A DNA stretch of 64,000 nt from the NCBI GenBank assembly GCA_013792135.1, contig VMSP01000110.1, positions 1-64,000 of the forward strand, written 5' to 3'. The stretch comes from Desulfocapsa sp. (lineage in GTDB: Bacteria > Desulfobacterota > Desulfobulbia > Desulfobulbales > Desulfocapsaceae). How positions within the stretch are numbered: position 1 is the first letter of the stretch; each line of letters starts with the position of its first letter. Below are positions 1 to 64,000 of the stretch, piece by piece. The notes under the pieces were generated by a model. That model had not been told where the DNA came from. It worked only from the letters and a program-made list of their open reading frames with translations, and did not search any database. The translations under genes and the position numbers were made by a program.

Positions 1-21
1 TATGACATGGTTCACATTCAA
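1..21 (-). other. Possible 5' edge of a minus-strand gene
   Basis: On the minus strand a strong Shine-Dalgarno-like GGGAGGAG (about 27-34) precedes a TTG codon at 21 with 7-nt spacing, and a GTG at 15 in the same frame. Only seven codons remain in the window, so no product can be named. Confidence 0.2.
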
Positions 22-229
22 AGTAACTCCTCCCTCATATTTGTAATATGAATCTTCTATCAGTTGCGGGAGGTGTTGTCCAGGATATAATGCAACTTGT
101 CGATATTGTTTTGTAAGCGAGTTAGGATAAATTCACCCTGGAAAACACCCTGACGCGCGGCGCTGGAAAAAGCACTTTGTTCAGGGTGTGTCTAGCTGTG
201 ATAGAGCGAAATGACGTTCTTTGTTCAGG

Positions 230-511
230 CTATTTGTAGAGGCAGAGATAAGCAGTTTCACCCTGAATGCGCACCCCAAATTTTACGTTGGCGGCCACTT
301 CAAAACCTTCATCTGCCATTATTGTTTGCCATTTTTCACTTTCTGGCAGTTTGACTTCCATGGTTCCGGAAATTACGGACATAATCTCCACAGAGCTAGT
401 GCCGAACTCATACTCTCCAGGTGCCATGACTCCTATGGTGGCTGGTCCTTCGGTACTGGTAAAAGCGATGGATTTCACTTTGCCGTCAAAATACTCATTA
501 GTTTTAAACAT
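230..511 (-). CDS. ppnP: Pyrimidine/purine nucleoside phosphorylase PpnP
   Basis: A 93-residue protein of the PpnP (DUF1255, YaiE) family, a small cupin that phosphorolyses nucleosides to a free base and ribose-1-phosphate in the cytoplasm. The full family length is present, with the N-terminal [11 protein letters not shown] stretch, the central [16 protein letters not shown] segment and the C-terminal YLCLYK typical of the family. AAGGAA lies 7-8 nt before the ATG at 511. It stands alone, with no nucleoside-salvage partner beside it. Family assignment is by sequence recognition and is fairly sure. Confidence 0.9.
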
Positions 512-689
512 TTTTTCTTTGTTCCTTGCGAGTTAGAATTGATGGAATCTGTTGAGTTCCAACGTTTGAAGAGAAATGTCATATAACTTGCCGTAAATAA
601 AAATTAAAAAGGCAAAATGTCAGTTAGCGACTTGAAAAATTTTTCAACAATCAGTCATCTTCGCGCAACCATGCGAGGAGGCCTGAATT

Positions 690-1000
690 ATGTACACTGG
701 AAAACTTATTTTCTCTCAAGTGATGGAGCATCTTCCACTTCATGTCTTTCATCAATGTGACGATCGCTATCACGGCGATTAGAAGGTCAAGGATTTTACT
801 TGCCTCGACCAGTATCTATGCATGGCCTTTGCTCAAATCACCTATCGCGAAAGCCATCGTGGTATCAAGGGCTTTCTTCATGCCCAAAAACAAAAACAAA
901 AACAAGCTCTACCACATGGGGTATCCGCGCTTCCATTTCTCGAAATACTCTGGCCAACGCCAACAAAGTTCGCGATTGGCCAGAGTTACCTAAATGTAAA
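690..1000 (+). pseudogene. Fossil N-terminus of an IS4-family (DUF4372) transposase
   Basis: GAGGAGG precedes an ATG at 690 that opens a frame reading MYTGKLIFSQVMEHLP, then a TAG stop, then DQYLCMAFAQITYRES and HRGIKGFL. The reading continues as KLYHMG in the second frame and GIRASISRNTLANANK in the third. These pieces, in order, match the N-terminal DUF4372 region of IS4-type transposases. The gene therefore carries one nonsense codon and at least two frameshifts, one inside a CAAAAA-repeat tract near 890-910. It stops after the VRDW segment; no catalytic DDE part and no terminal repeats were found. Confidence 0.75.
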
Positions 1001-1091
1001 ATCAGCTTTTGGCAGCCATTATGACATGGTTCAACCCTTGGATAATATCCGGGATGTGGGTCGTTATAAAGTATATTCCGGTGGACTCAAT

Positions 1092-1132
1092 AAAAAAACC
1101 AGGCATCCCTAAAGGGACACCCGGGTTTTTTT
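1092..1132. terminator. Bidirectional rho-independent terminator
   Basis: An 11-bp stem with two GU-type wobbles (1099-1109 with 1114-1124) has a 4-nt loop and is flanked by seven A on the left and seven T on the right. It can therefore stop transcripts on both strands. It sits just downstream of the SulP gene on the minus strand. Confidence 0.8.
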
Positions 1133-1155
1133 CAAAGCAGTATGTCTCGGGCTCA

Positions 1156-3303
1156 TTAGGCGGGGATATACTTTGTCAAAGGGCAGTCTCCACAGTTTGT
1201 AAGAGGCTGCTCGGTGTTGGAGTGAATCTCCTTGTAAATAGACTTGATTGCTGTTTCCGTATCAGGGAAAATAAAGTTTTTTCCGATTTTATTATAGAGA
1301 CCGGTTCGTTCCATAACAACTATGACCTGACCTTTGATACCGCACATGGCAAAACCGAGTTTGGCAGCACGCAAGCGGGCAACGAGCATGGCCAGTGCCT
1401 CTTCTCCCGAAGCATCCATGTCGTTGATACCCTTGGCATCAAGGAGGACGTAGCGCAAGTCGGGCTGTTCGGAACGGAACTTCATTACCTGCTCATCGAG
1501 ATAGCTGGCGTTGGCAAAGAACAGGGCACCGTCAAAACGGACCACCGAGATATGGCGGCAACCTTTTAAACGATAATGTTCAGCGCTTGTCAGGACATGG
1601 TCCTCATTCATGGAGAGAGAGGCAACTACCGGTCGCATGGACTTGTAGAGGAAGACCGCCATGGACAGAGCTACACCAACCATGATGCCCTTGTCAAGAT
1701 GGGGGGCAAAATAGAGGGTGACGAAGAAGGCGAGGATGGAGATAGCTCCATCGTACCACTGAGCCTTCCAGGCGTGGGCAAAACCCTTGATATTGAGCAG
1801 GCCGATAACTGCCATCATGATGACTGCCGCCAGGGTGGCCTGGGGCAGATGATAGAGCAGCGGTGTAAAGAAAAGGAGGGTGGCAACTACCATCAGGGAA
1901 GTGACCACCGAAGAGATACCGGAGACCGCACCGGCCTGCAGATTGACCGCAGAACGGGAAAAAGAACCGGAAACCGCGTAACTGGAGCTCATGGAGCCCA
2001 GCATATTGGCAAGCCCCTGGCCGATCAGTTCCTGATTGGGATCGAGTTTCTGGCCGGTCTTGGCAGCCATGGCCTTAGCAATGGCAATAGCCTCCATGAA
2101 GCCAAGCAGTGAAATGATAATCGCTGTGGGCAGCAGTTTGAAGAAACTCTTGCCGGTCAGGGCTGGTATGCTGAATTTGGGCAGCCCTTCAGGGATCTCG
2201 CCGATAATAGCACCACCGCCCATCATGGTGATTTTTTTTGAATCAAGAGCACTGTTTTTTACCTTGATCCTCCAGGTCGAACCATCACCCTGCAGACCGG
2301 CCGGGACCTGGCCTTTGGGATAGAAGGTAGATTTCTCTCCCTCTTTCACCGCTTCAAACTTCATGTGACGTAATTCATAACGGAAATCCTTGGCATGAGT
2401 TTGGGCCTCTTCTATTTCCGCGGTCAGTATGTCTACTTCGTTTTTTGCTTTGATCAGCTCGATAGCGGCCGCATGGCTGCCATGTTCGGCTTGCAGGGTA
2501 TCAACCTCTTTGCCCATCTGGGTACGCTCATCACTTTTCTCTTTGATCGCCATGATCGCCTGGTTGAACCCAGTCATGGTTTTTTCAATTCCGTCGATGT
2601 GGATAGATTCGGCCGGCACAGAGGCATCGTTGTTAAAATGGGTAAAATAAGAAAGCAGGGTGGTAATCACAACTGCAATCAGCACATTGGGAATCCGGGG
2701 ATTGATACGACGCACAACGACCATAATGGCCACTGCTCCAATGCCGTAAAGCAGGGTTGGAATATGCGTGTAGTCCATGGCCGCCTGGAATACAAGGATC
2801 ATGCTTTGATAGTGATGGTGTCCACTGTCTGTGTATACTCCGAAAAACTTGGAGAACTGGGAGGAGGCAATGATGATGGCAGCTGCATTGGTAAAGCCGT
2901 TGATTACCGGATGGGAAAGAAAATTAACCACCATGCCCAGACGCAGGACACCGAGAGAAAACTGGAAAATACCGACAACCAGGGCCAGGGCGATGGAGTA
3001 GGCAATAAATTCAGGGGATCCGGCCGAGGCCAGCGGTGCCAGAGAGGCTGCCGACATCAATGAAACAACGGCCACTGGACCGGTGCCGAGTTGGCGACTG
3101 GAGCCGAACAGGGCTGCAATCATCGGTGGCAGAAAGGCGGCATAGAGGCCGTAATAGGCGGGGAGGCCAGCCAGTTGGGCATAGGCCATGGACTGGGGAA
3201 TCAGCACCAAGGCCACCGTGATGCCGGCCACAAAGTCCAGCTTGAATTTACCGCCGCTATAGTCCTGAAACCAGGCTAAAAACGGGAAAATTTTTGTCAG
3301 CAT
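1156..3303 (-). CDS. SulP family anion transporter with C-terminal STAS domain
   Basis: A 715-residue SLC26/SulP-type inner-membrane carrier for sulfate, bicarbonate or a similar anion. The membrane domain begins with the family signature ALVLIPQSMAYAQLAGLP (residues about 31-48). A STAS domain follows at about 575-690, with DMDASGEEAL around the residue that is often phosphorylated. The protein is longer than the usual 550-600 because about 135 mostly charged residues (about 223-360), rich in coiled-coil-like heptads, interrupt the membrane domain. It ends with CGDCPLTKYIPA. It lies 130 bp downstream of the Hyf-like cluster on the same strand. The substrate cannot be read from sequence. Confidence 0.88.
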   Translation of the reverse strand: MLTKIFPFLAWFQDYSGGKFKLDFVAGITVALVLIPQSMAYAQLAGLPAYYGLYAAFLPPMIAALFGSSRQLGTGPVAVVSLMSAASLAPLASAGSPEFIAYSIALALVVGIFQFSLGVLRLGMVVNFLSHPVINGFTNAAAIIIASSQFSKFFGVYTDSGHHHYQSMILVFQAAMDYTHIPTLLYGIGAVAIMVVVRRINPRIPNVLIAVVITTLLSYFTHFNNDASVPAESIHIDGIEKTMTGFNQAIMAIKEKSDERTQMGKEVDTLQAEHGSHAAAIELIKAKNEVDILTAEIEEAQTHAKDFRYELRHMKFEAVKEGEKSTFYPKGQVPAGLQGDGSTWRIKVKNSALDSKKITMMGGGAIIGEIPEGLPKFSIPALTGKSFFKLLPTAIIISLLGFMEAIAIAKAMAAKTGQKLDPNQELIGQGLANMLGSMSSSYAVSGSFSRSAVNLQAGAVSGISSVVTSLMVVATLLFFTPLLYHLPQATLAAVIMMAVIGLLNIKGFAHAWKAQWYDGAISILAFFVTLYFAPHLDKGIMVGVALSMAVFLYKSMRPVVASLSMNEDHVLTSAEHYRLKGCRHISVVRFDGALFFANASYLDEQVMKFRSEQPDLRYVLLDAKGINDMDASGEEALAMLVARLRAAKLGFAMCGIKGQVIVVMERTGLYNKIGKNFIFPDTETAIKSIYKEIHSNTEQPLTNCGDCPLTKYIPA

Positions 3304-3433
3304 TTTTTCCTCTTCAATTAAATTTGGTTGGCCCGGAGGGTCGGTATAAAAAAGTTAGTACTTAGTTTTAGTAAGCCACTAATAATTGTAAGCTGCTTTT
3401 TCGATATTTATACATTCGGCATAGTCAGTGTAA

Positions 3434-4177
3434 CTATTTAAAATAATTCAGTAATGCATGAAGGGTGGTGAGCGGGTGAGGAGGACAGCCGGGGATGTAG
3501 AGATCCACCGGGATGATACTGTTCAAATCACCGATGATATCCTCACTGCCGAAAAAAGGGCCGCCGGAAATGGCGCAGGCACCGCTGGCGATGACGACCT
3601 TGGGGTTGGGAACTGCCTCAAAGGTGGTGATGGTGGCGGCTCGCATATTCTTTGAAATGGGTCCGGTGACATGGATGCCGTCAGCATGCCGCGGTGAGGC
3701 GACAAATTGGATGCCGAAGCGGGCAAGATCAAAAAAAGGGGTATTGAGTACGTTGGTGTCGGCCTCGCAGGCATTACAGCCGGCTGCCGAAATCTGCCGA
3801 AGCTGAAGGGAACGACCAAAGAGTTTTTTGAAATGCTTCTTGGAATGTTCGGCCAGCGCGGGCAGGTTACCCGTGGTAAAGAGATCGTCGCGGCTGGCGG
3901 TTCCCATCTCAAAATTCTGGCTGAAGGTGGCAAATCTGCCGCCGGACAAGGTCTCACACAGGCCACAGAACACACAACGGCCCAGATCGATCTTGCAGGA
4001 TTTCGCATCAATGGCGTCCTGGGGACAGGCATCAGCACAGCGTTTTACCAAGGCTGCATCACATTTAGCATCCACCTTGGGCAGACCTCGGAAACGCTTG
4101 TAGAGATTAATCTGCTCTTTCGGATATTTAGAGGTCCGGTGCCCCTGTTCTATTCTATTTTTTATAACTTTTAGCAT
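3434..4177 (-). CDS. Hydrogenase-4-like small subunit with ferredoxin domain (HyfI/NuoB-like)
   Basis: A 247-residue protein with an N-terminal ferredoxin-like region (about 35-90, with CADACPQDAID and CVFCGLC) and a NuoB/HyfI-like domain (about 105-247). The proximal [4Fe-4S] ligands are kept: GCNACE, SGACAISGG and PGCPPHP. It would pass electrons between the ferredoxin domain and the large subunit on the cytoplasmic face of the membrane complex. AAGG precedes the ATG at 4177. It is the last gene of the Hyf-like run, 143 bp after the large subunit. Joining ferredoxin and NuoB parts in one chain suits Ehr-type or group 4 complexes. Confidence 0.82.
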   Translation of the reverse strand: MLKVIKNRIEQGHRTSKYPKEQINLYKRFRGLPKVDAKCDAALVKRCADACPQDAIDAKSCKIDLGRCVFCGLCETLSGGRFATFSQNFEMGTASRDDLFTTGNLPALAEHSKKHFKKLFGRSLQLRQISAAGCNACEADTNVLNTPFFDLARFGIQFVASPRHADGIHVTGPISKNMRAATITTFEAVPNPKVVIASGACAISGGPFFGSEDIIGDLNSIIPVDLYIPGCPPHPLTTLHALLNYFK

Positions 4178-4320
4178 AGTAAAACCTTATTTTTTATCCT
4201 GAAGTTAAGGGATTTTTAGGAGCTGTTACGAAATGAACACTATTTTTCTTGTTCATTACGTTTGCGGCCCCTTATGCCGTCTCTAATATTCAAAAGACAA
4301 CAGTATCTTATTACAACGGC

Positions 4321-5826
4321 CTAGAGGTCAAACCCGCAGTAGGAAAGGTTGAAGCTCTTATTGCACAGGGGGAAGTCAGAAATCCCTTCATCGCGCAGAG
4401 ACAAGGCCAGACCGGTCCAGTTGTGAAAAGAGGGATCCTTCACCTTGTAGCGCAGGATGCCTCCTTTCTCATCGGTCAAGATACAGTGGGATACCTCTCC
4501 CCTCCAACCCTCGTTAATACTCACCACAAAGGACTGTGAAGCCAGTTGTATCTCCTGAGGCGTATAGCTTTGGGCCTCTTCCTTTCTGTCCAACAGGCTA
4601 GTAATCAGGCGGGTGGAGTGCATGACCTCTTCGCGCCGCACCCTGGCCCGTGAGCAGACATCACCATCGGTTCTGTTGTTGCTGTTGGCAGGGAGTCCAC
4701 CATAGCATTCCGTCGGAAAGCTGACCCTGGCATCATACTTCAGGCCACAGGCGCGGCCGGCGTAACCGACCAGTCCGATTTTTTCCGCATTCTCTTTGCT
4801 CACAATGCCGGTATTGTCAAAACGTCCGGTAACACTGGGGGAGGAAAAGATCAGCTCGCTGACATTTTCAACCTCAGGAGTAAGCTCGTCCAGCTTGTCG
4901 CGCAGCAGCTGTTTCTGCTCATCGCCCATAATATGGGTAACCCCACCTGCTCTTACCAGGCCACGGCCAAAACGGTTACCACCCAGGATTTGGCTCAGGT
5001 TGAGGTATTCTCCTCTGATCCGACCGAAATAGGCGGCCGGCGGACCAAAGGCCACGTCAATGCTGAGGGCACCCAGGTCACCGATGTGATTGGCGATGCG
5101 CTCAAGTTCGAGCGCGATGGTGCGGACTATCTTGGCGCCTTCATCCACCTGCAGACCTGCGAGGGATTCAATGGCCTGGGCTTGACAGAGGCCATGGCCG
5201 ATGGTGGTGTCGCCGGCAATGGTTTCGGCAATAATGGGCATCCTTTTCATGGGCACGCTCTGCAGCAGTTTTTCTACCCCACGATGCTGATAACCGAGCT
5301 GAATCTCGAGGTGAAAAACACGCTCACCGCAACATTGGAAGCGAAAATGACCGGGCTCGATTATGCCGGCATGCACCGGTCCCACCGCTACCTCATGGAC
5401 GGTTTCGCCCTCGACGCTGAAATAGGGGTAGTTACCCGGAATGTCCTGGTTATAGTCATTGTCAAAGACATCTTTTTTGCCGCTGCAGTTGGCATGGTAG
5501 CGCACCATCTTATACCAGGGGTGCCCTTCGGCCTTGAGTCCATACTGCTCGCCGATCTCACGCTCAAACATGTGGAATTTTTCCGACTCCGCGGTCAGCG
5601 AGGCAAAACTATCCGGGGCATCACAGCCGCCGACATAGAGCTTGTCGGTGCGCATGACGGCCAGCAGCTTGCTGACCCCCTGGTCCTCATAGGCAAAAAA
5701 CTGGACCACCTGTCCACCTGCCGCTGCACACGCCAGAAGTTGCTGGCGAAAGGTGTCAAAGGGGAGGTGGGGGATATCGGCCCGGTTCACTTTTTCATTG
5801 TTTTGTATGTGCAGCAACTTATCCAT
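4321..5826 (-). CDS. Hydrogenase-like large subunit lacking NiFe ligands (HyfG/NuoCD-like, Ehr type)
   Basis: A 501-residue protein with a NuoC-like N-terminal third (FEREIGEQYGL, HPWYKMVRY) and a NuoD/HyfG-like remainder. Start ATG 5826 has GGAGG 8 nt upstream and overlaps the end of the preceding gene by 8 bp; a longer frame to 5985 lies inside that gene. The two CxxC pairs that bind NiFe in group 4 hydrogenases are absent. The first site reads AGDTTIGHGLCQAQ, and the C-terminal site reads DPSFHNW instead of DPCxxC. It is therefore probably not a hydrogenase, but an energy-converting hydrogenase-related (Ehr) subunit of unknown electron donor or acceptor. Confidence 0.85.
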   Translation of the reverse strand: MDKLLHIQNNEKVNRADIPHLPFDTFRQQLLACAAAGGQVVQFFAYEDQGVSKLLAVMRTDKLYVGGCDAPDSFASLTAESEKFHMFEREIGEQYGLKAEGHPWYKMVRYHANCSGKKDVFDNDYNQDIPGNYPYFSVEGETVHEVAVGPVHAGIIEPGHFRFQCCGERVFHLEIQLGYQHRGVEKLLQSVPMKRMPIIAETIAGDTTIGHGLCQAQAIESLAGLQVDEGAKIVRTIALELERIANHIGDLGALSIDVAFGPPAAYFGRIRGEYLNLSQILGGNRFGRGLVRAGGVTHIMGDEQKQLLRDKLDELTPEVENVSELIFSSPSVTGRFDNTGIVSKENAEKIGLVGYAGRACGLKYDARVSFPTECYGGLPANSNNRTDGDVCSRARVRREEVMHSTRLITSLLDRKEEAQSYTPQEIQLASQSFVVSINEGWRGEVSHCILTDEKGGILRYKVKDPSFHNWTGLALSLRDEGISDFPLCNKSFNLSYCGFDL

Positions 5827-7246
5827 TAGAACTTCCTCCGATCGTGGCAATTGCCGAGAGAATTGTTTGATACAGGTTGTCCGGCATCCAGACACAGAGA
5901 ATGATTGAGGTAAGGAGCAGGGCATATGAGGGCAGCACCCTGGCCATATTTTCATCAACAAGGATCTCATCATCCCATTTACCAAAGCTCATCTTCATCA
6001 CCAGGCGGGAGGCCCCGGCGAAGATCAAAACAAGGGCAATAATAAAGATGCTGATGCTGATGGTTCTGCCTTTTTGAAAGGCCCCCAGGATAATGAGCAA
6101 CTCACTGACAAAGATACCAAAAGGGGGAAAACCAGAAATTCCGGCAAAGCCGGCAAAAAATGCGGTAAAGGTCTTGGGGAAGACCTTGGCCATATTGCCG
6201 GTCTTGCTGATCAACTTGCTGCCGTAGCCCAGCAGGATGTTGCCTGAGGACAAAAACAGGGATGATTTAATCAGCGAGTGATGGATAAGATGGAGCATGG
6301 CACCATAGGTAGCCAGGCCGCCGATCCCCACGCCAAAGGCAATAATGCCCATGTTTTCAATACTGGAATAGGCCAGCATCCTTTTATAACCGGTCTGGTT
6401 AAAGATGAAGACCGCGGCAACGAGCATGGACAGCAGGCCAAAGCCGATGAGGATATTTCCGGAAAAATCTCCGAGCCCTGCTTTGTAGAGGAGCTGATGG
6501 CTGCGATAGACACCGAGAAAGGCACAGTTGAGCAGCGCTCCGGAAAGCAGGGCCGAGGCGGGGCTGGGTGCCTCACTATGGGCATCCGGCAGCCAGGTAT
6601 GCATGGGAGCCAGTCCCATCTTGGTACCGTAGCCGATGACCAGAAAAATAAAACCGGCCTTGAGCCACATTGGGTCAAGTTGGGTCGCCACCACACTTAA
6701 GGCGCTGAAGGAGATCGGGACTTGGATATTACCGATATCCATGGCCAGGATGATGAAGAAACAACCAAGCAGGGCCAGGGCAATCCCCACAGAACAGATC
6801 AGGACATACTTCCAGGTCGCCTCCAGGGCCGACTTGGACCGGTTCAGGAAGATCAAAGGGGCACTCATCAGGGTGGTGGCCTCAATGGCAATCCACAGCA
6901 CTATCAGATGATCGGCCAGGGCCACCATGGACATGGTGGCCAGAAAGAACAGAGTGCAGCCGATATAGATGGGCTCACTTTGTATCTCAGTCTCGCTCAT
7001 GTAGGACACGGCATAAATCGAGATGAAGAGAAAAATAAACGAGGTGACCAGCAGCACCAGCAGGCCGTCCGGAGAGGCGGAAAAATATTGGGGCAGTCCC
7101 GGCGTTATCTTGCCCAGCCAGGCCATGATTGTTAACTGCAGGTGGAGTAAGGCTGTCACCACCAGGATTCCCCGGCCAAACCTGACGGGCAGGAACATGG
7201 CGATGATCCCGGTAAATATGGGGATGAGGCAGGTAAATTCTAACAT
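5819..7246 (-). CDS. hyfF: HyfF-like proton/ion-translocating membrane subunit
   Basis: A 475-residue, highly hydrophobic protein of the Mrp-antiporter/NuoL-M-N family, with about 14 predicted membrane helices. The stretch KMGLAPMHTWLPDAHSEAPS is the hallmark of this family, with the lysine and histidine of the ion path. YSSIENMGIIAFG and LIHHSLIKSSLF follow in the expected order. It would form one of the ion channels of the membrane arm. AAGGA precedes the ATG at 7246. It overlaps the large-subunit gene downstream and follows hyfE after a 226-bp gap containing a palindrome. Confidence 0.88.
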   Translation of the reverse strand: MLEFTCLIPIFTGIIAMFLPVRFGRGILVVTALLHLQLTIMAWLGKITPGLPQYFSASPDGLLVLLVTSFIFLFISIYAVSYMSETEIQSEPIYIGCTLFFLATMSMVALADHLIVLWIAIEATTLMSAPLIFLNRSKSALEATWKYVLICSVGIALALLGCFFIILAMDIGNIQVPISFSALSVVATQLDPMWLKAGFIFLVIGYGTKMGLAPMHTWLPDAHSEAPSPASALLSGALLNCAFLGVYRSHQLLYKAGLGDFSGNILIGFGLLSMLVAAVFIFNQTGYKRMLAYSSIENMGIIAFGVGIGGLATYGAMLHLIHHSLIKSSLFLSSGNILLGYGSKLISKTGNMAKVFPKTFTAFFAGFAGISGFPPFGIFVSELLIILGAFQKGRTISISIFIIALVLIFAGASRLVMKMSFGKWDDEILVDENMARVLPSYALLLTSIILCVWMPDNLYQTILSAIATIGGSSNG

Positions 7247-7381
7247 TGTTTTATATATCCTTACCTAAAGTGAAAATAAGCCGCTGTAAAAAAATAACAT
7301 GGCCATTTGAAAGTCAAAAACGGCAGTCGCTTTTCATCCATCCATGGCGCGAGCGACACTGGAGCATCCCTGCTCTGCGTA

Positions 7382-7435
7382 AGGAGCCGTAACGATATGA
7401 GTCTGAAATGGTTTAGTTATTTTGTAACGGCTCCT
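7382..7435. repeat. Palindrome between hyfF and hyfE
   Basis: A 9-bp perfect inverted repeat, aggagccgt (7382-7390) and acggctcct (7427-7435), lies inside the hyf-like operon. No T run follows, so it is more likely an mRNA processing or stability hairpin, or a repeat-element relic, than a terminator. A second small hairpin, gagca/tgctc, lies just to its left at about 7362-7375. Confidence 0.45.
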
Positions 7436-7472
7436 AAATATTGGCAACGACTCAGACATATTGGCGCCTTTG

Positions 7473-8126
7473 CTATTCCTTGAGTTGCCCAAGAAGGGCG
7501 GTATCAACATCATCAAAGGTGCTGTTGATATTGTTAAGGACAATCCCCATAATCATGATACCCACGAGCAGATCGAGTAAGACCCCGAATTCAACGATAT
7601 ACTGGGTATGGGTCTGCTTGGCCAGGGCGGTACCGAAGAGATAGATGCCGTTTTCCATCATCAGATAGCCGATGACCTGGGTTATGGCCTTATAGCGGGC
7701 CATGAGCAGAAAAAGTCCGGAGGCCAGGGTCGTAATGGCGGTAATCATCAGCAGCATATGCTCCCCGGGAAGAGATTGTGACGCATAGATCCGATCGGCA
7801 ATAAAGGCGGAAATGAGGATAAAGATCAGGCCGGTAAAGAGTGAGGCATGGTAGCCGATAATAGGTTCAATCTCGCGTCTTATCTTGATCTTTTTTACTG
7901 CCACGTAGATAAAGCCAGGAATAAGAAACCCTTTAATGAGAATCATGACCTGCAACATCATAATGGAACCAATGGTCATGTGCTGCTCAAGGAAAAGGGG
8001 AATGAGCGACACCACAATACCCTGAAAGGCCATAATCTTGACCAGGGCCACGAGCCGGTGCGAAGCCAGCGACAATAACACCGACAAAAGTGTAAGTGCG
8101 AGTAAGGCATTCGAAAAAGCAATCAT
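7473..8126 (-). CDS. hyfE: Hydrogenase-4 component E-like membrane protein (HyfE)
   Basis: A 217-residue membrane protein with about seven helices, matching HyfE, which carries a NuoK-like C-terminal half (YKAITQVIGYLMMENGIYLFG, then LVGIMIMGIVLNNI). The glutamate in the MENG segment corresponds to the conserved membrane carboxylate of NuoK. It is an anchor and proton-path subunit of the complex. Its start ATG (8124-8126) overlaps the stop of hyfC in an ATGA junction, a sign of translational coupling. Confidence 0.85.
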   Translation of the reverse strand: MIAFSNALLALTLLSVLLSLASHRLVALVKIMAFQGIVVSLIPLFLEQHMTIGSIMMLQVMILIKGFLIPGFIYVAVKKIKIRREIEPIIGYHASLFTGLIFILISAFIADRIYASQSLPGEHMLLMITAITTLASGLFLLMARYKAITQVIGYLMMENGIYLFGTALAKQTHTQYIVEFGVLLDLLVGIMIMGIVLNNINSTFDDVDTALLGQLKE

Positions 8127-9040
8127 TTGATCAACTCCATGGTGAGGATGGTGGCAAAAAAGACCAGGATAAAGGGAGTCAGGATAAATTTCGGCACCAT
8201 ATTCATCTTATATCTGGCGGTGATAGATTCCACCGTGCCGATGGTTATGTAGATAAATGTGACAACTGCATAAAAAAGCAGACCGTTGAGCCAGACGTTT
8301 TGCAGCTGGAAGGGGTCAAGAAGCATGGCTAGGAAGCCCGAGTAAAAAAGAAGCTTAAACCAGGCCCCCAGCTCGATTAAGGCCAGATCAGGCCCGCTGT
8401 GATCGAGAATCATGACCTCATGGATCATGGTGAGCTCAAGATGGGTGGTTGGATCATCTATTGGTACCCGTGAGTTCTCGGTGAGCATGACGATGTAGAG
8501 GGCGATGATGACCAGAATCAGCTGCGCCCCATGTGCACCGGTGATGGCGATGGGCTGGGTGCCCGTGAAAAATTCGGCAAAGCTCAAAGAGCCGGTGAGC
8601 CGGTAAAAGAGGACGAGGATACCAAAGATAGTGGCCTCTGCCAGAGTCGAGAAAAAGGCCTCCCGGGCAGCCCCCATACCCTCAAAGGGGGATGCGGTAT
8701 CGAGTGCGGCCAGGATGGTAAAAAAACGCCCCAGCCCCATGAGATAAAAAAGAATCAACACATCACCATGGAAGGAGAAGACAGGTGCCACGCCAGCCAA
8801 GGGGAAGAAAAGCAGCATCATCAGGCTGGTGGCACAACCCACCACCGGCCCCATCCGAAAGACAAAGGTGGTGCTGGTGCTATAGACCGAGCCTTTTTTA
8901 AAGAGCTTGGCCATGGTGTAGTAGTTGATCAGCAGTGGTGGTCCCTGCCTGCCGCCAAAATTGGCCTTTACCTTCTGGATGACTGCAGGCAGGAGGGGCG
9001 CTATCAGGATTGCGAAACAAAATGAAAATATGGATTCCAT
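8123..9040 (-). CDS. hyfC: HyfC/NuoH-like membrane anchor subunit
   Basis: A 305-residue, eight-helix membrane protein of the NuoH/HyfC/EchB family, which docks the large and small subunits to the membrane arm. Family signs are ARYKMNMVPKF near the C-terminus, NSRVPIDDPTTHLELTMIHE in the middle and GRQGPPLLINYY near the N-terminus. The acidic residues in ELTMIHE are part of the family's quinone/ion interface. GAGGT lies before the ATG at 9040. The gene follows hyfB by 117 bp and overlaps hyfE. Confidence 0.9.
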   Translation of the reverse strand: MESIFSFCFAILIAPLLPAVIQKVKANFGGRQGPPLLINYYTMAKLFKKGSVYSTSTTFVFRMGPVVGCATSLMMLLFFPLAGVAPVFSFHGDVLILFYLMGLGRFFTILAALDTASPFEGMGAAREAFFSTLAEATIFGILVLFYRLTGSLSFAEFFTGTQPIAITGAHGAQLILVIIALYIVMLTENSRVPIDDPTTHLELTMIHEVMILDHSGPDLALIELGAWFKLLFYSGFLAMLLDPFQLQNVWLNGLLFYAVVTFIYITIGTVESITARYKMNMVPKFILTPFILVFFATILTMELIK

Positions 9041-9157
9041 CTCTAACCTCGAATTTTTATGGTGCTCAAAAAGTGCGCCGGGCGTTTTATTGCCTCGGTG
9101 TTTTTAATTTTTATATGTCAGTTATCAAGTCTCGGCCGTCAGCAGGGTCGGAATCTG

Positions 9158-11116
9158 CTACAATAAAAGGAGCAGGATGATAATTGCCAGAACGATATAG
9201 GCAATATAGAGCTGAATCTTCCCGTGCTGGATCCAGCGCAACTTATTTATTAATTTGAGGAGCGGCTGGATCAGGTGCTGCTGGAAGTTTATTTCTGCCA
9301 CATCCTCCACATCTGTCTCCCAGGTTGTCTTGCCGGGGAAGATCTTGGAGATGCCGGTGTAGATACTCTTTACCGGTACAAAGGGCCGGTAAAAATCGAT
9401 AATCTCCGCGGCATAGGAAGTGCCGGTGTACTGCATGCGGACCGTGGGCTGGGTAAAACCGCAGCCCCAGGTGCCGCCGCTGCCAATCACTTTTTTCATG
9501 TACAGGATCTTCCGTAACAGGCTGATCAACAGCAAAAGGCCAATGAAAATGGCACCCGTCTGCGAGATCTGGCGGACGATTTCCATAAAGGCCTGGATAT
9601 CATAGCCGGCGGTATAAGGAATATCTTTGATTCCGGCGAAGGCGAGCCTGATAAAGGGCTCCGGAACAACACCGATCACGAGGCAGGCAATGGCCAGGAA
9701 GATCATGATCATAGTCATGGAAGAGCCAGCCTCAGTGGATTTGGCGGCATTCTCGGTACGCGGCTCCCCTAAAAAGGCCAGGCCAACCACCTTGGTAAAG
9801 CAGGCCGCAGCCAGGCCGCCGATGACCGCCAAAGAAACAATTGCCAGAATCGCCAGAATAAAGGGGATACGATGATTGTTGATGCCGTAGAAGGCCCCGT
9901 AGTAGATCAAAAATTCGCCGATAAAACCACTGAAGGGGGGCAGGCCGGAGATGGCAACAGAACCGGCAAGAAAGGTCCGGCCGGTGATGGGCATCCGTTT
10001 CATCAGGCCGCCCAGCTGGTCAATATTCTTGCTCTTGGCTTTGTGGAGCACGGCCCCTGCCCCCATGAAGAGGAGCGATTTGAATATGGAGTGGTTGAAG
10101 ACATGGAGAAAGGCGCCGGCAAAGCCAAAAAAGGCCATGGCCTGATTCTGCTCAGAGACGCCAACCATACCGATCCCTAACCCAATGAGGATGATGCCGA
10201 TATTCTCCACGCTACTATAGGCAAGGAGTTGCTTGATGTCTTGTTTGGCCAGGGCATAGACGACGCCGAGGACACCGGTAACCATGCCGGTTACCAGGAC
10301 GATCTGGCCAATCAGCGGCGTTGCGGCTTCAAGCAGCAGGTAGATCCGGAAAATTCCGTAGATGCCCATCTTGATCATTACCCCGGACATGATTGCCGAG
10401 ATATGACTCGGGGCGGCCGGATGGGCCTTGGGCAGCCAGATGTGGAGGGGAAAGATACCCGCCTTTGAACCAAAACCAAGAAAGGCCAGGATGAAAACCA
10501 GGAGCTTGGCGCCTTCAGGAATAGTCGAAAAACTGGAAAAAGCAAAACTGCCCGTGTAGTGGTACAAAAGGGCAAAGGCGGCAAAGAGGAGCATGGCACC
10601 GCCCTGGGCAAAGATGAAATAGAGGTAGCCCGCCTGACGGTTCTCCTTGACCTGATAGTCAAAGACCACCAGAAAAAAGGAGGAGAGGGACATTATTTCC
10701 CAGGCCAGGGCAAAGGTGACAATGTTTGCCGCCGTCACCACCAGGGCCATGGAGGCCACCAGAATAGCAAAAAAGAAATAGTTGACAGCGGTCCTGGTTG
10801 CCTTTGCTTTATCTCCCATGTAATGGAAACTGTAAAACAGGGCCAAAGGCGGGATGGTGAATATCGGCACCAGGAAAAAAAGAGCTATGCTGTCCACTTT
10901 GAAGGCCAAGGTAAAAATGTGGAGCCAGTTCCAGCTCTGCCCGATTGTCCCGGTATTACTCAGGAGATTGGTGAGGCTGTACACAAGGCCGAGAATACAG
11001 CCTGCACTTGTTGTGGCAATAGTGGCTAATTTCATCAAGGTAAACTGGCGGGCAAAAAGGAGTGCAGCAACTCCTCCCGCCAAGATTACAGCAAGTGACA
11101 CAAACATGGTGTCCAT
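9158..11116 (-). CDS. hyfB: HyfB-like (NuoL-type) ion-translocating membrane subunit
   Basis: A 652-residue protein with about 15 membrane helices, of the NuoL/HyfB type. The antiporter core has FGSKAGIFPLHIWLPKAHPA and YSSVENIGIILIGLG, and HVFNHSIFKSLLFMGAG follows. The C-terminal part has extra helices, a hydrophilic loop and a final helix, as in HyfB. GGAGGG precedes the ATG at 11116. It is the first gene of the hyf-like run and would pump H+ or Na+. The same protein superfamily includes DabB, which pairs with a carbonic-anhydrase-like subunit in DAB inorganic-carbon pumps; this matters because of the gene just upstream. Confidence 0.88.
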   Translation of the reverse strand: MDTMFVSLAVILAGGVAALLFARQFTLMKLATIATTSAGCILGLVYSLTNLLSNTGTIGQSWNWLHIFTLAFKVDSIALFFLVPIFTIPPLALFYSFHYMGDKAKATRTAVNYFFFAILVASMALVVTAANIVTFALAWEIMSLSSFFLVVFDYQVKENRQAGYLYFIFAQGGAMLLFAAFALLYHYTGSFAFSSFSTIPEGAKLLVFILAFLGFGSKAGIFPLHIWLPKAHPAAPSHISAIMSGVMIKMGIYGIFRIYLLLEAATPLIGQIVLVTGMVTGVLGVVYALAKQDIKQLLAYSSVENIGIILIGLGIGMVGVSEQNQAMAFFGFAGAFLHVFNHSIFKSLLFMGAGAVLHKAKSKNIDQLGGLMKRMPITGRTFLAGSVAISGLPPFSGFIGEFLIYYGAFYGINNHRIPFILAILAIVSLAVIGGLAAACFTKVVGLAFLGEPRTENAAKSTEAGSSMTMIMIFLAIACLVIGVVPEPFIRLAFAGIKDIPYTAGYDIQAFMEIVRQISQTGAIFIGLLLLISLLRKILYMKKVIGSGGTWGCGFTQPTVRMQYTGTSYAAEIIDFYRPFVPVKSIYTGISKIFPGKTTWETDVEDVAEINFQQHLIQPLLKLINKLRWIQHGKIQLYIAYIVLAIIILLLLL

Positions 11117-11342
11117 TTATTTCCCTCCAAATTTTTTATACGCTATCATACACGCGACGATAGCATGTAATGTCTTTTTTTATCTGTCATGGCGCGCAAC
11201 GCGCAGTAGCTTGCCTTGGCCATGTCCCTTTGGGGCAGGCTTTTTCCCCGCTCTCTCAGGCAGGAGTCAGGATGAGCGTACAGTTATTGTTACGAAAATG
11301 GGTAGGTTGTTAAAAAAAAACTGGGCTGAGTAACGGTTCTTA

Positions 11343-11466
11343 TTCTAAGTTGCATTCAATTCAAGACCGAGAAGACAAGCGAGCGGCGACGAAGCAGTAC
11401 GGGGTTGTACGGTGAGGAGCCGCACAGCGCAGTCGACGAAGGTATTGGTTTGAATGCGACTTAGAA
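11343..11466. repeat. Imperfect palindromic intergenic element
   Basis: The 375-bp gap upstream of hyfB (11117-11491) has no gene. It holds 22-nt imperfect inverted arms (11343-11364 and 11445-11466, sharing ttctaag and gcattcaa). They enclose an 80-nt GC-rich core with gtac palindromes and gaggagccgcac. The layout is that of a REP/MITE-like or structured-RNA element. The rest of the gap shows only the hyfB ribosome binding site. Confidence 0.5.
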
Positions 11467-11491
11467 TTATAACTTTCCTTGTTCAGCACAC

Positions 11492-12691
11492 TTAGTGAGG
11501 AGATCTGATATCAAAGCGGGGTGCCGCCAGCATTCTGTTGATCTCTTCTTTCAAGTCCCACTGATCCGGGTTGACGCTGGCCTGATCCATTAACAGAGAG
11601 AAGAGGCGATCCTGCTCAAGGGGCTTGATGTATTCTGTCGGGGTGTCGTCCTTGATCTGGATATGGGCAGCCCAGGGCACGAAATAGGTGGTTGCCGGAT
11701 GACCCTCATACTCGGAAATATCAATGTTAAGGCCGGCAATATAGAGGAGATTCTTGCCGGCATATTCGATCCCACGGCGGATGGACTCCACGGTACGGGC
11801 AAATTCAAGCTGGATATTGATCTTGGCCGCCCGCAGCGAAGGATTGCGCGAGGTGACAATGATCGGCATGAATTCGAAGAGGTTTCGTTCCAGGAGAATC
11901 GATTCATCGGTTTCGTGGAGATCTTCCCGGAAATAAAAGAGGTCTTCGCTCAGGTATTTACCCATACTCTCTCCTTCCCCGGTTTTCCATACATAGCCAG
12001 TGGCATCAATACGCTGGCGAAACTCTTCAGAAACCTCGTAGGTCTGGCTGGTGCTGATAGCGGAGACGGGCAGTATCTTACCGTTTTCGCTTATCTTGAC
12101 TATGTTTTCCAGATTGATTACCAAGCCATCTTTTACGGGATGTGATTCAAAATCAATAAAGGAGTTCTTTACGGTAATCAGGTAGGTGCCCTTATCATCC
12201 AGGTGGAGAAAGATCCTGTCCTTGGCAAAATGGTATTGCTCAAGATAGGGGGTGATCACATGGGCTATCTTCCCGCAGGAAGGAGTAATACAGATGCCAT
12301 CCATTTTGGGTCGGGTGCAATAGCCATAAACCCCGGTGTGAGGGTCGTAACCAACGTGACTGGCCTGAACAAGCACCGAATCTTCACCATGATGAGCATG
12401 AGGTCCGTGGCGGTCAACGGCGACAACCCCACCAACCCTGCCATGGTTAAAGGGAAAGGTGCCGAAATGTTTGGTCAGTAGGATAATGGGCCAGCCTTGG
12501 TTTTCGTCTGAGCAGAAGGCCCGGGAAGGCATGATCTTGCCTTTGCGAAAGCCTAAGGTCCTACAGAGATTGTATAACTTGGGGGCAAACTCCGCATAGG
12601 AAATTGTCCTGTCATCAATTCTGAAAGGGGCTAGCTTGCGAATAATGTTTGGTCTGCGAACAAAGCATGGCTTTTGATATTTATTTGGCAT
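11492..12691 (-). CDS. Conserved protein with LCIB-type carbonic anhydrase-like motifs
   Basis: A 399-residue cytoplasmic protein. ATG 12691 is chosen because AAGGA lies before it; an ATG 18 bp upstream has no such site. Residues about 60-145 show CSDE (C60), then HFGTFPFNHG, GGVVAVDRHGPHAHHG, ASHVGYD (H112) and TPSCGK (C139). This Cys-His-Cys order, with CxDE at the first ligand, resembles the zinc site of LCIB/theta-like beta carbonic anhydrases. The C-terminal 200 residues are unrecognised. It lies 375 bp upstream of the hyf-like cluster on the same strand. The enzyme call is inference from motif layout; catalysis is uncertain, since the arginine near the first ligand was not identified. 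Confidence 0.5.
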   Translation of the reverse strand: MPNKYQKPCFVRRPNIIRKLAPFRIDDRTISYAEFAPKLYNLCRTLGFRKGKIMPSRAFCSDENQGWPIILLTKHFGTFPFNHGRVGGVVAVDRHGPHAHHGEDSVLVQASHVGYDPHTGVYGYCTRPKMDGICITPSCGKIAHVITPYLEQYHFAKDRIFLHLDDKGTYLITVKNSFIDFESHPVKDGLVINLENIVKISENGKILPVSAISTSQTYEVSEEFRQRIDATGYVWKTGEGESMGKYLSEDLFYFREDLHETDESILLERNLFEFMPIIVTSRNPSLRAAKINIQLEFARTVESIRRGIEYAGKNLLYIAGLNIDISEYEGHPATTYFVPWAAHIQIKDDTPTEYIKPLEQDRLFSLLMDQASVNPDQWDLKEEINRMLAAPRFDIRSPH

Positions 12692-12887
12692 TTTTTTTAT
12701 CCTTGGCATTTTTTATTAATGACAACCCATAGCCACAAATCTTATTTTGAAATAAATCTTATTTTTAAATTTAGCCTTATGCCTTTGTTGTTCCATGAAA
12801 AAACGAGTAGATCTATTCTGGCCAGGAAGAAACCTTTCAATTGGAGCTTGGTGTTTCCAACGGTCTCCAAATACTTGTCGGCTTGAA

Positions 12888-14291
12888 TTAATTTTCCATC
12901 CTGAATGTTTTCAGGTCGATACCGTACTTATTGACTTTGTCGTACAGGCTTTTTCTTGAAATCCCAAGCTGACGATGTGTTGGGGGAATAAGCCCTTTTT
13001 CTTTACGCAAGACCTCTATAAGGTATTCTTTTTCTATCTGTTCCAGAAAAGATTTTAGCGGAATCGGGTGTGAAAGACTTTTTTGCACAATGTTATTTTC
13101 TTTTTCTGGACTGCTCTTCATTTTATCTTGAGCACCGAAAATGCAAATTCGGCGGACTTGATTCTTCAATTCCCTGATGTTGCCCGGCCAGTTATTTCGT
13201 TTTATCTGCTCAATGATTTCCGCTGAAAAAGGTTCCACGTTCAACAGCCTGTCATGGCAGTATTCCAGACGAAAATGTTCAACGAGCAAGGGAATGTCAT
13301 CTTTCCTTTCTCTGAGGGCCGGGGTTTTAACCGGGAGAACATTTAAACGGAAATAGAGGTCCTGACGAAATACTCCCCTGCGAATCTCTTGTCCCAGGTC
13401 TTTGTTGGTTGCGGCGATAATTCGTGCTCTGATGGGTATGGCAATATTACTTCCCAGGGGGGTTACTGATCTTTCTTCAAGAACCCGCAAGAGCTTGGAT
13501 TGAAGGTTGATGGGCATGCTGCAGATTTCATCAAGAAAGATTGTCCCATCTTCAGCATACTCAAACTTACCCTGTTTCTGCTGGATTGCTCCGGTAAATG
13601 CTCCTTTTGCATGACCGAATAGTTCCGATTCAATCATGTCGACGGGCATTGCCCCCATATTGATGGGGATAAAAGGTCTTCCGTAGCGGTTTCCGGCGTC
13701 ATGAATGGCGCGCGCTACAAGTTCTTTTCCTGTCCCGGTTTCTCCATAGAGCATAACCGGATCGTTTTCCTCGGCAACGGCTTCGATGATTTCGTACAGT
13801 TCCTGCATTATCGGATGACCGCCAACCAGTCCATGAAAATAGTACCCTTTGCGCTGATTTTTCAAGCGGTCATGGAGTTTCCGGTTTTCCATACCAAGTT
13901 GACGTTTTTCCACAGCCCTTTCAATGGAGGCGATCAGTACGTCTTCGTCTACCGGTTTTTGTAAAAAATCATAAGCCCCTTTTTTTATGGTGCTTACTGC
14001 CATTGCCACATCACCATGACCTGTTATCAGGATAACCGGAAGCTCGGTGTCGATTTCCTGGATATGCTGGAAGAGTTCGATGCCGTTCATGTGGGGCATT
14101 TTTATGTCGGCGATAACGGCTGAGTATGTCTTCTCGCTGATGGCGGCCAGGGCCTTGCCCGGTTCATTAAAGGTGTCTACGAGATAGCCGTTTAAGGTTA
14201 ACGTCTGTTTGATAGCGGCCAGCAGATAAAGATCATCGTCCACAACCAGCAGAGGGGCTGTGTTTTCTTTCTTTGCAAGGGGCGTTATCAT
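12888..14291 (-). CDS. Sigma-54-dependent NtrC-family response regulator
   Basis: A 467-residue activator with a receiver domain (residues 14-130, phospho-acceptor D62 in VIADIKMPHMNG), an AAA+ domain with Walker A GETGTGKE and the sigma-54 contact loop GAFTGA, and a C-terminal Fis-type helix-turn-helix (HRQLGISRKSLYDKVNKYG). ATG 14291 forms an ATGA overlap with the upstream kinase gene, so the two are cotranslated and almost surely cognate. A likely sigma-54 promoter lies across the divergent gap at 15769-15784. Confidence 0.93.
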   Translation of the reverse strand: MITPLAKKENTAPLLVVDDDLYLLAAIKQTLTLNGYLVDTFNEPGKALAAISEKTYSAVIADIKMPHMNGIELFQHIQEIDTELPVILITGHGDVAMAVSTIKKGAYDFLQKPVDEDVLIASIERAVEKRQLGMENRKLHDRLKNQRKGYYFHGLVGGHPIMQELYEIIEAVAEENDPVMLYGETGTGKELVARAIHDAGNRYGRPFIPINMGAMPVDMIESELFGHAKGAFTGAIQQKQGKFEYAEDGTIFLDEICSMPINLQSKLLRVLEERSVTPLGSNIAIPIRARIIAATNKDLGQEIRRGVFRQDLYFRLNVLPVKTPALRERKDDIPLLVEHFRLEYCHDRLLNVEPFSAEIIEQIKRNNWPGNIRELKNQVRRICIFGAQDKMKSSPEKENNIVQKSLSHPIPLKSFLEQIEKEYLIEVLRKEKGLIPPTHRQLGISRKSLYDKVNKYGIDLKTFRMEN

Positions 14292-15520
14292 ATGTTTCCT
14301 GAACGGTTTGCACATGGGGGTAAAAATATAAAGAATGAAGCGCCTCTTCCGGCTGGGCTTTCGACCTTTATGAATCCCGATAATCCTCGTATGATCCTGT
14401 CAACGATGGAGAGACCTAATCCCATTCCTGTCCCCACTTCACGGGTTGTAAAGAACGGGTCAAAAATTTTTCTTTGTATGTCAAGATCTATTCCTTCCCC
14501 GTTGTCTTGCACCTTGATACCGACAAAAGGTTTTTCCAGGAGGGTTTCAGGATCAATATGTGACTGAAGAAACGTTGTGATCGACATTCTGGGCTGATCG
14601 GTTTTCCCCATGGCCTGAATGGCATTCTGAATGAGATTCAGAAAAACCTGCTCCAGCTTGACTTCCTGTCCCAGAACAAGGGGCAGGCTGGTGTCGAGCT
14701 GGAGGTCTATTTCCACCTCCGACAGTGTCAGTTGTGATTGCAGAAACTTGAGAATATTTGTCAGGATTGCATTGACGTTAACCGGTGCTTTTTCATCTAT
14801 CGTTTTCCCGCCAAAGCTCTTGAGGCTTCGGATAATGGAGGAAGCCTTGTTCACCCGATCAACAATGATATTGAGATTTTCCTCCAGCATCGGTTTGTTT
14901 TTAACTGGATCTTCTAAAACCTTTAAACAGTTTCTGCTGAAAAGCAGTATGGCGTTCAGGGGTTGGGTCAGTTCATGGCCGATTCCGGCAGCCATTTCTC
15001 CAAGGCTCGCCAGTCTTACCGAATGAATAAGCTGTTCCTGCGCCTCATGCATGCGATTCATCATGGAGTAAAAATCACTCCTGTCCGTTGCAATCAGCAT
15101 ATGTAAAATGTTCCCGCACTCGGATGTATACGTTGATCCTTTAAGAGTAATCGGGATGTGTGTTCCTTGGTGATCAATGAGGTGTGTTTCAAGATTTTGA
15201 AATTCTCCTTTTTCCAGAGCGAGGCGGATAGAATCATATTCAACGTCGTCCACCAGGTCTGCCAGAGACAGATTTGTGCCATTTTCGTTACCATATCCCA
15301 AGATACGATAGAACTCTTGATTCGCCTGGACGAGTTGCAAGCCGTCTGTCAGGAGAAAAAAGAGGTCTGATAGGCTGGCAAGAATCTTGTTGGTAAATTC
15401 CTTTCCAGCCTCTACTTCTTCTTGTTTTCTCAGGAAACGGACAACCAAGTCCAGCTTCTGCTTCTCGAGAATCTCGATTAAACGATTGTCCGTTGGGCTT
15501 AAAAGCGTTCCTTTTTTCAC
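14288..15520 (-). CDS. Soluble PAS-domain sensor histidine kinase
   Basis: A 410-residue kinase without membrane helices. A coiled N-terminus leads into a PAS domain (about 45-165), a HisKA domain with the phospho-site in LGEMAAGIGHELTQPLN, and a HATPase domain with N box NLIQNAIQAM, DNGEGID and GTGMGLGLSIV. The start is a GTG at 15520 preceded by GGAG. It is translationally coupled to the sigma-54 activator downstream and would phosphorylate it in response to a cytoplasmic signal. Confidence 0.9.
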   Translation of the reverse strand: MKKGTLLSPTDNRLIEILEKQKLDLVVRFLRKQEEVEAGKEFTNKILASLSDLFFLLTDGLQLVQANQEFYRILGYGNENGTNLSLADLVDDVEYDSIRLALEKGEFQNLETHLIDHQGTHIPITLKGSTYTSECGNILHMLIATDRSDFYSMMNRMHEAQEQLIHSVRLASLGEMAAGIGHELTQPLNAILLFSRNCLKVLEDPVKNKPMLEENLNIIVDRVNKASSIIRSLKSFGGKTIDEKAPVNVNAILTNILKFLQSQLTLSEVEIDLQLDTSLPLVLGQEVKLEQVFLNLIQNAIQAMGKTDQPRMSITTFLQSHIDPETLLEKPFVGIKVQDNGEGIDLDIQRKIFDPFFTTREVGTGMGLGLSIVDRIIRGLSGFIKVESPAGRGASFFIFLPPCANRSGNI

Positions 15521-15768
15521 TATTGCACTCCGTTTGTCACTTCTAAGGGTACGAATTTACTCCGCAAGGCCTATGTTGTCAATATTTTTGCACACTATTT
15601 TTTTGTTGTGAATATACAGCTAGTTATCGTGATGCGTTGACGGGTTTGTCACTTTTTCTGCACGCAGTGGAGGTTTTTTGAGGATTCCCGCAGGGGGAAC
15701 TCTCGAAAAGAAAAGCTGAAGAGTTTGATATTGTACAATAAAATGTTTTTTTGGTTTTTCGACGAAGC

Positions 15769-15784
15769 TGGCCTTTAATTTGCT
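15769..15784 (+). promoter_or_regulatory. Candidate sigma-54 (-24/-12) promoter
   Basis: TGGCCTTTAATTTGCT has GG and GC separated by exactly 10 nt and a perfect TTGCT at -12. It lies 82 bp before the ATG of the HTH-receiver gene, in the 345-bp divergent gap (15521-15865) that is otherwise empty. The sigma-54 activator and kinase genes flank it. Confidence 0.55.
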
Positions 15785-15865
15785 TTAAGATAATCAGGTT
15801 ATGCTTTTTTTTATTGCCTGGAGAGACGTAAAAATTATCCTTTTCAAGGAAAGTAATAAGTCCCA

Positions 15866-16468
15866 ATGCCGACAGGAATATTAAAAAAAAATGAAATTGT
15901 GTCACTTGATATTGAACAGGTGGCATCAGTGTGTTGTGTCTCGGTTGCACGAGTGGATCGATGGATAGACGTGAGAGGGTTGAGAGTAAGCGGGCAAGGT
16001 GAATGCAGGAATATTTTAAGCTCTGATCTTGTTGACTTCCTTGTCCAATATAACATGCCAATCCCTGAAATAATCCTTCCTGCACAGGCAAAAAAAATAC
16101 TTTTTGTTTTTAAAAATGAGACGCTGGAATTCATCTATGTGAAATTTTTAATTAAATTTTTTCAGAAACTGAAGACCGAGGCGAATTTTATCTGTGATTA
16201 TATCTCCTATGGGAAGGATGCAGAATACAAATTAATGACGTTTCATCCGGATCTCCTGGTTACTGATACGATATCCGCTTATCAGGAAGCGATACACTTA
16301 AATAAATATTTCAAGAGGATGGGGCGCAATAAGATTCTATCTATCATCGATAAAGGCATGGAGAGTAAGGATATAAAAAAAATAAATTCTTCCGGGGCTG
16401 ATGCTGTTGCGACAAGAGGTATTGATATTAATGAGCTTGTTGAACAGGTTAATGTCCTTTTCCAGTAG
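15866..16468 (+). CDS. MerR/excisionase-like HTH protein with degenerate receiver-like domain
   Basis: A 200-residue protein. Residues about 13-60 (LDIEQVASVCCVSVARVDRWI, with the following basic GLRVSGQGE) look like an excisionase/MerR-type helix-turn-helix. Residues about 75-200 follow the alternating pattern of a receiver fold (KKILFVF, PDLLVTD, NKILSIID, GADAVATRG), but the acidic pocket at its start is missing. It could be a phosphorylation-independent regulator. It is led by the candidate sigma-54 promoter and followed 58 bp later by a kinase-receiver pair on the same strand, probably one operon. Confidence 0.6.
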   Translation: MPTGILKKNEIVSLDIEQVASVCCVSVARVDRWIDVRGLRVSGQGECRNILSSDLVDFLVQYNMPIPEIILPAQAKKILFVFKNETLEFIYVKFLIKFFQKLKTEANFICDYISYGKDAEYKLMTFHPDLLVTDTISAYQEAIHLNKYFKRMGRNKILSIIDKGMESKDIKKINSSGADAVATRGIDINELVEQVNVLFQ

Positions 16469-16526
16469 CTTACGAAGTCAGAGAAAAACAATAACGCAGA
16501 GACCTGAAAATCACCGCAGGAGACCC

Positions 16527-18176
16527 ATGGATAAGAGAAAATATTACTCGCGCCTGCGCCGGGGACTGACTTCGGCCTTTTTTATCTTTACTCTTGTTCC
16601 AACTCTCTTGGTCTCAATGGTTATGCTGTACAATTTCCGAGAATGCGCCATTGAGAAAATAACAACGTCTGAGGCTCGTATGGCTGAAGATCGAAACGAT
16701 GCCATCAGTCAGTACCTCAATCAACAGATCGTTCTACTTTCAACCCTGGCCGGTATGTACCCCCTCAAGATCATGGGTGATCAAGATCACCTTGACCAGC
16801 TCTTCAAGTCTGTCAACGAGCGGGGGGATGTCGTCGATCTTCATGTTATTGATTCTGCGGGAACTCAGCTTGCTTACGACGGTCCTTATAGAAGCAGTTA
16901 CCGTGGCCAAAACTATAAGGATGCCCCATGGTTTAAAGAGGCTTTTGTTGCCGGGCAGCATGTCAGTGACGTGTTTATGGGCTATAGAAATGTCCCTCAT
17001 GTGGTCGTGGCCGTAACCGATCCGCTGAAAACCTACCTACTCCGGGCAACCATTAATTCTGAAAAGTTCAACGCCCTGCTTCTTTGGGCTCAGACAAGCC
17101 CTAACGGTGATGCCTATATCGTGAACAGGCATGGGGAATTTCAGACCCCCAGTTTGCAGGGCGCTACAAGTCTGGACACGGTAGAGAAGACTCTCCTGAA
17201 GTATCACAAAGGGACAGCCACCTGGACAATTGGTTCCTTCCGTTATACAACCAGATGGATGAAGGAAGGACAATGGCTGCTCGTTATCAAATCAAAAATC
17301 AGCGACACCATGGGCACGTTCGATGTGAGGCGTGATAACAGTCTCATCATCATTGCAATCTCGATTGTCATTGTTCTTTCCTTGGCGGTGTCTCTCTGCC
17401 ATTACATGGTGAGAAGACTTGAGCAGAGTGACCGCAGGCAGGCAGATGTTGACCAGCAGATGGTGCAGGTTGAAAAAATGGCCGGTATCGGCAGATTGGC
17501 GGCCGGCATTGCCCATGAAATAAACAACCCTCTGCAGATGATAACCAATCAGGCAGGTTGGATTGAGGAGCTGCTCCCTGATGAGGATCCGAATGCCCTG
17601 AAAAATCTCGGTGAATATCAGGAAGCTGTTACCAAGATCAAATATCACGTCAAGCGTGCCGGGTTGATTACCCATCGCCTCCTGGGATTTTCCAGAAGAA
17701 TGAGTGCGGAAAAGGAGTTTGTCAGTGTCAATGATCTTCTTGAGGAAACCGTTTCCTTTATCGAAAATGAAGCAGCAACGCATAATATTATCATTGAGCG
17801 GTTGCTGGATCAGAATCTGCCGACCACGATGACTGATGGTCCCCAGCTGCAGCAGGTTTTTCTGAACTTACTCAATAACTGTCTGGATGCCGTGGATCAC
17901 GACGGGCGGATTAGCGTCAACACCAAGGCGGATAATACGGCAATCTTTATTGAATTTTCCGACAGTGGCCCCGGCATATCACCGGAGGTCATGAAGCAGA
18001 TTTTTGATCCTTTTTTTACCACCAAAGACCCTGGGAAGGGAACTGGCCTGGGGATGTCTATCTGTTACGATATCATGAAAAAATTAGGGGGAACAATTGA
18101 GGTGAAAAACGGCAAGACGGGAGGTGCCATCTTTACCTTGATGCTACCATTAATTAAGCTGGGCGAATCAGGGTAA
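16527..18176 (+). CDS. Membrane-bound sensor histidine kinase with Cache-like sensor
   Basis: A 549-residue kinase. ATG 16527 has AGGAG 6 nt upstream; an upstream frame extension overlaps the preceding gene and is rejected. A helix (about 18-38) is followed by a periplasmic Cache-like region (about 39-270), a second helix (about 275-298), HisKA with GRLAAGIAHEINNPLQ and HATPase with NLLNNCLDAV, DSGPGI and GTGLGMSI. It senses something outside the cytoplasm and signals to the receiver encoded 58 bp downstream. Confidence 0.9.
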   Translation: MDKRKYYSRLRRGLTSAFFIFTLVPTLLVSMVMLYNFRECAIEKITTSEARMAEDRNDAISQYLNQQIVLLSTLAGMYPLKIMGDQDHLDQLFKSVNERGDVVDLHVIDSAGTQLAYDGPYRSSYRGQNYKDAPWFKEAFVAGQHVSDVFMGYRNVPHVVVAVTDPLKTYLLRATINSEKFNALLLWAQTSPNGDAYIVNRHGEFQTPSLQGATSLDTVEKTLLKYHKGTATWTIGSFRYTTRWMKEGQWLLVIKSKISDTMGTFDVRRDNSLIIIAISIVIVLSLAVSLCHYMVRRLEQSDRRQADVDQQMVQVEKMAGIGRLAAGIAHEINNPLQMITNQAGWIEELLPDEDPNALKNLGEYQEAVTKIKYHVKRAGLITHRLLGFSRRMSAEKEFVSVNDLLEETVSFIENEAATHNIIIERLLDQNLPTTMTDGPQLQQVFLNLLNNCLDAVDHDGRISVNTKADNTAIFIEFSDSGPGISPEVMKQIFDPFFTTKDPGKGTGLGMSICYDIMKKLGGTIEVKNGKTGGAIFTLMLPLIKLGESG

Positions 18177-18234
18177 GGGGGTTCAGGGACAGATGGCTGC
18201 AAATGTTTAATACTTTAAAAAAGGAGAATTAACT

Positions 18235-18663
18235 ATGGCACTCTTTCAGGTACTGGTTGTGGATGATGAAGAGGAATTCCGGGATATGACAATCAAAAGA
18301 CTGAGCAAACGAGATATCCAGGCTGAAGGGGCAGAAAGTGGTGAACAGGCACTTGAACGCATCAAACGTAATGATATTGATGTCGTCCTGCTGGATGTCA
18401 AAATGCCGGGAATGGGTGGAGTGGAGGCACTGCGACAGATCAAACAAGCGCAACCATTGATTGAGGTTGTCATGCTTACCGGTCATGCCTCGGTGGAATC
18501 GGGTATCGATGGTATGAAACTTGGCGCCTTTGATTACCTGATGAAGCCTATGGAGTTTGAGTCTTTACTGGAAAAACTCAGTGAAGCCTATGAGCGCAAG
18601 AGAATCCAGCAGGACAAGATTGAACGGGCACAGATTCAACGAGATATGTTCCTGCCAGGCTGA
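18235..18663 (+). CDS. Single-domain response regulator
   Basis: A 142-residue CheY-like receiver with the DDEEE acidic pocket near residue 10, the phospho-acceptor in VVLLDVKMPG, the threonine in MLTGHAS and the lysine in YLMKPMEF. A short basic coiled tail replaces an output domain, so it probably works in a phosphorelay or through protein contacts. AAGGAG lies before the ATG. It follows the Cache-type kinase and precedes the TauE/SafE exporter. Confidence 0.9.
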   Translation: MALFQVLVVDDEEEFRDMTIKRLSKRDIQAEGAESGEQALERIKRNDIDVVLLDVKMPGMGGVEALRQIKQAQPLIEVVMLTGHASVESGIDGMKLGAFDYLMKPMEFESLLEKLSEAYERKRIQQDKIERAQIQRDMFLPG

Positions 18664-18789
18664 TGGGAGGCATGGCTATCAGATAATGGAGAGAAAATAA
18701 AGGGTACTGGAGTGTGAAAAATAGAACATTCTGGGGGGTATGTCCCTCCAGGTTAATTATTATTCAACACAAAAAAGGAGTAAACAAAG

Positions 18790-20094
18790 ATGAAATTTTT
18801 CAAGGAATTAAACCAGTTCATGCTGATGGGTGCCAGGGCCCATGCCAGGTGGGAGCTGGATTGCTCGAACACTATCCTGCATGATCGCAAACGCATTGCG
18901 ATTTTATGCTTGCTCATTGTCCCTATTCTCGTCGGCGGGATGGCCTTTGCCGATGATGTTATTGGTCAGTTGCCCGGTATGCTTGGCGGCAAGACCGCCT
19001 ATGCCCCGGCTTTTTACACCCCGACCATCTTCTTTGCTTCCATCGGAGTGGGTCTTGTTGCCGGCCTGATCACCGGTTGCATTGGCGCTGGTGGTGGCTT
19101 TATTATTGCTCCCGCCTTGATGAGCGCCGGAGTAAAAGGTATCCTGGCAGTTGGTACCGATCTCTTTCATATCTTTGCCAAGGCCATCATGGGCAGTGTC
19201 CTCCATCGTAAACTGGGGAATATCTCTGTCGGTTTGGCTGTGGTTTTTCTAATTGGTTCCATCGGCGGCGCCACTCTGGGCGGCTGGGTCAACCGGACTT
19301 TGTATGAGAAAAATCCGGTGCTGAGCGATGCCTTTATTACCACCATCTATGTTCTGATGCTGGGTTTCCTCTGTTCCTACGCGTTGATGGATTATTTCCG
19401 TTCCCTCAAACCCGCTCCGGCGCAAAAGGCTTCCGACATCTCTGCCGGTACTGCTGGAATGACCAATATTGCCCGCAAGATTCAGGCTGTTAATCTGCCG
19501 CCCATGATCACTTTTGATGAGGGCGTGACCCCAGGCGGTCGTAAGATATCCTGGCTATTTTTGGTTATCAGCGGCTTTGTCGTTGGTATGGCCGCAGCCA
19601 TCATGGGTGTAGGGGGTGGATTTTTGACCTTCCCGATTTTTGTTTATACCCTGGGTGTCTCTTCAGCCACCACAGTCGGCACCGACATCTTTCAGATTAT
19701 CTTCACTGCCGGATACGCTGGGCTTTCCCAGTATGCCGTCTATGGTTTTATCTTCTATACCCTGGCCATGGGAATGCTGATCGGCTCTCTAGTCGGCATC
19801 CAGATTGGTTCTCTGATCACCAAGGTCGTTAGTGGCTCTACCATTTGCGGCCTCTATGCCGTTGCCACCTCGGCTGGTTTTGTTAACCGCCTCTTTGCCC
19901 TGCCGTCCAAGCTTGCAAGTATGGGGTATATCCCCATGTCCGCGGCAACTGGCAAGATGCTGGAAACGGTGGGCACCTGGATTTTCTTTGCGGTACTTAG
20001 CTCCTTTGCCATCTGGGTTTTCTATATCTTCTTTTCTAATATCAGCGTCCTCAAAGGAGAGGGCCCCGCACACACCGCCAAGGGGGTTAAATAA
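18790..20094 (+). CDS. TauE/SafE family anion (sulfite/sulfonate-type) exporter
   Basis: A 434-residue membrane protein of the TauE/SafE (DUF81) family. About 50 cytoplasmic residues precede eight or nine helices. Both family repeats are visible: GLITGCIGAGGGFIIAPALM and GMAAAIMGVGGGFLTFPIFV, each followed by a VGTD segment. AAGGAG precedes the ATG. In sulfur-metabolising bacteria this family exports sulfite, sulfoacetate and related anions; the substrate here is inferred only from family and context. Its TAA overlaps the next ATG (TAATG), so the two genes are coupled. A kinase-receiver pair lies directly upstream. Confidence 0.85.
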   Translation: MKFFKELNQFMLMGARAHARWELDCSNTILHDRKRIAILCLLIVPILVGGMAFADDVIGQLPGMLGGKTAYAPAFYTPTIFFASIGVGLVAGLITGCIGAGGGFIIAPALMSAGVKGILAVGTDLFHIFAKAIMGSVLHRKLGNISVGLAVVFLIGSIGGATLGGWVNRTLYEKNPVLSDAFITTIYVLMLGFLCSYALMDYFRSLKPAPAQKASDISAGTAGMTNIARKIQAVNLPPMITFDEGVTPGGRKISWLFLVISGFVVGMAAAIMGVGGGFLTFPIFVYTLGVSSATTVGTDIFQIIFTAGYAGLSQYAVYGFIFYTLAMGMLIGSLVGIQIGSLITKVVSGSTICGLYAVATSAGFVNRLFALPSKLASMGYIPMSAATGKMLETVGTWIFFAVLSSFAIWVFYIFFSNISVLKGEGPAHTAKGVK

Positions 20095-20792
20095 TGATTG
20101 CTCATAAAAAAGAGTTCACCGGTGGTCTGGTGCTCCATATCGCTTTCTGGATTGTTTTCGCATTGCTTCTCTCGCCGCTGTATCCTGGTGAGGGCAAGAA
20201 GATAAATATGCTGGACTATATGGATAATATGTACAATTCCATATCTAAGAATTCGGCTTATTATATCCCTGCTACCCAGAAAAAGATCGAGGTCTTCAAG
20301 GGCAACAATATCGCCTTGAATATCCAAGCCGATGCCAAACTCTCAATGGAAAGAATGACTGTGTTGATGCAGCATGCCGGTATGAAGGTCGAGGCTGGTG
20401 ATAAAGAGATCAAGCTCAGTGGGGATCTTGGTGGAATGTTGGCCGCAATCTTGGCTGATGCAGATTCCATGTATAACAATGACGGTAAAACGGTCAGCGG
20501 CAAATACGGATTTGCTGAAAAACAGGTGATGTATGACTGGTATAATATCTTGAAGTCTATGGAGAAAAGTCTGACCAAGCAGGAGAACTTTGCAGAATCA
20601 AAGGTTCTCTATCAGGTGCGAACCAAGAGCGTTGAGCCATCCTATAATTATTACGGGATTAAGTCGCAGTCCATTAAGGACAAGGCGGTATTGGTCATTT
20701 GCTCCCTGGTTGGCTATGTAATCTATACCATGTGGTTCGGGTTTTCCATCCTCTTCATGTTTGAAGGCTGGGGACTCAAGCTTGAGCATTAA
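20094..20792 (+). CDS. Membrane protein partner of the TauE/SafE exporter
   Basis: A 232-residue protein not recognised as a named family. An N-terminal helix (about 11-30) and a C-terminal helix pair (about 197-228) flank a 165-residue soluble domain that is probably periplasmic. The domain includes KNNIALNIQADAKLSMERM-like and NDGKTVSGKYGFAEK segments. The start overlaps the TauE/SafE stop by one base, so it is likely an accessory or regulatory subunit of that exporter. A long hairpin follows the stop codon. Confidence 0.6.
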   Translation: MIAHKKEFTGGLVLHIAFWIVFALLLSPLYPGEGKKINMLDYMDNMYNSISKNSAYYIPATQKKIEVFKGNNIALNIQADAKLSMERMTVLMQHAGMKVEAGDKEIKLSGDLGGMLAAILADADSMYNNDGKTVSGKYGFAEKQVMYDWYNILKSMEKSLTKQENFAESKVLYQVRTKSVEPSYNYYGIKSQSIKDKAVLVICSLVGYVIYTMWFGFSILFMFEGWGLKLEH

Positions 20793-20818
20793 AAGTATGT
20801 TTGAGTGATTGATTGTTT

Positions 20819-20852
20819 GTTTGTTCCGGGTGAGGTGCTGCCCGGAACAAAC
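20819..20852 (+). terminator. Strong hairpin after the exporter operon
   Basis: A 12-bp perfect stem (20819-20830 with 20841-20852, gtttgttccggg and its complement) has a 10-nt loop and lies 27 bp after the stop codon. There is no T run, so it may act as a transcript-end stabiliser or a weak terminator. Confidence 0.6.
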
Positions 20853-21070
20853 AGACCGTGATTATGTTCGTTCCGGTTTTTCTTTAAATCTGAACCTGGT
20901 TGAGGTTTCTATCATCGCTGTTTTCGTTATTACCGTTTCGTAAGAACGGTTCGCTTCAATTTTCCTTTTCCTATCACCTCTTTTACGATATGGTGCAGAC
21001 GTATCATCAACTTCCGTCGAGGAAACATGCCATTTGACCTGGCAGCCATCCCAACTTGAGTGATTATGCC

Positions 21071-23659
21071 ATGCCCTTCCTTTTTGATCGAATCCGTTCT
21101 TTGTTCCGGGGCACGCCCAGGCTGACTCCGGCTGAATTGCAGGCCGCTTTTCGCGATCATTACAAAGAATTCCGCGCCCTCCTTACCGCCAATAACAATG
21201 CCTTGGAATTGATGGCGGAGATGGAAGAGGCCCTCAGTGTTGGCCATCCCTTTGGTATGTCCTTTGTCCGCGGCCACTGTACCGCTCTTTCTGTGAATAT
21301 CTATAAGATGACCCATCATCTGACCAGGATGGCCGATGGGAAATATGCCGGGCTGGAGCAGCCATTCCTGCACATCTCCAGGGAAATTGAGCAGATCATC
21401 GCCGGTCGGCCTGTGAATGTCGAGGGAGCAGCGGTACTCTCCATGGCGGATGTGGATGCCGGCATGGTCGATCAGGTGGGCGAAAAAATGGCTAATCTTG
21501 GCGAGGTCAGAAACCGGGTCGGCCTCAGAGTCCCTGATGGTTTTGTGATTACTGCTGCTGCATCCCGAAATTTAATCAAGGTCAATGAGTTGCAGGCAGA
21601 GATCAATCGCCGCTTAAAAGGCCTTGCGCTTGACAACCTGGAGGAACTTTACAGCGTCAGCGCCGGTGTTCAAAGTCTGATTACAAATGCGTCGCTGCCG
21701 GAAGAACTCGAAGAGGAAATCCTGGCCCATTATCAACAGCTTGCCACTGAAGAGGATCCTGATCCGCTGGTTGCCCTTCGTTCAAGTGCTTTGGGTGAGG
21801 ATAGCAGCAATGTCTCTTTTGCCGGTCAGTACCGAACCCAACTCAATGTTGACCGTGAATCTGTTGGCCAAGTTTATAAGGAGATCGTTGCCGGTAAGTA
21901 TAAAAGCCAGGCCATTGTCTATCGAAAACAGCGAGGATTTCGGAGTCAAGATGTGCATATGTGTGTCGGCTGTCTGCGTATGGTGGATGCCGTCGTCAGC
22001 GGGGTGCTCTATTCGCGTGCCCCGGATGATCCGCGCAGTACCTTTGTTATCATCCAGGCGGCGCCGGGCCTTGCCAGCAATGTGGTGGATGGAAGTGCGG
22101 CAACGGAGCAGTTTCTGGTCAGCCGTGCTGTACCCCATAGTATTCTTGATCAGAAATCAGCAGCCGAGAAAGACAGTGGTGATGCTTTGCAGACATTGAC
22201 TGCTGCCCAGGCTGCCGAGCTTGCCGACGTAGGTGTGCGCCTGGAAGAGCATTTTGGATCAGCCCAGGATATCGAGTGGTCATTTGATCAGGCAGGTCTC
22301 TGTTATATCCTCCAAAGTCGTCCTCTAGGCCGTGCTGCTTCTGATACTCCGTCTTTTGATGAACCATCGGCACCTCTTGCACAAGATCAAAGCCAGGAGG
22401 AGGCAGAGTTGCCAACTCCGATCCATACAGGTGGGGTGTGCGCCAGCCGTGGAGTTGCCTGTGGCCCTGTTTTTACAGTGCGCAGCAGTCTTGACCTGCT
22501 GCGCTTTCCCAAGGGTGCCGTTCTGCTTGTTGAGACGCCGTACCCGGATTGGGCCAGCCTTTTAGATCGAGCCTCGGCGGTTATCAGTGAGACAGGGCAG
22601 ATGGCTGCCCACCTTGCCACTGTGGCCCGTGAATTCGGGGTTCCGGCAATCTTCGGGATGAAACAGGCTCTGACCACCCTCGAAAATCACAGCCTGATCA
22701 CGGTGGATGCCACTGCCTGCAAGGTGTATGAAGGCCGGATAGAACCCCTGCTGGCCCTGGCCTTCTCCAAACCGAACCTCATGGCCGGCAGTCCGGTATA
22801 TAAAATTCTGGTGGAGGCCTTGCAGCATATTACTCCCCTGAACTTGACTGATCCGGCCTCGCCATTTTTCAATCCCCAGTCCTGCCAGACCCTGCATGAT
22901 ATTACCCGTTTCTGTCATGAGAAGGCTATGGTCGAGATGTTCACTTTTGGTGAGCGTTATGGCTTTGACGACAAGGCCGCCAAGCAGTTGGTGGTGGATG
23001 CTCCTTCCCAGTGGTGGGTGATCGATCTGGATAATGGGTTCCGCCCGGATTTTGATCCGGAAGCTCGCTATGTCGATCTCAGTCATATTGTTTCCGTGCC
23101 GATGCTGGCCATCTGGCAGGGTATGACGGCCTTTCCCTGGGCTGGTCCGCCGCCGGTCAGTTTGCGGGGTTTTGGCTCGATTATCTTTCAGTCCACGAGA
23201 AATACCAATATTGATCCGGCGGTTCGTTCGTCCTTGACGGCCAAAAACTACTTTCTTATCTCAAAAAATTTCTGTAATCTGAGCGTTCGCCTTGGCTATC
23301 ATTTTGCAATGGTTGAGGCCTATCTCAGCGATCTGCTCACTGAAAGTTATGTCAGCTTTACGTTCAAGGGAGGGGCAGCGGATGATCAGCGGAAAGCGGC
23401 CCGTATCCAGCTTCTTGCGGATGTCCTTGCTCATTTTGCTTTCAGGGTTGAGCGGAAGGGAGATGCATTGACGGCCAGGGTGGAAAAGAGGTCCGTGGAG
23501 TTTCTTATGGAACGGTTGAAAGTTTTGGGGTATCTTACGGTTCATGCTCGGCAGATTGACATGGTCATGGGCAACCAGCACTCAATTCGTCAATACCAAG
23601 AAAAATTTCTGACAGAGATAACGACCCTGTTGGAGAAACCGGAAGGCGTGACGCCGTAA
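21071..23659 (+). CDS. PEP synthase/PPDK-like protein: ATP-grasp and phospho-His domains with a novel C-terminal domain
   Basis: An 862-residue protein (ATG 21071; an in-frame TTG at 21056 is possible, neither with a clear ribosome site). An alpha-helical N-terminus leads to a PPDK_N-type ATP-grasp domain (about 135-425: GEKMANLGEV, LRSSALGEDSSNVSFAGQY, YILQSRPL). The swivelling phospho-histidine domain (about 455-560) keeps its histidine, H514, in GQMAAHLATVARE. The last 300 residues do not resemble the PEP/pyruvate TIM barrel. It probably phosphorylates an unknown substrate through a phospho-His, as rifampin phosphotransferase does with a different domain order. A paralog lies at 34144-36654. 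Confidence 0.75.
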   Translation: MPFLFDRIRSLFRGTPRLTPAELQAAFRDHYKEFRALLTANNNALELMAEMEEALSVGHPFGMSFVRGHCTALSVNIYKMTHHLTRMADGKYAGLEQPFLHISREIEQIIAGRPVNVEGAAVLSMADVDAGMVDQVGEKMANLGEVRNRVGLRVPDGFVITAAASRNLIKVNELQAEINRRLKGLALDNLEELYSVSAGVQSLITNASLPEELEEEILAHYQQLATEEDPDPLVALRSSALGEDSSNVSFAGQYRTQLNVDRESVGQVYKEIVAGKYKSQAIVYRKQRGFRSQDVHMCVGCLRMVDAVVSGVLYSRAPDDPRSTFVIIQAAPGLASNVVDGSAATEQFLVSRAVPHSILDQKSAAEKDSGDALQTLTAAQAAELADVGVRLEEHFGSAQDIEWSFDQAGLCYILQSRPLGRAASDTPSFDEPSAPLAQDQSQEEAELPTPIHTGGVCASRGVACGPVFTVRSSLDLLRFPKGAVLLVETPYPDWASLLDRASAVISETGQMAAHLATVAREFGVPAIFGMKQALTTLENHSLITVDATACKVYEGRIEPLLALAFSKPNLMAGSPVYKILVEALQHITPLNLTDPASPFFNPQSCQTLHDITRFCHEKAMVEMFTFGERYGFDDKAAKQLVVDAPSQWWVIDLDNGFRPDFDPEARYVDLSHIVSVPMLAIWQGMTAFPWAGPPPVSLRGFGSIIFQSTRNTNIDPAVRSSLTAKNYFLISKNFCNLSVRLGYHFAMVEAYLSDLLTESYVSFTFKGGAADDQRKAARIQLLADVLAHFAFRVERKGDALTARVEKRSVEFLMERLKVLGYLTVHARQIDMVMGNQHSIRQYQEKFLTEITTLLEKPEGVTP

Positions 23660-23682
23660 AGCAGTAAATAAGGATTTTCCAC

Positions 23683-24072
23683 ATGCAGATAACAAGCAGA
23701 GTTTTAATCGTAGACGATGAAGCGGAATTCAGTGAAACTCTGGCCAAGATATTTAAACGGCGAGAAATCGATGTCGATACGGCGAACGGATGCCTGATGG
23801 CAATAGAAAAACTCAAGGCCAGCGAGTTTGATGTTATTATAATGGATGTCAGTATGCCTGGAATTGACGGCATCCAGTGTCTGGGCATGGTGAAACAGCA
23901 ATGGCCGGAAACTGAGGTCATTATTCTCACCGGACATGCCTCGGTCACTTCGGGGATTCAGGGAATGCAAGGAGGTGCATTTGACTATTGCCTGAAACCA
24001 ATTGATTTCGGCGAGCTTCTTGAGAAAATTGAACTTGCATGTGAAAAAGTACAAATTAATCGGGGAAGATGA
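23683..24072 (+). CDS. Single-domain response regulator
   Basis: A 129-residue CheY-like receiver with DDEAEF near the N-terminus, the phospho-acceptor in VIIMDVSMPG, ILTGHAS and CLKPIDF. It begins 23 bp after the PEP-synthase-like gene and is probably cotranscribed with it, which suggests that the phospho-enzyme and the receiver serve one pathway. It closely resembles the receiver at 18235-18663 and ends convergently with the GAF-PAS protein. Confidence 0.9.
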   Translation: MQITSRVLIVDDEAEFSETLAKIFKRREIDVDTANGCLMAIEKLKASEFDVIIMDVSMPGIDGIQCLGMVKQQWPETEVIILTGHASVTSGIQGMQGGAFDYCLKPIDFGELLEKIELACEKVQINRGR

Positions 24073-24078
24073 TAGAGA

Positions 24079-25737
24079 TTACCGTAATTCAACGATTTTA
24101 GTGTCACCAACGTAGTCGCGGCTTTCAAAGCCGGTCATAGTTGTCATCTTCTTGGTCAGTTCGCCGATATTCTTGAGATTTCTGATGATGGTTTGAATGT
24201 CATCCGCCAATTCTTTCGATTCCAGCTCCTCTTCAAGGAGTTGCGCCGTTCCGAGAGCGGCAAAGAGGGGTGAATTGATCTCATGGGCAACCGTGCCCGC
24301 TAGTTCCACGACCCCTTGCAGTTTGACCCGCTCCAGATGTTCCTGTTCCAATTGCCGCTTGGCGGTGATATCACGAATAACCTCGATCACAAATTCAACC
24401 TCTCCTCCCTCATTCAACATGGGGGAGGCCGTCCGTTCAATCCAGTGCATGCCGTCATCCTGGATCATTTGGTGCTCATGGCTTGCGGTCTGGCCCGTAG
24501 TCAGCACCTGCTCCACTGGACAATGCTCTACAGGACAATCATGGCCTAGCCAGAGACTATGATAGTCAGCGCCTAAGATTTCATTTTCCTCCTTGTTCAT
24601 GGCGGTTAGAAAGACCCGATTCGCCAGGACCAAATGCCGGTCTTTGTCCACCACAAGGAGTTGCGGACGGATACAGTTGAGGATGTTGGCGACAAAACGT
24701 TCGCTTTCTTCCACCTGATTGAATAGTAGAGTTATCTGACGATATGTTCGGGCATTTTTGATGGCGGTACCGCCGATTTCGGCGATGGTGACCGCAAAAT
24801 TGATTTCGCTGTTAGTAAAACAATGGTGACTTTCGGAGAGGATACGAATGATACCGATTACCTCCCCCTTGACCTTGAGAGGAACCGCCAGCAGCGATTT
24901 TATGTCCTCTTTTTCCATATTGTCTTTATACATCACCCGTTCATCACGGCTCACATCATAAATGGAGACCGGTTCTCCAGTGAGTGCCAGGGCGATATTT
25001 TTTTCTCTCTCAATCTCTCCCCGCTGCCGATATTCCTCAGAAATCCCGTGTGAGGCTGCTAACTCCAGTTGATTTGTCTGCGGTTGTAACAGGCGGATGG
25101 TACACGCCTTGCACGCCATACTGCGGGGCAGTCGTTCGACGATGGTATTTAATACCGAATCCAGATCCAAGGTGGAGTTGACCAGAGTTGAGATTTCCTG
25201 CACCTCTTTCATGAAATCAATCTGGTTTTCCATTTCCGTGAACATGCGGCTATTGGAGATGGCAATACCCACCTGCTCGGCCAGGGCCATGGAAAAAGAG
25301 ATCTCCTCAGAGGTGAATGTGCGGTTGCGTCGGGTTAACAGACGGAGGATACCGATGACCGAATCCTGAAAGAGGATGGGAAGGGTGAGCACACTTTTGA
25401 TGCCCTCCTGGCTGATCAACTCCTGATCGCTGAAATCGGTATTTTGGTCTACATCGGTTTTGGCCACTGGATATCCCGAATTGATCATTGCCATGGTCTC
25501 TGCGGTATCAATATTGGTGCGGGATAGATATTCCATGGATAGGCCGTGGGCTGCGCCCATGACAAAGGAGTTGGTTGAAGAGTCAAGCAGGCGGATGGTG
25601 GCCGCATCAATATCCAACAGGCCCGGTAATTCTCGGACAATGGTATCCATCACCTGCTGGTGATCAAGTACCATGCTGATCAGCTTAGTCACCTTTTGAA
25701 AGACCTTGAGATATTTCAGTTCGTTGATCTGTTCCAT
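24079..25737 (-). CDS. GAF-GAF-PAS protein with HisKA but no ATPase domain
   Basis: A 552-residue cytoplasmic protein with GAF domains at about 15-165 and 180-335, a PAS domain at about 355-470 (with a DCPVEHCPVEQ Cys pair) and a HisKA-type helix pair at about 480-540 with the histidine in GTVAHEINSP. The chain stops at DYVGDTKIVELR, before any HATPase domain, and the convergent receiver ends 6 bp away. It cannot autophosphorylate alone; it may be trans-phosphorylated or act as a dimeric docking sensor. Short HisKA-ended proteins of this kind occur in Deltaproteobacteria, so it need not be a broken gene. Confidence 0.8.
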   Translation of the reverse strand: MEQINELKYLKVFQKVTKLISMVLDHQQVMDTIVRELPGLLDIDAATIRLLDSSTNSFVMGAAHGLSMEYLSRTNIDTAETMAMINSGYPVAKTDVDQNTDFSDQELISQEGIKSVLTLPILFQDSVIGILRLLTRRNRTFTSEEISFSMALAEQVGIAISNSRMFTEMENQIDFMKEVQEISTLVNSTLDLDSVLNTIVERLPRSMACKACTIRLLQPQTNQLELAASHGISEEYRQRGEIEREKNIALALTGEPVSIYDVSRDERVMYKDNMEKEDIKSLLAVPLKVKGEVIGIIRILSESHHCFTNSEINFAVTIAEIGGTAIKNARTYRQITLLFNQVEESERFVANILNCIRPQLLVVDKDRHLVLANRVFLTAMNKEENEILGADYHSLWLGHDCPVEHCPVEQVLTTGQTASHEHQMIQDDGMHWIERTASPMLNEGGEVEFVIEVIRDITAKRQLEQEHLERVKLQGVVELAGTVAHEINSPLFAALGTAQLLEEELESKELADDIQTIIRNLKNIGELTKKMTTMTGFESRDYVGDTKIVELR

Positions 25738-25772
25738 GTGACGGCCGTGATGTTGGCTGAAGGTTAAAAGTG

Positions 25773-25808
25773 GAAGGCGGAAGGGAAAATATCTTTCCTT
25801 CCGCCTTC
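25773..25808. terminator. Terminator between the GAF-PAS and molybdopterin genes
   Basis: A perfect 12-bp stem, gaaggcggaagg (25773-25784) with its complement (25797-25808), has a 12-nt A/T-rich loop. TTTT follows on the plus side. It lies just after the stop codon of the molybdopterin gene, which runs on the minus strand. Confidence 0.75.
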
Positions 25809-25813
25809 TTTTA

Positions 25814-28663
25814 TCAGGCTTTCCTGATATTGGTTTTGATATATTTCAACGGCGGTGTTCCGGTCCATTTACAGGCCACGTTGGGAGGCAGCAGGACATT
25901 GGTGTTGAATCCCTTGAATTGCGGGTATTTGGGGTCGCCCTCCAATCCATATTTATGGCCAAAGCCACCAGCGGCACCCAAAACTCCCTGGCGGATATCC
26001 CAGGTGACAAACGCCCTGGCTTTGGTTTCACCCCAGGGTGAGGCAATCACCACTTCGTCACCATTGGTAATGCCAAGGTTCTTGGCATCCACAAAATTGA
26101 TCCAAACCGGGTTGGTGCTGCATTGTTTCATCAGGGCTACATTCCAGAAGGTGCTGGTATGTTCATGTTCCAGGACCCGGAAATATCCAGTGATCATGGG
26201 AAAGGTCTCATCTGGCTGGAGTTCCGGCCAGTCGGCCCAAGGGTCTTTGTAGTCGGGCAGGCCGTCCACCCCGTTTTCTTCGGCTAGAGGATTCATGAAA
26301 TTGTATTTGCCGGTCTTGGTGCTGCCGGAAGAACCATAGCCGGCTGGTGGATTCATGGATCCCCATTCCTTGTACTTGTAAAATTCCTGTTGATGGGTGA
26401 CGTGATAGCCCACCTTGCGCAGCTCGTCGAGGCTGATCTCCTGGTTGCGCATCTGGTTTTCCATGTATTCCTCGTCGCTCTTCCAGGGGAAGTATTCACC
26501 AAAGCCTAGCCTTCTAGCCAGTTCCGAGAAGATGGAGACGATGGAGCGGGACTGGTACATGGGGTTGATGGCCTTTTGCCCCAGAGAGATGAAGGCCTCA
26601 TACATCCAGTCGGTGACCACCCGGCTCTGTTCCAGATAGGTGCAGTCCGGCAGTACCACGTCACAGAGTTCGGTGGTATTGGACATGAAACAGTCAATGG
26701 AACAGGAGAATTCCAGCTTTTCAATGGCCCGCCTGATTGATGGTTCATTGCCGCTGGACATGACCGGATTGCCAAAATAGCAGAGCATGGCCTTGAGTTT
26801 GCCCGCGTCCACATCCTTTTCAAAATAGCCGGGGATCCAGCCGCTCCAGAGATGGCCTTTGTCGAGTTTGACCTTGGCCGTATTGTTCGGCGGTTTGGGT
26901 TGGTCGCTGCCCCAGGGAGAGGCCAGTTTGAATTTGCTGATCAGTCCAGGGCCACCGGGGGCGTCAAAGCAACCCATGAGTCCATTTAAGGCAATCAGGG
27001 CCTGGACGGCGTGCAGGGTGTTGGCGCCCTGAGCAACCCCGGTCCAGGAATTGGCGCCGGCGGCCGGAGCAGCAGCGGCAAACTCATGGGCCAACCGCCG
27101 GATGGTCTCGGCTGAGACCCCGCAGATCTCTGCGGCCCACTCGGGGGTGCGTTCAATGCCATCCTCCAGTCCCAGCAGTCGTTTCTGGAAAGCGTCAAAG
27201 CCATAGGTCCAGTTCTCGACAAACTCCTTATCGTACAACCCTTCTTTAACAATGACATGACACATGCCCATAGCCATGGCCCCGTCCGTACCGGGTTTGA
27301 TGGCGATCCACTCGGTGGCAATGGTTGCGGTTTCGCAACGGCGGGGGTCAACCACCACCAGCTTGGCCCCGTTTTTGACCGCCTGTTTGAGCAGAGTGAC
27401 CTTGCGTTGTCCGGCTGAGGTGGCCAGTTCGTTGATGCCAAAGAGGAGGATGAACTTGGAGTTGGCATAGTCAATCCAGGGTCGTTTCTCGCTGTAGTTT
27501 TTTTCGTTGGCCATGCGCGCCGGATTGTCGCACATCTGGCGATGGGTTGTTTTATTAGGGGTGCCGTAGGCTGCCATTACCGCCTCATAGCACCACATGT
27601 TGAAGTCATTGCCCTGATGAAATCCAACCTGGACTGGATCGATTCTTTTCAGGTTTTCAATCGTCCGCTTCATTGCTTCATCCCAGCTTGCCTTACGGAA
27701 TCGGCCGTTTTCCTTGATCAGCGGAGTCTTGAGGCGATAGGCGCTATAGGTGTTGTTATGGGCGTTGGCCCCTTTGATACAGAGGCGGCCGCCGCCCTTT
27801 GGGTCGCCGGCCAGGCCCTTGCAGCCGGTGATGATATCGTCTTTGACCTTGACCTCCTGTCCACAGAGTCCCAGGCAGATGTAACAATGGGTATTGACGC
27901 TGCGCATCTTCCCCGTTACCTCAGTCCCTTCAACGATGGTGGTGTACTCCTCACCCAGATCGAGAGTGATGACCGCCGCCGCCATCTGCTCGAGGATGGT
28001 GACATAGGCATGGCTTGTGGCCTGGTCAGCGAGCATGGAAAAAGAGAACATCCGTTCGTTGAAGAGATAACTCATGGTCAACTCAGAGAGACCGCGGTAG
28101 AAATCACTTTTGGCGGCAGAGGCCAGCACCGCGCAGAATTCCACGGTCCAGCCCATAAGGTGGTTGCGCAGAAAAGTAAACTGCTTTTCCTGATCCTCGT
28201 TGTTATAGGCCGCGCGTTCCGCCAGATAGCGCATGAATTCGAGTTCGACAGCGATATGGTCATCAAGATCAAAATAATCGGGATTCTTGTGGACTCCGGC
28301 TGCATTCAAGGCGGCGCGCATGGCGACAACCGGTTCCTGCATGACCAGCGGTTCCCGGGTGGCGTAGCAGGATTCATAAGGAAAGGCCGGATTGTTGCCG
28401 GCGTTCAAGAAAAGGTCGGCATATTCGTAGCGCAGCTCACTGAAGACCTCTTGTGCCGTTCCTGACTGGAGACCTGAGGTCATCTTGGTCAGGCCGGAAC
28501 AGAAATCCTGGATGGTGCAGACCTCTTGCAGTGCATCGATCCGATCTGAAAAATCACGGTTCTTCATCTGATCTATCAGATGGAGGGGGATCTCGTCTCG
28601 ATACATGGCTGAGAGAAAGTGATACATCTTGGCCCGGGCCAGGTTTATTGCTTTATTATCCAT
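25814..28663 (-). CDS. TorD-like chaperone fused to a molybdopterin oxidoreductase
   Basis: A single 949-residue frame. Residues about 1-215 are a TorD/DmsD-type chaperone domain (FPYESCYATRE, DDHIAVELEFMRYLAE). Residues about 255-949 are a DMSO-reductase-family enzyme with a [4Fe-4S] site (C260, C263, C267, C295), a likely molybdenum ligand C378 in RQMCDNPAR, and a C-terminal guanylate-binding domain. There is no Tat signal, so it acts in the cytoplasm. No iron-sulfur or membrane-anchor subunit gene is adjacent. GGAGG precedes the ATG. Substrate unknown; it is nearest in look to polysulfide/thiosulfate-type reductases. A candidate sigma-54 site lies 55 bp upstream. Confidence 0.85.
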   Translation of the reverse strand: MDNKAINLARAKMYHFLSAMYRDEIPLHLIDQMKNRDFSDRIDALQEVCTIQDFCSGLTKMTSGLQSGTAQEVFSELRYEYADLFLNAGNNPAFPYESCYATREPLVMQEPVVAMRAALNAAGVHKNPDYFDLDDHIAVELEFMRYLAERAAYNNEDQEKQFTFLRNHLMGWTVEFCAVLASAAKSDFYRGLSELTMSYLFNERMFSFSMLADQATSHAYVTILEQMAAAVITLDLGEEYTTIVEGTEVTGKMRSVNTHCYICLGLCGQEVKVKDDIITGCKGLAGDPKGGGRLCIKGANAHNNTYSAYRLKTPLIKENGRFRKASWDEAMKRTIENLKRIDPVQVGFHQGNDFNMWCYEAVMAAYGTPNKTTHRQMCDNPARMANEKNYSEKRPWIDYANSKFILLFGINELATSAGQRKVTLLKQAVKNGAKLVVVDPRRCETATIATEWIAIKPGTDGAMAMGMCHVIVKEGLYDKEFVENWTYGFDAFQKRLLGLEDGIERTPEWAAEICGVSAETIRRLAHEFAAAAPAAGANSWTGVAQGANTLHAVQALIALNGLMGCFDAPGGPGLISKFKLASPWGSDQPKPPNNTAKVKLDKGHLWSGWIPGYFEKDVDAGKLKAMLCYFGNPVMSSGNEPSIRRAIEKLEFSCSIDCFMSNTTELCDVVLPDCTYLEQSRVVTDWMYEAFISLGQKAINPMYQSRSIVSIFSELARRLGFGEYFPWKSDEEYMENQMRNQEISLDELRKVGYHVTHQQEFYKYKEWGSMNPPAGYGSSGSTKTGKYNFMNPLAEENGVDGLPDYKDPWADWPELQPDETFPMITGYFRVLEHEHTSTFWNVALMKQCSTNPVWINFVDAKNLGITNGDEVVIASPWGETKARAFVTWDIRQGVLGAAGGFGHKYGLEGDPKYPQFKGFNTNVLLPPNVACKWTGTPPLKYIKTNIRKA

Positions 28664-28717
28664 GGGAAAATATCCTCCAATTATGATGGGGAAGTTGTGA
28701 GTAGTGAGTGGGTAGGG

Positions 28718-28733
28718 TGCATTTCATGCACCA
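28718..28733 (-). promoter_or_regulatory. Candidate sigma-54 promoter within a palindrome
   Basis: On the minus strand TGGTGCATGAAATGCA has GG-N10-GC spacing and TGCA at -12. The same bases form the palindrome ggtgcat-ttc-atgcacc (28716-28732), so a dimeric repressor site is the alternative reading. It lies 55-70 bp before the molybdopterin gene. Confidence 0.4.
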
Positions 28734-28768
28734 TTTGTACCGTCACAAACTGTCTTGTTCGTTATCTG

Positions 28769-29155
28769 TCAGACGTTGATACTGCTTTTCTTGTCTTTTC
28801 CTTTCAGGACCTTCTCTACTTTTTCTTCGAGCTCGTCCCGGTCGATGGGCTTGACACAGTATTCGTCCGCCCCCAGGCTGATGGCCTCGCGGGCTGTCTC
28901 CACGGTTGGATAGCCGGTGAGCATGATGGCCCGCATTGCCGGAGTATCTATCTTCAGCAGTTCCAGTACTTCAATGCCGCTCATTTTTTTTAACTTGATG
29001 TCAAGGATGGCCAGATCCACCTTATTGGCCTTTGCGTAGGCAATAGCCTCGTCTTCTTCGGTAAAGGTGTGCACATTATGACCTTTTTTTGTCAAAATCT
29101 TTCCAATAAGCACGGTTGCATCCTGTACATCATCCAATGCTAATATTTCAGCCAT
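28769..29155 (-). CDS. Single-domain response regulator
   Basis: A 128-residue receiver with the phospho-acceptor in LAILDIKLKKMSG, the threonine in IMLTGYPT and the lysine in YCVKPIDR. The first acidic pair is only partly kept (LALDDVQD). GGAGG precedes the ATG. It follows the membrane kinase gene by 83 bp on the same strand and is the likely target of that kinase. Confidence 0.9.
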   Translation of the reverse strand: MAEILALDDVQDATVLIGKILTKKGHNVHTFTEEDEAIAYAKANKVDLAILDIKLKKMSGIEVLELLKIDTPAMRAIMLTGYPTVETAREAISLGADEYCVKPIDRDELEEKVEKVLKGKDKKSSINV

Positions 29156-29238
29156 GATTTACCTCCAATAGGTTGTTTTATTCGACCATCTCTTTGATGA
29201 CTGTATCCAGGTTCATCAACTTCTTGTTTTTTTAAATA

Positions 29239-30807
29239 TTATTCGCGTACACTTGCTGCCTCAACCAGCACAGCTGGAAGTTTGATGTGAAAGGCCGTTC
29301 CTTGAGCCTTTTCTCCTGATTGTTGGTTGGTTACCGGGCTTTCCACTTCTATTCGTCCCCCATGGTCTTGAATGATTCCGTAGGAAACCGAGAGGCCCAG
29401 ACCCGTTCCCTTACCCACTGATTTGGTGGTAAAGAATGGATCGAAGATTCTGGCCCGGATCTTTTCCGGGATTCCATGGCCGGTATCCTGGACCGTGGCC
29501 ACAACTTCATGGGTGATGGAATCATAGCGGGAGATCATGGTCAGATCGCCTGAGCCCTGCTGCTCCATGGCATGATGGGCATTGTTGACCAAATTGACGA
29601 AGACCTGCCGCAATCTTTCGGTGTCGCCGACAATAAGCGATAGATCCGGGGTAAAATCCTGATGAACAGTGATGTGGTCCATGTTAAGGGAGTGCTGGGT
29701 TACGGCAATTACATCCATCAGGATTTCATTGATGGAGACATCTTCGCGGGCGCTTTCCGATTGACGGGAAAACTTGAGCAGATCGGCCACAATTTTTCGG
29801 CAGGCCTTGGTCTGTCGTTCAATGATGGCCAGATTCTGTCCCGGTTCACTTTCAGCAGAAAAATCATCCATCATCAGTTGTGCGTAGCCAAGGATAACGC
29901 CCAAGGGGGTGTTGATCTCATGGGCTACACCTGCAGCCATCTGGCCCACCGAGGCCATTTTTTCACTGGCTGCCAGTTGTTCCATCATGATCTTGATCCG
30001 GGTGAGATCTTTGACAATGGCGTCACAGCCGCTAAATTTGTTATTTTCATCGTAAATGGCGGTGGCCGATAAAAGAACAGAAATGCCGGTTCCGTCGGCC
30101 TTGGCAAACTCTACCTCCAGATCTTCAACAAATCCCTGAGAGCGTAGAACATTATGATAGCTTTTCAGCTCATCCTCATTTTTGAAAATATCGACGAGGT
30201 TCAGGTCCGGGGGGCCTTCGACGGGATAGCCGAGCATCTCGAAACCGGAGTTGTTCATGGTCAAAAGGTGATTTTTGGCATCGCTGAAAAAGACCATGTC
30301 TTTTGAGTTGTTGAACAGATTACGGAATTTATTTTCCGAGGCCGAGAGCTCAAGGGTTCTTTCTTCAACCATCTCTTCCAGGTGCAGATTCATCTTCTGC
30401 AGTTGGTCGGCCGCGATTTCCAGTTGATCATAGGCCTCTTTCAGGCTTCTGGCCTTGCGGTTAATGGCCTGGTATCCTTCAATCCCTTTATGGTAATAAA
30501 TGGTGACGGCTGCCAGGGAGATCATGAACAGGGTGTTGGCGCCTCCAGAAATGGGGTTGACAATACGCCAGGCCTCTTGGTTGCCGGAAAACAAAAGGAT
30601 ATGCTTGAGTAAATGTCCCGTGGCCCGGGAGATGGCAAAAGTGGCAAGAGTCAGGCAAAAGTAAAAGAGAAATCCCCAGAGGAAATTCTCCGGCTGTTTT
30701 TTGATCAGTAACCAGGCATAGCGCAGAGAAAGAAATGAAAAAAGAATGATACACAGAGAGCCCACCATGTCAGTGACAATGGCGGGAAAAAGGGGAAGAC
30801 TTGTCAT
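29239..30807 (-). CDS. Membrane PAS sensor histidine kinase
   Basis: A 522-residue kinase with three N-terminal membrane helices (within 1-110), a coiled coil (about 115-155), a PAS domain (about 158-275), HisKA with [17 protein letters not shown], and HATPase with [17 protein letters not shown] and GTGLGLSV. Its ATG overlaps the stop of the upstream membrane-protein gene in an ATGA junction, which suggests the two form one sensor. A receiver gene follows. Confidence 0.9.
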
Positions 30808-31274
30808 TTTTCTTCCTCCTTATCTATGCTGCGATAGAGGGAACGCATGCAAAGAAAGAGGAAAATGAGTGCCGGCACGCTGAGCAGGTGGTCCAAGGTG
30901 GCACAGTAATAGATGACTTTGATACTGGTAATGGGACCTGAAATCTGTGACGAAAAATATCCTGAGGGACGGATTATGTCGGAATTATCAATGTGAAATC
31001 CCAGCCAGTGTCCGGAAAAGGCCAGGATATTCCAGAGGATCATCAGGACGCAGAAGATCTGGAGATAGCGCCAGCCCTTGCCGGGAAAGGCGCTTCGTCT
31101 CACGTCCCAGAAAAGATAGCTTAAGGCTGCCGCAAAAAAGAGATGGGCCAGCTGATGGACATAAATGCCCTCCGGAGGGGCGTGGGCTTGTAATGCCCAG
31201 GCCTGATCCGGGGCAAGAAGCAATGCCAGGGGCAGGTACAGGGCAAATATGTTGAATTTTCTTGTTATGTTCAT
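30804..31274 (-). CDS. Four-helix membrane protein coupled to a sensor kinase
   Basis: A 156-residue protein with a signal-like first helix (ending PDQAWA) and about three or four further helices. Histidines recur in or next to the helices (VHQLAHLFF, GHWLGFH, LDHLLSVPAL), which could bind haem or a metal. It is translationally coupled to the kinase downstream and follows a candidate sigma-54 promoter. I do not recognise a named family; a sensory membrane partner is the inference. Confidence 0.6.
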   Translation of the reverse strand: MNITRKFNIFALYLPLALLLAPDQAWALQAHAPPEGIYVHQLAHLFFAAALSYLFWDVRRSAFPGKGWRYLQIFCVLMILWNILAFSGHWLGFHIDNSDIIRPSGYFSSQISGPITSIKVIYYCATLDHLLSVPALIFLFLCMRSLYRSIDKEEEK

Positions 31275-31582
31275 ATGGTTATGGAGCAGGCATTGCTTTT
31301 GCCTGGAAGTTAATGGATGGATATCAGGTCAATATCATTCTGCTATGCACATTGAGCGCCAGAAAAAGAAAGGAAGTGGGAAAAGAGTAAATGTCCTTTT
31401 ATATTAACACATTATGTGTCCGTTCGTTGTGGGGCTGTTATGACGGATGTAGTGGTTCCTCTTGAATCTCTATTCAGAGGCTGCAACAAAAAAGAGACAG
31501 TGAAACATTCAAGTGTCACCTGCTTTCCGGATGGTGATTGTTCCGGCAGAAGCAGGAGGATAGAGAAGGTGTTGAGGGACTT
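31275..31582 (-). other. 308-bp gap with the promoter of the sensor operon
   Basis: No coding region is supported here. The only clear signal is the GG-N10-GC site at 31346-31361, reading away from the sigma-54 activator gene. Confidence 0.5.
31346..31361 (-). promoter_or_regulatory. Candidate sigma-54 (-24/-12) promoter
   Basis: Minus-strand TGGCGCTCAATGTGCA matches TGGCAC-N5-TTGCA at 5 of 6 and 4 of 5 positions with correct GG-N10-GC spacing. It lies 72 bp before the four-helix protein/kinase/receiver operon and just downstream of a sigma-54 activator gene. Confidence 0.55.
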
Positions 31583-33004
31583 TCAGGTTGTTCTGAAGGT
31601 GTCAGCATCAATCTGATAACGGCGCATCAGGCGTTGAAAGGCCTGTCGCTCCATGCCGCTGGTTTTGGCCGCAGCCGAGACGTTGCCTTTGGAGCCTGTC
31701 AGGCAGTGACGCAGGTATGAGCTGGTGAAGGGAGCGATCACCTTTTCCTTGGCCTGTCGATAGGGAAGTTGATAGACGCAGGCTGGAACTTGACTCTGCG
31801 TTTCTCCGTTCTTGCCGTTATCTTCAAAACTTGTCAGCTCATGCGGGGTAATTTTACGGCTGTCCGAGAGCAGTACCGCTCGGTTGATGATGTTCTGCAG
31901 TTGCCGGACATTACCCTTCCATTGCTTGCGCATGAGAAATTGCAGAGCCTCGGGGGTGAATTCCATCCCTTCCCGATCATATTCCTGGGCATACATGACC
32001 AGAAAATGCTGAGCCAGTAAGGGGATATCTTCTTTGATCTCTGTCAAGGTGGGCAGAGTGACAGTCATCACGTTCAGGCGGTAAAAAAGATCTTCCCGAA
32101 ATTCCCCTTTGGCCATTTTGGCCTCAAGATCCTGATTGGTGGCGGCAAGCACCCGGACATCAACCTTGAAGGTCTTGGTTTGTCCCAGAGGCTGGATCTC
32201 CTTTTCCTGCAGGACCCTCAGGAGTTTTGTCTGGAGCCCCAGGGGGAGATCGGCAATTTCATCAAGGAAGATGGTGGAGCCATCCGCCTCAAGAAAGAGG
32301 CCGGTTTTGTCATGATCGGCGCCGGTAAAGGCTCCCCTGCAATAGCCAAACAGTTCACTCTCCAAGATATGTTCAGGAAGGGCAGGACAGTTGATGGTGA
32401 TCATTTTTTTTTCTGCCCGTTTACTCATGGCATGGATGGTGCGGGCAGCAACTTCCTTGCCGGTGCCTGATTCTCCACGAATGAGCACGGTGGCATCGCT
32501 TTGTCCCAGCCGGGATAAAAGATCAATGGTTCGTCGTAATGGCGGTGAGTGACCGATAAACCCGGTCAGTGCACTGGTGCTGCTCAGACGCTGCTGGAGA
32601 TGCAGATTTTCCCGCAACAGGTATGTCCGCTCAAGTGCGCGTGTGACCACCTGGCTGATCTTGTTGTTGTCAAAGGGCTTTTCAAAAAAGTCATAGGCGC
32701 CGTCTTTCAGGGCCTGCACGGCTATCTCAATGGTTCCATAGCCGGTCATGATGATGGTGCTGATGGTGGAATCAATGGCATGGATGGACTGCAGGAGCTG
32801 CAGGCCATCCATGTCCGGCATGATAATGTCGGTGAGCACCACATCAGGCTTCCAGCTCCTGACCAGTTCCAGGGCCTCGAGGCTGGATGTTGTCAAGACG
32901 ACCTCGCAGTCGCATTTTTTGGACAGGACTTTCTTAAGCAGGTTAAGAAGATCCCGTTCATCGTCCACAATCAGCAGACGGGTTGGTTTTTGTTCCTGAG
33001 GCAT
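31583..33004 (-). CDS. Sigma-54-dependent NtrC-family response regulator
   Basis: A 473-residue activator with a receiver (phospho-acceptor in VVLTDIIMPDMDG), an AAA+ domain (Walker A GESGTGKE, sigma-54 loop GAFTGA, DEIADLP Walker B region) and a C-terminal Fis-like helix-turn-helix (GNVSAAAKTSGMERQAFQRL). It is probably driven by the sensor operon downstream, which has a candidate sigma-54 promoter; the molybdopterin gene is the other likely target. Confidence 0.93.
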   Translation of the reverse strand: MPQEQKPTRLLIVDDERDLLNLLKKVLSKKCDCEVVLTTSSLEALELVRSWKPDVVLTDIIMPDMDGLQLLQSIHAIDSTISTIIMTGYGTIEIAVQALKDGAYDFFEKPFDNNKISQVVTRALERTYLLRENLHLQQRLSSTSALTGFIGHSPPLRRTIDLLSRLGQSDATVLIRGESGTGKEVAARTIHAMSKRAEKKMITINCPALPEHILESELFGYCRGAFTGADHDKTGLFLEADGSTIFLDEIADLPLGLQTKLLRVLQEKEIQPLGQTKTFKVDVRVLAATNQDLEAKMAKGEFREDLFYRLNVMTVTLPTLTEIKEDIPLLAQHFLVMYAQEYDREGMEFTPEALQFLMRKQWKGNVRQLQNIINRAVLLSDSRKITPHELTSFEDNGKNGETQSQVPACVYQLPYRQAKEKVIAPFTSSYLRHCLTGSKGNVSAAAKTSGMERQAFQRLMRRYQIDADTFRTT

Positions 33005-33010
33005 ATGTTT

Positions 33011-34048
33011 TTATCCTTGAGAATCCTTGATCATGGCTTGAAAATATTGTTGCACAAATCGTCCGGAAACCGTGTCGAAAATTGTAAATCTCAGGCTGCC
33101 GGTTGGAGGAAACTCACCGGTGAGGGCGAGAAAAATATCACGCGAGGTGGCTTGTATAGCTTCGTTCAGCCTGTTTTGTGTCTCCATGTCGAGACCGGAG
33201 CGGCATCTTAAGGGGCGATTGGCGTGCAGGAGACAGGCCTGGTCCACCAGGAGCGGGCAGGAAAGGGTGTGGCTTGCTGCAAGCTGTCGGGCAGCTTCTT
33301 CCGAAGTGCCGCCCTCTGCCTTCTGCCTCTTTCTGAGCCGGCAAGAAGCCTCGCCTGCCCGCTCCATGGCGGTCAGGCGCTGTTCCCGGTTTAACTGTCG
33401 ATTCAAGGTGTGGCTGATATGGACGGCCTCTATCAATTCCATCTCGAAATAGGCATGACAGCATTTTTCGGTATCCAGTTCCAGAGGGTCAATTCCTGCT
33501 TGCTGGGCCAGGTTTTCCGCTTCCTGCAGGATTGCCGAATATTCGGACAGAAAGGGCAGCAGATTAACGGTTTCTTTGTCCTCGATGCTCGGCGTACGCG
33601 CGCTCAGTTGCCCCTGTTGTTTACCATACTTGCGCAATAGTTTCCACTGACTGTAGTTTCCGGGAGTTACCCGGGCGGGCTTGAGTTTTTTTTCGGTGAG
33701 TTTCAGCCCCAGTCCGCGTCTCAGCAGATAGGCAGAGATAAAGGTGCCGGTACGGCCCAGGCCATGGCGGCAATGGATCAGGACTTTTTTCTTCAGATAA
33801 AGGGCCTCGTCGAGCCATTGCAGCGCCTGCTCCATCAACTCCATATCCGGCGCGCATTCATCCGGAATAGGAAGATAATAGACCTCAAATCCTGATTCCT
33901 GCTCAATTTGGTACAGATCACAGAATTCTCCGCACAGATTGACAATGGCATCAATCCCCTGTTTCTTGATAGCGTCAAGATCATCATAGGACATGGGGGC
34001 GGAGCCGGCAGCCAGTTGGCTGGTAAGCCAGTTTACGGTATAAGGCAT
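33011..34048 (-). CDS. Dual-specificity-type protein phosphatase fused to a YkgJ-like cysteine cluster
   Basis: A 345-residue protein; ATG 34048 is preferred to a TTG 18 bp upstream. Residues about 1-150 form a cysteine-based phosphatase with the P-loop HCRHGLGRTG (CX5R) and an upstream general-acid region PIPDECAPD. Residues about 195-290 resemble the YkgJ Fe/Zn-binding family (EKCCHAYFEME, then SCPLLVDQACLLHANRPLRCR-like spacing ending in RPLRCR). The gene lies 7 bp before the sigma-54 activator, in the same operon, so it may dephosphorylate a partner in that circuit. Confidence 0.8.
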   Translation of the reverse strand: MPYTVNWLTSQLAAGSAPMSYDDLDAIKKQGIDAIVNLCGEFCDLYQIEQESGFEVYYLPIPDECAPDMELMEQALQWLDEALYLKKKVLIHCRHGLGRTGTFISAYLLRRGLGLKLTEKKLKPARVTPGNYSQWKLLRKYGKQQGQLSARTPSIEDKETVNLLPFLSEYSAILQEAENLAQQAGIDPLELDTEKCCHAYFEMELIEAVHISHTLNRQLNREQRLTAMERAGEASCRLRKRQKAEGGTSEEAARQLAASHTLSCPLLVDQACLLHANRPLRCRSGLDMETQNRLNEAIQATSRDIFLALTGEFPPTGSLRFTIFDTVSGRFVQQYFQAMIKDSQG

Positions 34049-34143
34049 GATACTGTTTTTTTGCAATTTTGAGGGAATTCTGCACTTTTTTGCAGAAAAT
34101 TTTATGTACGGCTCTTTATAACATTGGATTCATGTTCTTTATA

Positions 34144-36654
34144 TTAGTTCATTCGCGTTTCGCTGGATTTCGTTTCTGCCAGAAAGTTCTGTACATATTG
34201 TTCAACCTCCTGCTTGTCATGAAGGGACATGTCCATAAGTCTGGTGGCGCCAAGCAATCGGCCGAGGATTAGCAAATGCTCCTTCATCTCCGCAACAGGA
34301 AGACCAGAAATCCTGGCATCAAGAAGATCACCCCGGGTCTCGATTTGAAACCCCGCCTCCTGAAGCAGGGTACGGATAAAATCAAGACGCAGCAGGCGGC
34401 CGGAAAAATCAGCCCCGCCACCGGCAAAGCGAAACTGACAGTAGTTATTGGAGCTGTCCTTGCCACAGAGGGCATCGACCAGGGTAAAGTGATAGCCAAA
34501 ACGCATGATCAGATTGATATAATCAGCGCCAAGCACGGCGTAGCTGGCAAAGTCCGGTGACTCTGAGCTGGCGATTCCGTCGGCCATGGTCAGTTCGCCA
34601 AACTGTTTCCAGTCAAAATGAGCCCTCTCTTGCCATTGAACCGACGGGTGGGTCAGTCCTGCCCACAGGGCCTGAAAGGGTGCTGAACTGATCTGATCCA
34701 CAGTGATTGTCTCTTCTCGGACGATTGCGGGTAGAAGGCCGCCACCGACATCGACTACAAAGATATCAAAAGGCAGATCTGAAAGCAATTTTTTCCGGTT
34801 ACGGGAACGGTTCCCCAGGCGATCCCCCAGAGAAAACATTGACCTGACCGCCTGTTCATGGGCAAAACGGATAATGTCATGCAGGGAACGGCATGATTCG
34901 GGACTAAATTCTTTAGCCTTGGGGTCAATCAGGTGCAGGGGGGTGATTGTGTCAAGGAGCTTGCGCAGTTTCCGGAAAAAGGGGAGCTGCTTTTGTGATT
35001 CATAGAGAGGAACCGTTGCCAGGCGAGGCAGGATATCACCCTCATAGACACTTATCTTCTCTGCATGCATGGTTATGACCTGACCTTGAGCTATTGTCTG
35101 AATTTCAGGACCCAGGCCGCAGATCAGGGGGACGCCGTATTCCCGGCAGACTGTGGAAAAATGGCCGGCAACACTGCCCAGCTCTGCCAGTACCCCCTCG
35201 ACCCGGTCAAGAACCTGCACGAAAGAGGGCAGAGTCTCTCTGATTACAAGAATAGCACCGGCAGGTGTTTGTTCTACGGGATGGCTTTTATCTACACAGT
35301 AGGCCGGGCCACAGGCCTGACCGACTGCGGCCATGGTTCCACCCTGGAGCAGCGGTGCGTTCGGGATTTCGCTACTTGCTGTCGGTTCTTTTTCGATGTC
35401 GGTGTCCGGTGATGGTGAATGAGATTGCAGGGCACGACTCTGGAGAAAAAGGATTTTTCCTTTGTCGGCCAAAGTCCACTCGATATCCTGAGGGGTTTGG
35501 AAATGAGACTCTATTTTCAGGGCATCAGTGGCCAGAGATGTGATCTGTTCAGCGGTCATCACCTGAGTCAGGAAGTGCCTTGCTCCATCTTTTGTGTTTG
35601 GTTTGTGGCAGGTGGTGTCTGCTCTTTCCACTGTCAGGACATCCGGGATTTCCCGCCCGCTGACCAGTGCGTCTCCCTGTCCCGGAACGGCATGGATGAG
35701 CAGATGTGCTGTGTCCCGGTTGGCCGGGTCTAGAGTGTACACGACTCCGCTGGCCAGGGCAGCTATCATCTCGACCACCAGTACCGCCATGGGTGTTTCT
35801 TCATCGCTCTGTCCACTGTGTATCCGGTAGGCTAATGACTCTGGCGTATATTTGCTGGCAAGGACGGTAAGATAGGCGGGGATGAGATTTTCTTTCTGAA
35901 CTTCAAGAAGTGTAGTGTACTGTCCGGCAAAAGAGCATTCGCCATCTTCACCCACGGCACTGCTACGTACAGCCACTTGGATACCATTTGCCTGGTCTGC
36001 CCATAAGTGTGTATGGGCGGCAAGGATATTATCTTCAATAGCGGGAGGAACCTCGGCCTTTTTGATCAGATCCATCAGCTGTTGTGAGATCTGCACCAGG
36101 CTGCGAGGGATGGCAAGATTGATCTGTGCCAGTAGCTCATTGATCCTGCTCCGCAGATCATTGTACTCCAGCAGGTAATGAAAGCTGTTCACCGTGATGA
36201 CAAAACCGGAAGGCACAGGCAGTTGCAAGCTGTTGGTCAATACGGCCAGGGTGGCGCTTTTACCACCGGCAAGATCTGGTTTTACGGCGGGGTCAGTCAG
36301 AGTCAGGACAAAGGGCGGCCCAAAATGAAGAGTGGGTGGGGCCAGCAAGAATCTGCTGTAAAAGTCAAACTTGCGAAAATATTCAGGCAGGGTGACAAAA
36401 GAACCAGGGGCCATACGTTCAAGGCTTTCCACCATACCACTAACACTGGTTGAAAGGGCATTGTATCTGGCAGTAATCCGGCAGAAATCTTCTTTTTTTC
36501 CTTGATAATAGAGCTCTTCCAGGTCGGCCATGAGCTCGTGACTCCGGCTGTCAAAGACCAGGAGTTCCCGAAAGGCATCATAGGTTCCACGCAGGACAAC
36601 GCCGGGAGCAAAGAGACGATAGGTCCAATATTTGAAAAGGGTGTTGATAAGCAT
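34144..36654 (-). CDS. Second PEP synthase/PPDK-like protein (paralog of 21071-23659)
   Basis: An 836-residue protein. ATG 36654 is chosen because its N-terminus then aligns in length with the paralog; an in-frame ATG at 36702 adds 16 residues, and neither has a clear ribosome site. The domain order is the same: helical N-terminus, ATP-grasp domain (GGKSATLAVL, VRSSAVGEDGECSFAGQY, LFLQSRAL), swivelling domain with H498 in GSVAGHFSTVCRE, and an unrecognised C-terminal 290 residues sharing YGVPLI-, SLHDI- and FAGGGAD-type segments with the paralog. It lies upstream of the phosphatase-YkgJ gene on the same strand. Confidence 0.75.
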   Translation of the reverse strand: MLINTLFKYWTYRLFAPGVVLRGTYDAFRELLVFDSRSHELMADLEELYYQGKKEDFCRITARYNALSTSVSGMVESLERMAPGSFVTLPEYFRKFDFYSRFLLAPPTLHFGPPFVLTLTDPAVKPDLAGGKSATLAVLTNSLQLPVPSGFVITVNSFHYLLEYNDLRSRINELLAQINLAIPRSLVQISQQLMDLIKKAEVPPAIEDNILAAHTHLWADQANGIQVAVRSSAVGEDGECSFAGQYTTLLEVQKENLIPAYLTVLASKYTPESLAYRIHSGQSDEETPMAVLVVEMIAALASGVVYTLDPANRDTAHLLIHAVPGQGDALVSGREIPDVLTVERADTTCHKPNTKDGARHFLTQVMTAEQITSLATDALKIESHFQTPQDIEWTLADKGKILFLQSRALQSHSPSPDTDIEKEPTASSEIPNAPLLQGGTMAAVGQACGPAYCVDKSHPVEQTPAGAILVIRETLPSFVQVLDRVEGVLAELGSVAGHFSTVCREYGVPLICGLGPEIQTIAQGQVITMHAEKISVYEGDILPRLATVPLYESQKQLPFFRKLRKLLDTITPLHLIDPKAKEFSPESCRSLHDIIRFAHEQAVRSMFSLGDRLGNRSRNRKKLLSDLPFDIFVVDVGGGLLPAIVREETITVDQISSAPFQALWAGLTHPSVQWQERAHFDWKQFGELTMADGIASSESPDFASYAVLGADYINLIMRFGYHFTLVDALCGKDSSNNYCQFRFAGGGADFSGRLLRLDFIRTLLQEAGFQIETRGDLLDARISGLPVAEMKEHLLILGRLLGATRLMDMSLHDKQEVEQYVQNFLAETKSSETRMN

Positions 36655-36834
36655 TGTTGACGGCCTTGGCAGCAAAGGGTGCCACAAAAAGAAGAGACTC
36701 ATTGCAGCTTACTGTTGTGCTTTCCAATGATCAGGGACAAAATGAATTAAAGTTGATTATCGGTTAGAGGGAAAGCTTAAGTCAACTTGTTTTTGTGGTG
36801 TCCATCTTTCAGTGGGTATTTGGGGGGGAAGGAT

Positions 36835-37979
36835 TCACTTTTCTTGTGATTTTTTTCTGAGCTGATATTCCTGAACTGCTTGATTATGTTCGGAAAGATG
36901 TTTCGAGAATTGGTGGGAACCATTATTTTTAGAGACAAAATAAAAAAAGTCAGTAGGCGCGGGACGCAGAACGGCCTCCATGGCCTTCTGGCCTGGATTG
37001 CAGATGGGACCGGCTGGTAATGCCGGGATGACATAGGTGTTATAGGGGTGCTCTGTCTTGAGGTCTGTCCTGGTCAGGTTGCCTGAAAAATTTTCCAGGC
37101 CATAGACAACTGTGGGATCTGATTGCAGGCGCATCCCGGTCTTGAGTCGGTTGAGAAAGACGCCGGCAATAATGGGTCTTTCTGTTGAATCACCCGTTTC
37201 CTTTTCCACTACCGAGGCCAGGGTGACAATCTCATGACGGCTCATCCGTTGTTCGCTGTCATTGGGTAATGCAGACCATATTTTAAAAAAACGGGCCACC
37301 TGCATGGCGATCAACTCTTTGGTATCCTGCAGATCGTGGGTCAGATGATAGGTGTCTGGATAAAGATAACCCTCCAGGCTTGGTACTGATGGAAGCCCCA
37401 GGGAGTGAATAAATTCAGGATCGTGGGCCAGAGCCAGAAACCGATCCCGATCACACCAGAATCCAGCGGCAAAGATCTCTGCCACCTCTTCTAGTCGTAG
37501 TCCTTCGGGGATGGTCACGGCATATTGAACCGGTTTGGCCGTTGCCAGTTGTCGCAATACCTCGCCCGGTTTTTTCCCGAGGCTCAATCTGAATTCGCCA
37601 GCCGGTAGTTTCTTAGCCAAGCCAAGAATTTTGGCCAGCAACAGAAAACGGATGTCGTCATCAATCAGTTTGGCTTCGGCCAGGAGCTTTCGTATCTGCC
37701 TGGTCCCTGATCCGGACGGAATGGTGACGATGGTGTATTCTGCCTTCTGCTGAGGTGCGGGCTGCCAGGCATAGAGGGCGAGCCAGCCAGCAAGTATCAT
37801 CGGGCAAAGTAATAAAAAAAAGGCCGTGCAGCGAACGGCCCTTTTTTTGTGAAAAACAGAGCCGTTATGCGGACTCTCGTTACTCATCTGGGGAGGCCGC
37901 CCATTATTCATTTCTGGAATGGGCGGCCCTTGGTCATTCTTAGCCTGCGGACAATCAGGCTCTGCTGCATCGCTGGCTT

Positions 37980-37983
<4 letters not shown>
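36835..37983 (-). CDS. mltG: Endolytic murein transglycosylase MltG
   Basis: A 382-residue YceG-like protein that cleaves nascent glycan strands at the outer face of the inner membrane. After a charged N-terminus comes one helix ([20 protein letters not shown]), then a LysM-like domain and the catalytic domain with the glutamate in [10 protein letters not shown], and [18 protein letters not shown]. The TTG at 37983 overlaps the lon stop (TTGA); in-frame ATGs at 37911 and 37887 are alternatives, and no site has a clear Shine-Dalgarno, so the start is open. It is the distal gene of a lon-mltG pair. Confidence 0.88.
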
Positions 37984-40382
<2,399 letters not shown>

Positions 40383-40901
40383 GTAAACCTCCTGATCCAG
40401 GGTAACTGGATAAGTGACTTTTATTGAGTCAGGGAGTAACTCCCGATAATTTCCCTGCACTTGAGGGGTGCATTAAGGCAGGGAAGAACATATGTTAAAG
40501 GGTTCTCGTTTAAATCCTCAAACTGGCTGAAAAAATTAAACATTGCTCTGGTCGAAGTCAAGACTGTAAATTACAGAACATCAAGAGAAATGAGTGAAGG
40601 TGCCTGAGAAAGGGAGAAGGGGCCCTTTTTTTCTTGAATTATACGTTCCTTTCACGCATAATTGTTTGCCTTTAAGTGTTGAGAGTCTTGTGACAATTCA
40701 TCAATGGGGTGGCTTTGGCATGCTGTTTAGGGGGCCTTGGCAAATAACCATTACATTTCTCTTGATTTATTCCAGAGAATTTTATTCCATTCATGGTGTC
40801 TCTATGGTTCAGCTATGTTATTACAATGGTTGAAGGTGTGTTTTTGATTTTTTATGGTTCTTGCAGTTTCATGTTTTCTTAGTGTTTATGGAGTCCAGCG
40901 A
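40383..40901. other. 519-bp divergent gap between lon and the hexapeptide protein
   Basis: No supported gene. It contains the lon promoter region and an AAAGGG/CCCTTT hairpin (40609-40628) followed by T residues, a possible plus-strand terminator without a visible gene before it. A 79-codon open frame at 40594-40833 has neither a ribosome site nor protein-like composition. Confidence 0.5.
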
Positions 40902-41702
40902 ATGCTTAGTCCTCATTCTTTTTTTGACCTCTCCGAGTTTTCCCATGGCCCTCTTTTTTTTGAAAAGGAGTATGTCTGGACCGCCTTGACCCGGTTGAAA
41001 GAGTATATGAACGGCTATGTGTATCCGCAGCTCACAAGTCCGCTGCTTCCGGAAGGAGAACCATTGACCAGGACGGTTGTTCTGCATGAAGGAGAGATTC
41101 TTTCAGCTACCGGACTGCAGATTATTTATGGCGATACCACGAAACAGCTATTGAGGGTCAGCTCCGATGGCCGTGAACTTTCAGGTGCCACTGTAATAAT
41201 GGCCGGGGTTGTGCTCATGGGCAAGCAGATAGCCCTGGGGCGTGGAGTACTGGTGGAAAGCGGGGCCCTGATCAAGTCGCCTGCCATTATCGGTGACTAT
41301 ACCGAGATCCGTCAGGGGGCTTATCTGCGCGGCTATTGCCTGACCGGATCCCATTGTGTCATTGGCCATACCACCGAGGTGAAACATTCCATCTTTCTCG
41401 ATCATGCCAAGGCCGGTCATTTTGCCTATCTCGGTGATTCTATCCTGGGCCGGGACGTCAATCTGGGGGCGGGCACCAAATTTGCCAATCTCAGATTTCT
41501 TCCAGGAAATGTTGTTATTCGTACCAGTGAAGGGTCCATTGATACCGGCCGCAGAAAATTTGGTGCCATCCTTGGGGATCAGGCCCAGACCGGATGTAAT
41601 TCAGTAACCAGTCCCGGTACCCTGATCGGCAAAGAAGGCATCCTTATGCCAAATACCACAGCTCCATCTGGGTATCACCCCCCCCGAACCATTCTCCGTT
41701 AA
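40902..41702 (+). CDS. GlmU-like left-handed beta-helix (hexapeptide) protein
   Basis: A 266-residue protein. ATG 40902 has GGAG 9 nt upstream. A short N-terminal part (FDLSEFSHGPLFFEKEYVWTAL) is followed by hexapeptide repeats (about 120-230: GVLVESGALIKSPAIIGD, IRQGAYLRGYC, SHCVIGHTTEVKHS) ending with GARR-like TGRRKFGAILGD. This matches the C-terminal half of sugar-nucleotide/acyltransferase proteins such as GlmU, without a nucleotidyltransferase domain. It may be a UDP-sugar acyltransferase; the substrate is unknown. Confidence 0.7.
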   Translation: MLSPHSFFDLSEFSHGPLFFEKEYVWTALTRLKEYMNGYVYPQLTSPLLPEGEPLTRTVVLHEGEILSATGLQIIYGDTTKQLLRVSSDGRELSGATVIMAGVVLMGKQIALGRGVLVESGALIKSPAIIGDYTEIRQGAYLRGYCLTGSHCVIGHTTEVKHSIFLDHAKAGHFAYLGDSILGRDVNLGAGTKFANLRFLPGNVVIRTSEGSIDTGRRKFGAILGDQAQTGCNSVTSPGTLIGKEGILMPNTTAPSGYHPPRTILR

Positions 41703-41725
41703 ACCGCCATCATAAAAAAAATATA

Positions 41726-41754
41726 AAAAAGTTTTTTTGTCGGAAACTTTTTTT
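41726..41754 (+). terminator. Rho-independent terminator after the hexapeptide gene
   Basis: A 10-bp perfect stem, aaaaaagttt (41726-41735) with aaactttttt (41745-41754), has a 9-nt loop and a T-rich 3' arm, 24 bp after the stop codon. Confidence 0.6.
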
Positions 41755-41879
41755 CAGGACAATCATTTTCTCTCTTGATTTTGTGTAATATCTCATTATA
41801 TTCTGTGCATAATCACGATATCTATTGGCGTGATTGGGAAAGTTCTACCGAAATCTTTTTAAGATAAATGGAGGGCATT

Positions 41880-42353
41880 ATGAAAATTGTTGTTTCCGCC
41901 ACAGGAATGAATCTGGATTCTCCTGTTGATCCTCGATTTGGCAGGGCGGCCTGTCTGCTCATTATTGACAGCGACACCGGCACACTCATAGAAGCCATAG
42001 ACAACAGCCAGGGCAGGGATGCTGCTCAGGGTGCCGGGATAAGTGCGGCAGCCCTGGTTGCTGATAAAGGTGTAGGGGCTATTCTCACCGGACGAGTTGG
42101 ACCCAAAGCCATGCCAGTGATGGAAAAAGCAGGTATTCAAGTTGTCTCTGATGTGAGTGGAACGGTACGCGAGGCTGTGGAAAAATTCCAGAACGGTTCG
42201 TCTATTCCGGCCAGCTCTTCTTCTGCCGCTGCTAGTGGTGGAATGGGAGGTGGCAGGTGTCAGAGGGGTGGAGGCGGTCAGGGAAAAGGCGGCGCCGGCG
42301 GTGGTTCCGGTCAAGGTCGAGGTCGAGGTCAAGGTCGAAACAGGAAAGGGTAG
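41880..42353 (+). CDS. NifX/MTH1175-family protein with Gly-rich tail
   Basis: A 157-residue protein; ATG 41880 has GGAGGG upstream. Residues 1-115 match the dinitrogenase iron-molybdenum cofactor (NifX/NafY/MTH1175) family: MKIVVSATGMNLDSPVDPRFG at the start, GVGAILTGRVGPKAM and a C-terminal EKFQNG. The tail is a Gly/Gln/Arg tract containing one Cys (GGGRCQRGG). Relatives bind iron-sulfur or metal clusters. It is followed 9 bp later by two ferredoxin-ATPases, a frequent association in anaerobes that suggests cluster carriage or assembly. Confidence 0.82.
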   Translation: MKIVVSATGMNLDSPVDPRFGRAACLLIIDSDTGTLIEAIDNSQGRDAAQGAGISAAALVADKGVGAILTGRVGPKAMPVMEKAGIQVVSDVSGTVREAVEKFQNGSSIPASSSSAAASGGMGGGRCQRGGGGQGKGGAGGGSGQGRGRGQGRNRKG

Positions 42354-42362
42354 GGTGAGCAG

Positions 42363-43190
42363 ATGCAGATAGCAGTTGCCAGCGGTAAGGGCGGAACCGG
42401 CAAGACCATTGTCTCAACAAGTCTGGCCATGTGTGCCCCAGACCTTGTTCAGTACCTTGATTGTGATGTGGAAGAGCCCAATGGCCATATTTCCCTCAAG
42501 CCTGATCTTGTCACCAGTGAACGGTGTACGGTTATTATTCCGCAGATCCTGGAAGGAAAATGCACCTATTGTGGGAAATGCCGCGATATCTGCCGCTTTA
42601 ATGCCATAACCCTCTTTGCCAATACCATCATGACTTTTCCGGAGATGTGTCACTCCTGCCTTGGTTGCTTTCGGGTCTGTCCGGAAGATGCCATTGTCCG
42701 GAGTGAGCGGGAGATCGGCATGCTTGAGTCCGGCATGGCAGGCAATATCAGCTTCGTCCATGGCAGGATGCGGGTGGGAGAGGCCATGGCTGTTCCTCTG
42801 TTGAAGGCGGTGAAGAAAAAGGCGGACAAGGATGTGCTGGTCATCATTGATGCACCTCCCGGCACCTCCTGTCCTTTTGTCGAGGCAATCTCCGATGCGG
42901 ACTATGTCATCCTGGTCACCGAGCCCACTCCTTTCGGACTTCATGACCTGAAGCTTGCCGCTGAAGTCCTCCGGAACTTTTCCAAACCCTGTGGGGTGAT
43001 TATTAACAGGGCTGATCTGGGGGACGCACGGGTTGAACAGTGGTGTCAGCAGGAAAATATTCCGGTTCTGCTCAAGATTCCTTTTGACCGAAAGATTGCG
43101 GAAGGCTATGCCCGGGGCCAATGTCTGGTGGAGGTACGTCCAGACCTTCGTCCCTCTCTACAGGCTCTGATAGAGGAGATTTGTGCATGA
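42363..43190 (+). CDS. MinD/Mrp-type ATPase with [4Fe-4S] ferredoxin insert (first of pair)
   Basis: A 275-residue P-loop ATPase with the deviant Walker A SGKGGTGKT near residue 8. An inserted ferredoxin domain (about 60-105) has CTYCGKCRDICRFNAI and CHSCLGCFRVCPEDAI, the ligands for two [4Fe-4S] clusters. DAPPGTSCPF is the Walker B/C-terminal signature. Its TGA overlaps the next gene's ATG (ATGA). The pair probably acts as a heterodimeric iron-sulfur or metal-cofactor carrier with the NifX-like protein. Confidence 0.87.
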   Translation: MQIAVASGKGGTGKTIVSTSLAMCAPDLVQYLDCDVEEPNGHISLKPDLVTSERCTVIIPQILEGKCTYCGKCRDICRFNAITLFANTIMTFPEMCHSCLGCFRVCPEDAIVRSEREIGMLESGMAGNISFVHGRMRVGEAMAVPLLKAVKKKADKDVLVIIDAPPGTSCPFVEAISDADYVILVTEPTPFGLHDLKLAAEVLRNFSKPCGVIINRADLGDARVEQWCQQENIPVLLKIPFDRKIAEGYARGQCLVEVRPDLRPSLQALIEEICA

Positions 43191-44104
43191 AAGAAATTGT
43201 TATTTTAAGCGGTAAGGGCGGGACCGGTAAGACCAGCCTGGTAGGGTCTTTGGCCTATCTCGCGAAAAACAAGATTCTGGTGGACTGTGATGTGGATGCC
43301 GCTGATCTGCATCTGCTGCTTGATCCAAAACCTCGAAGCAGCCATGAATTCCGTTCCGGCGTCAAGGCAAAAGTCATCAGCGATCAGTGCAGTGGCTGTG
43401 GAATCTGTGTGGATCTGTGTCAGTTTGAGGCCATTACCATGGACCTCGTTGGCCGGACGGCCCTGATGAACCCTTTGAGCTGTGAGGGCTGTGGTGTCTG
43501 TGCCCATTTCTGCCCGGAACAGGCAATTGTGCTCGAAGAAAATTACTGTGGAGACTGGTTCATCTCCGATACTGACTATGGCCCTCTGGTTCATGCCCAG
43601 CTCTTTGCCGGCGAAGAGAATTCAGGTAAATTGGTCTCCTTTATCAAACGGCAGGCCCGCGAGCTGGCAGAACAGACAGGGGGCGATCTGATTTTGATTG
43701 ATGGAGCGCCAGGGATCGGTTGTCCGGTTATTGCCTCCCTCTCCGGTGTCGATATGGTGTTGGCAGTGACCGAACCAAGTCAGTCCGGCTGGCATGATCT
43801 GGAACGAGTTCTTGACCTGGCCCTTCATTTCAGGCTACAATCTTTTGTCTGTATCAATAAATGGGATCTTCATCCGGAAATGGCCGCATCGATAGAGATA
43901 GCCTGTGTTGAACGTGGGATTGAGGTGTTAGGCCGCATTCCCTTCGATCCCACAGTGATTCAGTGCCAGATCCAGGGTACTCCTGTAGTTTGTAATGAGC
44001 AAAGCCCGGCGGCTGTGGCCATCAGAAAGATCTGGCAAGCTTTGGGTGTCAGACAAATAAGCCTTTGTAAAGAAACAAGGGGCTTGGGAAGTAAAAAAGC
44101 GTAA
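43187..44104 (+). CDS. MinD/Mrp-type ATPase with [4Fe-4S] ferredoxin insert (second of pair)
   Basis: A 305-residue paralog of the preceding gene, starting at ATG 43187 inside the ATGA overlap. It has SGKGGTGKT, a two-cluster ferredoxin insert (CSGCGICVDLCQFEAI, CEGCGVCAHFCPEQAI) and DGAPGIGCPV. The frame extends upstream to 43121, but only the overlap start matches family length. It works with its neighbour. Confidence 0.87.
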   Translation: MKEIVILSGKGGTGKTSLVGSLAYLAKNKILVDCDVDAADLHLLLDPKPRSSHEFRSGVKAKVISDQCSGCGICVDLCQFEAITMDLVGRTALMNPLSCEGCGVCAHFCPEQAIVLEENYCGDWFISDTDYGPLVHAQLFAGEENSGKLVSFIKRQARELAEQTGGDLILIDGAPGIGCPVIASLSGVDMVLAVTEPSQSGWHDLERVLDLALHFRLQSFVCINKWDLHPEMAASIEIACVERGIEVLGRIPFDPTVIQCQIQGTPVVCNEQSPAAVAIRKIWQALGVRQISLCKETRGLGSKKA

Positions 44105-44246
44105 AAATGTAATGGGTATTTCTTTACGGCCCTTAAGTAAGGAATAGGGAAGGGCAAAAGAGAATCAGGATATTTTGTGTTTTGGTTCTCTGGCTTTTCC
44201 TTGTTCCTGCTCTCGTTCCCCTCAATTCAATTTTATCCTTTCCGCC

Positions 44247-45764
44247 ATGACCCTTATCAATCCAGAAGACTTTATCAGCTCCATCGCCGACAGTCTGCAG
44301 GCTATCTCTTATGCTCATCCCCGCGATTTTATCCAGGCCATGGCTCGCGCCTATGAAAAAGAGCAGAATCCGGCAGCCAAAGACGCTATCGCCCAGATCC
44401 TGATCAACTCCCGGATGGCAGCCATTGGCCAGCGTCCGATCTGTCAGGACACCGGCATTGTTACTGTTTTTCTGAAAGTTGGTATGCAGTGCCGCTTTGA
44501 TACGGATCTGAGTCTTCAGGAGTTGGTGGATGAAGGAGTGCGCCGGGCCTGGCTTAATCCGGAAAACCCCCTGCGCGCCTCAGTGCTTGCCGATCCGGCA
44601 GGAAAAAGGAAGAATACCGGCGACAATACCCCCGCAGTCATTTACACTGAACTTGTTCCCGGTAGCGTTGTCGATATCCGCATTGCGGCCAAGGGTGGTG
44701 GTTCGGAGAATAAGAGTAAGTTTGTGACCCTGAATCCCGGCGACTCTATCGTGGACTGGGTGGTGAAGACCGTGCCGACCATGGGTGCCGGCTGGTGTCC
44801 TCCGGGAATCCTGGGAATCGGCATTGGCGGAACGGTTGATCGGGCCATGGTGCTGGCCAAGGAATCGCTGTTGGAACCCATTGACATTCAGGAACTGATC
44901 GAACGCGGGCCAGTGAGCCGTATAGAAGAGTTGCGCCTGGAAATTTATGAGGCAGTCAATAACTTAGGCATCGGCGCTCAGGGCTTGGGCGGACTGACTA
45001 CGGCCCTCGATGTCAAGATCAAAGATTGCCCTACCCACGCGGCTTCCCTGCCGGTGGGAATGATCCCCAATTGTGTTGCTACCCGTCACATCCACTTTAT
45101 TCTCGACGGCAGTGGTCCCGCTCATTTTGAACCGCCGCATCTGGAGGACTGGCCGCAGATTAAATGGGAAATGGGACCTGGGGTGAAACGGGTGCAGCTT
45201 GATACTCTCAGCCGGGAAGAAATAGCCGGCTGGCGGATTGGTGAGACCCTGCTCCTGAATGGAACCATCCTCACTGGTCGGGACGCTGCCCATGGCCGCA
45301 TCCAGCAGTTGCTGGCCCAGGGTGAGCCTTTGCCTGCAGGGGTGGACTTTAAAGGGAAATTTATTTACTACGTCGGTCCCGTTGATCCGGTCGGTGACGA
45401 GGTGGTCGGCCCTGCCGGTCCCACTACCGCCACCCGGATGGATAAATATACCGAGATGATGCTGTCCCAGACCGGTTTGCTGGGCATGATCGGCAAGTCA
45501 GAACGGGGTGATGCCGCTATAGCGTCCATTAAAAAACATGGTGCGGTTTATCTGATGGCCGTGGGGGGCGCTGCTTATCTGGTCTCAAAGGCGATCAAGA
45601 AATCATGGGTGGTGGCCTTTGCCGATCTGGGCATGGAGGCGATTTACGAGTTTGAGGTGGAAGATATGCCGGTGACCGTTGCCGTGGACACCAGGGGTGA
45701 GTCCGTACACAAGAGCGGGCCGGCGCTGTGGCAGCAGAAGATCAGGGATTACAGAAAAAAATAG
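44247..45764 (+). CDS. Class I (iron-sulfur) fumarate hydratase
   Basis: A 505-residue fused alpha-beta class I fumarase that interconverts fumarate and malate in the cytoplasm with an oxygen-sensitive [4Fe-4S] cluster. ATG 44247 gives the normal N-terminus; the longer frame to 44175 does not look coded. Cluster ligands are expected in RPICQDTGIV, KDCPTHAAS and nearby segments. The C-terminal beta part has GPTTATRMDKYTEMML and VGGAAYLVSKAIKKS. Degenerate copies of parts of a fumarase lie at 53190-53340 and 57900-57970. Confidence 0.92.
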   Translation: MTLINPEDFISSIADSLQAISYAHPRDFIQAMARAYEKEQNPAAKDAIAQILINSRMAAIGQRPICQDTGIVTVFLKVGMQCRFDTDLSLQELVDEGVRRAWLNPENPLRASVLADPAGKRKNTGDNTPAVIYTELVPGSVVDIRIAAKGGGSENKSKFVTLNPGDSIVDWVVKTVPTMGAGWCPPGILGIGIGGTVDRAMVLAKESLLEPIDIQELIERGPVSRIEELRLEIYEAVNNLGIGAQGLGGLTTALDVKIKDCPTHAASLPVGMIPNCVATRHIHFILDGSGPAHFEPPHLEDWPQIKWEMGPGVKRVQLDTLSREEIAGWRIGETLLLNGTILTGRDAAHGRIQQLLAQGEPLPAGVDFKGKFIYYVGPVDPVGDEVVGPAGPTTATRMDKYTEMMLSQTGLLGMIGKSERGDAAIASIKKHGAVYLMAVGGAAYLVSKAIKKSWVVAFADLGMEAIYEFEVEDMPVTVAVDTRGESVHKSGPALWQQKIRDYRKK

Positions 45765-45857
45765 GCGGATGGATGCACTTTCAGGCGCAAGATGAACGCT
45801 GGGTAAGGGCCTGTCGTGTCCTCAGAGCATATACGAGGCGGCAAGCGCACCGAAAAA

Positions 45858-45892
45858 AAACCGGAGCCTCGCTCATAACGAAACTCCGGTTT
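45858..45892. terminator. Convergent terminator between fumarase and peroxidase genes
   Basis: A 9-bp stem, aaaccggag (45858-45866) with ctccggttt (45884-45892), is flanked by an A run on the left and T-rich sequence on the right. It can serve both convergent genes. Confidence 0.7.
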
Positions 45893-45940
45893 AACTCTTT
45901 TGCCTGCTTTTAAAAAAATTGGTCTTTTATATCCTGAATG

Positions 45941-47038
45941 CTACTTATCGGTCAAGGTATTGAGAAAGGCGTAAATGTCGTCGAGTTCCTCCGGTATCAG
46001 CCCCATGTCGCCAGTCGCAGTGGTCACGTTCTGATCCACCTCCGGAACCAGCCCTCCCCTGTCATTCATAAAGGAAATCATCTCCTTCAGGGTCGTGAAA
46101 TAACCGTTATGCGAATAGGGCGCCGTCATGGTGATATTTCTCAGGGTTGGTACCTTGAATTTGCCATTTTGGGCTGTATCGCCTACTACAGGCCCAAGTC
46201 CAAAATCCTTACCGTCATACACCGTACCCGGTACGGTCAGCAGCCTGGTATTTACCGGTACACCAACATTGACGTAGCCGTAGTTGGTGAACAGCGGCGC
46301 AGGCTCACTGCCAACGACCTTATCGGTATGGCATGAAGAACAATTTTCATTAAAGATCTTCTGCCCCGCTAGTTCCTGGGCAGTCAAGGCTGCCGTGTCA
46401 AATTTTGAAGTGAACGCAGTGACCTCAGCCGACCTCTCATAGGCCGCTACCATCCTGGCAATCTTTGCATAGGCTGCATCGGCCTTAGCATCAAGATAGC
46501 CATCATCAGTTTCGTCATCCCCAAGAACAGCAAAGAAATCCGGTCCAAAATAACGGACAAAAAGATTCGCATATCGTGACTCGGAAACTCTGATTACTAC
46601 ATCTCCTGGCAGCGCCAGACCCATCTCCACCGGATTTAATGGCGGCCCCTGAGCCTGCTCTGCCAGCGGATCGCCAAGTACTTTTCCTGTTTTACGACCA
46701 TCCCAGAACATGCCACCGAAATATTCACCGTCCACTTGTTGCAGTATCGGGCTGAAACCGCAATAGGCTGAAGTCGGGGCATTCCTGCCACCTTTTGATA
46801 TGCCGTCGTCTCCCAGAGAAACCATTGTATTGTAAGGATCCCGGCTGTTAGTCGGATCTGCAAACCCGGCCGTGCGATGGTGACAGGTAGCGCATGATTG
46901 TGTTCTGTTTAATGAAAGATCTTTATCCATGTAAACGTGTCGGCCCATCTGCTCTTCTGGCGTAAGCTGAATAGCAGAAGCTGATCCCGCTCCAAAAGCC
47001 AGAGTAAAAAGTGCTGTGTAAAGCATTGTTCTTTTCAT
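45941..47038 (-). CDS. Di-haem cytochrome c peroxidase family protein
   Basis: A 365-residue exported protein with a signal peptide (TLAFGAGSASA, cleaved near residue 22) and two c-haem sites, CATCHH near residue 49 and CSSCHT near residue 236, in the CcpA/MauG order. The first precedes TAGFADP, and LGDDGISKGGRNAPT and TLRNITMTAPYSHNG are family segments. It would reduce peroxide in the periplasm or act as a related di-haem oxidase. GGAGGG precedes the ATG at 47038. Confidence 0.92.
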   Translation of the reverse strand: MKRTMLYTALFTLAFGAGSASAIQLTPEEQMGRHVYMDKDLSLNRTQSCATCHHRTAGFADPTNSRDPYNTMVSLGDDGISKGGRNAPTSAYCGFSPILQQVDGEYFGGMFWDGRKTGKVLGDPLAEQAQGPPLNPVEMGLALPGDVVIRVSESRYANLFVRYFGPDFFAVLGDDETDDGYLDAKADAAYAKIARMVAAYERSAEVTAFTSKFDTAALTAQELAGQKIFNENCSSCHTDKVVGSEPAPLFTNYGYVNVGVPVNTRLLTVPGTVYDGKDFGLGPVVGDTAQNGKFKVPTLRNITMTAPYSHNGYFTTLKEMISFMNDRGGLVPEVDQNVTTATGDMGLIPEELDDIYAFLNTLTDK

Positions 47039-47499
47039 TTTCCCTCCTGTTGAAAGTTGTTATGGAAACAATTCCCTTTGCCTGGTCATATTCAATATTG
47101 GTAAGGGGTTAGAAATAATGTTTTTGGAAACTTTTATGTCATGCAGGCAACGTTTGCTGGAGCATTTTCGACACAATGCCTGTTATCAGAACCTGTTGCA
47201 ATCAACAATGTAATGCCGATCATTCATTTCGAGGCTGTTAAAAGCCCTTTTGCCTTCGTCATCTTCAGGCTCCAGGCATGGAAAGTAAAAGGGAGAAAAA
47301 AGTGAGTGAGCTTGTGAACACCCGCAGGGCGACAGATATCTCTCTGCCGCCCTGCGAATCCCCTGAAGCACTGCAGGGACTCTATTCAAAAATAGCGAGC
47401 TGTTAGTTGTCTCACCCATCTCCTTGAGCTGTAACACGCCCCCTTTTCACGCCGAAGAGAGTGAGCGTTTTCCCCATAGGAAGTTCTCCTCTTTCATCA
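47039..47499. other. 461-bp gap with a palindrome
   Basis: No supported gene. A 9-bp inverted repeat, cgcagggcg (47323-47331) and cgccctgcg (47348-47356), is the only structure. An 83-codon minus frame (47186-47437) lacks a ribosome site and resembles nothing known. Confidence 0.4.
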
Positions 47500-47955
47500 T
47501 TATGGTTGAGGAGAAGAAGGAATACAGTCGCCATTGTCGTCAATCGTTCCTGCGCAGAGCAGCTTATTAACGGTGATAACTACCGGTCTTCCCCAGTCGT
47601 TCCATTTATTTTTAGCGGAACTTTTAACACTGACGCTTTCTGCTGTGACTTCATCAGGGAAGGTAATGGTGACTGTCACGTCATCTTCGACGTCAGCCTC
47701 ATCGCCAAGCAAGGACAAGTCAGCGAGCAACCCGTCATCAATAAGATCTTCTGCTGCACTGACTGAATCGGTTGTGATTGTTGTTGTTCCCATATCGTCG
47801 TCAAAAAACAGGTCTGCATGGGGGGTGTCGGACACCAACTCATCAATCATGGCGTAGATCTCCGGATCCACGATATCTTCAGCGGGATGGTGGGCAAAGG
47901 CAGGGCTGGCGGTCAGGGTGAGACACAGGCTAGAGATGATTATACTCTTTTTCGT
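47500..47955 (-). CDS. Small exported protein with apparent ACG start codon
   Basis: In the frame of an acidic C-terminal domain, the reading extends upstream to an ACG at 47955 that lies 6 nt after AGGAGG. With ACG read as Met, the N-terminus is MKKSIIISSLCLTLTASPAF, then AHHPAED, a textbook signal peptide. The GTG at 47871 would begin after the signal and has no ribosome site. The mature part (about 130 residues) is acidic, with two Cys near the end (LLCAGT, GDCIPS). Function unknown; it may bind a metal or lie in the envelope. Confidence 0.6.
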   Translation of the reverse strand, partial: TKKSIIISSLCLTLTASPAFAHHPAEDIVDPEIYAMIDELVSDTPHADLFFDDDMGTTTITTDSVSAAEDLIDDGLLADLSLLGDEADVEDDVTVTITFPDEVTAESVSVKSSAKNKWNDWGRPVVITVNKLLCAGTIDDNGDCIPSSPQP

Positions 47956-47971
47956 GGCAAACCTCCTTTTT

Positions 47972-48006
47972 GTAAATAAAAGCCCACTTCGTCAGCTTTT
48001 ATTTAC
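47972..48006. promoter_or_regulatory. Hairpin in the leader of the ACG-start gene
   Basis: A perfect 12-bp stem, gtaaataaaagc (47972-47983) with gcttttatttac (47995-48006), has an 11-nt loop and ends 5 nt before the AGGAGG of the gene at 47955. It could control translation, or be the terminator of the PilZ gene. Confidence 0.5.
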
Positions 48007-48191
48007 CTACCATTGTGGGCAGTAAAGAAAGTGTGAATGATCAAAACAATGCTCAATCATGAATCGTACTTCGACAGGAGGCTGCCTATGATAGGATTGA
48101 TATCTCTATCTTGCTCCATATCATGATTGTGCTGTTCTGGTTCGCTTTCGTTTTTCGTATTGTTGGATGTGGACATCGCTGAATTTTACTC

Positions 48192-48743
48192 TCAAGTACT
48201 GTATCTGTTTTCATCACCTTCCATTCCGCGAGTGAACGTCGTATTCTTTGAGATCAATGCGGCAAGGAAAAGAGCTATGCTATAAGGATCTTGTTCTTTA
48301 TGATTGTTTCTTCTTTTGAATATCGGTCTTGCTTCATAAGCAGGCGAATTGTTATGTTTTCTGTCCATTGTCAGCATGCTGTTTTCCGCTTCGTCGTCAG
48401 ATAAACTGTCATTTGCTAATGAGGTAGCAAGGGTTGCTGCTAGAAATTTCTTCCAGTTGAGTGTCGGATTAACAATTTTAAAGCCTATCATCTGATACAT
48501 CTCTTTTTTAGTTTCCGATTTCCATTTGGCTTGTAACATTAGTTTGAAATCCTGGAGAGGGCCGTGCACGATGCCGAAAAATTTTTGGGAATGCTCATCA
48601 TAATGTGACGGAATTTGAGATACTAGAATCCCGGTTGCTGAAACATCTTCAACAACGCCAATACAAGCTGATTTCCCATTCCACATACTGGATATCAGCC
48701 CCATGGTGCCATGTCGTTTGCAGGCCCTACGATTCGTATGCAT
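48192..48743 (-). CDS. PilZ-domain-like protein
   Basis: A 183-residue cytoplasmic protein; ATG 48743 has AAGGAG 7 nt before it. The N-terminal 100 residues resemble a PilZ c-di-GMP-binding domain: a basic RRACKRH followed about 25 residues on by EDVSATGI, the equivalents of RxxxR and D/NxSxxG. The C-terminal 80 residues (LAATLATSLANDSLSD and beyond) are unrecognised. It stands alone between two exported-protein genes. Confidence 0.6.
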   Translation of the reverse strand: MHTNRRACKRHGTMGLISSMWNGKSACIGVVEDVSATGILVSQIPSHYDEHSQKFFGIVHGPLQDFKLMLQAKWKSETKKEMYQMIGFKIVNPTLNWKKFLAATLATSLANDSLSDDEAENSMLTMDRKHNNSPAYEARPIFKRRNNHKEQDPYSIALFLAALISKNTTFTRGMEGDENRYST

Positions 48744-48884
48744 GTTATTCTCCTTGCTTATTCTACTGTCAATCATGTAGTCGAAACTGGAAAAGTCTAT
48801 TTCACTTTTTCTGCCTGTGTTCAGCTTATTGCTACATGAGAAACATCTATTACAGAAAATGAATCCTATACCAGTTTGGTCCGC

Positions 48885-49841
48885 TTAACGGCCTCCGGAG
48901 CCACCAGAACCACCACTTGATCCGCCGCTGGAACCACCACTTGATCCGCCGCTGGAACCACCACTTGATCCGCCGCTGGAACCACCACTTGATCCGCCGC
49001 TGGAACCACCACTTGATCCGCCGCTGGAACCACCAGAATTACTGGAACTATCAGATTTGGAGCCAGTGCCCATAGCTCCACTGGCAAGTGATTGGCTACC
49101 GAGCTCTGATGCAGCGGCGCCCTTATTTATATCAGCAGAAAACCCTCTGGCAACATCTTCAGCTGATCCATACCTGGCCTGCTCGATAAAAGAATTCTGT
49201 AGGGTGTGCATTTCACGGGCCTGATAAGAATTCTGGAGAGCATTGACAAGAACCGTAGAAGCAGTTGTGGAGTCAACACCCATACGTGCCATGATACGGG
49301 CCGTAACCATGGTTTGAACCATGAGTTTATTGGTTTCTTCCTGCTTTGTTATTGTCCTGGCTTGCAGTTGAGTCATTATTTGAGCACAATCCTGTTCCTT
49401 CAGGCCAGCTGTATAGGCATCGGCTATAATTTGTCCCAACTGCTTGGCTTGTTGTTTGTCCTTGGTAAGCGTACTTGCCTGCTGGTAAGCGTGCTCATAT
49501 CTGCTTTGTACCCGCTTCACCGCCTGAACAATATTGTCTTCGTTCGCCTTTTTAGCGATCCCTTCATACACCTTATGCATCAAGGGGTCGGTAGGTAGGC
49601 CATGCTGTTTTGCATCCTGGATCATACTACGGACGCGTATAGTGTTTTCATGTCTGAATTGGTATTGTTGCATGGCCTGGAGCATGGCAGGTGTACCATC
49701 AGGGTCGACCTGGACTTGGTAGTGTATTGTTGCCTGCTCCCGGGGCTGGAGTTGAGTACTTTCGTCGTTCGTTAAGTCAGCTGCAACAGCAGGAGATGAT
49801 ACCAGCAGAATACACGCTGTAAGAGCAGTCATTTTTTTCAT
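48885..49841 (-). CDS. Exported Ser/Gly-repeat protein
   Basis: A 318-residue protein with a signal peptide (LTACILLVSSPAVAA, cut near residue 21), an alpha-helical body (about 40-245, many Gln, with repeats such as QARTITKQEE) and a C-terminal SGGS-type tail of about 55 residues. The tail is encoded by identical 24-bp units. It follows the CBM48 lipoprotein by 58 bp on the same strand and is probably the last gene of the sigma-factor operon, so it may be the envelope component that the operon controls. Confidence 0.7.
   Translation of the reverse strand: MKKMTALTACILLVSSPAVAADLTNDESTQLQPREQATIHYQVQVDPDGTPAMLQAMQQYQFRHENTIRVRSMIQDAKQHGLPTDPLMHKVYEGIAKKANEDNIVQAVKRVQSRYEHAYQQASTLTKDKQQAKQLGQIIADAYTAGLKEQDCAQIMTQLQARTITKQEETNKLMVQTMVTARIMARMGVDSTTASTVLVNALQNSYQAREMHTLQNSFIEQARYGSAEDVARGFSADINKGAAASELGSQSLASGAMGTGSKSDSSSNSGGSSGGSSGGSSGGSSGGSSGGSSGGSSGGSSGGSSGGSSGGSGGSGGR
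48907..49026. repeat. Five identical 24-bp tandem repeats
   Basis: Five perfect copies of a 24-bp unit (gaaccaccacttgatccgcc plus gctg) encode the Ser/Gly tail of the exported protein. Perfect identity implies recent expansion or continuing homogenisation, and the copy number may vary between strains. Confidence 0.95.
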
Positions 49842-49899
49842 TATGAATTCTCCTTTATCGTTGAATAATTAATTATTCAACGCAGGGCTAAGCAAATGG

Positions 49900-50244
49900 T
49901 TACAAGGCAGAGACATAAAAGCAATTTTTTGTCCCGAAATCGTCAAGCACGGTGTTCGGACAATCCGGAATGGTAACTTTTCCATCAATGATATAAAAAT
50001 AGGACAATTCTTTATTTAGAGGAATGGTCACCTGCCATACATCTCCAGATTCTTTGATTGCGGGGTGATAGGTAAAATGATCCGCAGACGAGGCAAGAAA
50101 TACCTCTTTGGCCTTGGTATCATTGTAATAAAAGGACAGAGAATCATCATGGACTTGTACAGAATGTTGCTGAGCGCATCCCAATGTTAAAAGGATAATA
50201 ATCAGCAGGAGACTTTGCAGACTAAGAGAAGGGGTATTGTTCAT
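49900..50244 (-). CDS. Lipoprotein with CBM48-like fold
   Basis: A 114-residue lipoprotein; ATG 50244 has GGAG upstream and overlaps the end of the anti-sigma-like gene by 23 bp. The lipobox is LTLGC near residue 18. The rest (KEVFLASSADHFTYHP, YFYIIDGKVTIPD) follows the pattern of the AMPK-type glycogen-binding/CBM48 domain seen in the preceding gene, ending with a Cys-containing FGTKNCF. It is likely an outer-membrane-anchored carbohydrate-binding partner. Confidence 0.7.
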   Translation of the reverse strand: MNNTPSLSLQSLLLIIILLTLGCAQQHSVQVHDDSLSFYYNDTKAKEVFLASSADHFTYHPAIKESGDVWQVTIPLNKELSYFYIIDGKVTIPDCPNTVLDDFGTKNCFYVSAL

Positions 50245-50815
50245 TTTCGGTCTCCACTTTGAGAATAGAATTTGTTGAGCCGAAATCGTCAGCTTCCTGA
50301 GTGGCAACAGTTGGATCTGGAAGGGGTTTTGAGCCATCGATAATAAAGGTATAGTGATGTTCTCCTGCGGGAAGTTTCAATGATATCTCCCAGTAGCCGT
50401 TTGTGCCGGAGGGAACGAGAGGGACGTTCTTCCAGTTTGTGAAGCTGCCGCTAATCTCGACCCGTTGGGCTTTTTGGTTATGGATAACGAACCTGTGCAG
50501 AACGGCAGTTGGCTCTGTTGCTGGTTTTATTTGGGTGAAATCCTGTCTGGCCATAAAGGAAAGCAGGAGCAACAGACAGGCTGCAACGGCCCAGCCCAGT
50601 GAGCGGTTAAAAATAGGTAGGATTCTGGCGCGGGTGGTTTTCAGTTCAACAGCCGGGGCTGTTTTGTTGAGTGAGGCACTCAATAGTTTCTCCTGCTCGA
50701 GCAAATCAACAGCATCGTTTTTATATGGTTTGTTGTCATAGACGTGTTCGACAAAGAGTATTTTCTCGTCTATGGAGAGCTCGTTATCAATATACATGCT
50801 GATTAAATGATCCAT
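50222..50815 (-). CDS. Anti-sigma-like membrane protein with CBM48 (AMPK-type) domain
   Basis: A 197-residue protein. The N-terminal 75 residues have the short helical look of an anti-sigma domain (ISMYIDNELSIDEK) but lack the zinc-binding HxxxCxxC. One helix (about 76-95, SLGWAVAACLLLLLSFMA) leads to a C-terminal AMPK-type carbohydrate-binding module (EISGSFTNWKNVPL, LPAGEHHYTFIIDG). With the N-terminus inside, the module faces the periplasm. Its start overlaps the sigma-factor stop, which supports a sigma/anti-sigma pair. Confidence 0.75.
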   Translation of the reverse strand: MDHLISMYIDNELSIDEKILFVEHVYDNKPYKNDAVDLLEQEKLLSASLNKTAPAVELKTTRARILPIFNRSLGWAVAACLLLLLSFMARQDFTQIKPATEPTAVLHRFVIHNQKAQRVEISGSFTNWKNVPLVPSGTNGYWEISLKLPAGEHHYTFIIDGSKPLPDPTVATQEADDFGSTNSILKVETENEQYPFS

Positions 50816-51294
50816 TATTCCACCTCGTTTTTCATCATTTGACGTAACTTGGCTCTCGATCGATGAACCCTTACCTTGATGTTTTCTATACTTAATCCGA
50901 ACGTTGCAGCTATTTCTTTATAAGCAACTCCGCCAACGGCAAGAGTTAAAATATCTCTGTCCAGTTCTGGGAGCCTGCCCATTGTCGTGTGAATTCTGTC
51001 AGTTGTTTCCTGGGTGATGAGAGAGCTCTCCTGGTCGGCAGCAATCTGTGAAATAATATCTTCTGATACAGGGAATTTTTTCTGCTGTCGCCAATGATCA
51101 ACAAGTGCATTCCGGGCAATAGTAAATAGAAGTCCCGGGGATAAAACGGCATCATGGCCGTAATGCTGAAAATGACGGGTGAAGCTTTCCTGCATAATAT
51201 CTTTGGACGTCTCATGGTCGCCACTTTTGTATATTAAATAACTGAAGAGCTTATTTTTGTACTCTTCATAGAAATTTTGATATTTTTCAGACAT
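50815..51294 (-). CDS. ECF-type RNA polymerase sigma factor
   Basis: A 159-residue sigma-70-family ECF factor with region 2 (FSYLIYKSGDHETSKDIMQE, FTIARNALVDHWR) and region 4 (LPELDRDILTLAVGGVAYKE, then a helix-turn-helix and IKVRVHRSRAKLRQ). It is first in an operon with the CBM48 anti-sigma-like protein and lipoprotein, and probably directs the Ser/Gly exported protein gene. Its upstream region is made of decayed coding sequence of the gene at 51420. Confidence 0.9.
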   Translation of the reverse strand: MSEKYQNFYEEYKNKLFSYLIYKSGDHETSKDIMQESFTRHFQHYGHDAVLSPGLLFTIARNALVDHWRQQKKFPVSEDIISQIAADQESSLITQETTDRIHTTMGRLPELDRDILTLAVGGVAYKEIAATFGLSIENIKVRVHRSRAKLRQMMKNEVE

Positions 51295-51300
51295 TATAAT

Positions 51301-51977
51301 GGCTCGCTGGGCATATATGTTTATCTGGTTGTACCGTGGCTTGTAGATCCTGTATCGGCTTCAGCCAGGGGTATAAATATCCCTGCATTTCCGGGGTAGA
51401 TACCAGAATTTGCGTGGTATCAGGTCATCGATGATATGAGATTGTCAATAATGGTCTCGTTGTTATTTTTATTCCAAGCCTTTTTGCAGGCTGCATGCAT
51501 AATAAGAAATTTTTTTTCTTCATCTCCCTTCTGCTTTGGTGAGTTTGGGGCTTCAGTCAGGATGTTTAAATTCTTGATATGAAGACTTGAATGTAAAATA
51601 AATTTACGCCCGTTTTTGTTGGTTATGGGTGTATGAATTATATTAATATCGTATCCGGAATTTCTACGTTTACAGAATCTACACCACTCGGGTTTTTCGT
51701 TGTCCATTGATCTTTTTGACAGGCAGCAGCTACAGATATTCTTTTCTTTCATCATGCATTGATGGCATGTCTGTTGTAAGAAAGTACCAAAGTTTTTGGT
51801 GAACCCATTGTTTCCATATACTATTTTGTGCTCTTCGTCATGTATCCAGAGATGAACAGACAGCTCATCTCGTATGATGTCCAATGTCTCGCCATTTATC
51901 CCAAGTAGCCTCAGGCTAGTCAGTGTATCGACATCGGCAACGGGATTAAAATTTTCACATATTTGGTGTGCTTTCAT
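51301..51977 (-). pseudogene. Decaying paralog of the Cys-rich PAS-like protein
   Basis: The reading frame from ATG 51977 encodes 185 residues to a TGA at 51420 and aligns along its length with the gene at 52141-52803 (LTSLRLLGI, LWIHDEEHKIVYGNNGF, GYDINIIHTPIT). After the stop, the same frame continues to about 51301 with segments matching the paralog's C-terminus, but both zinc-site cysteines are changed (GIYPGNAG for GICPDCVRG). The cysteine cluster before the stop (CHQCMMKEKNICSCC, WCRFCKR) is intact, so a shortened protein might still be made. Confidence 0.65.
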
Positions 51978-52140
51978 TGGGCATGCCCCTGATATCGATG
52001 ATATTGTTGTCAGCGGTTGTCTTAAAATCGCTTTACCCGCTTTACCCGACAACTTATATATTATTTCAGTTTCGAGGATTCCTGTTGTCAATTCAGTGAG
52101 TCATGTCTTTTAAATATTCAAGGCTATCATACGTTGTTAT

Positions 52141-52803
52141 CTAGTTGTTGTGATGTCTGCTTGCAGGTCCTGCTTCGTCTTCCATCCAGGGGTATAATCC
52201 CCTTACGCAGTCGGGGCAGATGCCATGACTTATGCGGTTATGGAAAACATTGAGGATATGCGTATCGATAGTGACCCAGTTATTATTCTCATCCCTCGCC
52301 CTTTTACAGGCTGCGCACATAATAAGAAATTGTTGTTCTTCGTTCGTATTCTGCTTCTCCGGGTAAAGGTTGTCAGCTAGAATACTTAGGTCTGTGATAT
52401 GACGGCTTGAGTGAAAAATAAATTTTTCCCCGTTTTGGTGAGTTATGGGTTTGTGAATGATATTAATATCGTAGCCTGACTTCCCTCGTTTACAGAGATT
52501 GCACCGCTCGGGTGTTTTGTTTCCCTGGAATTTTTCAGACGGGCAGCAGCTACAGGGACTTTCTTCTCCCATAAGACATTGGTGGCATGGCTGTTGTAAG
52601 CAAGTAGGGAAATTTTCTATAAATGCACGGTTTCCGTATACAATTTTTTGCCTGTCGTCATGTATCCAGAGATAAACCGGGAGTTCATTCAGCATGGTGT
52701 TATACGATGCGCTTTTTATTCCAAGCAATCTTAGCGTGGTCAGTGTCTCAACGGTAGTAACTTTGTCGAATTCCTCGCAGCGCTGGATTTGGTTTGGTTT
52801 CAT
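52141..52803 (-). CDS. Cys-rich PAS-like regulator with C-terminal zinc motif
   Basis: A 220-residue cytoplasmic protein. The PAS-like core (LWIHDDRQKIVYGNRAF) is followed by eight cysteines in CHQCLMGEESPCSCC and RCNLCKR, a likely zinc or [Fe-S] site. The C-terminal CAACKRARDENNNW and SHGICPDCVRGLYPW match a tail common in Deltaproteobacterial PAS and receiver proteins. The ATG at 52803 starts the family motif. It could be a redox or metal sensor; no output domain is visible. Confidence 0.6.
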   Translation of the reverse strand: MKPNQIQRCEEFDKVTTVETLTTLRLLGIKSASYNTMLNELPVYLWIHDDRQKIVYGNRAFIENFPTCLQQPCHQCLMGEESPCSCCPSEKFQGNKTPERCNLCKRGKSGYDINIIHKPITHQNGEKFIFHSSRHITDLSILADNLYPEKQNTNEEQQFLIMCAACKRARDENNNWVTIDTHILNVFHNRISHGICPDCVRGLYPWMEDEAGPASRHHNN

Positions 52804-53189
52804 CAGCGTAACCTTAATATCGATGATCTTTCATTGGTGCGGTACTAATGTTGTTTTATAAGATCACTTATTCCATCTAAAGTAGAAACGATTGACGCTG
52901 CAAAAGGTTACAATGTTTTTGAAAAACAATTAGGACCATTCTAAAGTTTTTCCATGTCATATTTATTGTCTTTATTACCCCTCATATTCTGGAATATTTT
53001 CCCCTCTTGTCCACTATCACCACTGGTATTTAAAATTAATACGAAGAAAAACAGTATAAAACTGGATCTGTGGTTTCTGATTTCAGATGGAATAGAAGAA
53101 GCCGCCGCTCGGATTGGCGGTGACACTTGCCCCTCCTGACATGATCAGGTTTTGCTCTGAGAAAGTGCTTTCGAGGTCGGTAAGGGGCG
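52804..53189. other. AT-rich intergenic stretch
   Basis: No supported gene. Two short opposite open frames (52941-53126 and 52954-53139) lack ribosome sites. A minus-strand piece reading SGGASVTANPSGGFFYSI then stop (about 53085-53141) could be the tail of a lost protein. The motif ctctgagaaagtgctttt is shared, nearly, with 55805-55822. Confidence 0.35.
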
Positions 53190-53340
53190 CCAGTCTCTTG
53201 TCGCCTTTGGTGGTCTTGCTATGTAGGTCATTTCCAAGTTTGAGGTGGAAGTTATGCCGGTGACCGTTGCCGTGGACAGCAGGGCAGGGGTTATAGGTCT
53301 GTACATAAAGAGCGGGCCGCTGGCAACAGAAGATAAGGGG
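53190..53340 (+). pseudogene. Degenerate 3' fragment of the fumarase gene
   Basis: Positions 53237-53340 align with the fumarase 3' end at 45649-45750, starting with about 46 nearly identical bases (agtttgaggtggaag, atgccggtgaccgttgccg) and then small insertions and a frameshift. Weaker similarity extends left to about 53190. The high identity points to a duplicate of this very gene or of a close homologue. Confidence 0.75.
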
Positions 53341-53431
53341 GGTATAGAAGCGTAGTGGCTCAGGGTTGATGAGACAGGTACGACTGAAACATCAGCAACT
53401 GTCAGGTCAGGTCTGAACGTGTTCAATGAAT

Positions 53432-53571
53432 GGGAACGTTGAAAAATGGTTTTGTCGTTTACTCTCTGCGTTGTTTTTAAAATTCTATCATCGGGAGATT
53501 AACGGTCTGCTCGTGATAAATTTTTTCGTATGCCTTGAGCGTAAACGACAAAACCATTTTTCAACGTTCCC
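53432..53571. mobile_element. 140-bp MITE-like element with perfect 31-bp inverted repeats
   Basis: The left arm (53432-53462) and right arm (53541-53571) are perfect 31-bp reverse complements, gggaacgttgaaaaatggtt onward. The 78-bp interior has no open frame of note. This looks like a non-autonomous transposon derivative. No clear target-site duplication was found in the flanks. Confidence 0.7.
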
Positions 53572-53576
53572 TGATA

Positions 53577-53730
53577 TTATCGTCCGAGGATTTCATCAAC
53601 CTCTTTCTGGGTCAGTAATTGCGCCTCATAGTTGCCATAGCCGATGATTCCCTTGTTACTTGGACACATAATGCTCGCATTGACCCCAGAATTTCGGACC
53701 GTCTCAGTAATCTGGTACCCCTGGCCGTTC
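53577..53730 (-). pseudogene. Orphan C-terminal coding remnant
   Basis: A minus-strand frame reads GYQITETVRNSGVNASIMC, then PSNKGIIGYGNYEAQ and LLTQKEVDEILGR with a TAA at 53577. It opens after a stop at about 53750 and has no start codon. It is clearly protein-like, but I cannot assign a family. It lies between the MITE-like element and the poly-Gly gene. Confidence 0.4.
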
Positions 53731-53775
53731 CTGAGGTGGAGCGGCCAAGGGGGTTACGCACGGGTTGGAATGCGG

Positions 53776-55506
53776 TTACCGCAGGCCAGGGATCTGATAG
53801 GTATGGATATAACCAATAGTCTGCACGTTATCATCAGTCATAGTGGTAAAGCCGGAGATATCGGTGCCGGAATAATCTACGCTGCCAAACACTGTCCCAA
53901 ATATCGGCATCGCTGTGTCAACCCAAGTCCCTGTAACTCCTTCCACAAGCACATTCACTTTACCATCATAGGTTGCCTGAAGACCCCCACCCGGTTGGGT
54001 AAGCACCCGCCCACGATTCATAAACGTGTTTCCTCGTCCATACTCATACGGGTTGGTGGCGAAATTGAAATAGACCGGGTTTTTGCTGTAATCGATGGTT
54101 TCGTCATCGCTGAGTCCGACTACCTTGTTGATCCTGAGGATGGAGTTGAGGTAAACAATCTCGTCCATGGTGATTGATCCGCTTTTATCGGCCGCCGAAG
54201 CAAAAAATGTGGCGCTGAAAGGAAGGTCGTCCCCGCGGCAGACATCGGACGTCGATCGTTCGATAATCCCGTCTGCTTGCTCGTAACCATCAACAGGGAT
54301 CGACGAGACAAGCACCTTTTTCAGTGTCTTATCATACTTCGCATAGTAGGTCGTCCTATTAGCTGCATCGACCAGACTGTCGAGCCCCATATCCTTCATG
54401 AGCTCGATATTGATGGTCGGACGCAACTCCGTGGACGGGCCATCCTCAATTACATTAGGATTGCCGCCGTTTTTCGACATGACGATGGGTGCTCGCTCAT
54501 TCGCTGGAGTGATCAGGTTGCCGTCCTTCATCAGCTTGACGTAGATCGCCAGGTTTTCCCGGGGTGAGTCGATGGTCTTCGTCACTTCTTCTAGCCAGAC
54601 GGGAGAGCCGTCGGGGTTGGTGAGAAATTCATCATAAACGTCGGTGGTCAACACCAACCGGCCGGTAGCATCAAGGACGATTTTCTTGGCATTGTTCAGA
54701 TTTGTGATCGCCTCATCAAAGGCCTTATTGTGTATCGCCTCAGGGGACCGCGCCATACTGAGGCGGCCGAATGAGACTTCCTGGATAAGATCAGGATAGG
54801 AAATTTCCGTGTAATAGGTGACAGAATTCCATACCTCGCCAGCTGCCAGGAAAACGGCATCCGTTACAGCGCAATCGGTTGTGGAGTGAGTTGCATCATA
54901 AATGTAATCCAGAGGAAGACGGTTCTCGTTGAGCACTGTCTTGGAGGATATGTCGCCCCAACGTACTGAGTCAGCCACCGGTTGCACACACTGGCTGGGA
55001 TAGGGAGCGGGGTAATACAAAGTCCCAGTATCCGGATTGGCTACAGGCACATCATAATCATCCAGTACTTGGTACGTGGCAAATATCTCGCTCAATTTCG
55101 GTTCACCGCCAACGGCAGTTGCCGTGGTCCACGCCTGCTGCCATACTTGGCAGGGAGTGCTGCCACAGACCAGGGGATCACCAGTCACCTGCTCCATGAT
55201 GGGGTTACCACTTGTATCAAATGCCGGCACGTTTTTGGTTTCCCCTCCCATATAACGGGCAATGACATAGAGGTCACCGTAGAGCTGGCCCTGCTCCGAC
55301 GGTTCGCCACCTCCGCCGCCACCTCCGCCGCCACCTCCGCCGCCTCCTCCTCCGCCGCCTCCACCGCCGCCACCGCCACCTCCGCCACCGCCGGCCTTCG
55401 AACCTGCAGGCTTGGCCATGCCAACCGTCTCCCCATTGACAGTTATGCCATTGAGCGTAAGACCCAGAAACAAGAGGCATACTATAACATACAGTGAATT
55501 TTTCAT
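53776..55506 (-). CDS. Exported protein with 29-residue polyglycine tract
   Basis: A 576-residue protein; ATG 55506 has GGAGG 7 nt before it. A signal peptide (VIVCLLFLGLTLNGI) is followed by an uninterrupted run of 29 glycines (about 38-66), then a 510-residue globular part that is rich in Asp and aromatic residues and has Cys pairs (DPLVCGSTPCQVW, STTDCAV). I recognise no family. Polyglycine may be a flexible linker or a surface-adhesive element. It lies among mobile-element debris. Confidence 0.7.
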   Translation of the reverse strand: MKNSLYVIVCLLFLGLTLNGITVNGETVGMAKPAGSKAGGGGGGGGGGGGGGGGGGGGGGGGGGGGGEPSEQGQLYGDLYVIARYMGGETKNVPAFDTSGNPIMEQVTGDPLVCGSTPCQVWQQAWTTATAVGGEPKLSEIFATYQVLDDYDVPVANPDTGTLYYPAPYPSQCVQPVADSVRWGDISSKTVLNENRLPLDYIYDATHSTTDCAVTDAVFLAAGEVWNSVTYYTEISYPDLIQEVSFGRLSMARSPEAIHNKAFDEAITNLNNAKKIVLDATGRLVLTTDVYDEFLTNPDGSPVWLEEVTKTIDSPRENLAIYVKLMKDGNLITPANERAPIVMSKNGGNPNVIEDGPSTELRPTINIELMKDMGLDSLVDAANRTTYYAKYDKTLKKVLVSSIPVDGYEQADGIIERSTSDVCRGDDLPFSATFFASAADKSGSITMDEIVYLNSILRINKVVGLSDDETIDYSKNPVYFNFATNPYEYGRGNTFMNRGRVLTQPGGGLQATYDGKVNVLVEGVTGTWVDTAMPIFGTVFGSVDYSGTDISGFTTMTDDNVQTIGYIHTYQIPGLR

Positions 55507-55870
55507 GATTATCCTCCATGAGTAAAAAAGAATGTTGTTAGAGCGTTTCACGTTCTCCTCGTTGAGCAAAGCAGTATGAAGTGAAATTTTATTTTAAGTT
55601 GTTCTTGCCATTGCCTTACTGTCCGCTGTCGCCCAAGGTTCTGCCGGCTCCGGCAATGGGGATAAGCCACGCATAGTGTCTATCTTATATAAACACTATG
55701 CGTTAGAAAAAATGAGAAAACAATGGAATAAAAGTAGGTAGGGAATAGATAGGAAAACTATCCATTGTGGGTGGGGTAACTATCCATACCCTGGCTCAGG
55801 TTCCACTCTGAGAAAGTGCTTTTGATACTGCTATGGTGGAACAGCAGACTATTTGTCTTTGGGGAGAAGA
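55507..55870. other. 364-bp gap
   Basis: No gene seen. It holds the ribosome site of the poly-Gly gene and a short tract related to 53146-53170 (aggttn3ctctgagaaag). The inverted ctatgcgt/acgcatag bases near 55673-55697 could form a weak hairpin. Confidence 0.35.
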
Positions 55871-56352
55871 TCAGGTTTTGGAAGACAAATACGCTTGGAG
55901 GTTGGTCTTGTGCAGCGAGATGCCGAGTTTTTTTCTGATGTTCTTTCTATGAATACTTATTGTTCCAGGTGCAAGATTCATCAGTTCGGCGATTTCTTTG
56001 GTATCTTTCCCATATTTTACCATGTTTGCCACCTGTAGTTCCGTGGGAGTGAGTTTGTTCATTTCTGAAGAAACGACGTGGGTAAAGGAGGAGGTCAGCA
56101 TGTTTAAATTGGCTGTCAACATGTCTACTATAATCCTGTGCTGTGCATTCAGGTTGAGAGCCTTCAGTTTTTCCAGATAAGGGGTAATAAGCTTGGCGAT
56201 ATTGTCTGTAATCTTCTGTTCCAGCACGACCGTATCCTTTTCCATTTTTTTCAGCAGGACTTTCAGGGCGACATTTACGTCAAGTATTTCAGAGGTTCGT
56301 TCAGCAACTTTCTGTTCCATAATATCGTGCATATCCTGCAGTTTTAGTTCGT
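55871..56352 (-). CDS. LuxR-type HTH output domain, out of frame with the PAS gene
   Basis: About 160 residues of a coiled linker (QDMHDIMEQKVAERTSEIL) and a LuxR/GerE helix-turn-helix (LTPTELQVANMVKYGKDTKEIAELM, TISIHRKNIRKKLG), ending LQAYLSSKT. It has no convincing start of its own, and its frame runs directly into the PAS gene through the A10 tract (56356-56365 as T10). It is best read as the C-terminal half of the PAS-PAS-PAS regulator, made by slippage or lost by a one-base deletion. Confidence 0.75.
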
Positions 56353-57645
56353 TTATTTTTTTTTTGTAATATCGGTATTGGTTCCCAGGAAGCGGAGAGG
56401 GGCTCCTGTCTCGCTTTTTTCCACCACTTTTCCCCGGGACAGAAACCATTGCCATTCTCCGGCCTTGTTTTGCATCCTGAATTCCGATTCATAGTGAGGG
56501 GTTAATCCGTTCAAGTGCTCTTGAATCGCATCTATGGTTTTAGCTTTGTCGTCAGGATGGAGTAATTTCTCCCAGGTCAGAGATTTATTTTTGACATCAA
56601 ACGCTGTATATCCAAGAACCATGTACCATTTTTCACCATAATACACTTCATTGGAGATAAGATTTCTATCCCAGACTCCGTCAGTAGAGGCCTCGAGACC
56701 CAGGCGTAATCGTTCTTCATTCAGCTTTATTTGTGCTTCAATAAGTTTTAGTTCGGTTATGTTGCGGTTGCTCGCCCGTCTGCCAAGAAACTGACCCTGA
56801 GCATTGTATACGGGCTGACAGCTGTGGGCAATCCAGCGCAGCCCTCTGTCTTTAGTGATAATTCTGAATATAACGTGTTCTGCCTTTCGAGATGTGTCGC
56901 AGATGCATTCTTGATGTTTATTGAAGATCTCTCGGTCGTCCGGATGAATAATGGATAAAAAAAGTTGTGGTACGGACATGAACTCCTCTGCGGAAAAGCC
57001 GGTCAGTCCTTCGCATGATGGTGAGTTGTAAAGAAATTCTCCCGTAGGGCTCAACCAGTACTCCCAGTTATAAGTATAGTCGGCAATGGTTCTGAATTTT
57101 TCTTCACTTAGATGGATCTTTTCCTCAAAGAGTTTCTGCTTGCTGATATCACTTATGACGATGCGGTATGCAGATGTGTCATCAACTTCCTGGGCCGAGG
57201 TTGCCTGTAGATGTGCCCAGAATAAGGAGCCGTCCTCACGCACCATTCTCAACTCACATCCCTGGAGAGTTTCTTCTGTTGCTGTCAGCTGTTTGTAATG
57301 GAGGTAGTAACAGTTTTGATCTTGGGTGAAGATAAAATGGGAGAGTGGCCGATTTACGAGCTGATCTCTGACCACGCCAAGCCAATTGGCACAGGTGAGA
57401 TTGGCCTCTACAATAATTCCCTGTTCATTGAGGGTCAAATAGCCCACCGGGGCCAGATCGTAGAGGTCGAAGTAATGCGCTTGCAAGGCTTCCAGCTTGT
57501 GTTGAGTGCCTCGTAACTCCTCATTTTGCATCTCCAACTCGATTTGATGCACTTGTAGTTCATGAGCTGTGGCCTGGATTTCCAGAACTTTTTTTTCTGC
57601 CCGTTTATGCCGTTCCTGGCCTGGTATATTCGCTGTATCTGTCAT
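56353..57645 (-). CDS. PAS-PAS-PAS sensor part of a LuxR-type regulator
   Basis: A 430-residue cytoplasmic protein (ATG 57645; GTG 57669 is possible) with an N-terminal coiled coil and three PAS domains (about 55-175, 185-310 and 315-430). Each ends in a PAC motif, for example RIVISDISKQ and LGTNTDITKK. The chain stops inside KKK at the A10 tract. In one added A the frame passes into the LuxR domain, so the original gene was almost certainly a single sensor-regulator of about 590 residues. Confidence 0.8.
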   Translation of the reverse strand: MTDTANIPGQERHKRAEKKVLEIQATAHELQVHQIELEMQNEELRGTQHKLEALQAHYFDLYDLAPVGYLTLNEQGIIVEANLTCANWLGVVRDQLVNRPLSHFIFTQDQNCYYLHYKQLTATEETLQGCELRMVREDGSLFWAHLQATSAQEVDDTSAYRIVISDISKQKLFEEKIHLSEEKFRTIADYTYNWEYWLSPTGEFLYNSPSCEGLTGFSAEEFMSVPQLFLSIIHPDDREIFNKHQECICDTSRKAEHVIFRIITKDRGLRWIAHSCQPVYNAQGQFLGRRASNRNITELKLIEAQIKLNEERLRLGLEASTDGVWDRNLISNEVYYGEKWYMVLGYTAFDVKNKSLTWEKLLHPDDKAKTIDAIQEHLNGLTPHYESEFRMQNKAGEWQWFLSRGKVVEKSETGAPLRFLGTNTDITKKK

Positions 57646-57899
57646 AACCTGGTTCACTCGTTTTTCCACGTATTGTCAGTAATGTCCGTTTAGGGGATTG
57701 TAATATTCATTTAAACGTCCAAATCCTCCCTAGCCCTCCTTTTTGAGAGGTCGTGAGGAAAATCTACTCTACGCTGAAACAGCAGATTTTCGGGATATGA
57801 TTTTCTAAACCGGACATTTTGATTCGATATGTATTATCATATACTGTTTGTTCTAAAGAATTCAAATCGAAACCATTTTTCTTTCATTATAAGAGGTAA

Positions 57900-57970
57900 C
57901 CTGGAGGACAAGAGTAAATTTACGATCTTGGATCCGGGTTACTCTATTCTTAACTGGTGATGGAAAGAGT
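57900..57970 (+). pseudogene. Second, older fumarase fragment
   Basis: The plus strand encodes EDKSKFTILDPGYSILNW, then a stop, matching ENKSKFVTLNPGDSIVDW of the intact fumarase (44707-44760). The bases agree at roughly 40 of 55 positions, so this comes from a divergent fumarase rather than from a recent copy. Confidence 0.6.
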
Positions 57971-57988
57971 ACTCGCCTATTGTCGGAG

Positions 57989-58132
57989 TCAGTTGATTCG
58001 ATGGGGGTAGAGGCCGTCGGTCTCGATCCGTTCGTAGTTCAGTTTTCTGAAACCGATTGCCGTGTCAAGAATGGTTAAGGCTTCACCGCCAAGAAGTATT
58101 GATTTGGTGAGAATGCCTTCTGAGATATGCAT
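57989..58132 (-). pseudogene. Truncated 5' end of cbiM (cobalt transporter)
   Basis: A 47-codon frame from ATG 58132 encodes MHISEGILTKSILLGGEAL and then DTAIGFRKLNYERIETDG. This is the exact opening of CbiM, the membrane component of the cobalt ECF/CbiMNQO transporter. It then stops; the remaining roughly 180 codons and the cbiNQO genes are absent. No cobalamin riboswitch was recognised upstream. Confidence 0.7.
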
Positions 58133-58285
58133 TGAATATGAAAGATAAAGGTTAATTATCCAAGTCGTAGGGAATGTTGTTTTTTTTGGCTGCGACTCGG
58201 TACACTTCTATTTTTTAGTAACATCAACTGGTTATTCCCCTAAATCTGTCAAAAAGCAATGCAGGCTAGCTGCCGTTTCACGGGC

Positions 58286-58437
58286 CTAGGTGTCTGTCGG
58301 ATTATGGTGATTCAGCTTTCGTAACTTGCTGATATATAAAGAAATACCAGAAATATTGCGCAGCTTGTAATTTGTGCTATATGTAGCAATATCAGCATGT
58401 TATCTTTTTTAATTCGGATAATCCGACAGACTCCTAG
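58286..58437. mobile_element. MITE-like element, copy 1
   Basis: A 152-bp element with near-perfect 20-bp terminal inverted repeats (ctaggagtctgtcggattat, one mismatch at the left end). It is the reverse complement of the copy at 59868-60020, with nearly 90% identity by eye. The terminal CTAG could be a target duplication or part of the repeat. It has no coding content. Confidence 0.85.
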
Positions 58438-58704
58438 TCAAAGGAAATGGTAAATCGTTTGAGCATTTGTAACCACCTTTTTTTGAATTAGTATGATTTC
58501 ATCTGAAATTGATATGTGAGTCAGTGAAAAATATGGGGGTGAAATTTATGAATGATTTTTTGGGTTATCATTTATAAATGACTCTTAAATTCCTGTTAAG
58601 GGATAAATCCTGTTTGATTTGCTTCGTTTTTTATACTACAAGTTAAAAGATCCTTTTGTGGTGCGTGCATGACGTGGTGAACAATACTTGAGTTGGAGGT
58701 GTAA

Positions 58705-59805
58705 ATGAAAATCACTTGTCCCCATTGCGGGGTAGTTGGTTCCTCGCATGGCTCTATGCCTGGAGAAAAGGTCCGATGTCCGCAATGTGATAAGGCTTTT
58801 AAGATCATGCTACAAAAAATCGCCTGTCCGCATTGTGGAGTTATTGGTTCGGCGGCGGATTCTATGGTCGGCATGAAACTCAGGTGTCCGCGATGCGAGA
58901 AGGTGTTTTTACTGATGCAAGACAGGTTGATAGGGCCGTCAGTCAGTGCTATTGAGATTGCTGGAGAAGAGAGCATGTCGGCGGTGGAAAGTGGCGGTGT
59001 TGTGTCGTCTGCAGGAGGTGAGAAAACATTCCTTGAGCCTATAACAGAAATGGAGCTTGAAGTTGCTCCCGAACCGGAAGCAGAGCCCGAGGTGGAAGTT
59101 GTTCCCGAGCCGGAAGCAGAGCCCGAGGTGGAAGTTGCTCCCGAACCGGAAGCAGAGCCCGAGGTGGAAGTTGTTCCCGAGCCGGAACCAGAGCCCGAGG
59201 TGGAAGTTGCTCCCGAGCCGGAACCAGAGCCCGAGATTGAAGTTGCTCCCGCGCCGGAAGCAGAGCCCGAGATTGAAGTTGTTCCCGCGCCGGAACCAGA
59301 GCCCGAGATTGAAGTTGCTCCCGCGCCGGAAGCAGAGCCCGAGATTGAAGTTGCTCCCGAGCCGGAACCAGAGCCCGAGATTGAAGTTGTTCCCGCGCCG
59401 GAACCAGAGCCCGAGATTGAAGTTGCTCCCGCGCCGGAAGCAGAGCCCGAGATTGAAGTTGCTCCCGAACCGGAACCAGAGCTAAAAATTGTTCATGAGG
59501 CTGAGCCTGTTTTGCCGGTTGAAGAAACCAAGGGTGAAGATCAGGAAGGCGAGGGGCTTGAGTCAACAGCCATGCCTGCCCATGTCTGTGATGGTTGTGG
59601 TGAGTCTTTTCATCCAGAATTTATGCAGGAGATTGATTCTAAATTTTATTGTGGAGTCTGTCAGCTTCGTTCTGCCGCCCTGGATGCCAAAGAAAAGGCA
59701 CCAAGATTTGGTGGTGGGCAGTTACGGGGTACCCTTGCTGCACTTTTGCTTCTTGGGTTGCTTGTACTACTTGTGCTGGTGTTGAAGAAGCTTGGTATTA
59801 TCTGA
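58705..59805 (+). CDS. Zinc-ribbon membrane protein with acidic Pro/Glu repeats
   Basis: A 366-residue protein with GGAGG before the ATG. Two N-terminal zinc ribbons (CPHCGVVG with [16 protein letters not shown] with CPRCEKVF) are of the MJ0042 type. Twelve tandem 12-residue units (about 119-262; [12 protein letters not shown] and variants) follow, then a third zinc site ([12 protein letters not shown]) and one C-terminal helix ([17 protein letters not shown]). It is probably anchored in the inner membrane with the ribbons in the cytoplasm. Function unknown. The gene sits between two inverted MITE copies. Confidence 0.8.
59059..59490 (+). repeat. Twelve 36-bp tandem repeats
   Basis: Twelve 36-bp units (consensus gaagttgctcccgagccgga, then acc/gcagagcccgagrtt/g) encode the acidic Pro/Glu spacer of the zinc-ribbon protein. 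Units alternate in A/V, E/A and P/A positions, consistent with unequal crossing-over. Confidence 0.95.
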
Positions 59806-59867
59806 TATTATAAGGAGTTTCATGCAGAGAAGTCTTTTGGGCAAATTTTATTATAGGTAAAGCGCCT

Positions 59868-60020
59868 CTAGGAGTCTGTCGGATTATCCGAATTTAAAAA
59901 AGATAACATATTGATATTGCAACATATAATACAAATTGCAAGTTGCGTAACATTTCTAGTATTTCTTTAAATATCAGTAAGTTACGAAAAGCAAATCACC
60001 ATAATCCGACAGACTCCTAG
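59868..60020. mobile_element. MITE-like element, copy 2
   Basis: A 153-bp element with perfect 20-bp terminal repeats (ctaggagtctgtcggattat and its complement), inverted relative to copy 1. It lies 63 bp after the zinc-ribbon gene and 81 bp before the chemoreceptor gene. An AT hairpin (60059-60076) lies between it and that gene. Confidence 0.88.
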
Positions 60021-60101
60021 CGGATCATAATAGTCGTTCCGAATAAAAAGACTGTAGTGTATTTTTTATAAAATACTCACATAGCTAACAATTGGAGAAA
60101 A

Positions 60102-62246
60102 ATGTTGAAAATATTTCCTCAGACAGTGAAGGCCAAATTACTTATTCTTATTGGCTTTGCTTTTTTCCTTCTGGTGGGGGGGCTTGTCGTCAGTACTGCC
60201 ATTGAGAAAAAAAAGACCTTTCTGCAGGGAGAACAACTCCGGCTTCAGGCTAAATATGAGCAGGTACAGAAGCTGTTTGAGGACAGCGCGGCAGAGGCAC
60301 TGGCCATGGCCTTTGTGGTGGCGGAAACCCGGGAGGTACAACGTCTTTTTGCAGAACGGAACCGGAGCGAACTTACTCGTATTACCTTGCCGATGTTCAA
60401 TAATCTGAAGGAGCAGCTGCAATTGGCCCAGTTTCAGTTTCTGACTCCTCCGGCCACTTCTTTTCTTCGTCTGCACAAATTGGAAAAATTTAATGATGAT
60501 TTAACCTCAACACGGCAGACCGTGGTCCAGGCTAATCAACAGAAGCAGGCAGTGTCTGGTATTGAAATAGGTCTTGCCGGCCTTGGGCTTCGGGGAGTTG
60601 TGCCTGTTGTTTTTGAGGGTAAGCATATTGGCGTCGTTGAGTTTGGTAAGGATCTCAATGATGCTCTGGTAATGCCCTTGAAAGAAAAATTAGGTGTTGA
60701 TGTCTCTGTTATTGCCCCGGAAGGGAGTGGCTTCAAGTACCTGGCCAAAACACATTCGATGTCCATTCCTGAAACCCGCTATCCGTTTCTACGCAAGGTC
60801 ATGGAGCAAGGGGCCATTGTTATTGATCAGGTTCACAAGGGTGGCAAGGATCTTCTCACCGTGTATGGGCCTTTGAAAGATTATGGTGGTAATACCATTG
60901 GTGTCTTGGCTGTTCCCAGTGATATCAGTGCCACCGTTGCGGCTATTTCCGTTAATCTGTACAAGATGATTGCTGCCGGATTTGTTTTTCTCTTTCTGTT
61001 GCTGCTGATCTTGAATTTTATCATTAATCGTTTGATTAACAACCCATTGCGGATGGTCATCGGCAAGTTTGAGAAGGCTGGCCGTGGTGATCTGACCCAA
61101 CATATAATCAGCAAGGGGCTGAAGGCGCTGAATTGTCCTGATGGATTGCAGGAGGCACATCTGGAATGCGGTTGTGACGATGCAAACTCAAACTGCTGGG
61201 AGACCTGTGGTTCTTTTGCGTCTGAGATTAAATGTCCGTGGCTTCTCACGAATAAGTTCAAGAACTGTCGGGAATGTCCTGATGGCTATCAGGCAGGAGT
61301 GCTTGATGAGTTTGCTGAACTGGGCACCTGCTTTAACGCCTTTCTGCGCAATGTAAGGAGGATAGTTATTGATCTTCAGGACAGTGTGCAGGCGATGGCT
61401 ACTTCTTCGGGTGAGCTTTCTACTCTGGCCAGAGGCATGGAGGAAGGTGCAAACAATTCATCTGAGCGGACCAATAGTGTGGCTGCCGCTGCTGAGGAGA
61501 TGAGTGCCAATATGAATTCTGTGGCGGCAGCCAGTGAGCAGGCTGCCACTAATGTAAATATGGTGGCTACTGCCACCGAGGAAATGAGTGCCACTATTTC
61601 CAGAATTGCCGACAATACTGAAAAAGCAAGTTCCATTACCCGTGCTGCGGTGGAGCAGGCTCGTGAGGCCTCTGAAAAGGTGAATGTACTTGGCAAGGCT
61701 GCAAGTGAAATCAGCAAGGTGACTGAGGTGATCAGTGAGATCTCAGAGCAGACCAATCTGCTGGCGCTGAACGCGACTATTGAGGCGGCCCGGGCCGGTG
61801 AGGCCGGCAAAGGTTTTGCCGTAGTCGCCAACGAGATCAAGGTTTTGGCCAAGCAGACGTCGGATGCCACTCAGCAGATCAAGCAGCAGATTGAAGGGAT
61901 TCAGTCATCAACGGGTGAGACCATTGACGAGATTCGTGAAATTTCAGCGGTAATTGATCAGGTCAACGAGATTGTCACCATCATTGCCACGGCTATTGAA
62001 GAGCAGGCTGCGACCACTGGTGAGATTGGCAGCAATGTGGTGCAGGCGGCCCAGGGCATCAGCCAGGTTAATGAAAACGTGGCCCAAACTTCAGCAGTCT
62101 CAGGTGATATAGCCGGTGATATCAGCGGGGTCAGCGGAGTAATTCAGGAGATGAGCCGCAGTGCCAGTGAGGTCAATGGTCGTGCCGGTGATCTGGCCGC
62201 CCTTGCCGAAAAACTCCGGGAGCTGATCAGTAGATTCAAGGTATGA
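60102..62246 (+). CDS. Methyl-accepting chemotaxis protein with Cys-rich insert
   Basis: A 714-residue receptor with a helix at about 10-30, a Cache-like periplasmic domain (about 31-285), a second helix (about 286-312), a HAMP-like segment ([18 protein letters not shown]), a 50-residue insert with eight cysteines (about 345-395: CPDG, CGCDD, CWETCG, KCPW, CREC) and an MCP signalling domain with the hairpin tip [24 protein letters not shown] precedes the ATG. The insert could hold a cytoplasmic metal or Fe-S site reporting redox state. No che genes are nearby. Confidence 0.9.
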
Positions 62247-62711
62247 TGTGAAGGAGCTCCGTAGGGTTATCGTCTGGGTGATACAATCGTTGAGTCTGGC
62301 CGTACGTCGAAGAGAGTTGTTTTCTGGTGGGGAGTGAAAACAGAGATTCTCAATTTTCGATACAAAAGCACCTTTTTTTTTGAGAGATTTTTTTTGTTAT
62401 TTCACTTGTTGTAAACGATCCTCTTCAGCATCTAATCCCAGTGAGACCGTAGGTGGTGCTGTAACAATCTTCCGAACCCGCTTAGCGATATATTTACAGC
62501 CCGTTCGGGCCCATCCATGCAATGGCTGGGGTAGCATTGCTATCGATTTATTCATGGATGAAACGGTTTTTTTTACCTGCCAAGTGAGTTCCTAGATATG
62601 TTGAGTATAATTTTCTATGATGCAATTGATGAGCTAATAGGTCAATTGTGCGGGCATTCCTGCTACAATTGATTGCAACGGATGAAGAGTCAGCCAAAAG
62701 GAGACGCTACT
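62247..62711. other. 465-bp gap before the beta-helix gene
   Basis: No supported gene. An 8-bp inverted repeat, tcaattgt (62642-62649) with acaattga, lies about 65 bp before the next start codon and could be an operator. Short open frames here (62380-62595, 62648-62830) are not protein-like. Confidence 0.4.
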
Positions 62712-64000
62712 ATGATCCACGATACGTTATCTGGGAGGTACATGGCCTTCATTCTGCTGGTTATTCTGGCAGTTCCTCACTCGGCCAACGCAGCAGTCCA
62801 TTGTGTAACCAAGCAGGGTGGTGGTTGTGATACATCGATCTGCGTCGATTGCTCGCTCAAAATCCAGGATGGTATTGATAAGGCATTAAATGGCGATGAG
62901 GTGCGTGTTGCTGCGGGTACCTATAGCGATCGCACCACGGTCTCAATCAATGTTAATGGGACAAACTATCCTGTTACGCAGGTTGCAGTAATCAAGGACA
63001 AGAGTCTGACGCTGCGTGGGGGCTATACCACAAGTAATTGGTCAGTATCTGATCCACTGGCGAATGCCACCATTATTGATGTGAAGGGCTACTTAATCGG
63101 TGCTGGTCGCGGGATTACGGTACGAGGCAATGGGACCGAGAATGTGGCAATCGATGGTTTCACCGTTCAGAACGGAAATTATACAAACCTGGGGTGTGCT
63201 GGTAATTTTGGTGGAGGAATGGACTGTGGTGGTGGTGTATATGTCTTTAATTCACAGATTAAACTGAGCAACAGCATCATTCGCAACAACATAGGTTCCA
63301 CTCTTAACATGTGTACAGGTGGAGGTGTTTTTCTTTATCAGACTCGGGTTGGCAGCGAACTGAACCACGTGACGGTGCAGGGAAATGAGTGCCCAACCAC
63401 AGCAGGTTACGGTATTGGAGGTGGCATTGCAGTAGATTCTTCCTTGGGTTTACTGTCCATTGCCAATTCCATTATACAAAATAACATTAGTCACAATGAT
63501 GGGGGCGGTCTCTTTCTCCTCAATCCTGGAAAACTGGTGTGGATCACTGATACCAGATTTGTTGGGAATATAGCCTCTAATGATAAAGGTGGGGGAATGT
63601 ATGCTATGGTCACAATGGATCAGTCCAGCGGAACGGCCTTGGTCATGGATCGAGTTCGATTCGATCAGAATGCTGGACAAAGTGGAACAGCTATATATCT
63701 AGATCACGGTGGTTCTGATCCAAGCAGAGTTGAGATAAACAATCTTTTGTTAACCCGGAACCAGAGTAGTTATACGGGACCAACGGCCTCATTGATAAAA
63801 ATAGCATCGTACGATGATTTCAATGTCTTCCTCCGCCAGCTTACTGTTGCCGGCGATAATTCTTCCGGCAGTTTCTTGGAGGCATACGCAGCAAATTATT
63901 TGGGATCTGTTGTGCATGTACAAGTTCAGAACGCCCTGATCGATTCGGTTCCCATTGCGTTTTATGGAAACAACGATACTACGGCCGGCGTTCTCAATCT
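62712..64000 (+). CDS. Exported parallel beta-helix protein (3' end beyond window)
   Basis: An open frame from ATG 62712 (AAGGAG 8 nt upstream) to the window edge, 429 codons so far. A signal peptide (MAFILLVILAVPHSANA) is followed by a right-handed beta-helix like that of DUF1565/Pmp-type proteins: IQDGIDKALNGDEVRVAAGTY, then repeated rungs such as NSIIRNNIG, NSIIQNNISHNDGGG, and VGNIASNDKGGGMYA. It is likely a surface or secreted protein. An in-frame ATG at 62742 is the alternative start. Confidence 0.8.
   Translation, partial: MIHDTLSGRYMAFILLVILAVPHSANAAVHCVTKQGGGCDTSICVDCSLKIQDGIDKALNGDEVRVAAGTYSDRTTVSINVNGTNYPVTQVAVIKDKSLTLRGGYTTSNWSVSDPLANATIIDVKGYLIGAGRGITVRGNGTENVAIDGFTVQNGNYTNLGCAGNFGGGMDCGGGVYVFNSQIKLSNSIIRNNIGSTLNMCTGGGVFLYQTRVGSELNHVTVQGNECPTTAGYGIGGGIAVDSSLGLLSIANSIIQNNISHNDGGGLFLLNPGKLVWITDTRFVGNIASNDKGGGMYAMVTMDQSSGTALVMDRVRFDQNAGQSGTAIYLDHGGSDPSRVEINNLLLTRNQSSYTGPTASLIKIASYDDFNVFLRQLTVAGDNSSGSFLEAYAANYLGSVVHVQVQNALIDSVPIAFYGNNDTTAGVLN

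Follow-up and report, generated by a model that had tools for sequence, protein, structure and literature searches.

The LCIB fold is best known from algae, and the LCIB/LCIC proteins of algae and diatoms carry Cys, Asp-Glu, His and Cys-Gly motifs; in PtLCIB4, the Cys-His-Cys set is what we take to be the zinc ligands. Complex-I-type pumps have been described together with other carbonic-anhydrase-like partners. In the DAB/DAC/MpsAB systems, a NuoL-type membrane protein (DabB) is accompanied by a beta-carbonic-anhydrase-like protein (DabA, PF10070), and in CxDxR enzymes the Arg is described as pairing with the Asp, as in C351/D353/R355 of DabA2 (PMC13144422). Cyanobacterial NDH-1MS (CupA/CupS), which serves RuBisCO, is likewise a pump of the complex-I type; it receives electrons from ferredoxin and carries a zinc carbonic anhydrase module, and its CupA is, by description, alpha-helical and dissimilar to known carbonic anhydrases (PMC6981117).

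Many lineages possess Ehr complexes, and those of Geobacter and Nitrospira have Hyf/Nuo-type subunits without NiFe motifs. Their role is called unknown or untested in the accounts at hand (PMC7894505, PMC6349859, and PMC10284858 for Nitrospira), and a Nitrospira genome with hyfB, also devoid of the NiFe motif, is reported without a carbonic anhydrase. A carbonic anhydrase of Desulfocapsa sulfexigens has been noted beside a "formate hydrogenlyase" (PMC10880623), which in all likelihood is a cluster of the kind presented here; LCIB is absent from the main text of that paper, and its section on D. sulfexigens is silent on missing NiFe ligands. Among the open-licence papers listed in literature searches, often a small share of the total and judged by title and abstract opening, none describes an LCIB-Ehr pairing, and LCIB together with Hyf found no paper at all.

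In the window (i.e., the whole 64,000-nucleotide stretch of Desulfocapsa sp. DNA analysed here), an LCIB-like gene, six Hyf-type genes and a SulP gene all lie on the minus strand, where the original prediction had placed them, in the order LCIB-like, HyfB, C, E, F, G, I and SulP (table 1). The 399-aa form of the first protein was preferred over one of 405 aa because the homologs begin at the same ATG, and the start of HyfG was corrected, 5826 being the most likely. The gap between the LCIB-like gene and HyfB is 375 bp and contains a 33-nt inverted repeat; in some relatives it is 13–85 bp (stop codon included). Pairs of histidine kinase and response regulator are common beside Ehr in relatives. 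No Rfam family reached threshold in positions 1–16000. After SulP, a match to a terminator-like consensus is located at 1124–1099; there are 19 matches of this kind where 13.3 would be expected.

Table 1. Features of the LCIB-Ehr-SulP locus and of the adjoining two-component genes in the window.
Feature	Position	Strand	Evidence
LCIB-type beta-carbonic-anhydrase-like protein, 399 aa	11492..12691	-	weak Pfam match; PDB profile match to PtLCIB4; AlphaFold2 model, Z 16.9
Extra segment, residues 152-265 of the LCIB-like protein	11897..12238	-	model pLDDT 84.3; best VIA-align Z 2.9
HyfB-like (NuoL-type antiporter) subunit, 652 aa	9158..11116	-	Pfam Proton_antipo_M 4.2e-58
HyfC-like (NuoH-type) subunit, 305 aa	8123..9040	-	Pfam NADHdh 6.2e-28
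HyfE-like (NuoK-containing) subunit, 217 aa	7473..8126	-	NCBIfam hydrogenase 4 membrane subunit 5.7e-20, under cut-off
HyfF-like antiporter subunit, 475 aa	5819..7246	-	Pfam Proton_antipo_M 1.7e-47
HyfG-like large subunit (NuoC/NuoD type), ~501 aa	4321..5826	-	Pfam Complex1_49kDa 1.7e-30
HyfI-like small subunit (fused ferredoxin-type and NuoB-type domains), 247 aa	3434..4177	-	Pfam Oxidored_q6 5.1e-25
SulP-family anion carrier with STAS domain, 715 aa	1156..3303	-	TIGR00815 432 bits
NtrC-type sigma-54 response regulator, possible cluster regulator	12888..14315	-	Pfam
Histidine-kinase-like ORF, paired with the regulator	14288..15520	-	named from sequence by eye; overlaps the regulator gene

The genome itself contains DsrA and the CdhD of the Wood-Ljungdahl pathway, and no RuBisCO was found in it above cut-off (a RuBisCO-type match of 21.4 bits, against a cut-off of 30.1, was not counted). 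This gene content is in line with an autotrophic bacterium using sulfur or sulfate.

As judged by the curated Pfam model (LCIB_C_CA, PF18599), the 399-aa protein is a diverged LCIB relative standing outside the family, with 17.1 bits against a cut-off of 25 (E 0.0034). This model had no match in the searched genome of origin nor in the control genomes, and is thus uninformative on absence; profiles of homologs replaced it in the genome searches. A ten-sequence profile (A2) retrieved PtLCIB4 from the PDB with an E-value of 0.0018 and with matching positions of the CSDE, SHVG and CG motifs, and a profile of 38 closer sequences (A1) also placed PtLCIB4 on top, at a non-significant E-value of 0.21. 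Neither PF00484 (Pro_CA) nor PF10070 (DabA) matched the protein among results listed to E 1. The Cys-His-Cys layout (Cys60, His112 and Cys139) proposed in the original prediction proved to be invariant in all 38 sequences of A1, the window protein counted, and together with Asp62 it stays invariant down to 21% identity. The two cysteines and the histidine are the predicted Zn ligands, with Asp62 beside them. The Arg position of the CxDxR motif is not kept, the sequence being C60-S-D62-E63-N64; another Arg of the protein could serve as the partner of the Asp.

The structural comparison points the same way. In Foldseek, the top seven chains for the model belong to PtLCIB4, LCIB, LCIC and 6kfs (a "CCM related protein"), with E <= 0.001 for five of the chains. 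In VIA-align, six entries (five of PtLCIB4/LCIB/LCIC and 6kfs) scored Z 13.8–16.9 and every other row 5.0 or less; the best match, PtLCIB4 (PDB 5b5y), covers 221 residues at an rmsd of 3.5. Structures of CupA, DabA or canonical beta-carbonic anhydrases were not among the VIA-align rows listed, and a search of a viral structure library found nothing at E <= 0.001. According to the model, then, the protein has the LCIB fold, and the check proposed with the original prediction came out in its favour. The best AlphaFold2 model had a pLDDT of 73.8, well above the other four (51.4–61.6), and was weak at residues 64–67, 79–94 and 129–136, near the active site.

The differences from LCIB/LCIC are also clear. 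Identity over the structural matches is only 10–13%, the window protein is bacterial and encoded beside an ion pump, and it has 399 residues versus 284 in the longest PtLCIB4 chain. Most of the extra length is due to the segment 152–265, which on its own found no convincing match in the PDB; this is no proof of a new fold.

The six Hyf-type genes correspond, by their domains and residues, to an Ehr complex whose large subunit is devoid of the NiFe-binding CxxC motifs, in keeping with the missing NiFe site of the original prediction. HyfG was aligned by eye to the motif of E. coli HycE, from which we assume the positions of the NiFe CxxC motifs, and Ala/Thr and Ser/Gly occupy the CxxC-pair sites of [NiFe] enzymes; the lack of the motifs is borne out by a survey of 64 HyfG sequences. 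HyfB also matches NCBIfam hydrogenase 4 subunit B (1.7e-166), under its cut-off. Formate hydrogenlyase or hydrogenase-4 was ruled out as an identity of the complex by the missing NiFe ligands. By contrast, the residues assigned to the iron-sulfur clusters and to the ion path are conserved: C47, C51, C68, C71, C74, C134, C137, C201 and C231 of HyfI are invariant (72 sequences), as are E140, K218 and K249 of HyfB, with K442 at 95% (59 sequences), and E122 and K209 of HyfF (63 sequences). The loci of these surveys were picked by identity cut-offs, and some of them overlap. In comparison with DAB, the window has a complete six-subunit complex with iron-sulfur clusters and lacks a PF10070 match. 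In comparison with other Ehr, the window type has a gene-linked LCIB-type protein and often a SulP or a beta-carbonic anhydrase.

The SulP transporter was confirmed as such (TIGR00815 cut-off 380 bits; Sulfate_transp 1.2e-100, STAS 4.7e-16) and holds an insertion of ~130 aa. Against the NCBIfam BicA equivalog it reached 140 bits, the cut-off being 880. It could carry sulfate, but it is most likely a bicarbonate carrier. SulP orthologs are paired with a beta-carbonic anhydrase gene in 11 of the 28 genomes with both, on the same strand and with 41–76 bp between the matches. Within the family, 25 genomes have both SulP and the LCIB-like gene, and in only 7 of them are the two no more than 15 kb apart (in 2 of the 7 on opposite strands); SulP occurs near the LCIB-like gene or Ehr in several different arrangements. 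These counts include only rows of at least 64% identity (50 places, 49 genomes), and distances run between match ends, not gene ends. In a single genus (G009, G014, G017 and G023), a beta-carbonic anhydrase gene directly follows HyfI; elsewhere it is farther from Ehr, at 13.8 kb in G026, and also in L194.

The LCIB-like gene is found with Ehr clusters across the order, which agrees with the co-occurrence expected from the original prediction. Among 242 genomes of the order, 20 of the 22 genera with an LCIB-like gene have this Ehr type, versus 29 of 68 genera overall, and all 41 adjacent pairs (40 genomes) are on the same strand. At 24 loci of named genomes, HyfB is the next downstream same-strand gene in 20 (disregarding, in L041, a small ORF on the opposite strand). 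The exceptions are L058, where an EIIA/HTH gene stands between the two and the Ehr is of a diverged type, L045 and L051, which have no HyfB there, and L060, which stops at a contig edge. Within the family, the LCIB-like gene and HyfI are on the same strand and at most 15 kb apart in 29 of 36 genomes with both; in four of the remaining seven (L012, L019, L020 and L091), HyfB still comes after it before the contig ends. In one genus (four genomes), the LCIB-like gene is located 292–346 bp downstream of HyfI instead, so the link outlived a rearrangement. Diverged homologs (25–33% identity) occupy the same slot in L085–L089. In the case of the diverged Ehr type (HyfI ~50% identical), an LCIB-like gene is not seen at 13 of the 16 loci but is present in L101 and L102; in L096, it sits in the neighboring cluster of the near type.

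CdhD exceeds its cut-off in at least 89 of 93 family genomes; its co-occurrence is thus uninformative, and it was kept as a position control. With one CdhD place per genome (83 genomes), it was near HyfI in 0 of 51 cases and near the LCIB-like gene in 0 of 42. The counts are not independent, because genomes within a genus are kin, and the tallies take in contig-end fragments (G025, G067, G391 and G539) as well as matches interrupted by a single internal stop (G032, G051 and G054). The linkage is not due to chance. Each partner can do without the other: this Ehr type is missing from 13 of the 67 genomes that have the LCIB-like gene, and the LCIB-like gene from 34 of the 88 that have this Ehr, including 12 of genus g19 and 3 of g20. 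Since each occurs alone, a strict pair of the DAB kind is only one reading. The original prediction is partly supported: its carbon module gains strength from the beta-carbonic anhydrase genes beside the same Ehr and from their pairs with SulP, while the solitary genes and the pump residues kept by HyfB speak against a strict analogy with DAB and NDH-1MS.

That the cluster is an inorganic-carbon module as such is well supported. On balance, we consider it to be probably the carbon supply module of a sulfur bacterium that has the Wood-Ljungdahl pathway and no detectable RuBisCO, consisting of a pump, a zinc carbonic anhydrase and a bicarbonate carrier. The repeated adjacency of LCIB and Ehr, at times with SulP, in sulfur bacteria apparently devoid of RuBisCO suggests that the pump aids CO2 handling. 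Electrons from a low-potential donor, probably ferredoxin, would enter Ehr via the iron-sulfur clusters of HyfI, and HyfB/HyfF would move ions across the membrane. The LCIB-type protein, presumably made together with the pump, would act as a cytoplasmic zinc carbonic anhydrase interconverting CO2 and bicarbonate at or near the pump, and SulP would be a bicarbonate carrier powered by the ion gradient. In this way, the module may govern how much CO2 is available to formate dehydrogenase, CODH/ACS and pyruvate synthase, and how much bicarbonate to biotin carboxylases.

Through its conserved linkage with an LCIB-type protein, with beta-carbonic anhydrases and with what is likely a bicarbonate carrier, one Ehr branch obtains a testable function, namely inorganic carbon handling, and as Desulfocapsa-type relatives carry the cluster, it can be tested in culture. 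If true, energy-linked carbon supply would reach beyond RuBisCO-based cells, into Wood-Ljungdahl sulfur bacteria as well as cable bacteria, and the LCIB fold would enter a bacterial bioenergetic gene cluster.

The most durable alternative, possible but the less probable, is that the LCIB-type protein is a peripheral subunit docked on HyfB, where electron-driven pumping by Ehr would remove the proton of CO2 hydration, so that bicarbonate would build up against its gradient in the manner of NDH-1MS and DAB. The same-strand linkage, the tight spacing before hyfB in some relatives, and the conserved pump residues and iron-sulfur ligands are in its favor, and the well-predicted segment 152–265 could have a docking role. 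The association, which is obligatory for neither partner, speaks against it. Wood-Ljungdahl enzymes take CO2, so the production of bicarbonate would be the less useful direction. Furthermore, NdhF3 of NDH-1MS lost its charged channel residues (PMC6981117), whereas HyfB keeps those of a pump. It is a tentative proposal that an LCIB-type enzyme on a ferredoxin-driven Ehr represents a further energy-coupled (vectorial) carbonic anhydrase, unrelated to CupA and outside the DabA family, in anaerobes without RuBisCO and with relatives in cable bacteria; if so, one branch of the Ehr complexes would acquire a function.

A connection with formate is unlikely. Here, the "Hyf" genes would form a formate hydrogenlyase or an FDH-Ehr complex, and the carbonic anhydrase would turn formate-derived CO2 into bicarbonate for formate:bicarbonate exchange, as proposed for carbonic anhydrases beside formate hydrogenlyase or formate dehydrogenase genes, with D. 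sulfexigens named (PMC10880623). Geobacter Ehr is reported to be abundant on formate (PMC7894505), FDH-Ehr complexes have been proposed (PMC6349859), and a gene for a molybdopterin oxidoreductase precedes the LCIB-like gene by two positions in L037, L041 and L052, with its counterpart at 25814–28663 of the window (92–96% identical). However, HyfG is without NiFe ligands, so there is no hydrogen-evolving lyase, and the molybdopterin protein falls far under the cut-offs of all the formate dehydrogenase models shown (Fdh-alpha, 249 of 666 bits), the thiosulfate reductase PhsA model scoring it higher (313 of 694 bits).

Still more doubtful is that the LCIB-type protein hydrolyses another small molecule, e.g., COS or CS2, in a sulfur-cycling cell. 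The DsrA of these sulfur bacteria and the absence of an Arg at the canonical position would agree with this, and clade D of the beta-carbonic anhydrases is described as including COS and CS2 hydrolases (PMC13098186); on the other hand, the protein groups with LCIB by fold, and its identified neighbors are carbonic anhydrases, SulP and other carriers, and Ehr, with no known sulfur enzymes among them.

A chance neighborhood of unrelated genes is highly improbable: SulP is near in only part of the genomes, and in any single genome its position may be accidental, but for the LCIB-Ehr pair chance is already refuted by the uniform strand of the adjacent pairs, by the link kept after re-ordering in one genus and by the CdhD control.

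The LCIB-like gene, the six Hyf-type genes of the Ehr complex (HyfB, C, E, F, G and I) and the SulP anion carrier gene follow one another, in the direction of reading, on the minus strand at 1156-12691. The gene pattern found in relatives is best read as interchangeable inorganic-carbon parts placed around an ion pump.

The near Ehr type was defined by a HyfI of at least 65% identity. Among 93 genomes of the family, the LCIB-like gene was matched in 44 (36 of these at ≥60% identity) and the near Ehr type in 52; in 29 of the 36 genomes with both, the two lie within 15 kb, always on the same strand (29/29). Among 242 genomes of the order, 67 have the LCIB-like gene, 88 the near-type Ehr and 54 both, with 41 adjacent pairs in 40 genomes (same strand in 41/41). 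Co-occurrence is significant by Fisher's test (p = 1e-18 when genomes are counted and 2e-8 when genera are, the latter count handling kinship only partly). As a position control, the Wood-Ljungdahl gene CdhD was, among the CdhD matches listed, within 15 kb of 0/51 HyfI, 0/42 LCIB-like, 0/44 SulP and 0/35 beta-carbonic anhydrase genes. In the phylum sample, the LCIB-like gene is rare (7/297 genomes).

The linkage is not strict. Thirteen of the 67 genomes carry the LCIB-like gene without near-type Ehr, including a five-contig assembly (G474), and HyfB adjoins it in one Electrothrix (L046) and not in Ca. Electrothrix aarhusensis (L051). Near-type Ehr stands without the LCIB-like gene in 34/88 genomes, including three single-contig ones (G028, G037 and G038), whose Ehr loci showed none upstream of HyfB. 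The order also varies: in genus g227 the LCIB-like gene is 292-346 bp downstream of HyfI (4 genomes), and in two genomes (L101; L058/L102, taken as one region) an EIIA/HTH protein separates it from HyfB of a diverged Ehr.

The other parts change places. SulP is downstream of HyfI in the window and its near relatives; it is upstream of HyfB in two loci that showed no LCIB-like gene, L061 and L062. A beta-carbonic anhydrase lies directly downstream of HyfI in G009, G014, G017 and G023 (377-500 bp between matches) and, separated by other ORFs, in L194; it adjoins the SulP ortholog in 11 of the 28 genomes with both. Away from Ehr, the LCIB-like gene adjoins SulP in L174, L198 and L195 (whose contig ends shortly beyond), and in L182 it is flanked by two carriers with Na_sulph_symp and CitMHS matches. 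In G026 all are found within 15 kb, in the order Ehr, LCIB-like gene, two-component pair, SulP, beta-carbonic anhydrase.

The Pfam match of the LCIB-like protein is weak. Two alignments were used, A1 (38 sequences: this protein and 37 orthologs at 62-88% identity) and A2 (ten sequences, among them homologs at 28% and 21% identity); C60, D62, H112 and C139 are kept across both. PtLCIB4 ranked first in PDB profile searches with A2 (E 0.0018) and with A1 (E 0.21, non-significant). The AlphaFold2 model (mean pLDDT 73.8, pTM 0.75; other four models 51-62; low confidence at 64-67, 79-94 and 129-136) matched 6kfs and five entries of PtLCIB4, LCIB or LCIC with Z scores of 13.8-16.9, the best other entry reaching Z 5.0. 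The invariant His98 takes the position of PtLCIB4 His88 in the profile alignment, judged by eye. In contrast to the CxDxR of classical beta-carbonic anhydrases, the arginine is absent from its usual place. The protein is likely soluble, since its most hydrophobic 19-mer averages just 0.96 (Kyte-Doolittle).

In Ehr, nine cysteines of HyfI are invariant (72 sequences), and the antiporter-type glutamate and lysines are retained in HyfB (59 sequences) and HyfF (63 sequences). HyfG (64 sequences) keeps the NiFe-type CxxC pair at neither site, yet has fully conserved residues elsewhere. From these residues, electrons can probably enter and ions be moved, and hydrogen production should not be expected.

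The genome encodes DsrA (578 bits; cut-off 393), CdhD and a single ordinary beta-carbonic anhydrase, on a contig other than the window's; no RuBisCO was above cut-off. SulP would import HCO3- and the LCIB-type protein would interconvert inorganic carbon, at the expense of the ion gradient. A vectorial variant, with pump-coupled HCO3- accumulation, seems rather unlikely; import with interconversion is favoured over pure accumulation because the carboxylating enzymes of the Wood-Ljungdahl pathway use CO2.

NDH-1MS and DAB are functional analogues whose carbonic anhydrase parts are built differently, according to excerpts of PMC6981117 and PMC13144422, respectively. An excerpt of PMC10880623 describes carbonic anhydrase genes adjoining formate hydrogenlyase or formate dehydrogenase genes, for instance in Desulfocapsa sulfexigens, and judges this neighbourhood hard to understand. 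To this description, our data contribute the LCIB-type protein, the lack of a NiFe site and the wide spread of the linkage.

Coordinates of features in the window and in loci of relatives
Feature	Sequence	Position	Strand	Remark
SulP	window	1156-3303	-	~130-residue insertion (231-362) within membrane domain; weak coiled-coil-type matches
Ehr	window	3434-11116	-
Inverted repeat	window	11336-11473		LCIB-HyfB gap; 33 nt, 82% complementary, arms 72 nt apart
LCIB-like gene	window	11492-12691	-	399 aa
TorD-like/molybdopterin oxidoreductase fusion	window	24079-28663 (with sensor)		949 aa
GAF-PAS sensor	window	24079-28663 (with fusion)		552 aa
Tandem LCIB-like genes	L047 (L193 same region)	5281-8374		two copies upstream of HyfB
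Hexapeptide-repeat protein	L132 (also L142, L177; genus g9)	2057-3463		469 aa, left-handed helix type; upstream of LCIB-like gene
Complex I membrane genes	L038	119-7596		directly upstream of sensor, LCIB-like gene and Ehr

The repeat in the LCIB-HyfB gap resembles a small mobile element, and no further copy of its 15-base core occurs in the window at ≤2 mismatches. The oxidoreductase fusion and sensor genes, 87-96% identical to the window's, precede the LCIB-like gene in L037, L041 and L052; in the window ~11 kb lie between them and that gene. In L092 and L104, a distant LCIB-like homolog (27-28% identity) adjoins a related carrier, which in L092 matches CitMHS and Na_sulph_symp; neither locus has Ehr there. 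In two near relatives, G083 and G085 (L163, L164, L096), a second, diverged Ehr (38-54% identity) directly follows SulP, so two pump clusters lie in tandem. A small conserved protein (~80-95 aa) occurs just upstream of HyfB or the LCIB-like gene (L066-L069, L072-L074, L055 and others); it has no homolog in the window at E below 0.4, the L055 copy had no Pfam match, and homologs are present in 33 fetched loci (some overlapping), with two copies in L068. The complex I genes of L038 read as NuoH to NuoN by sequence look.
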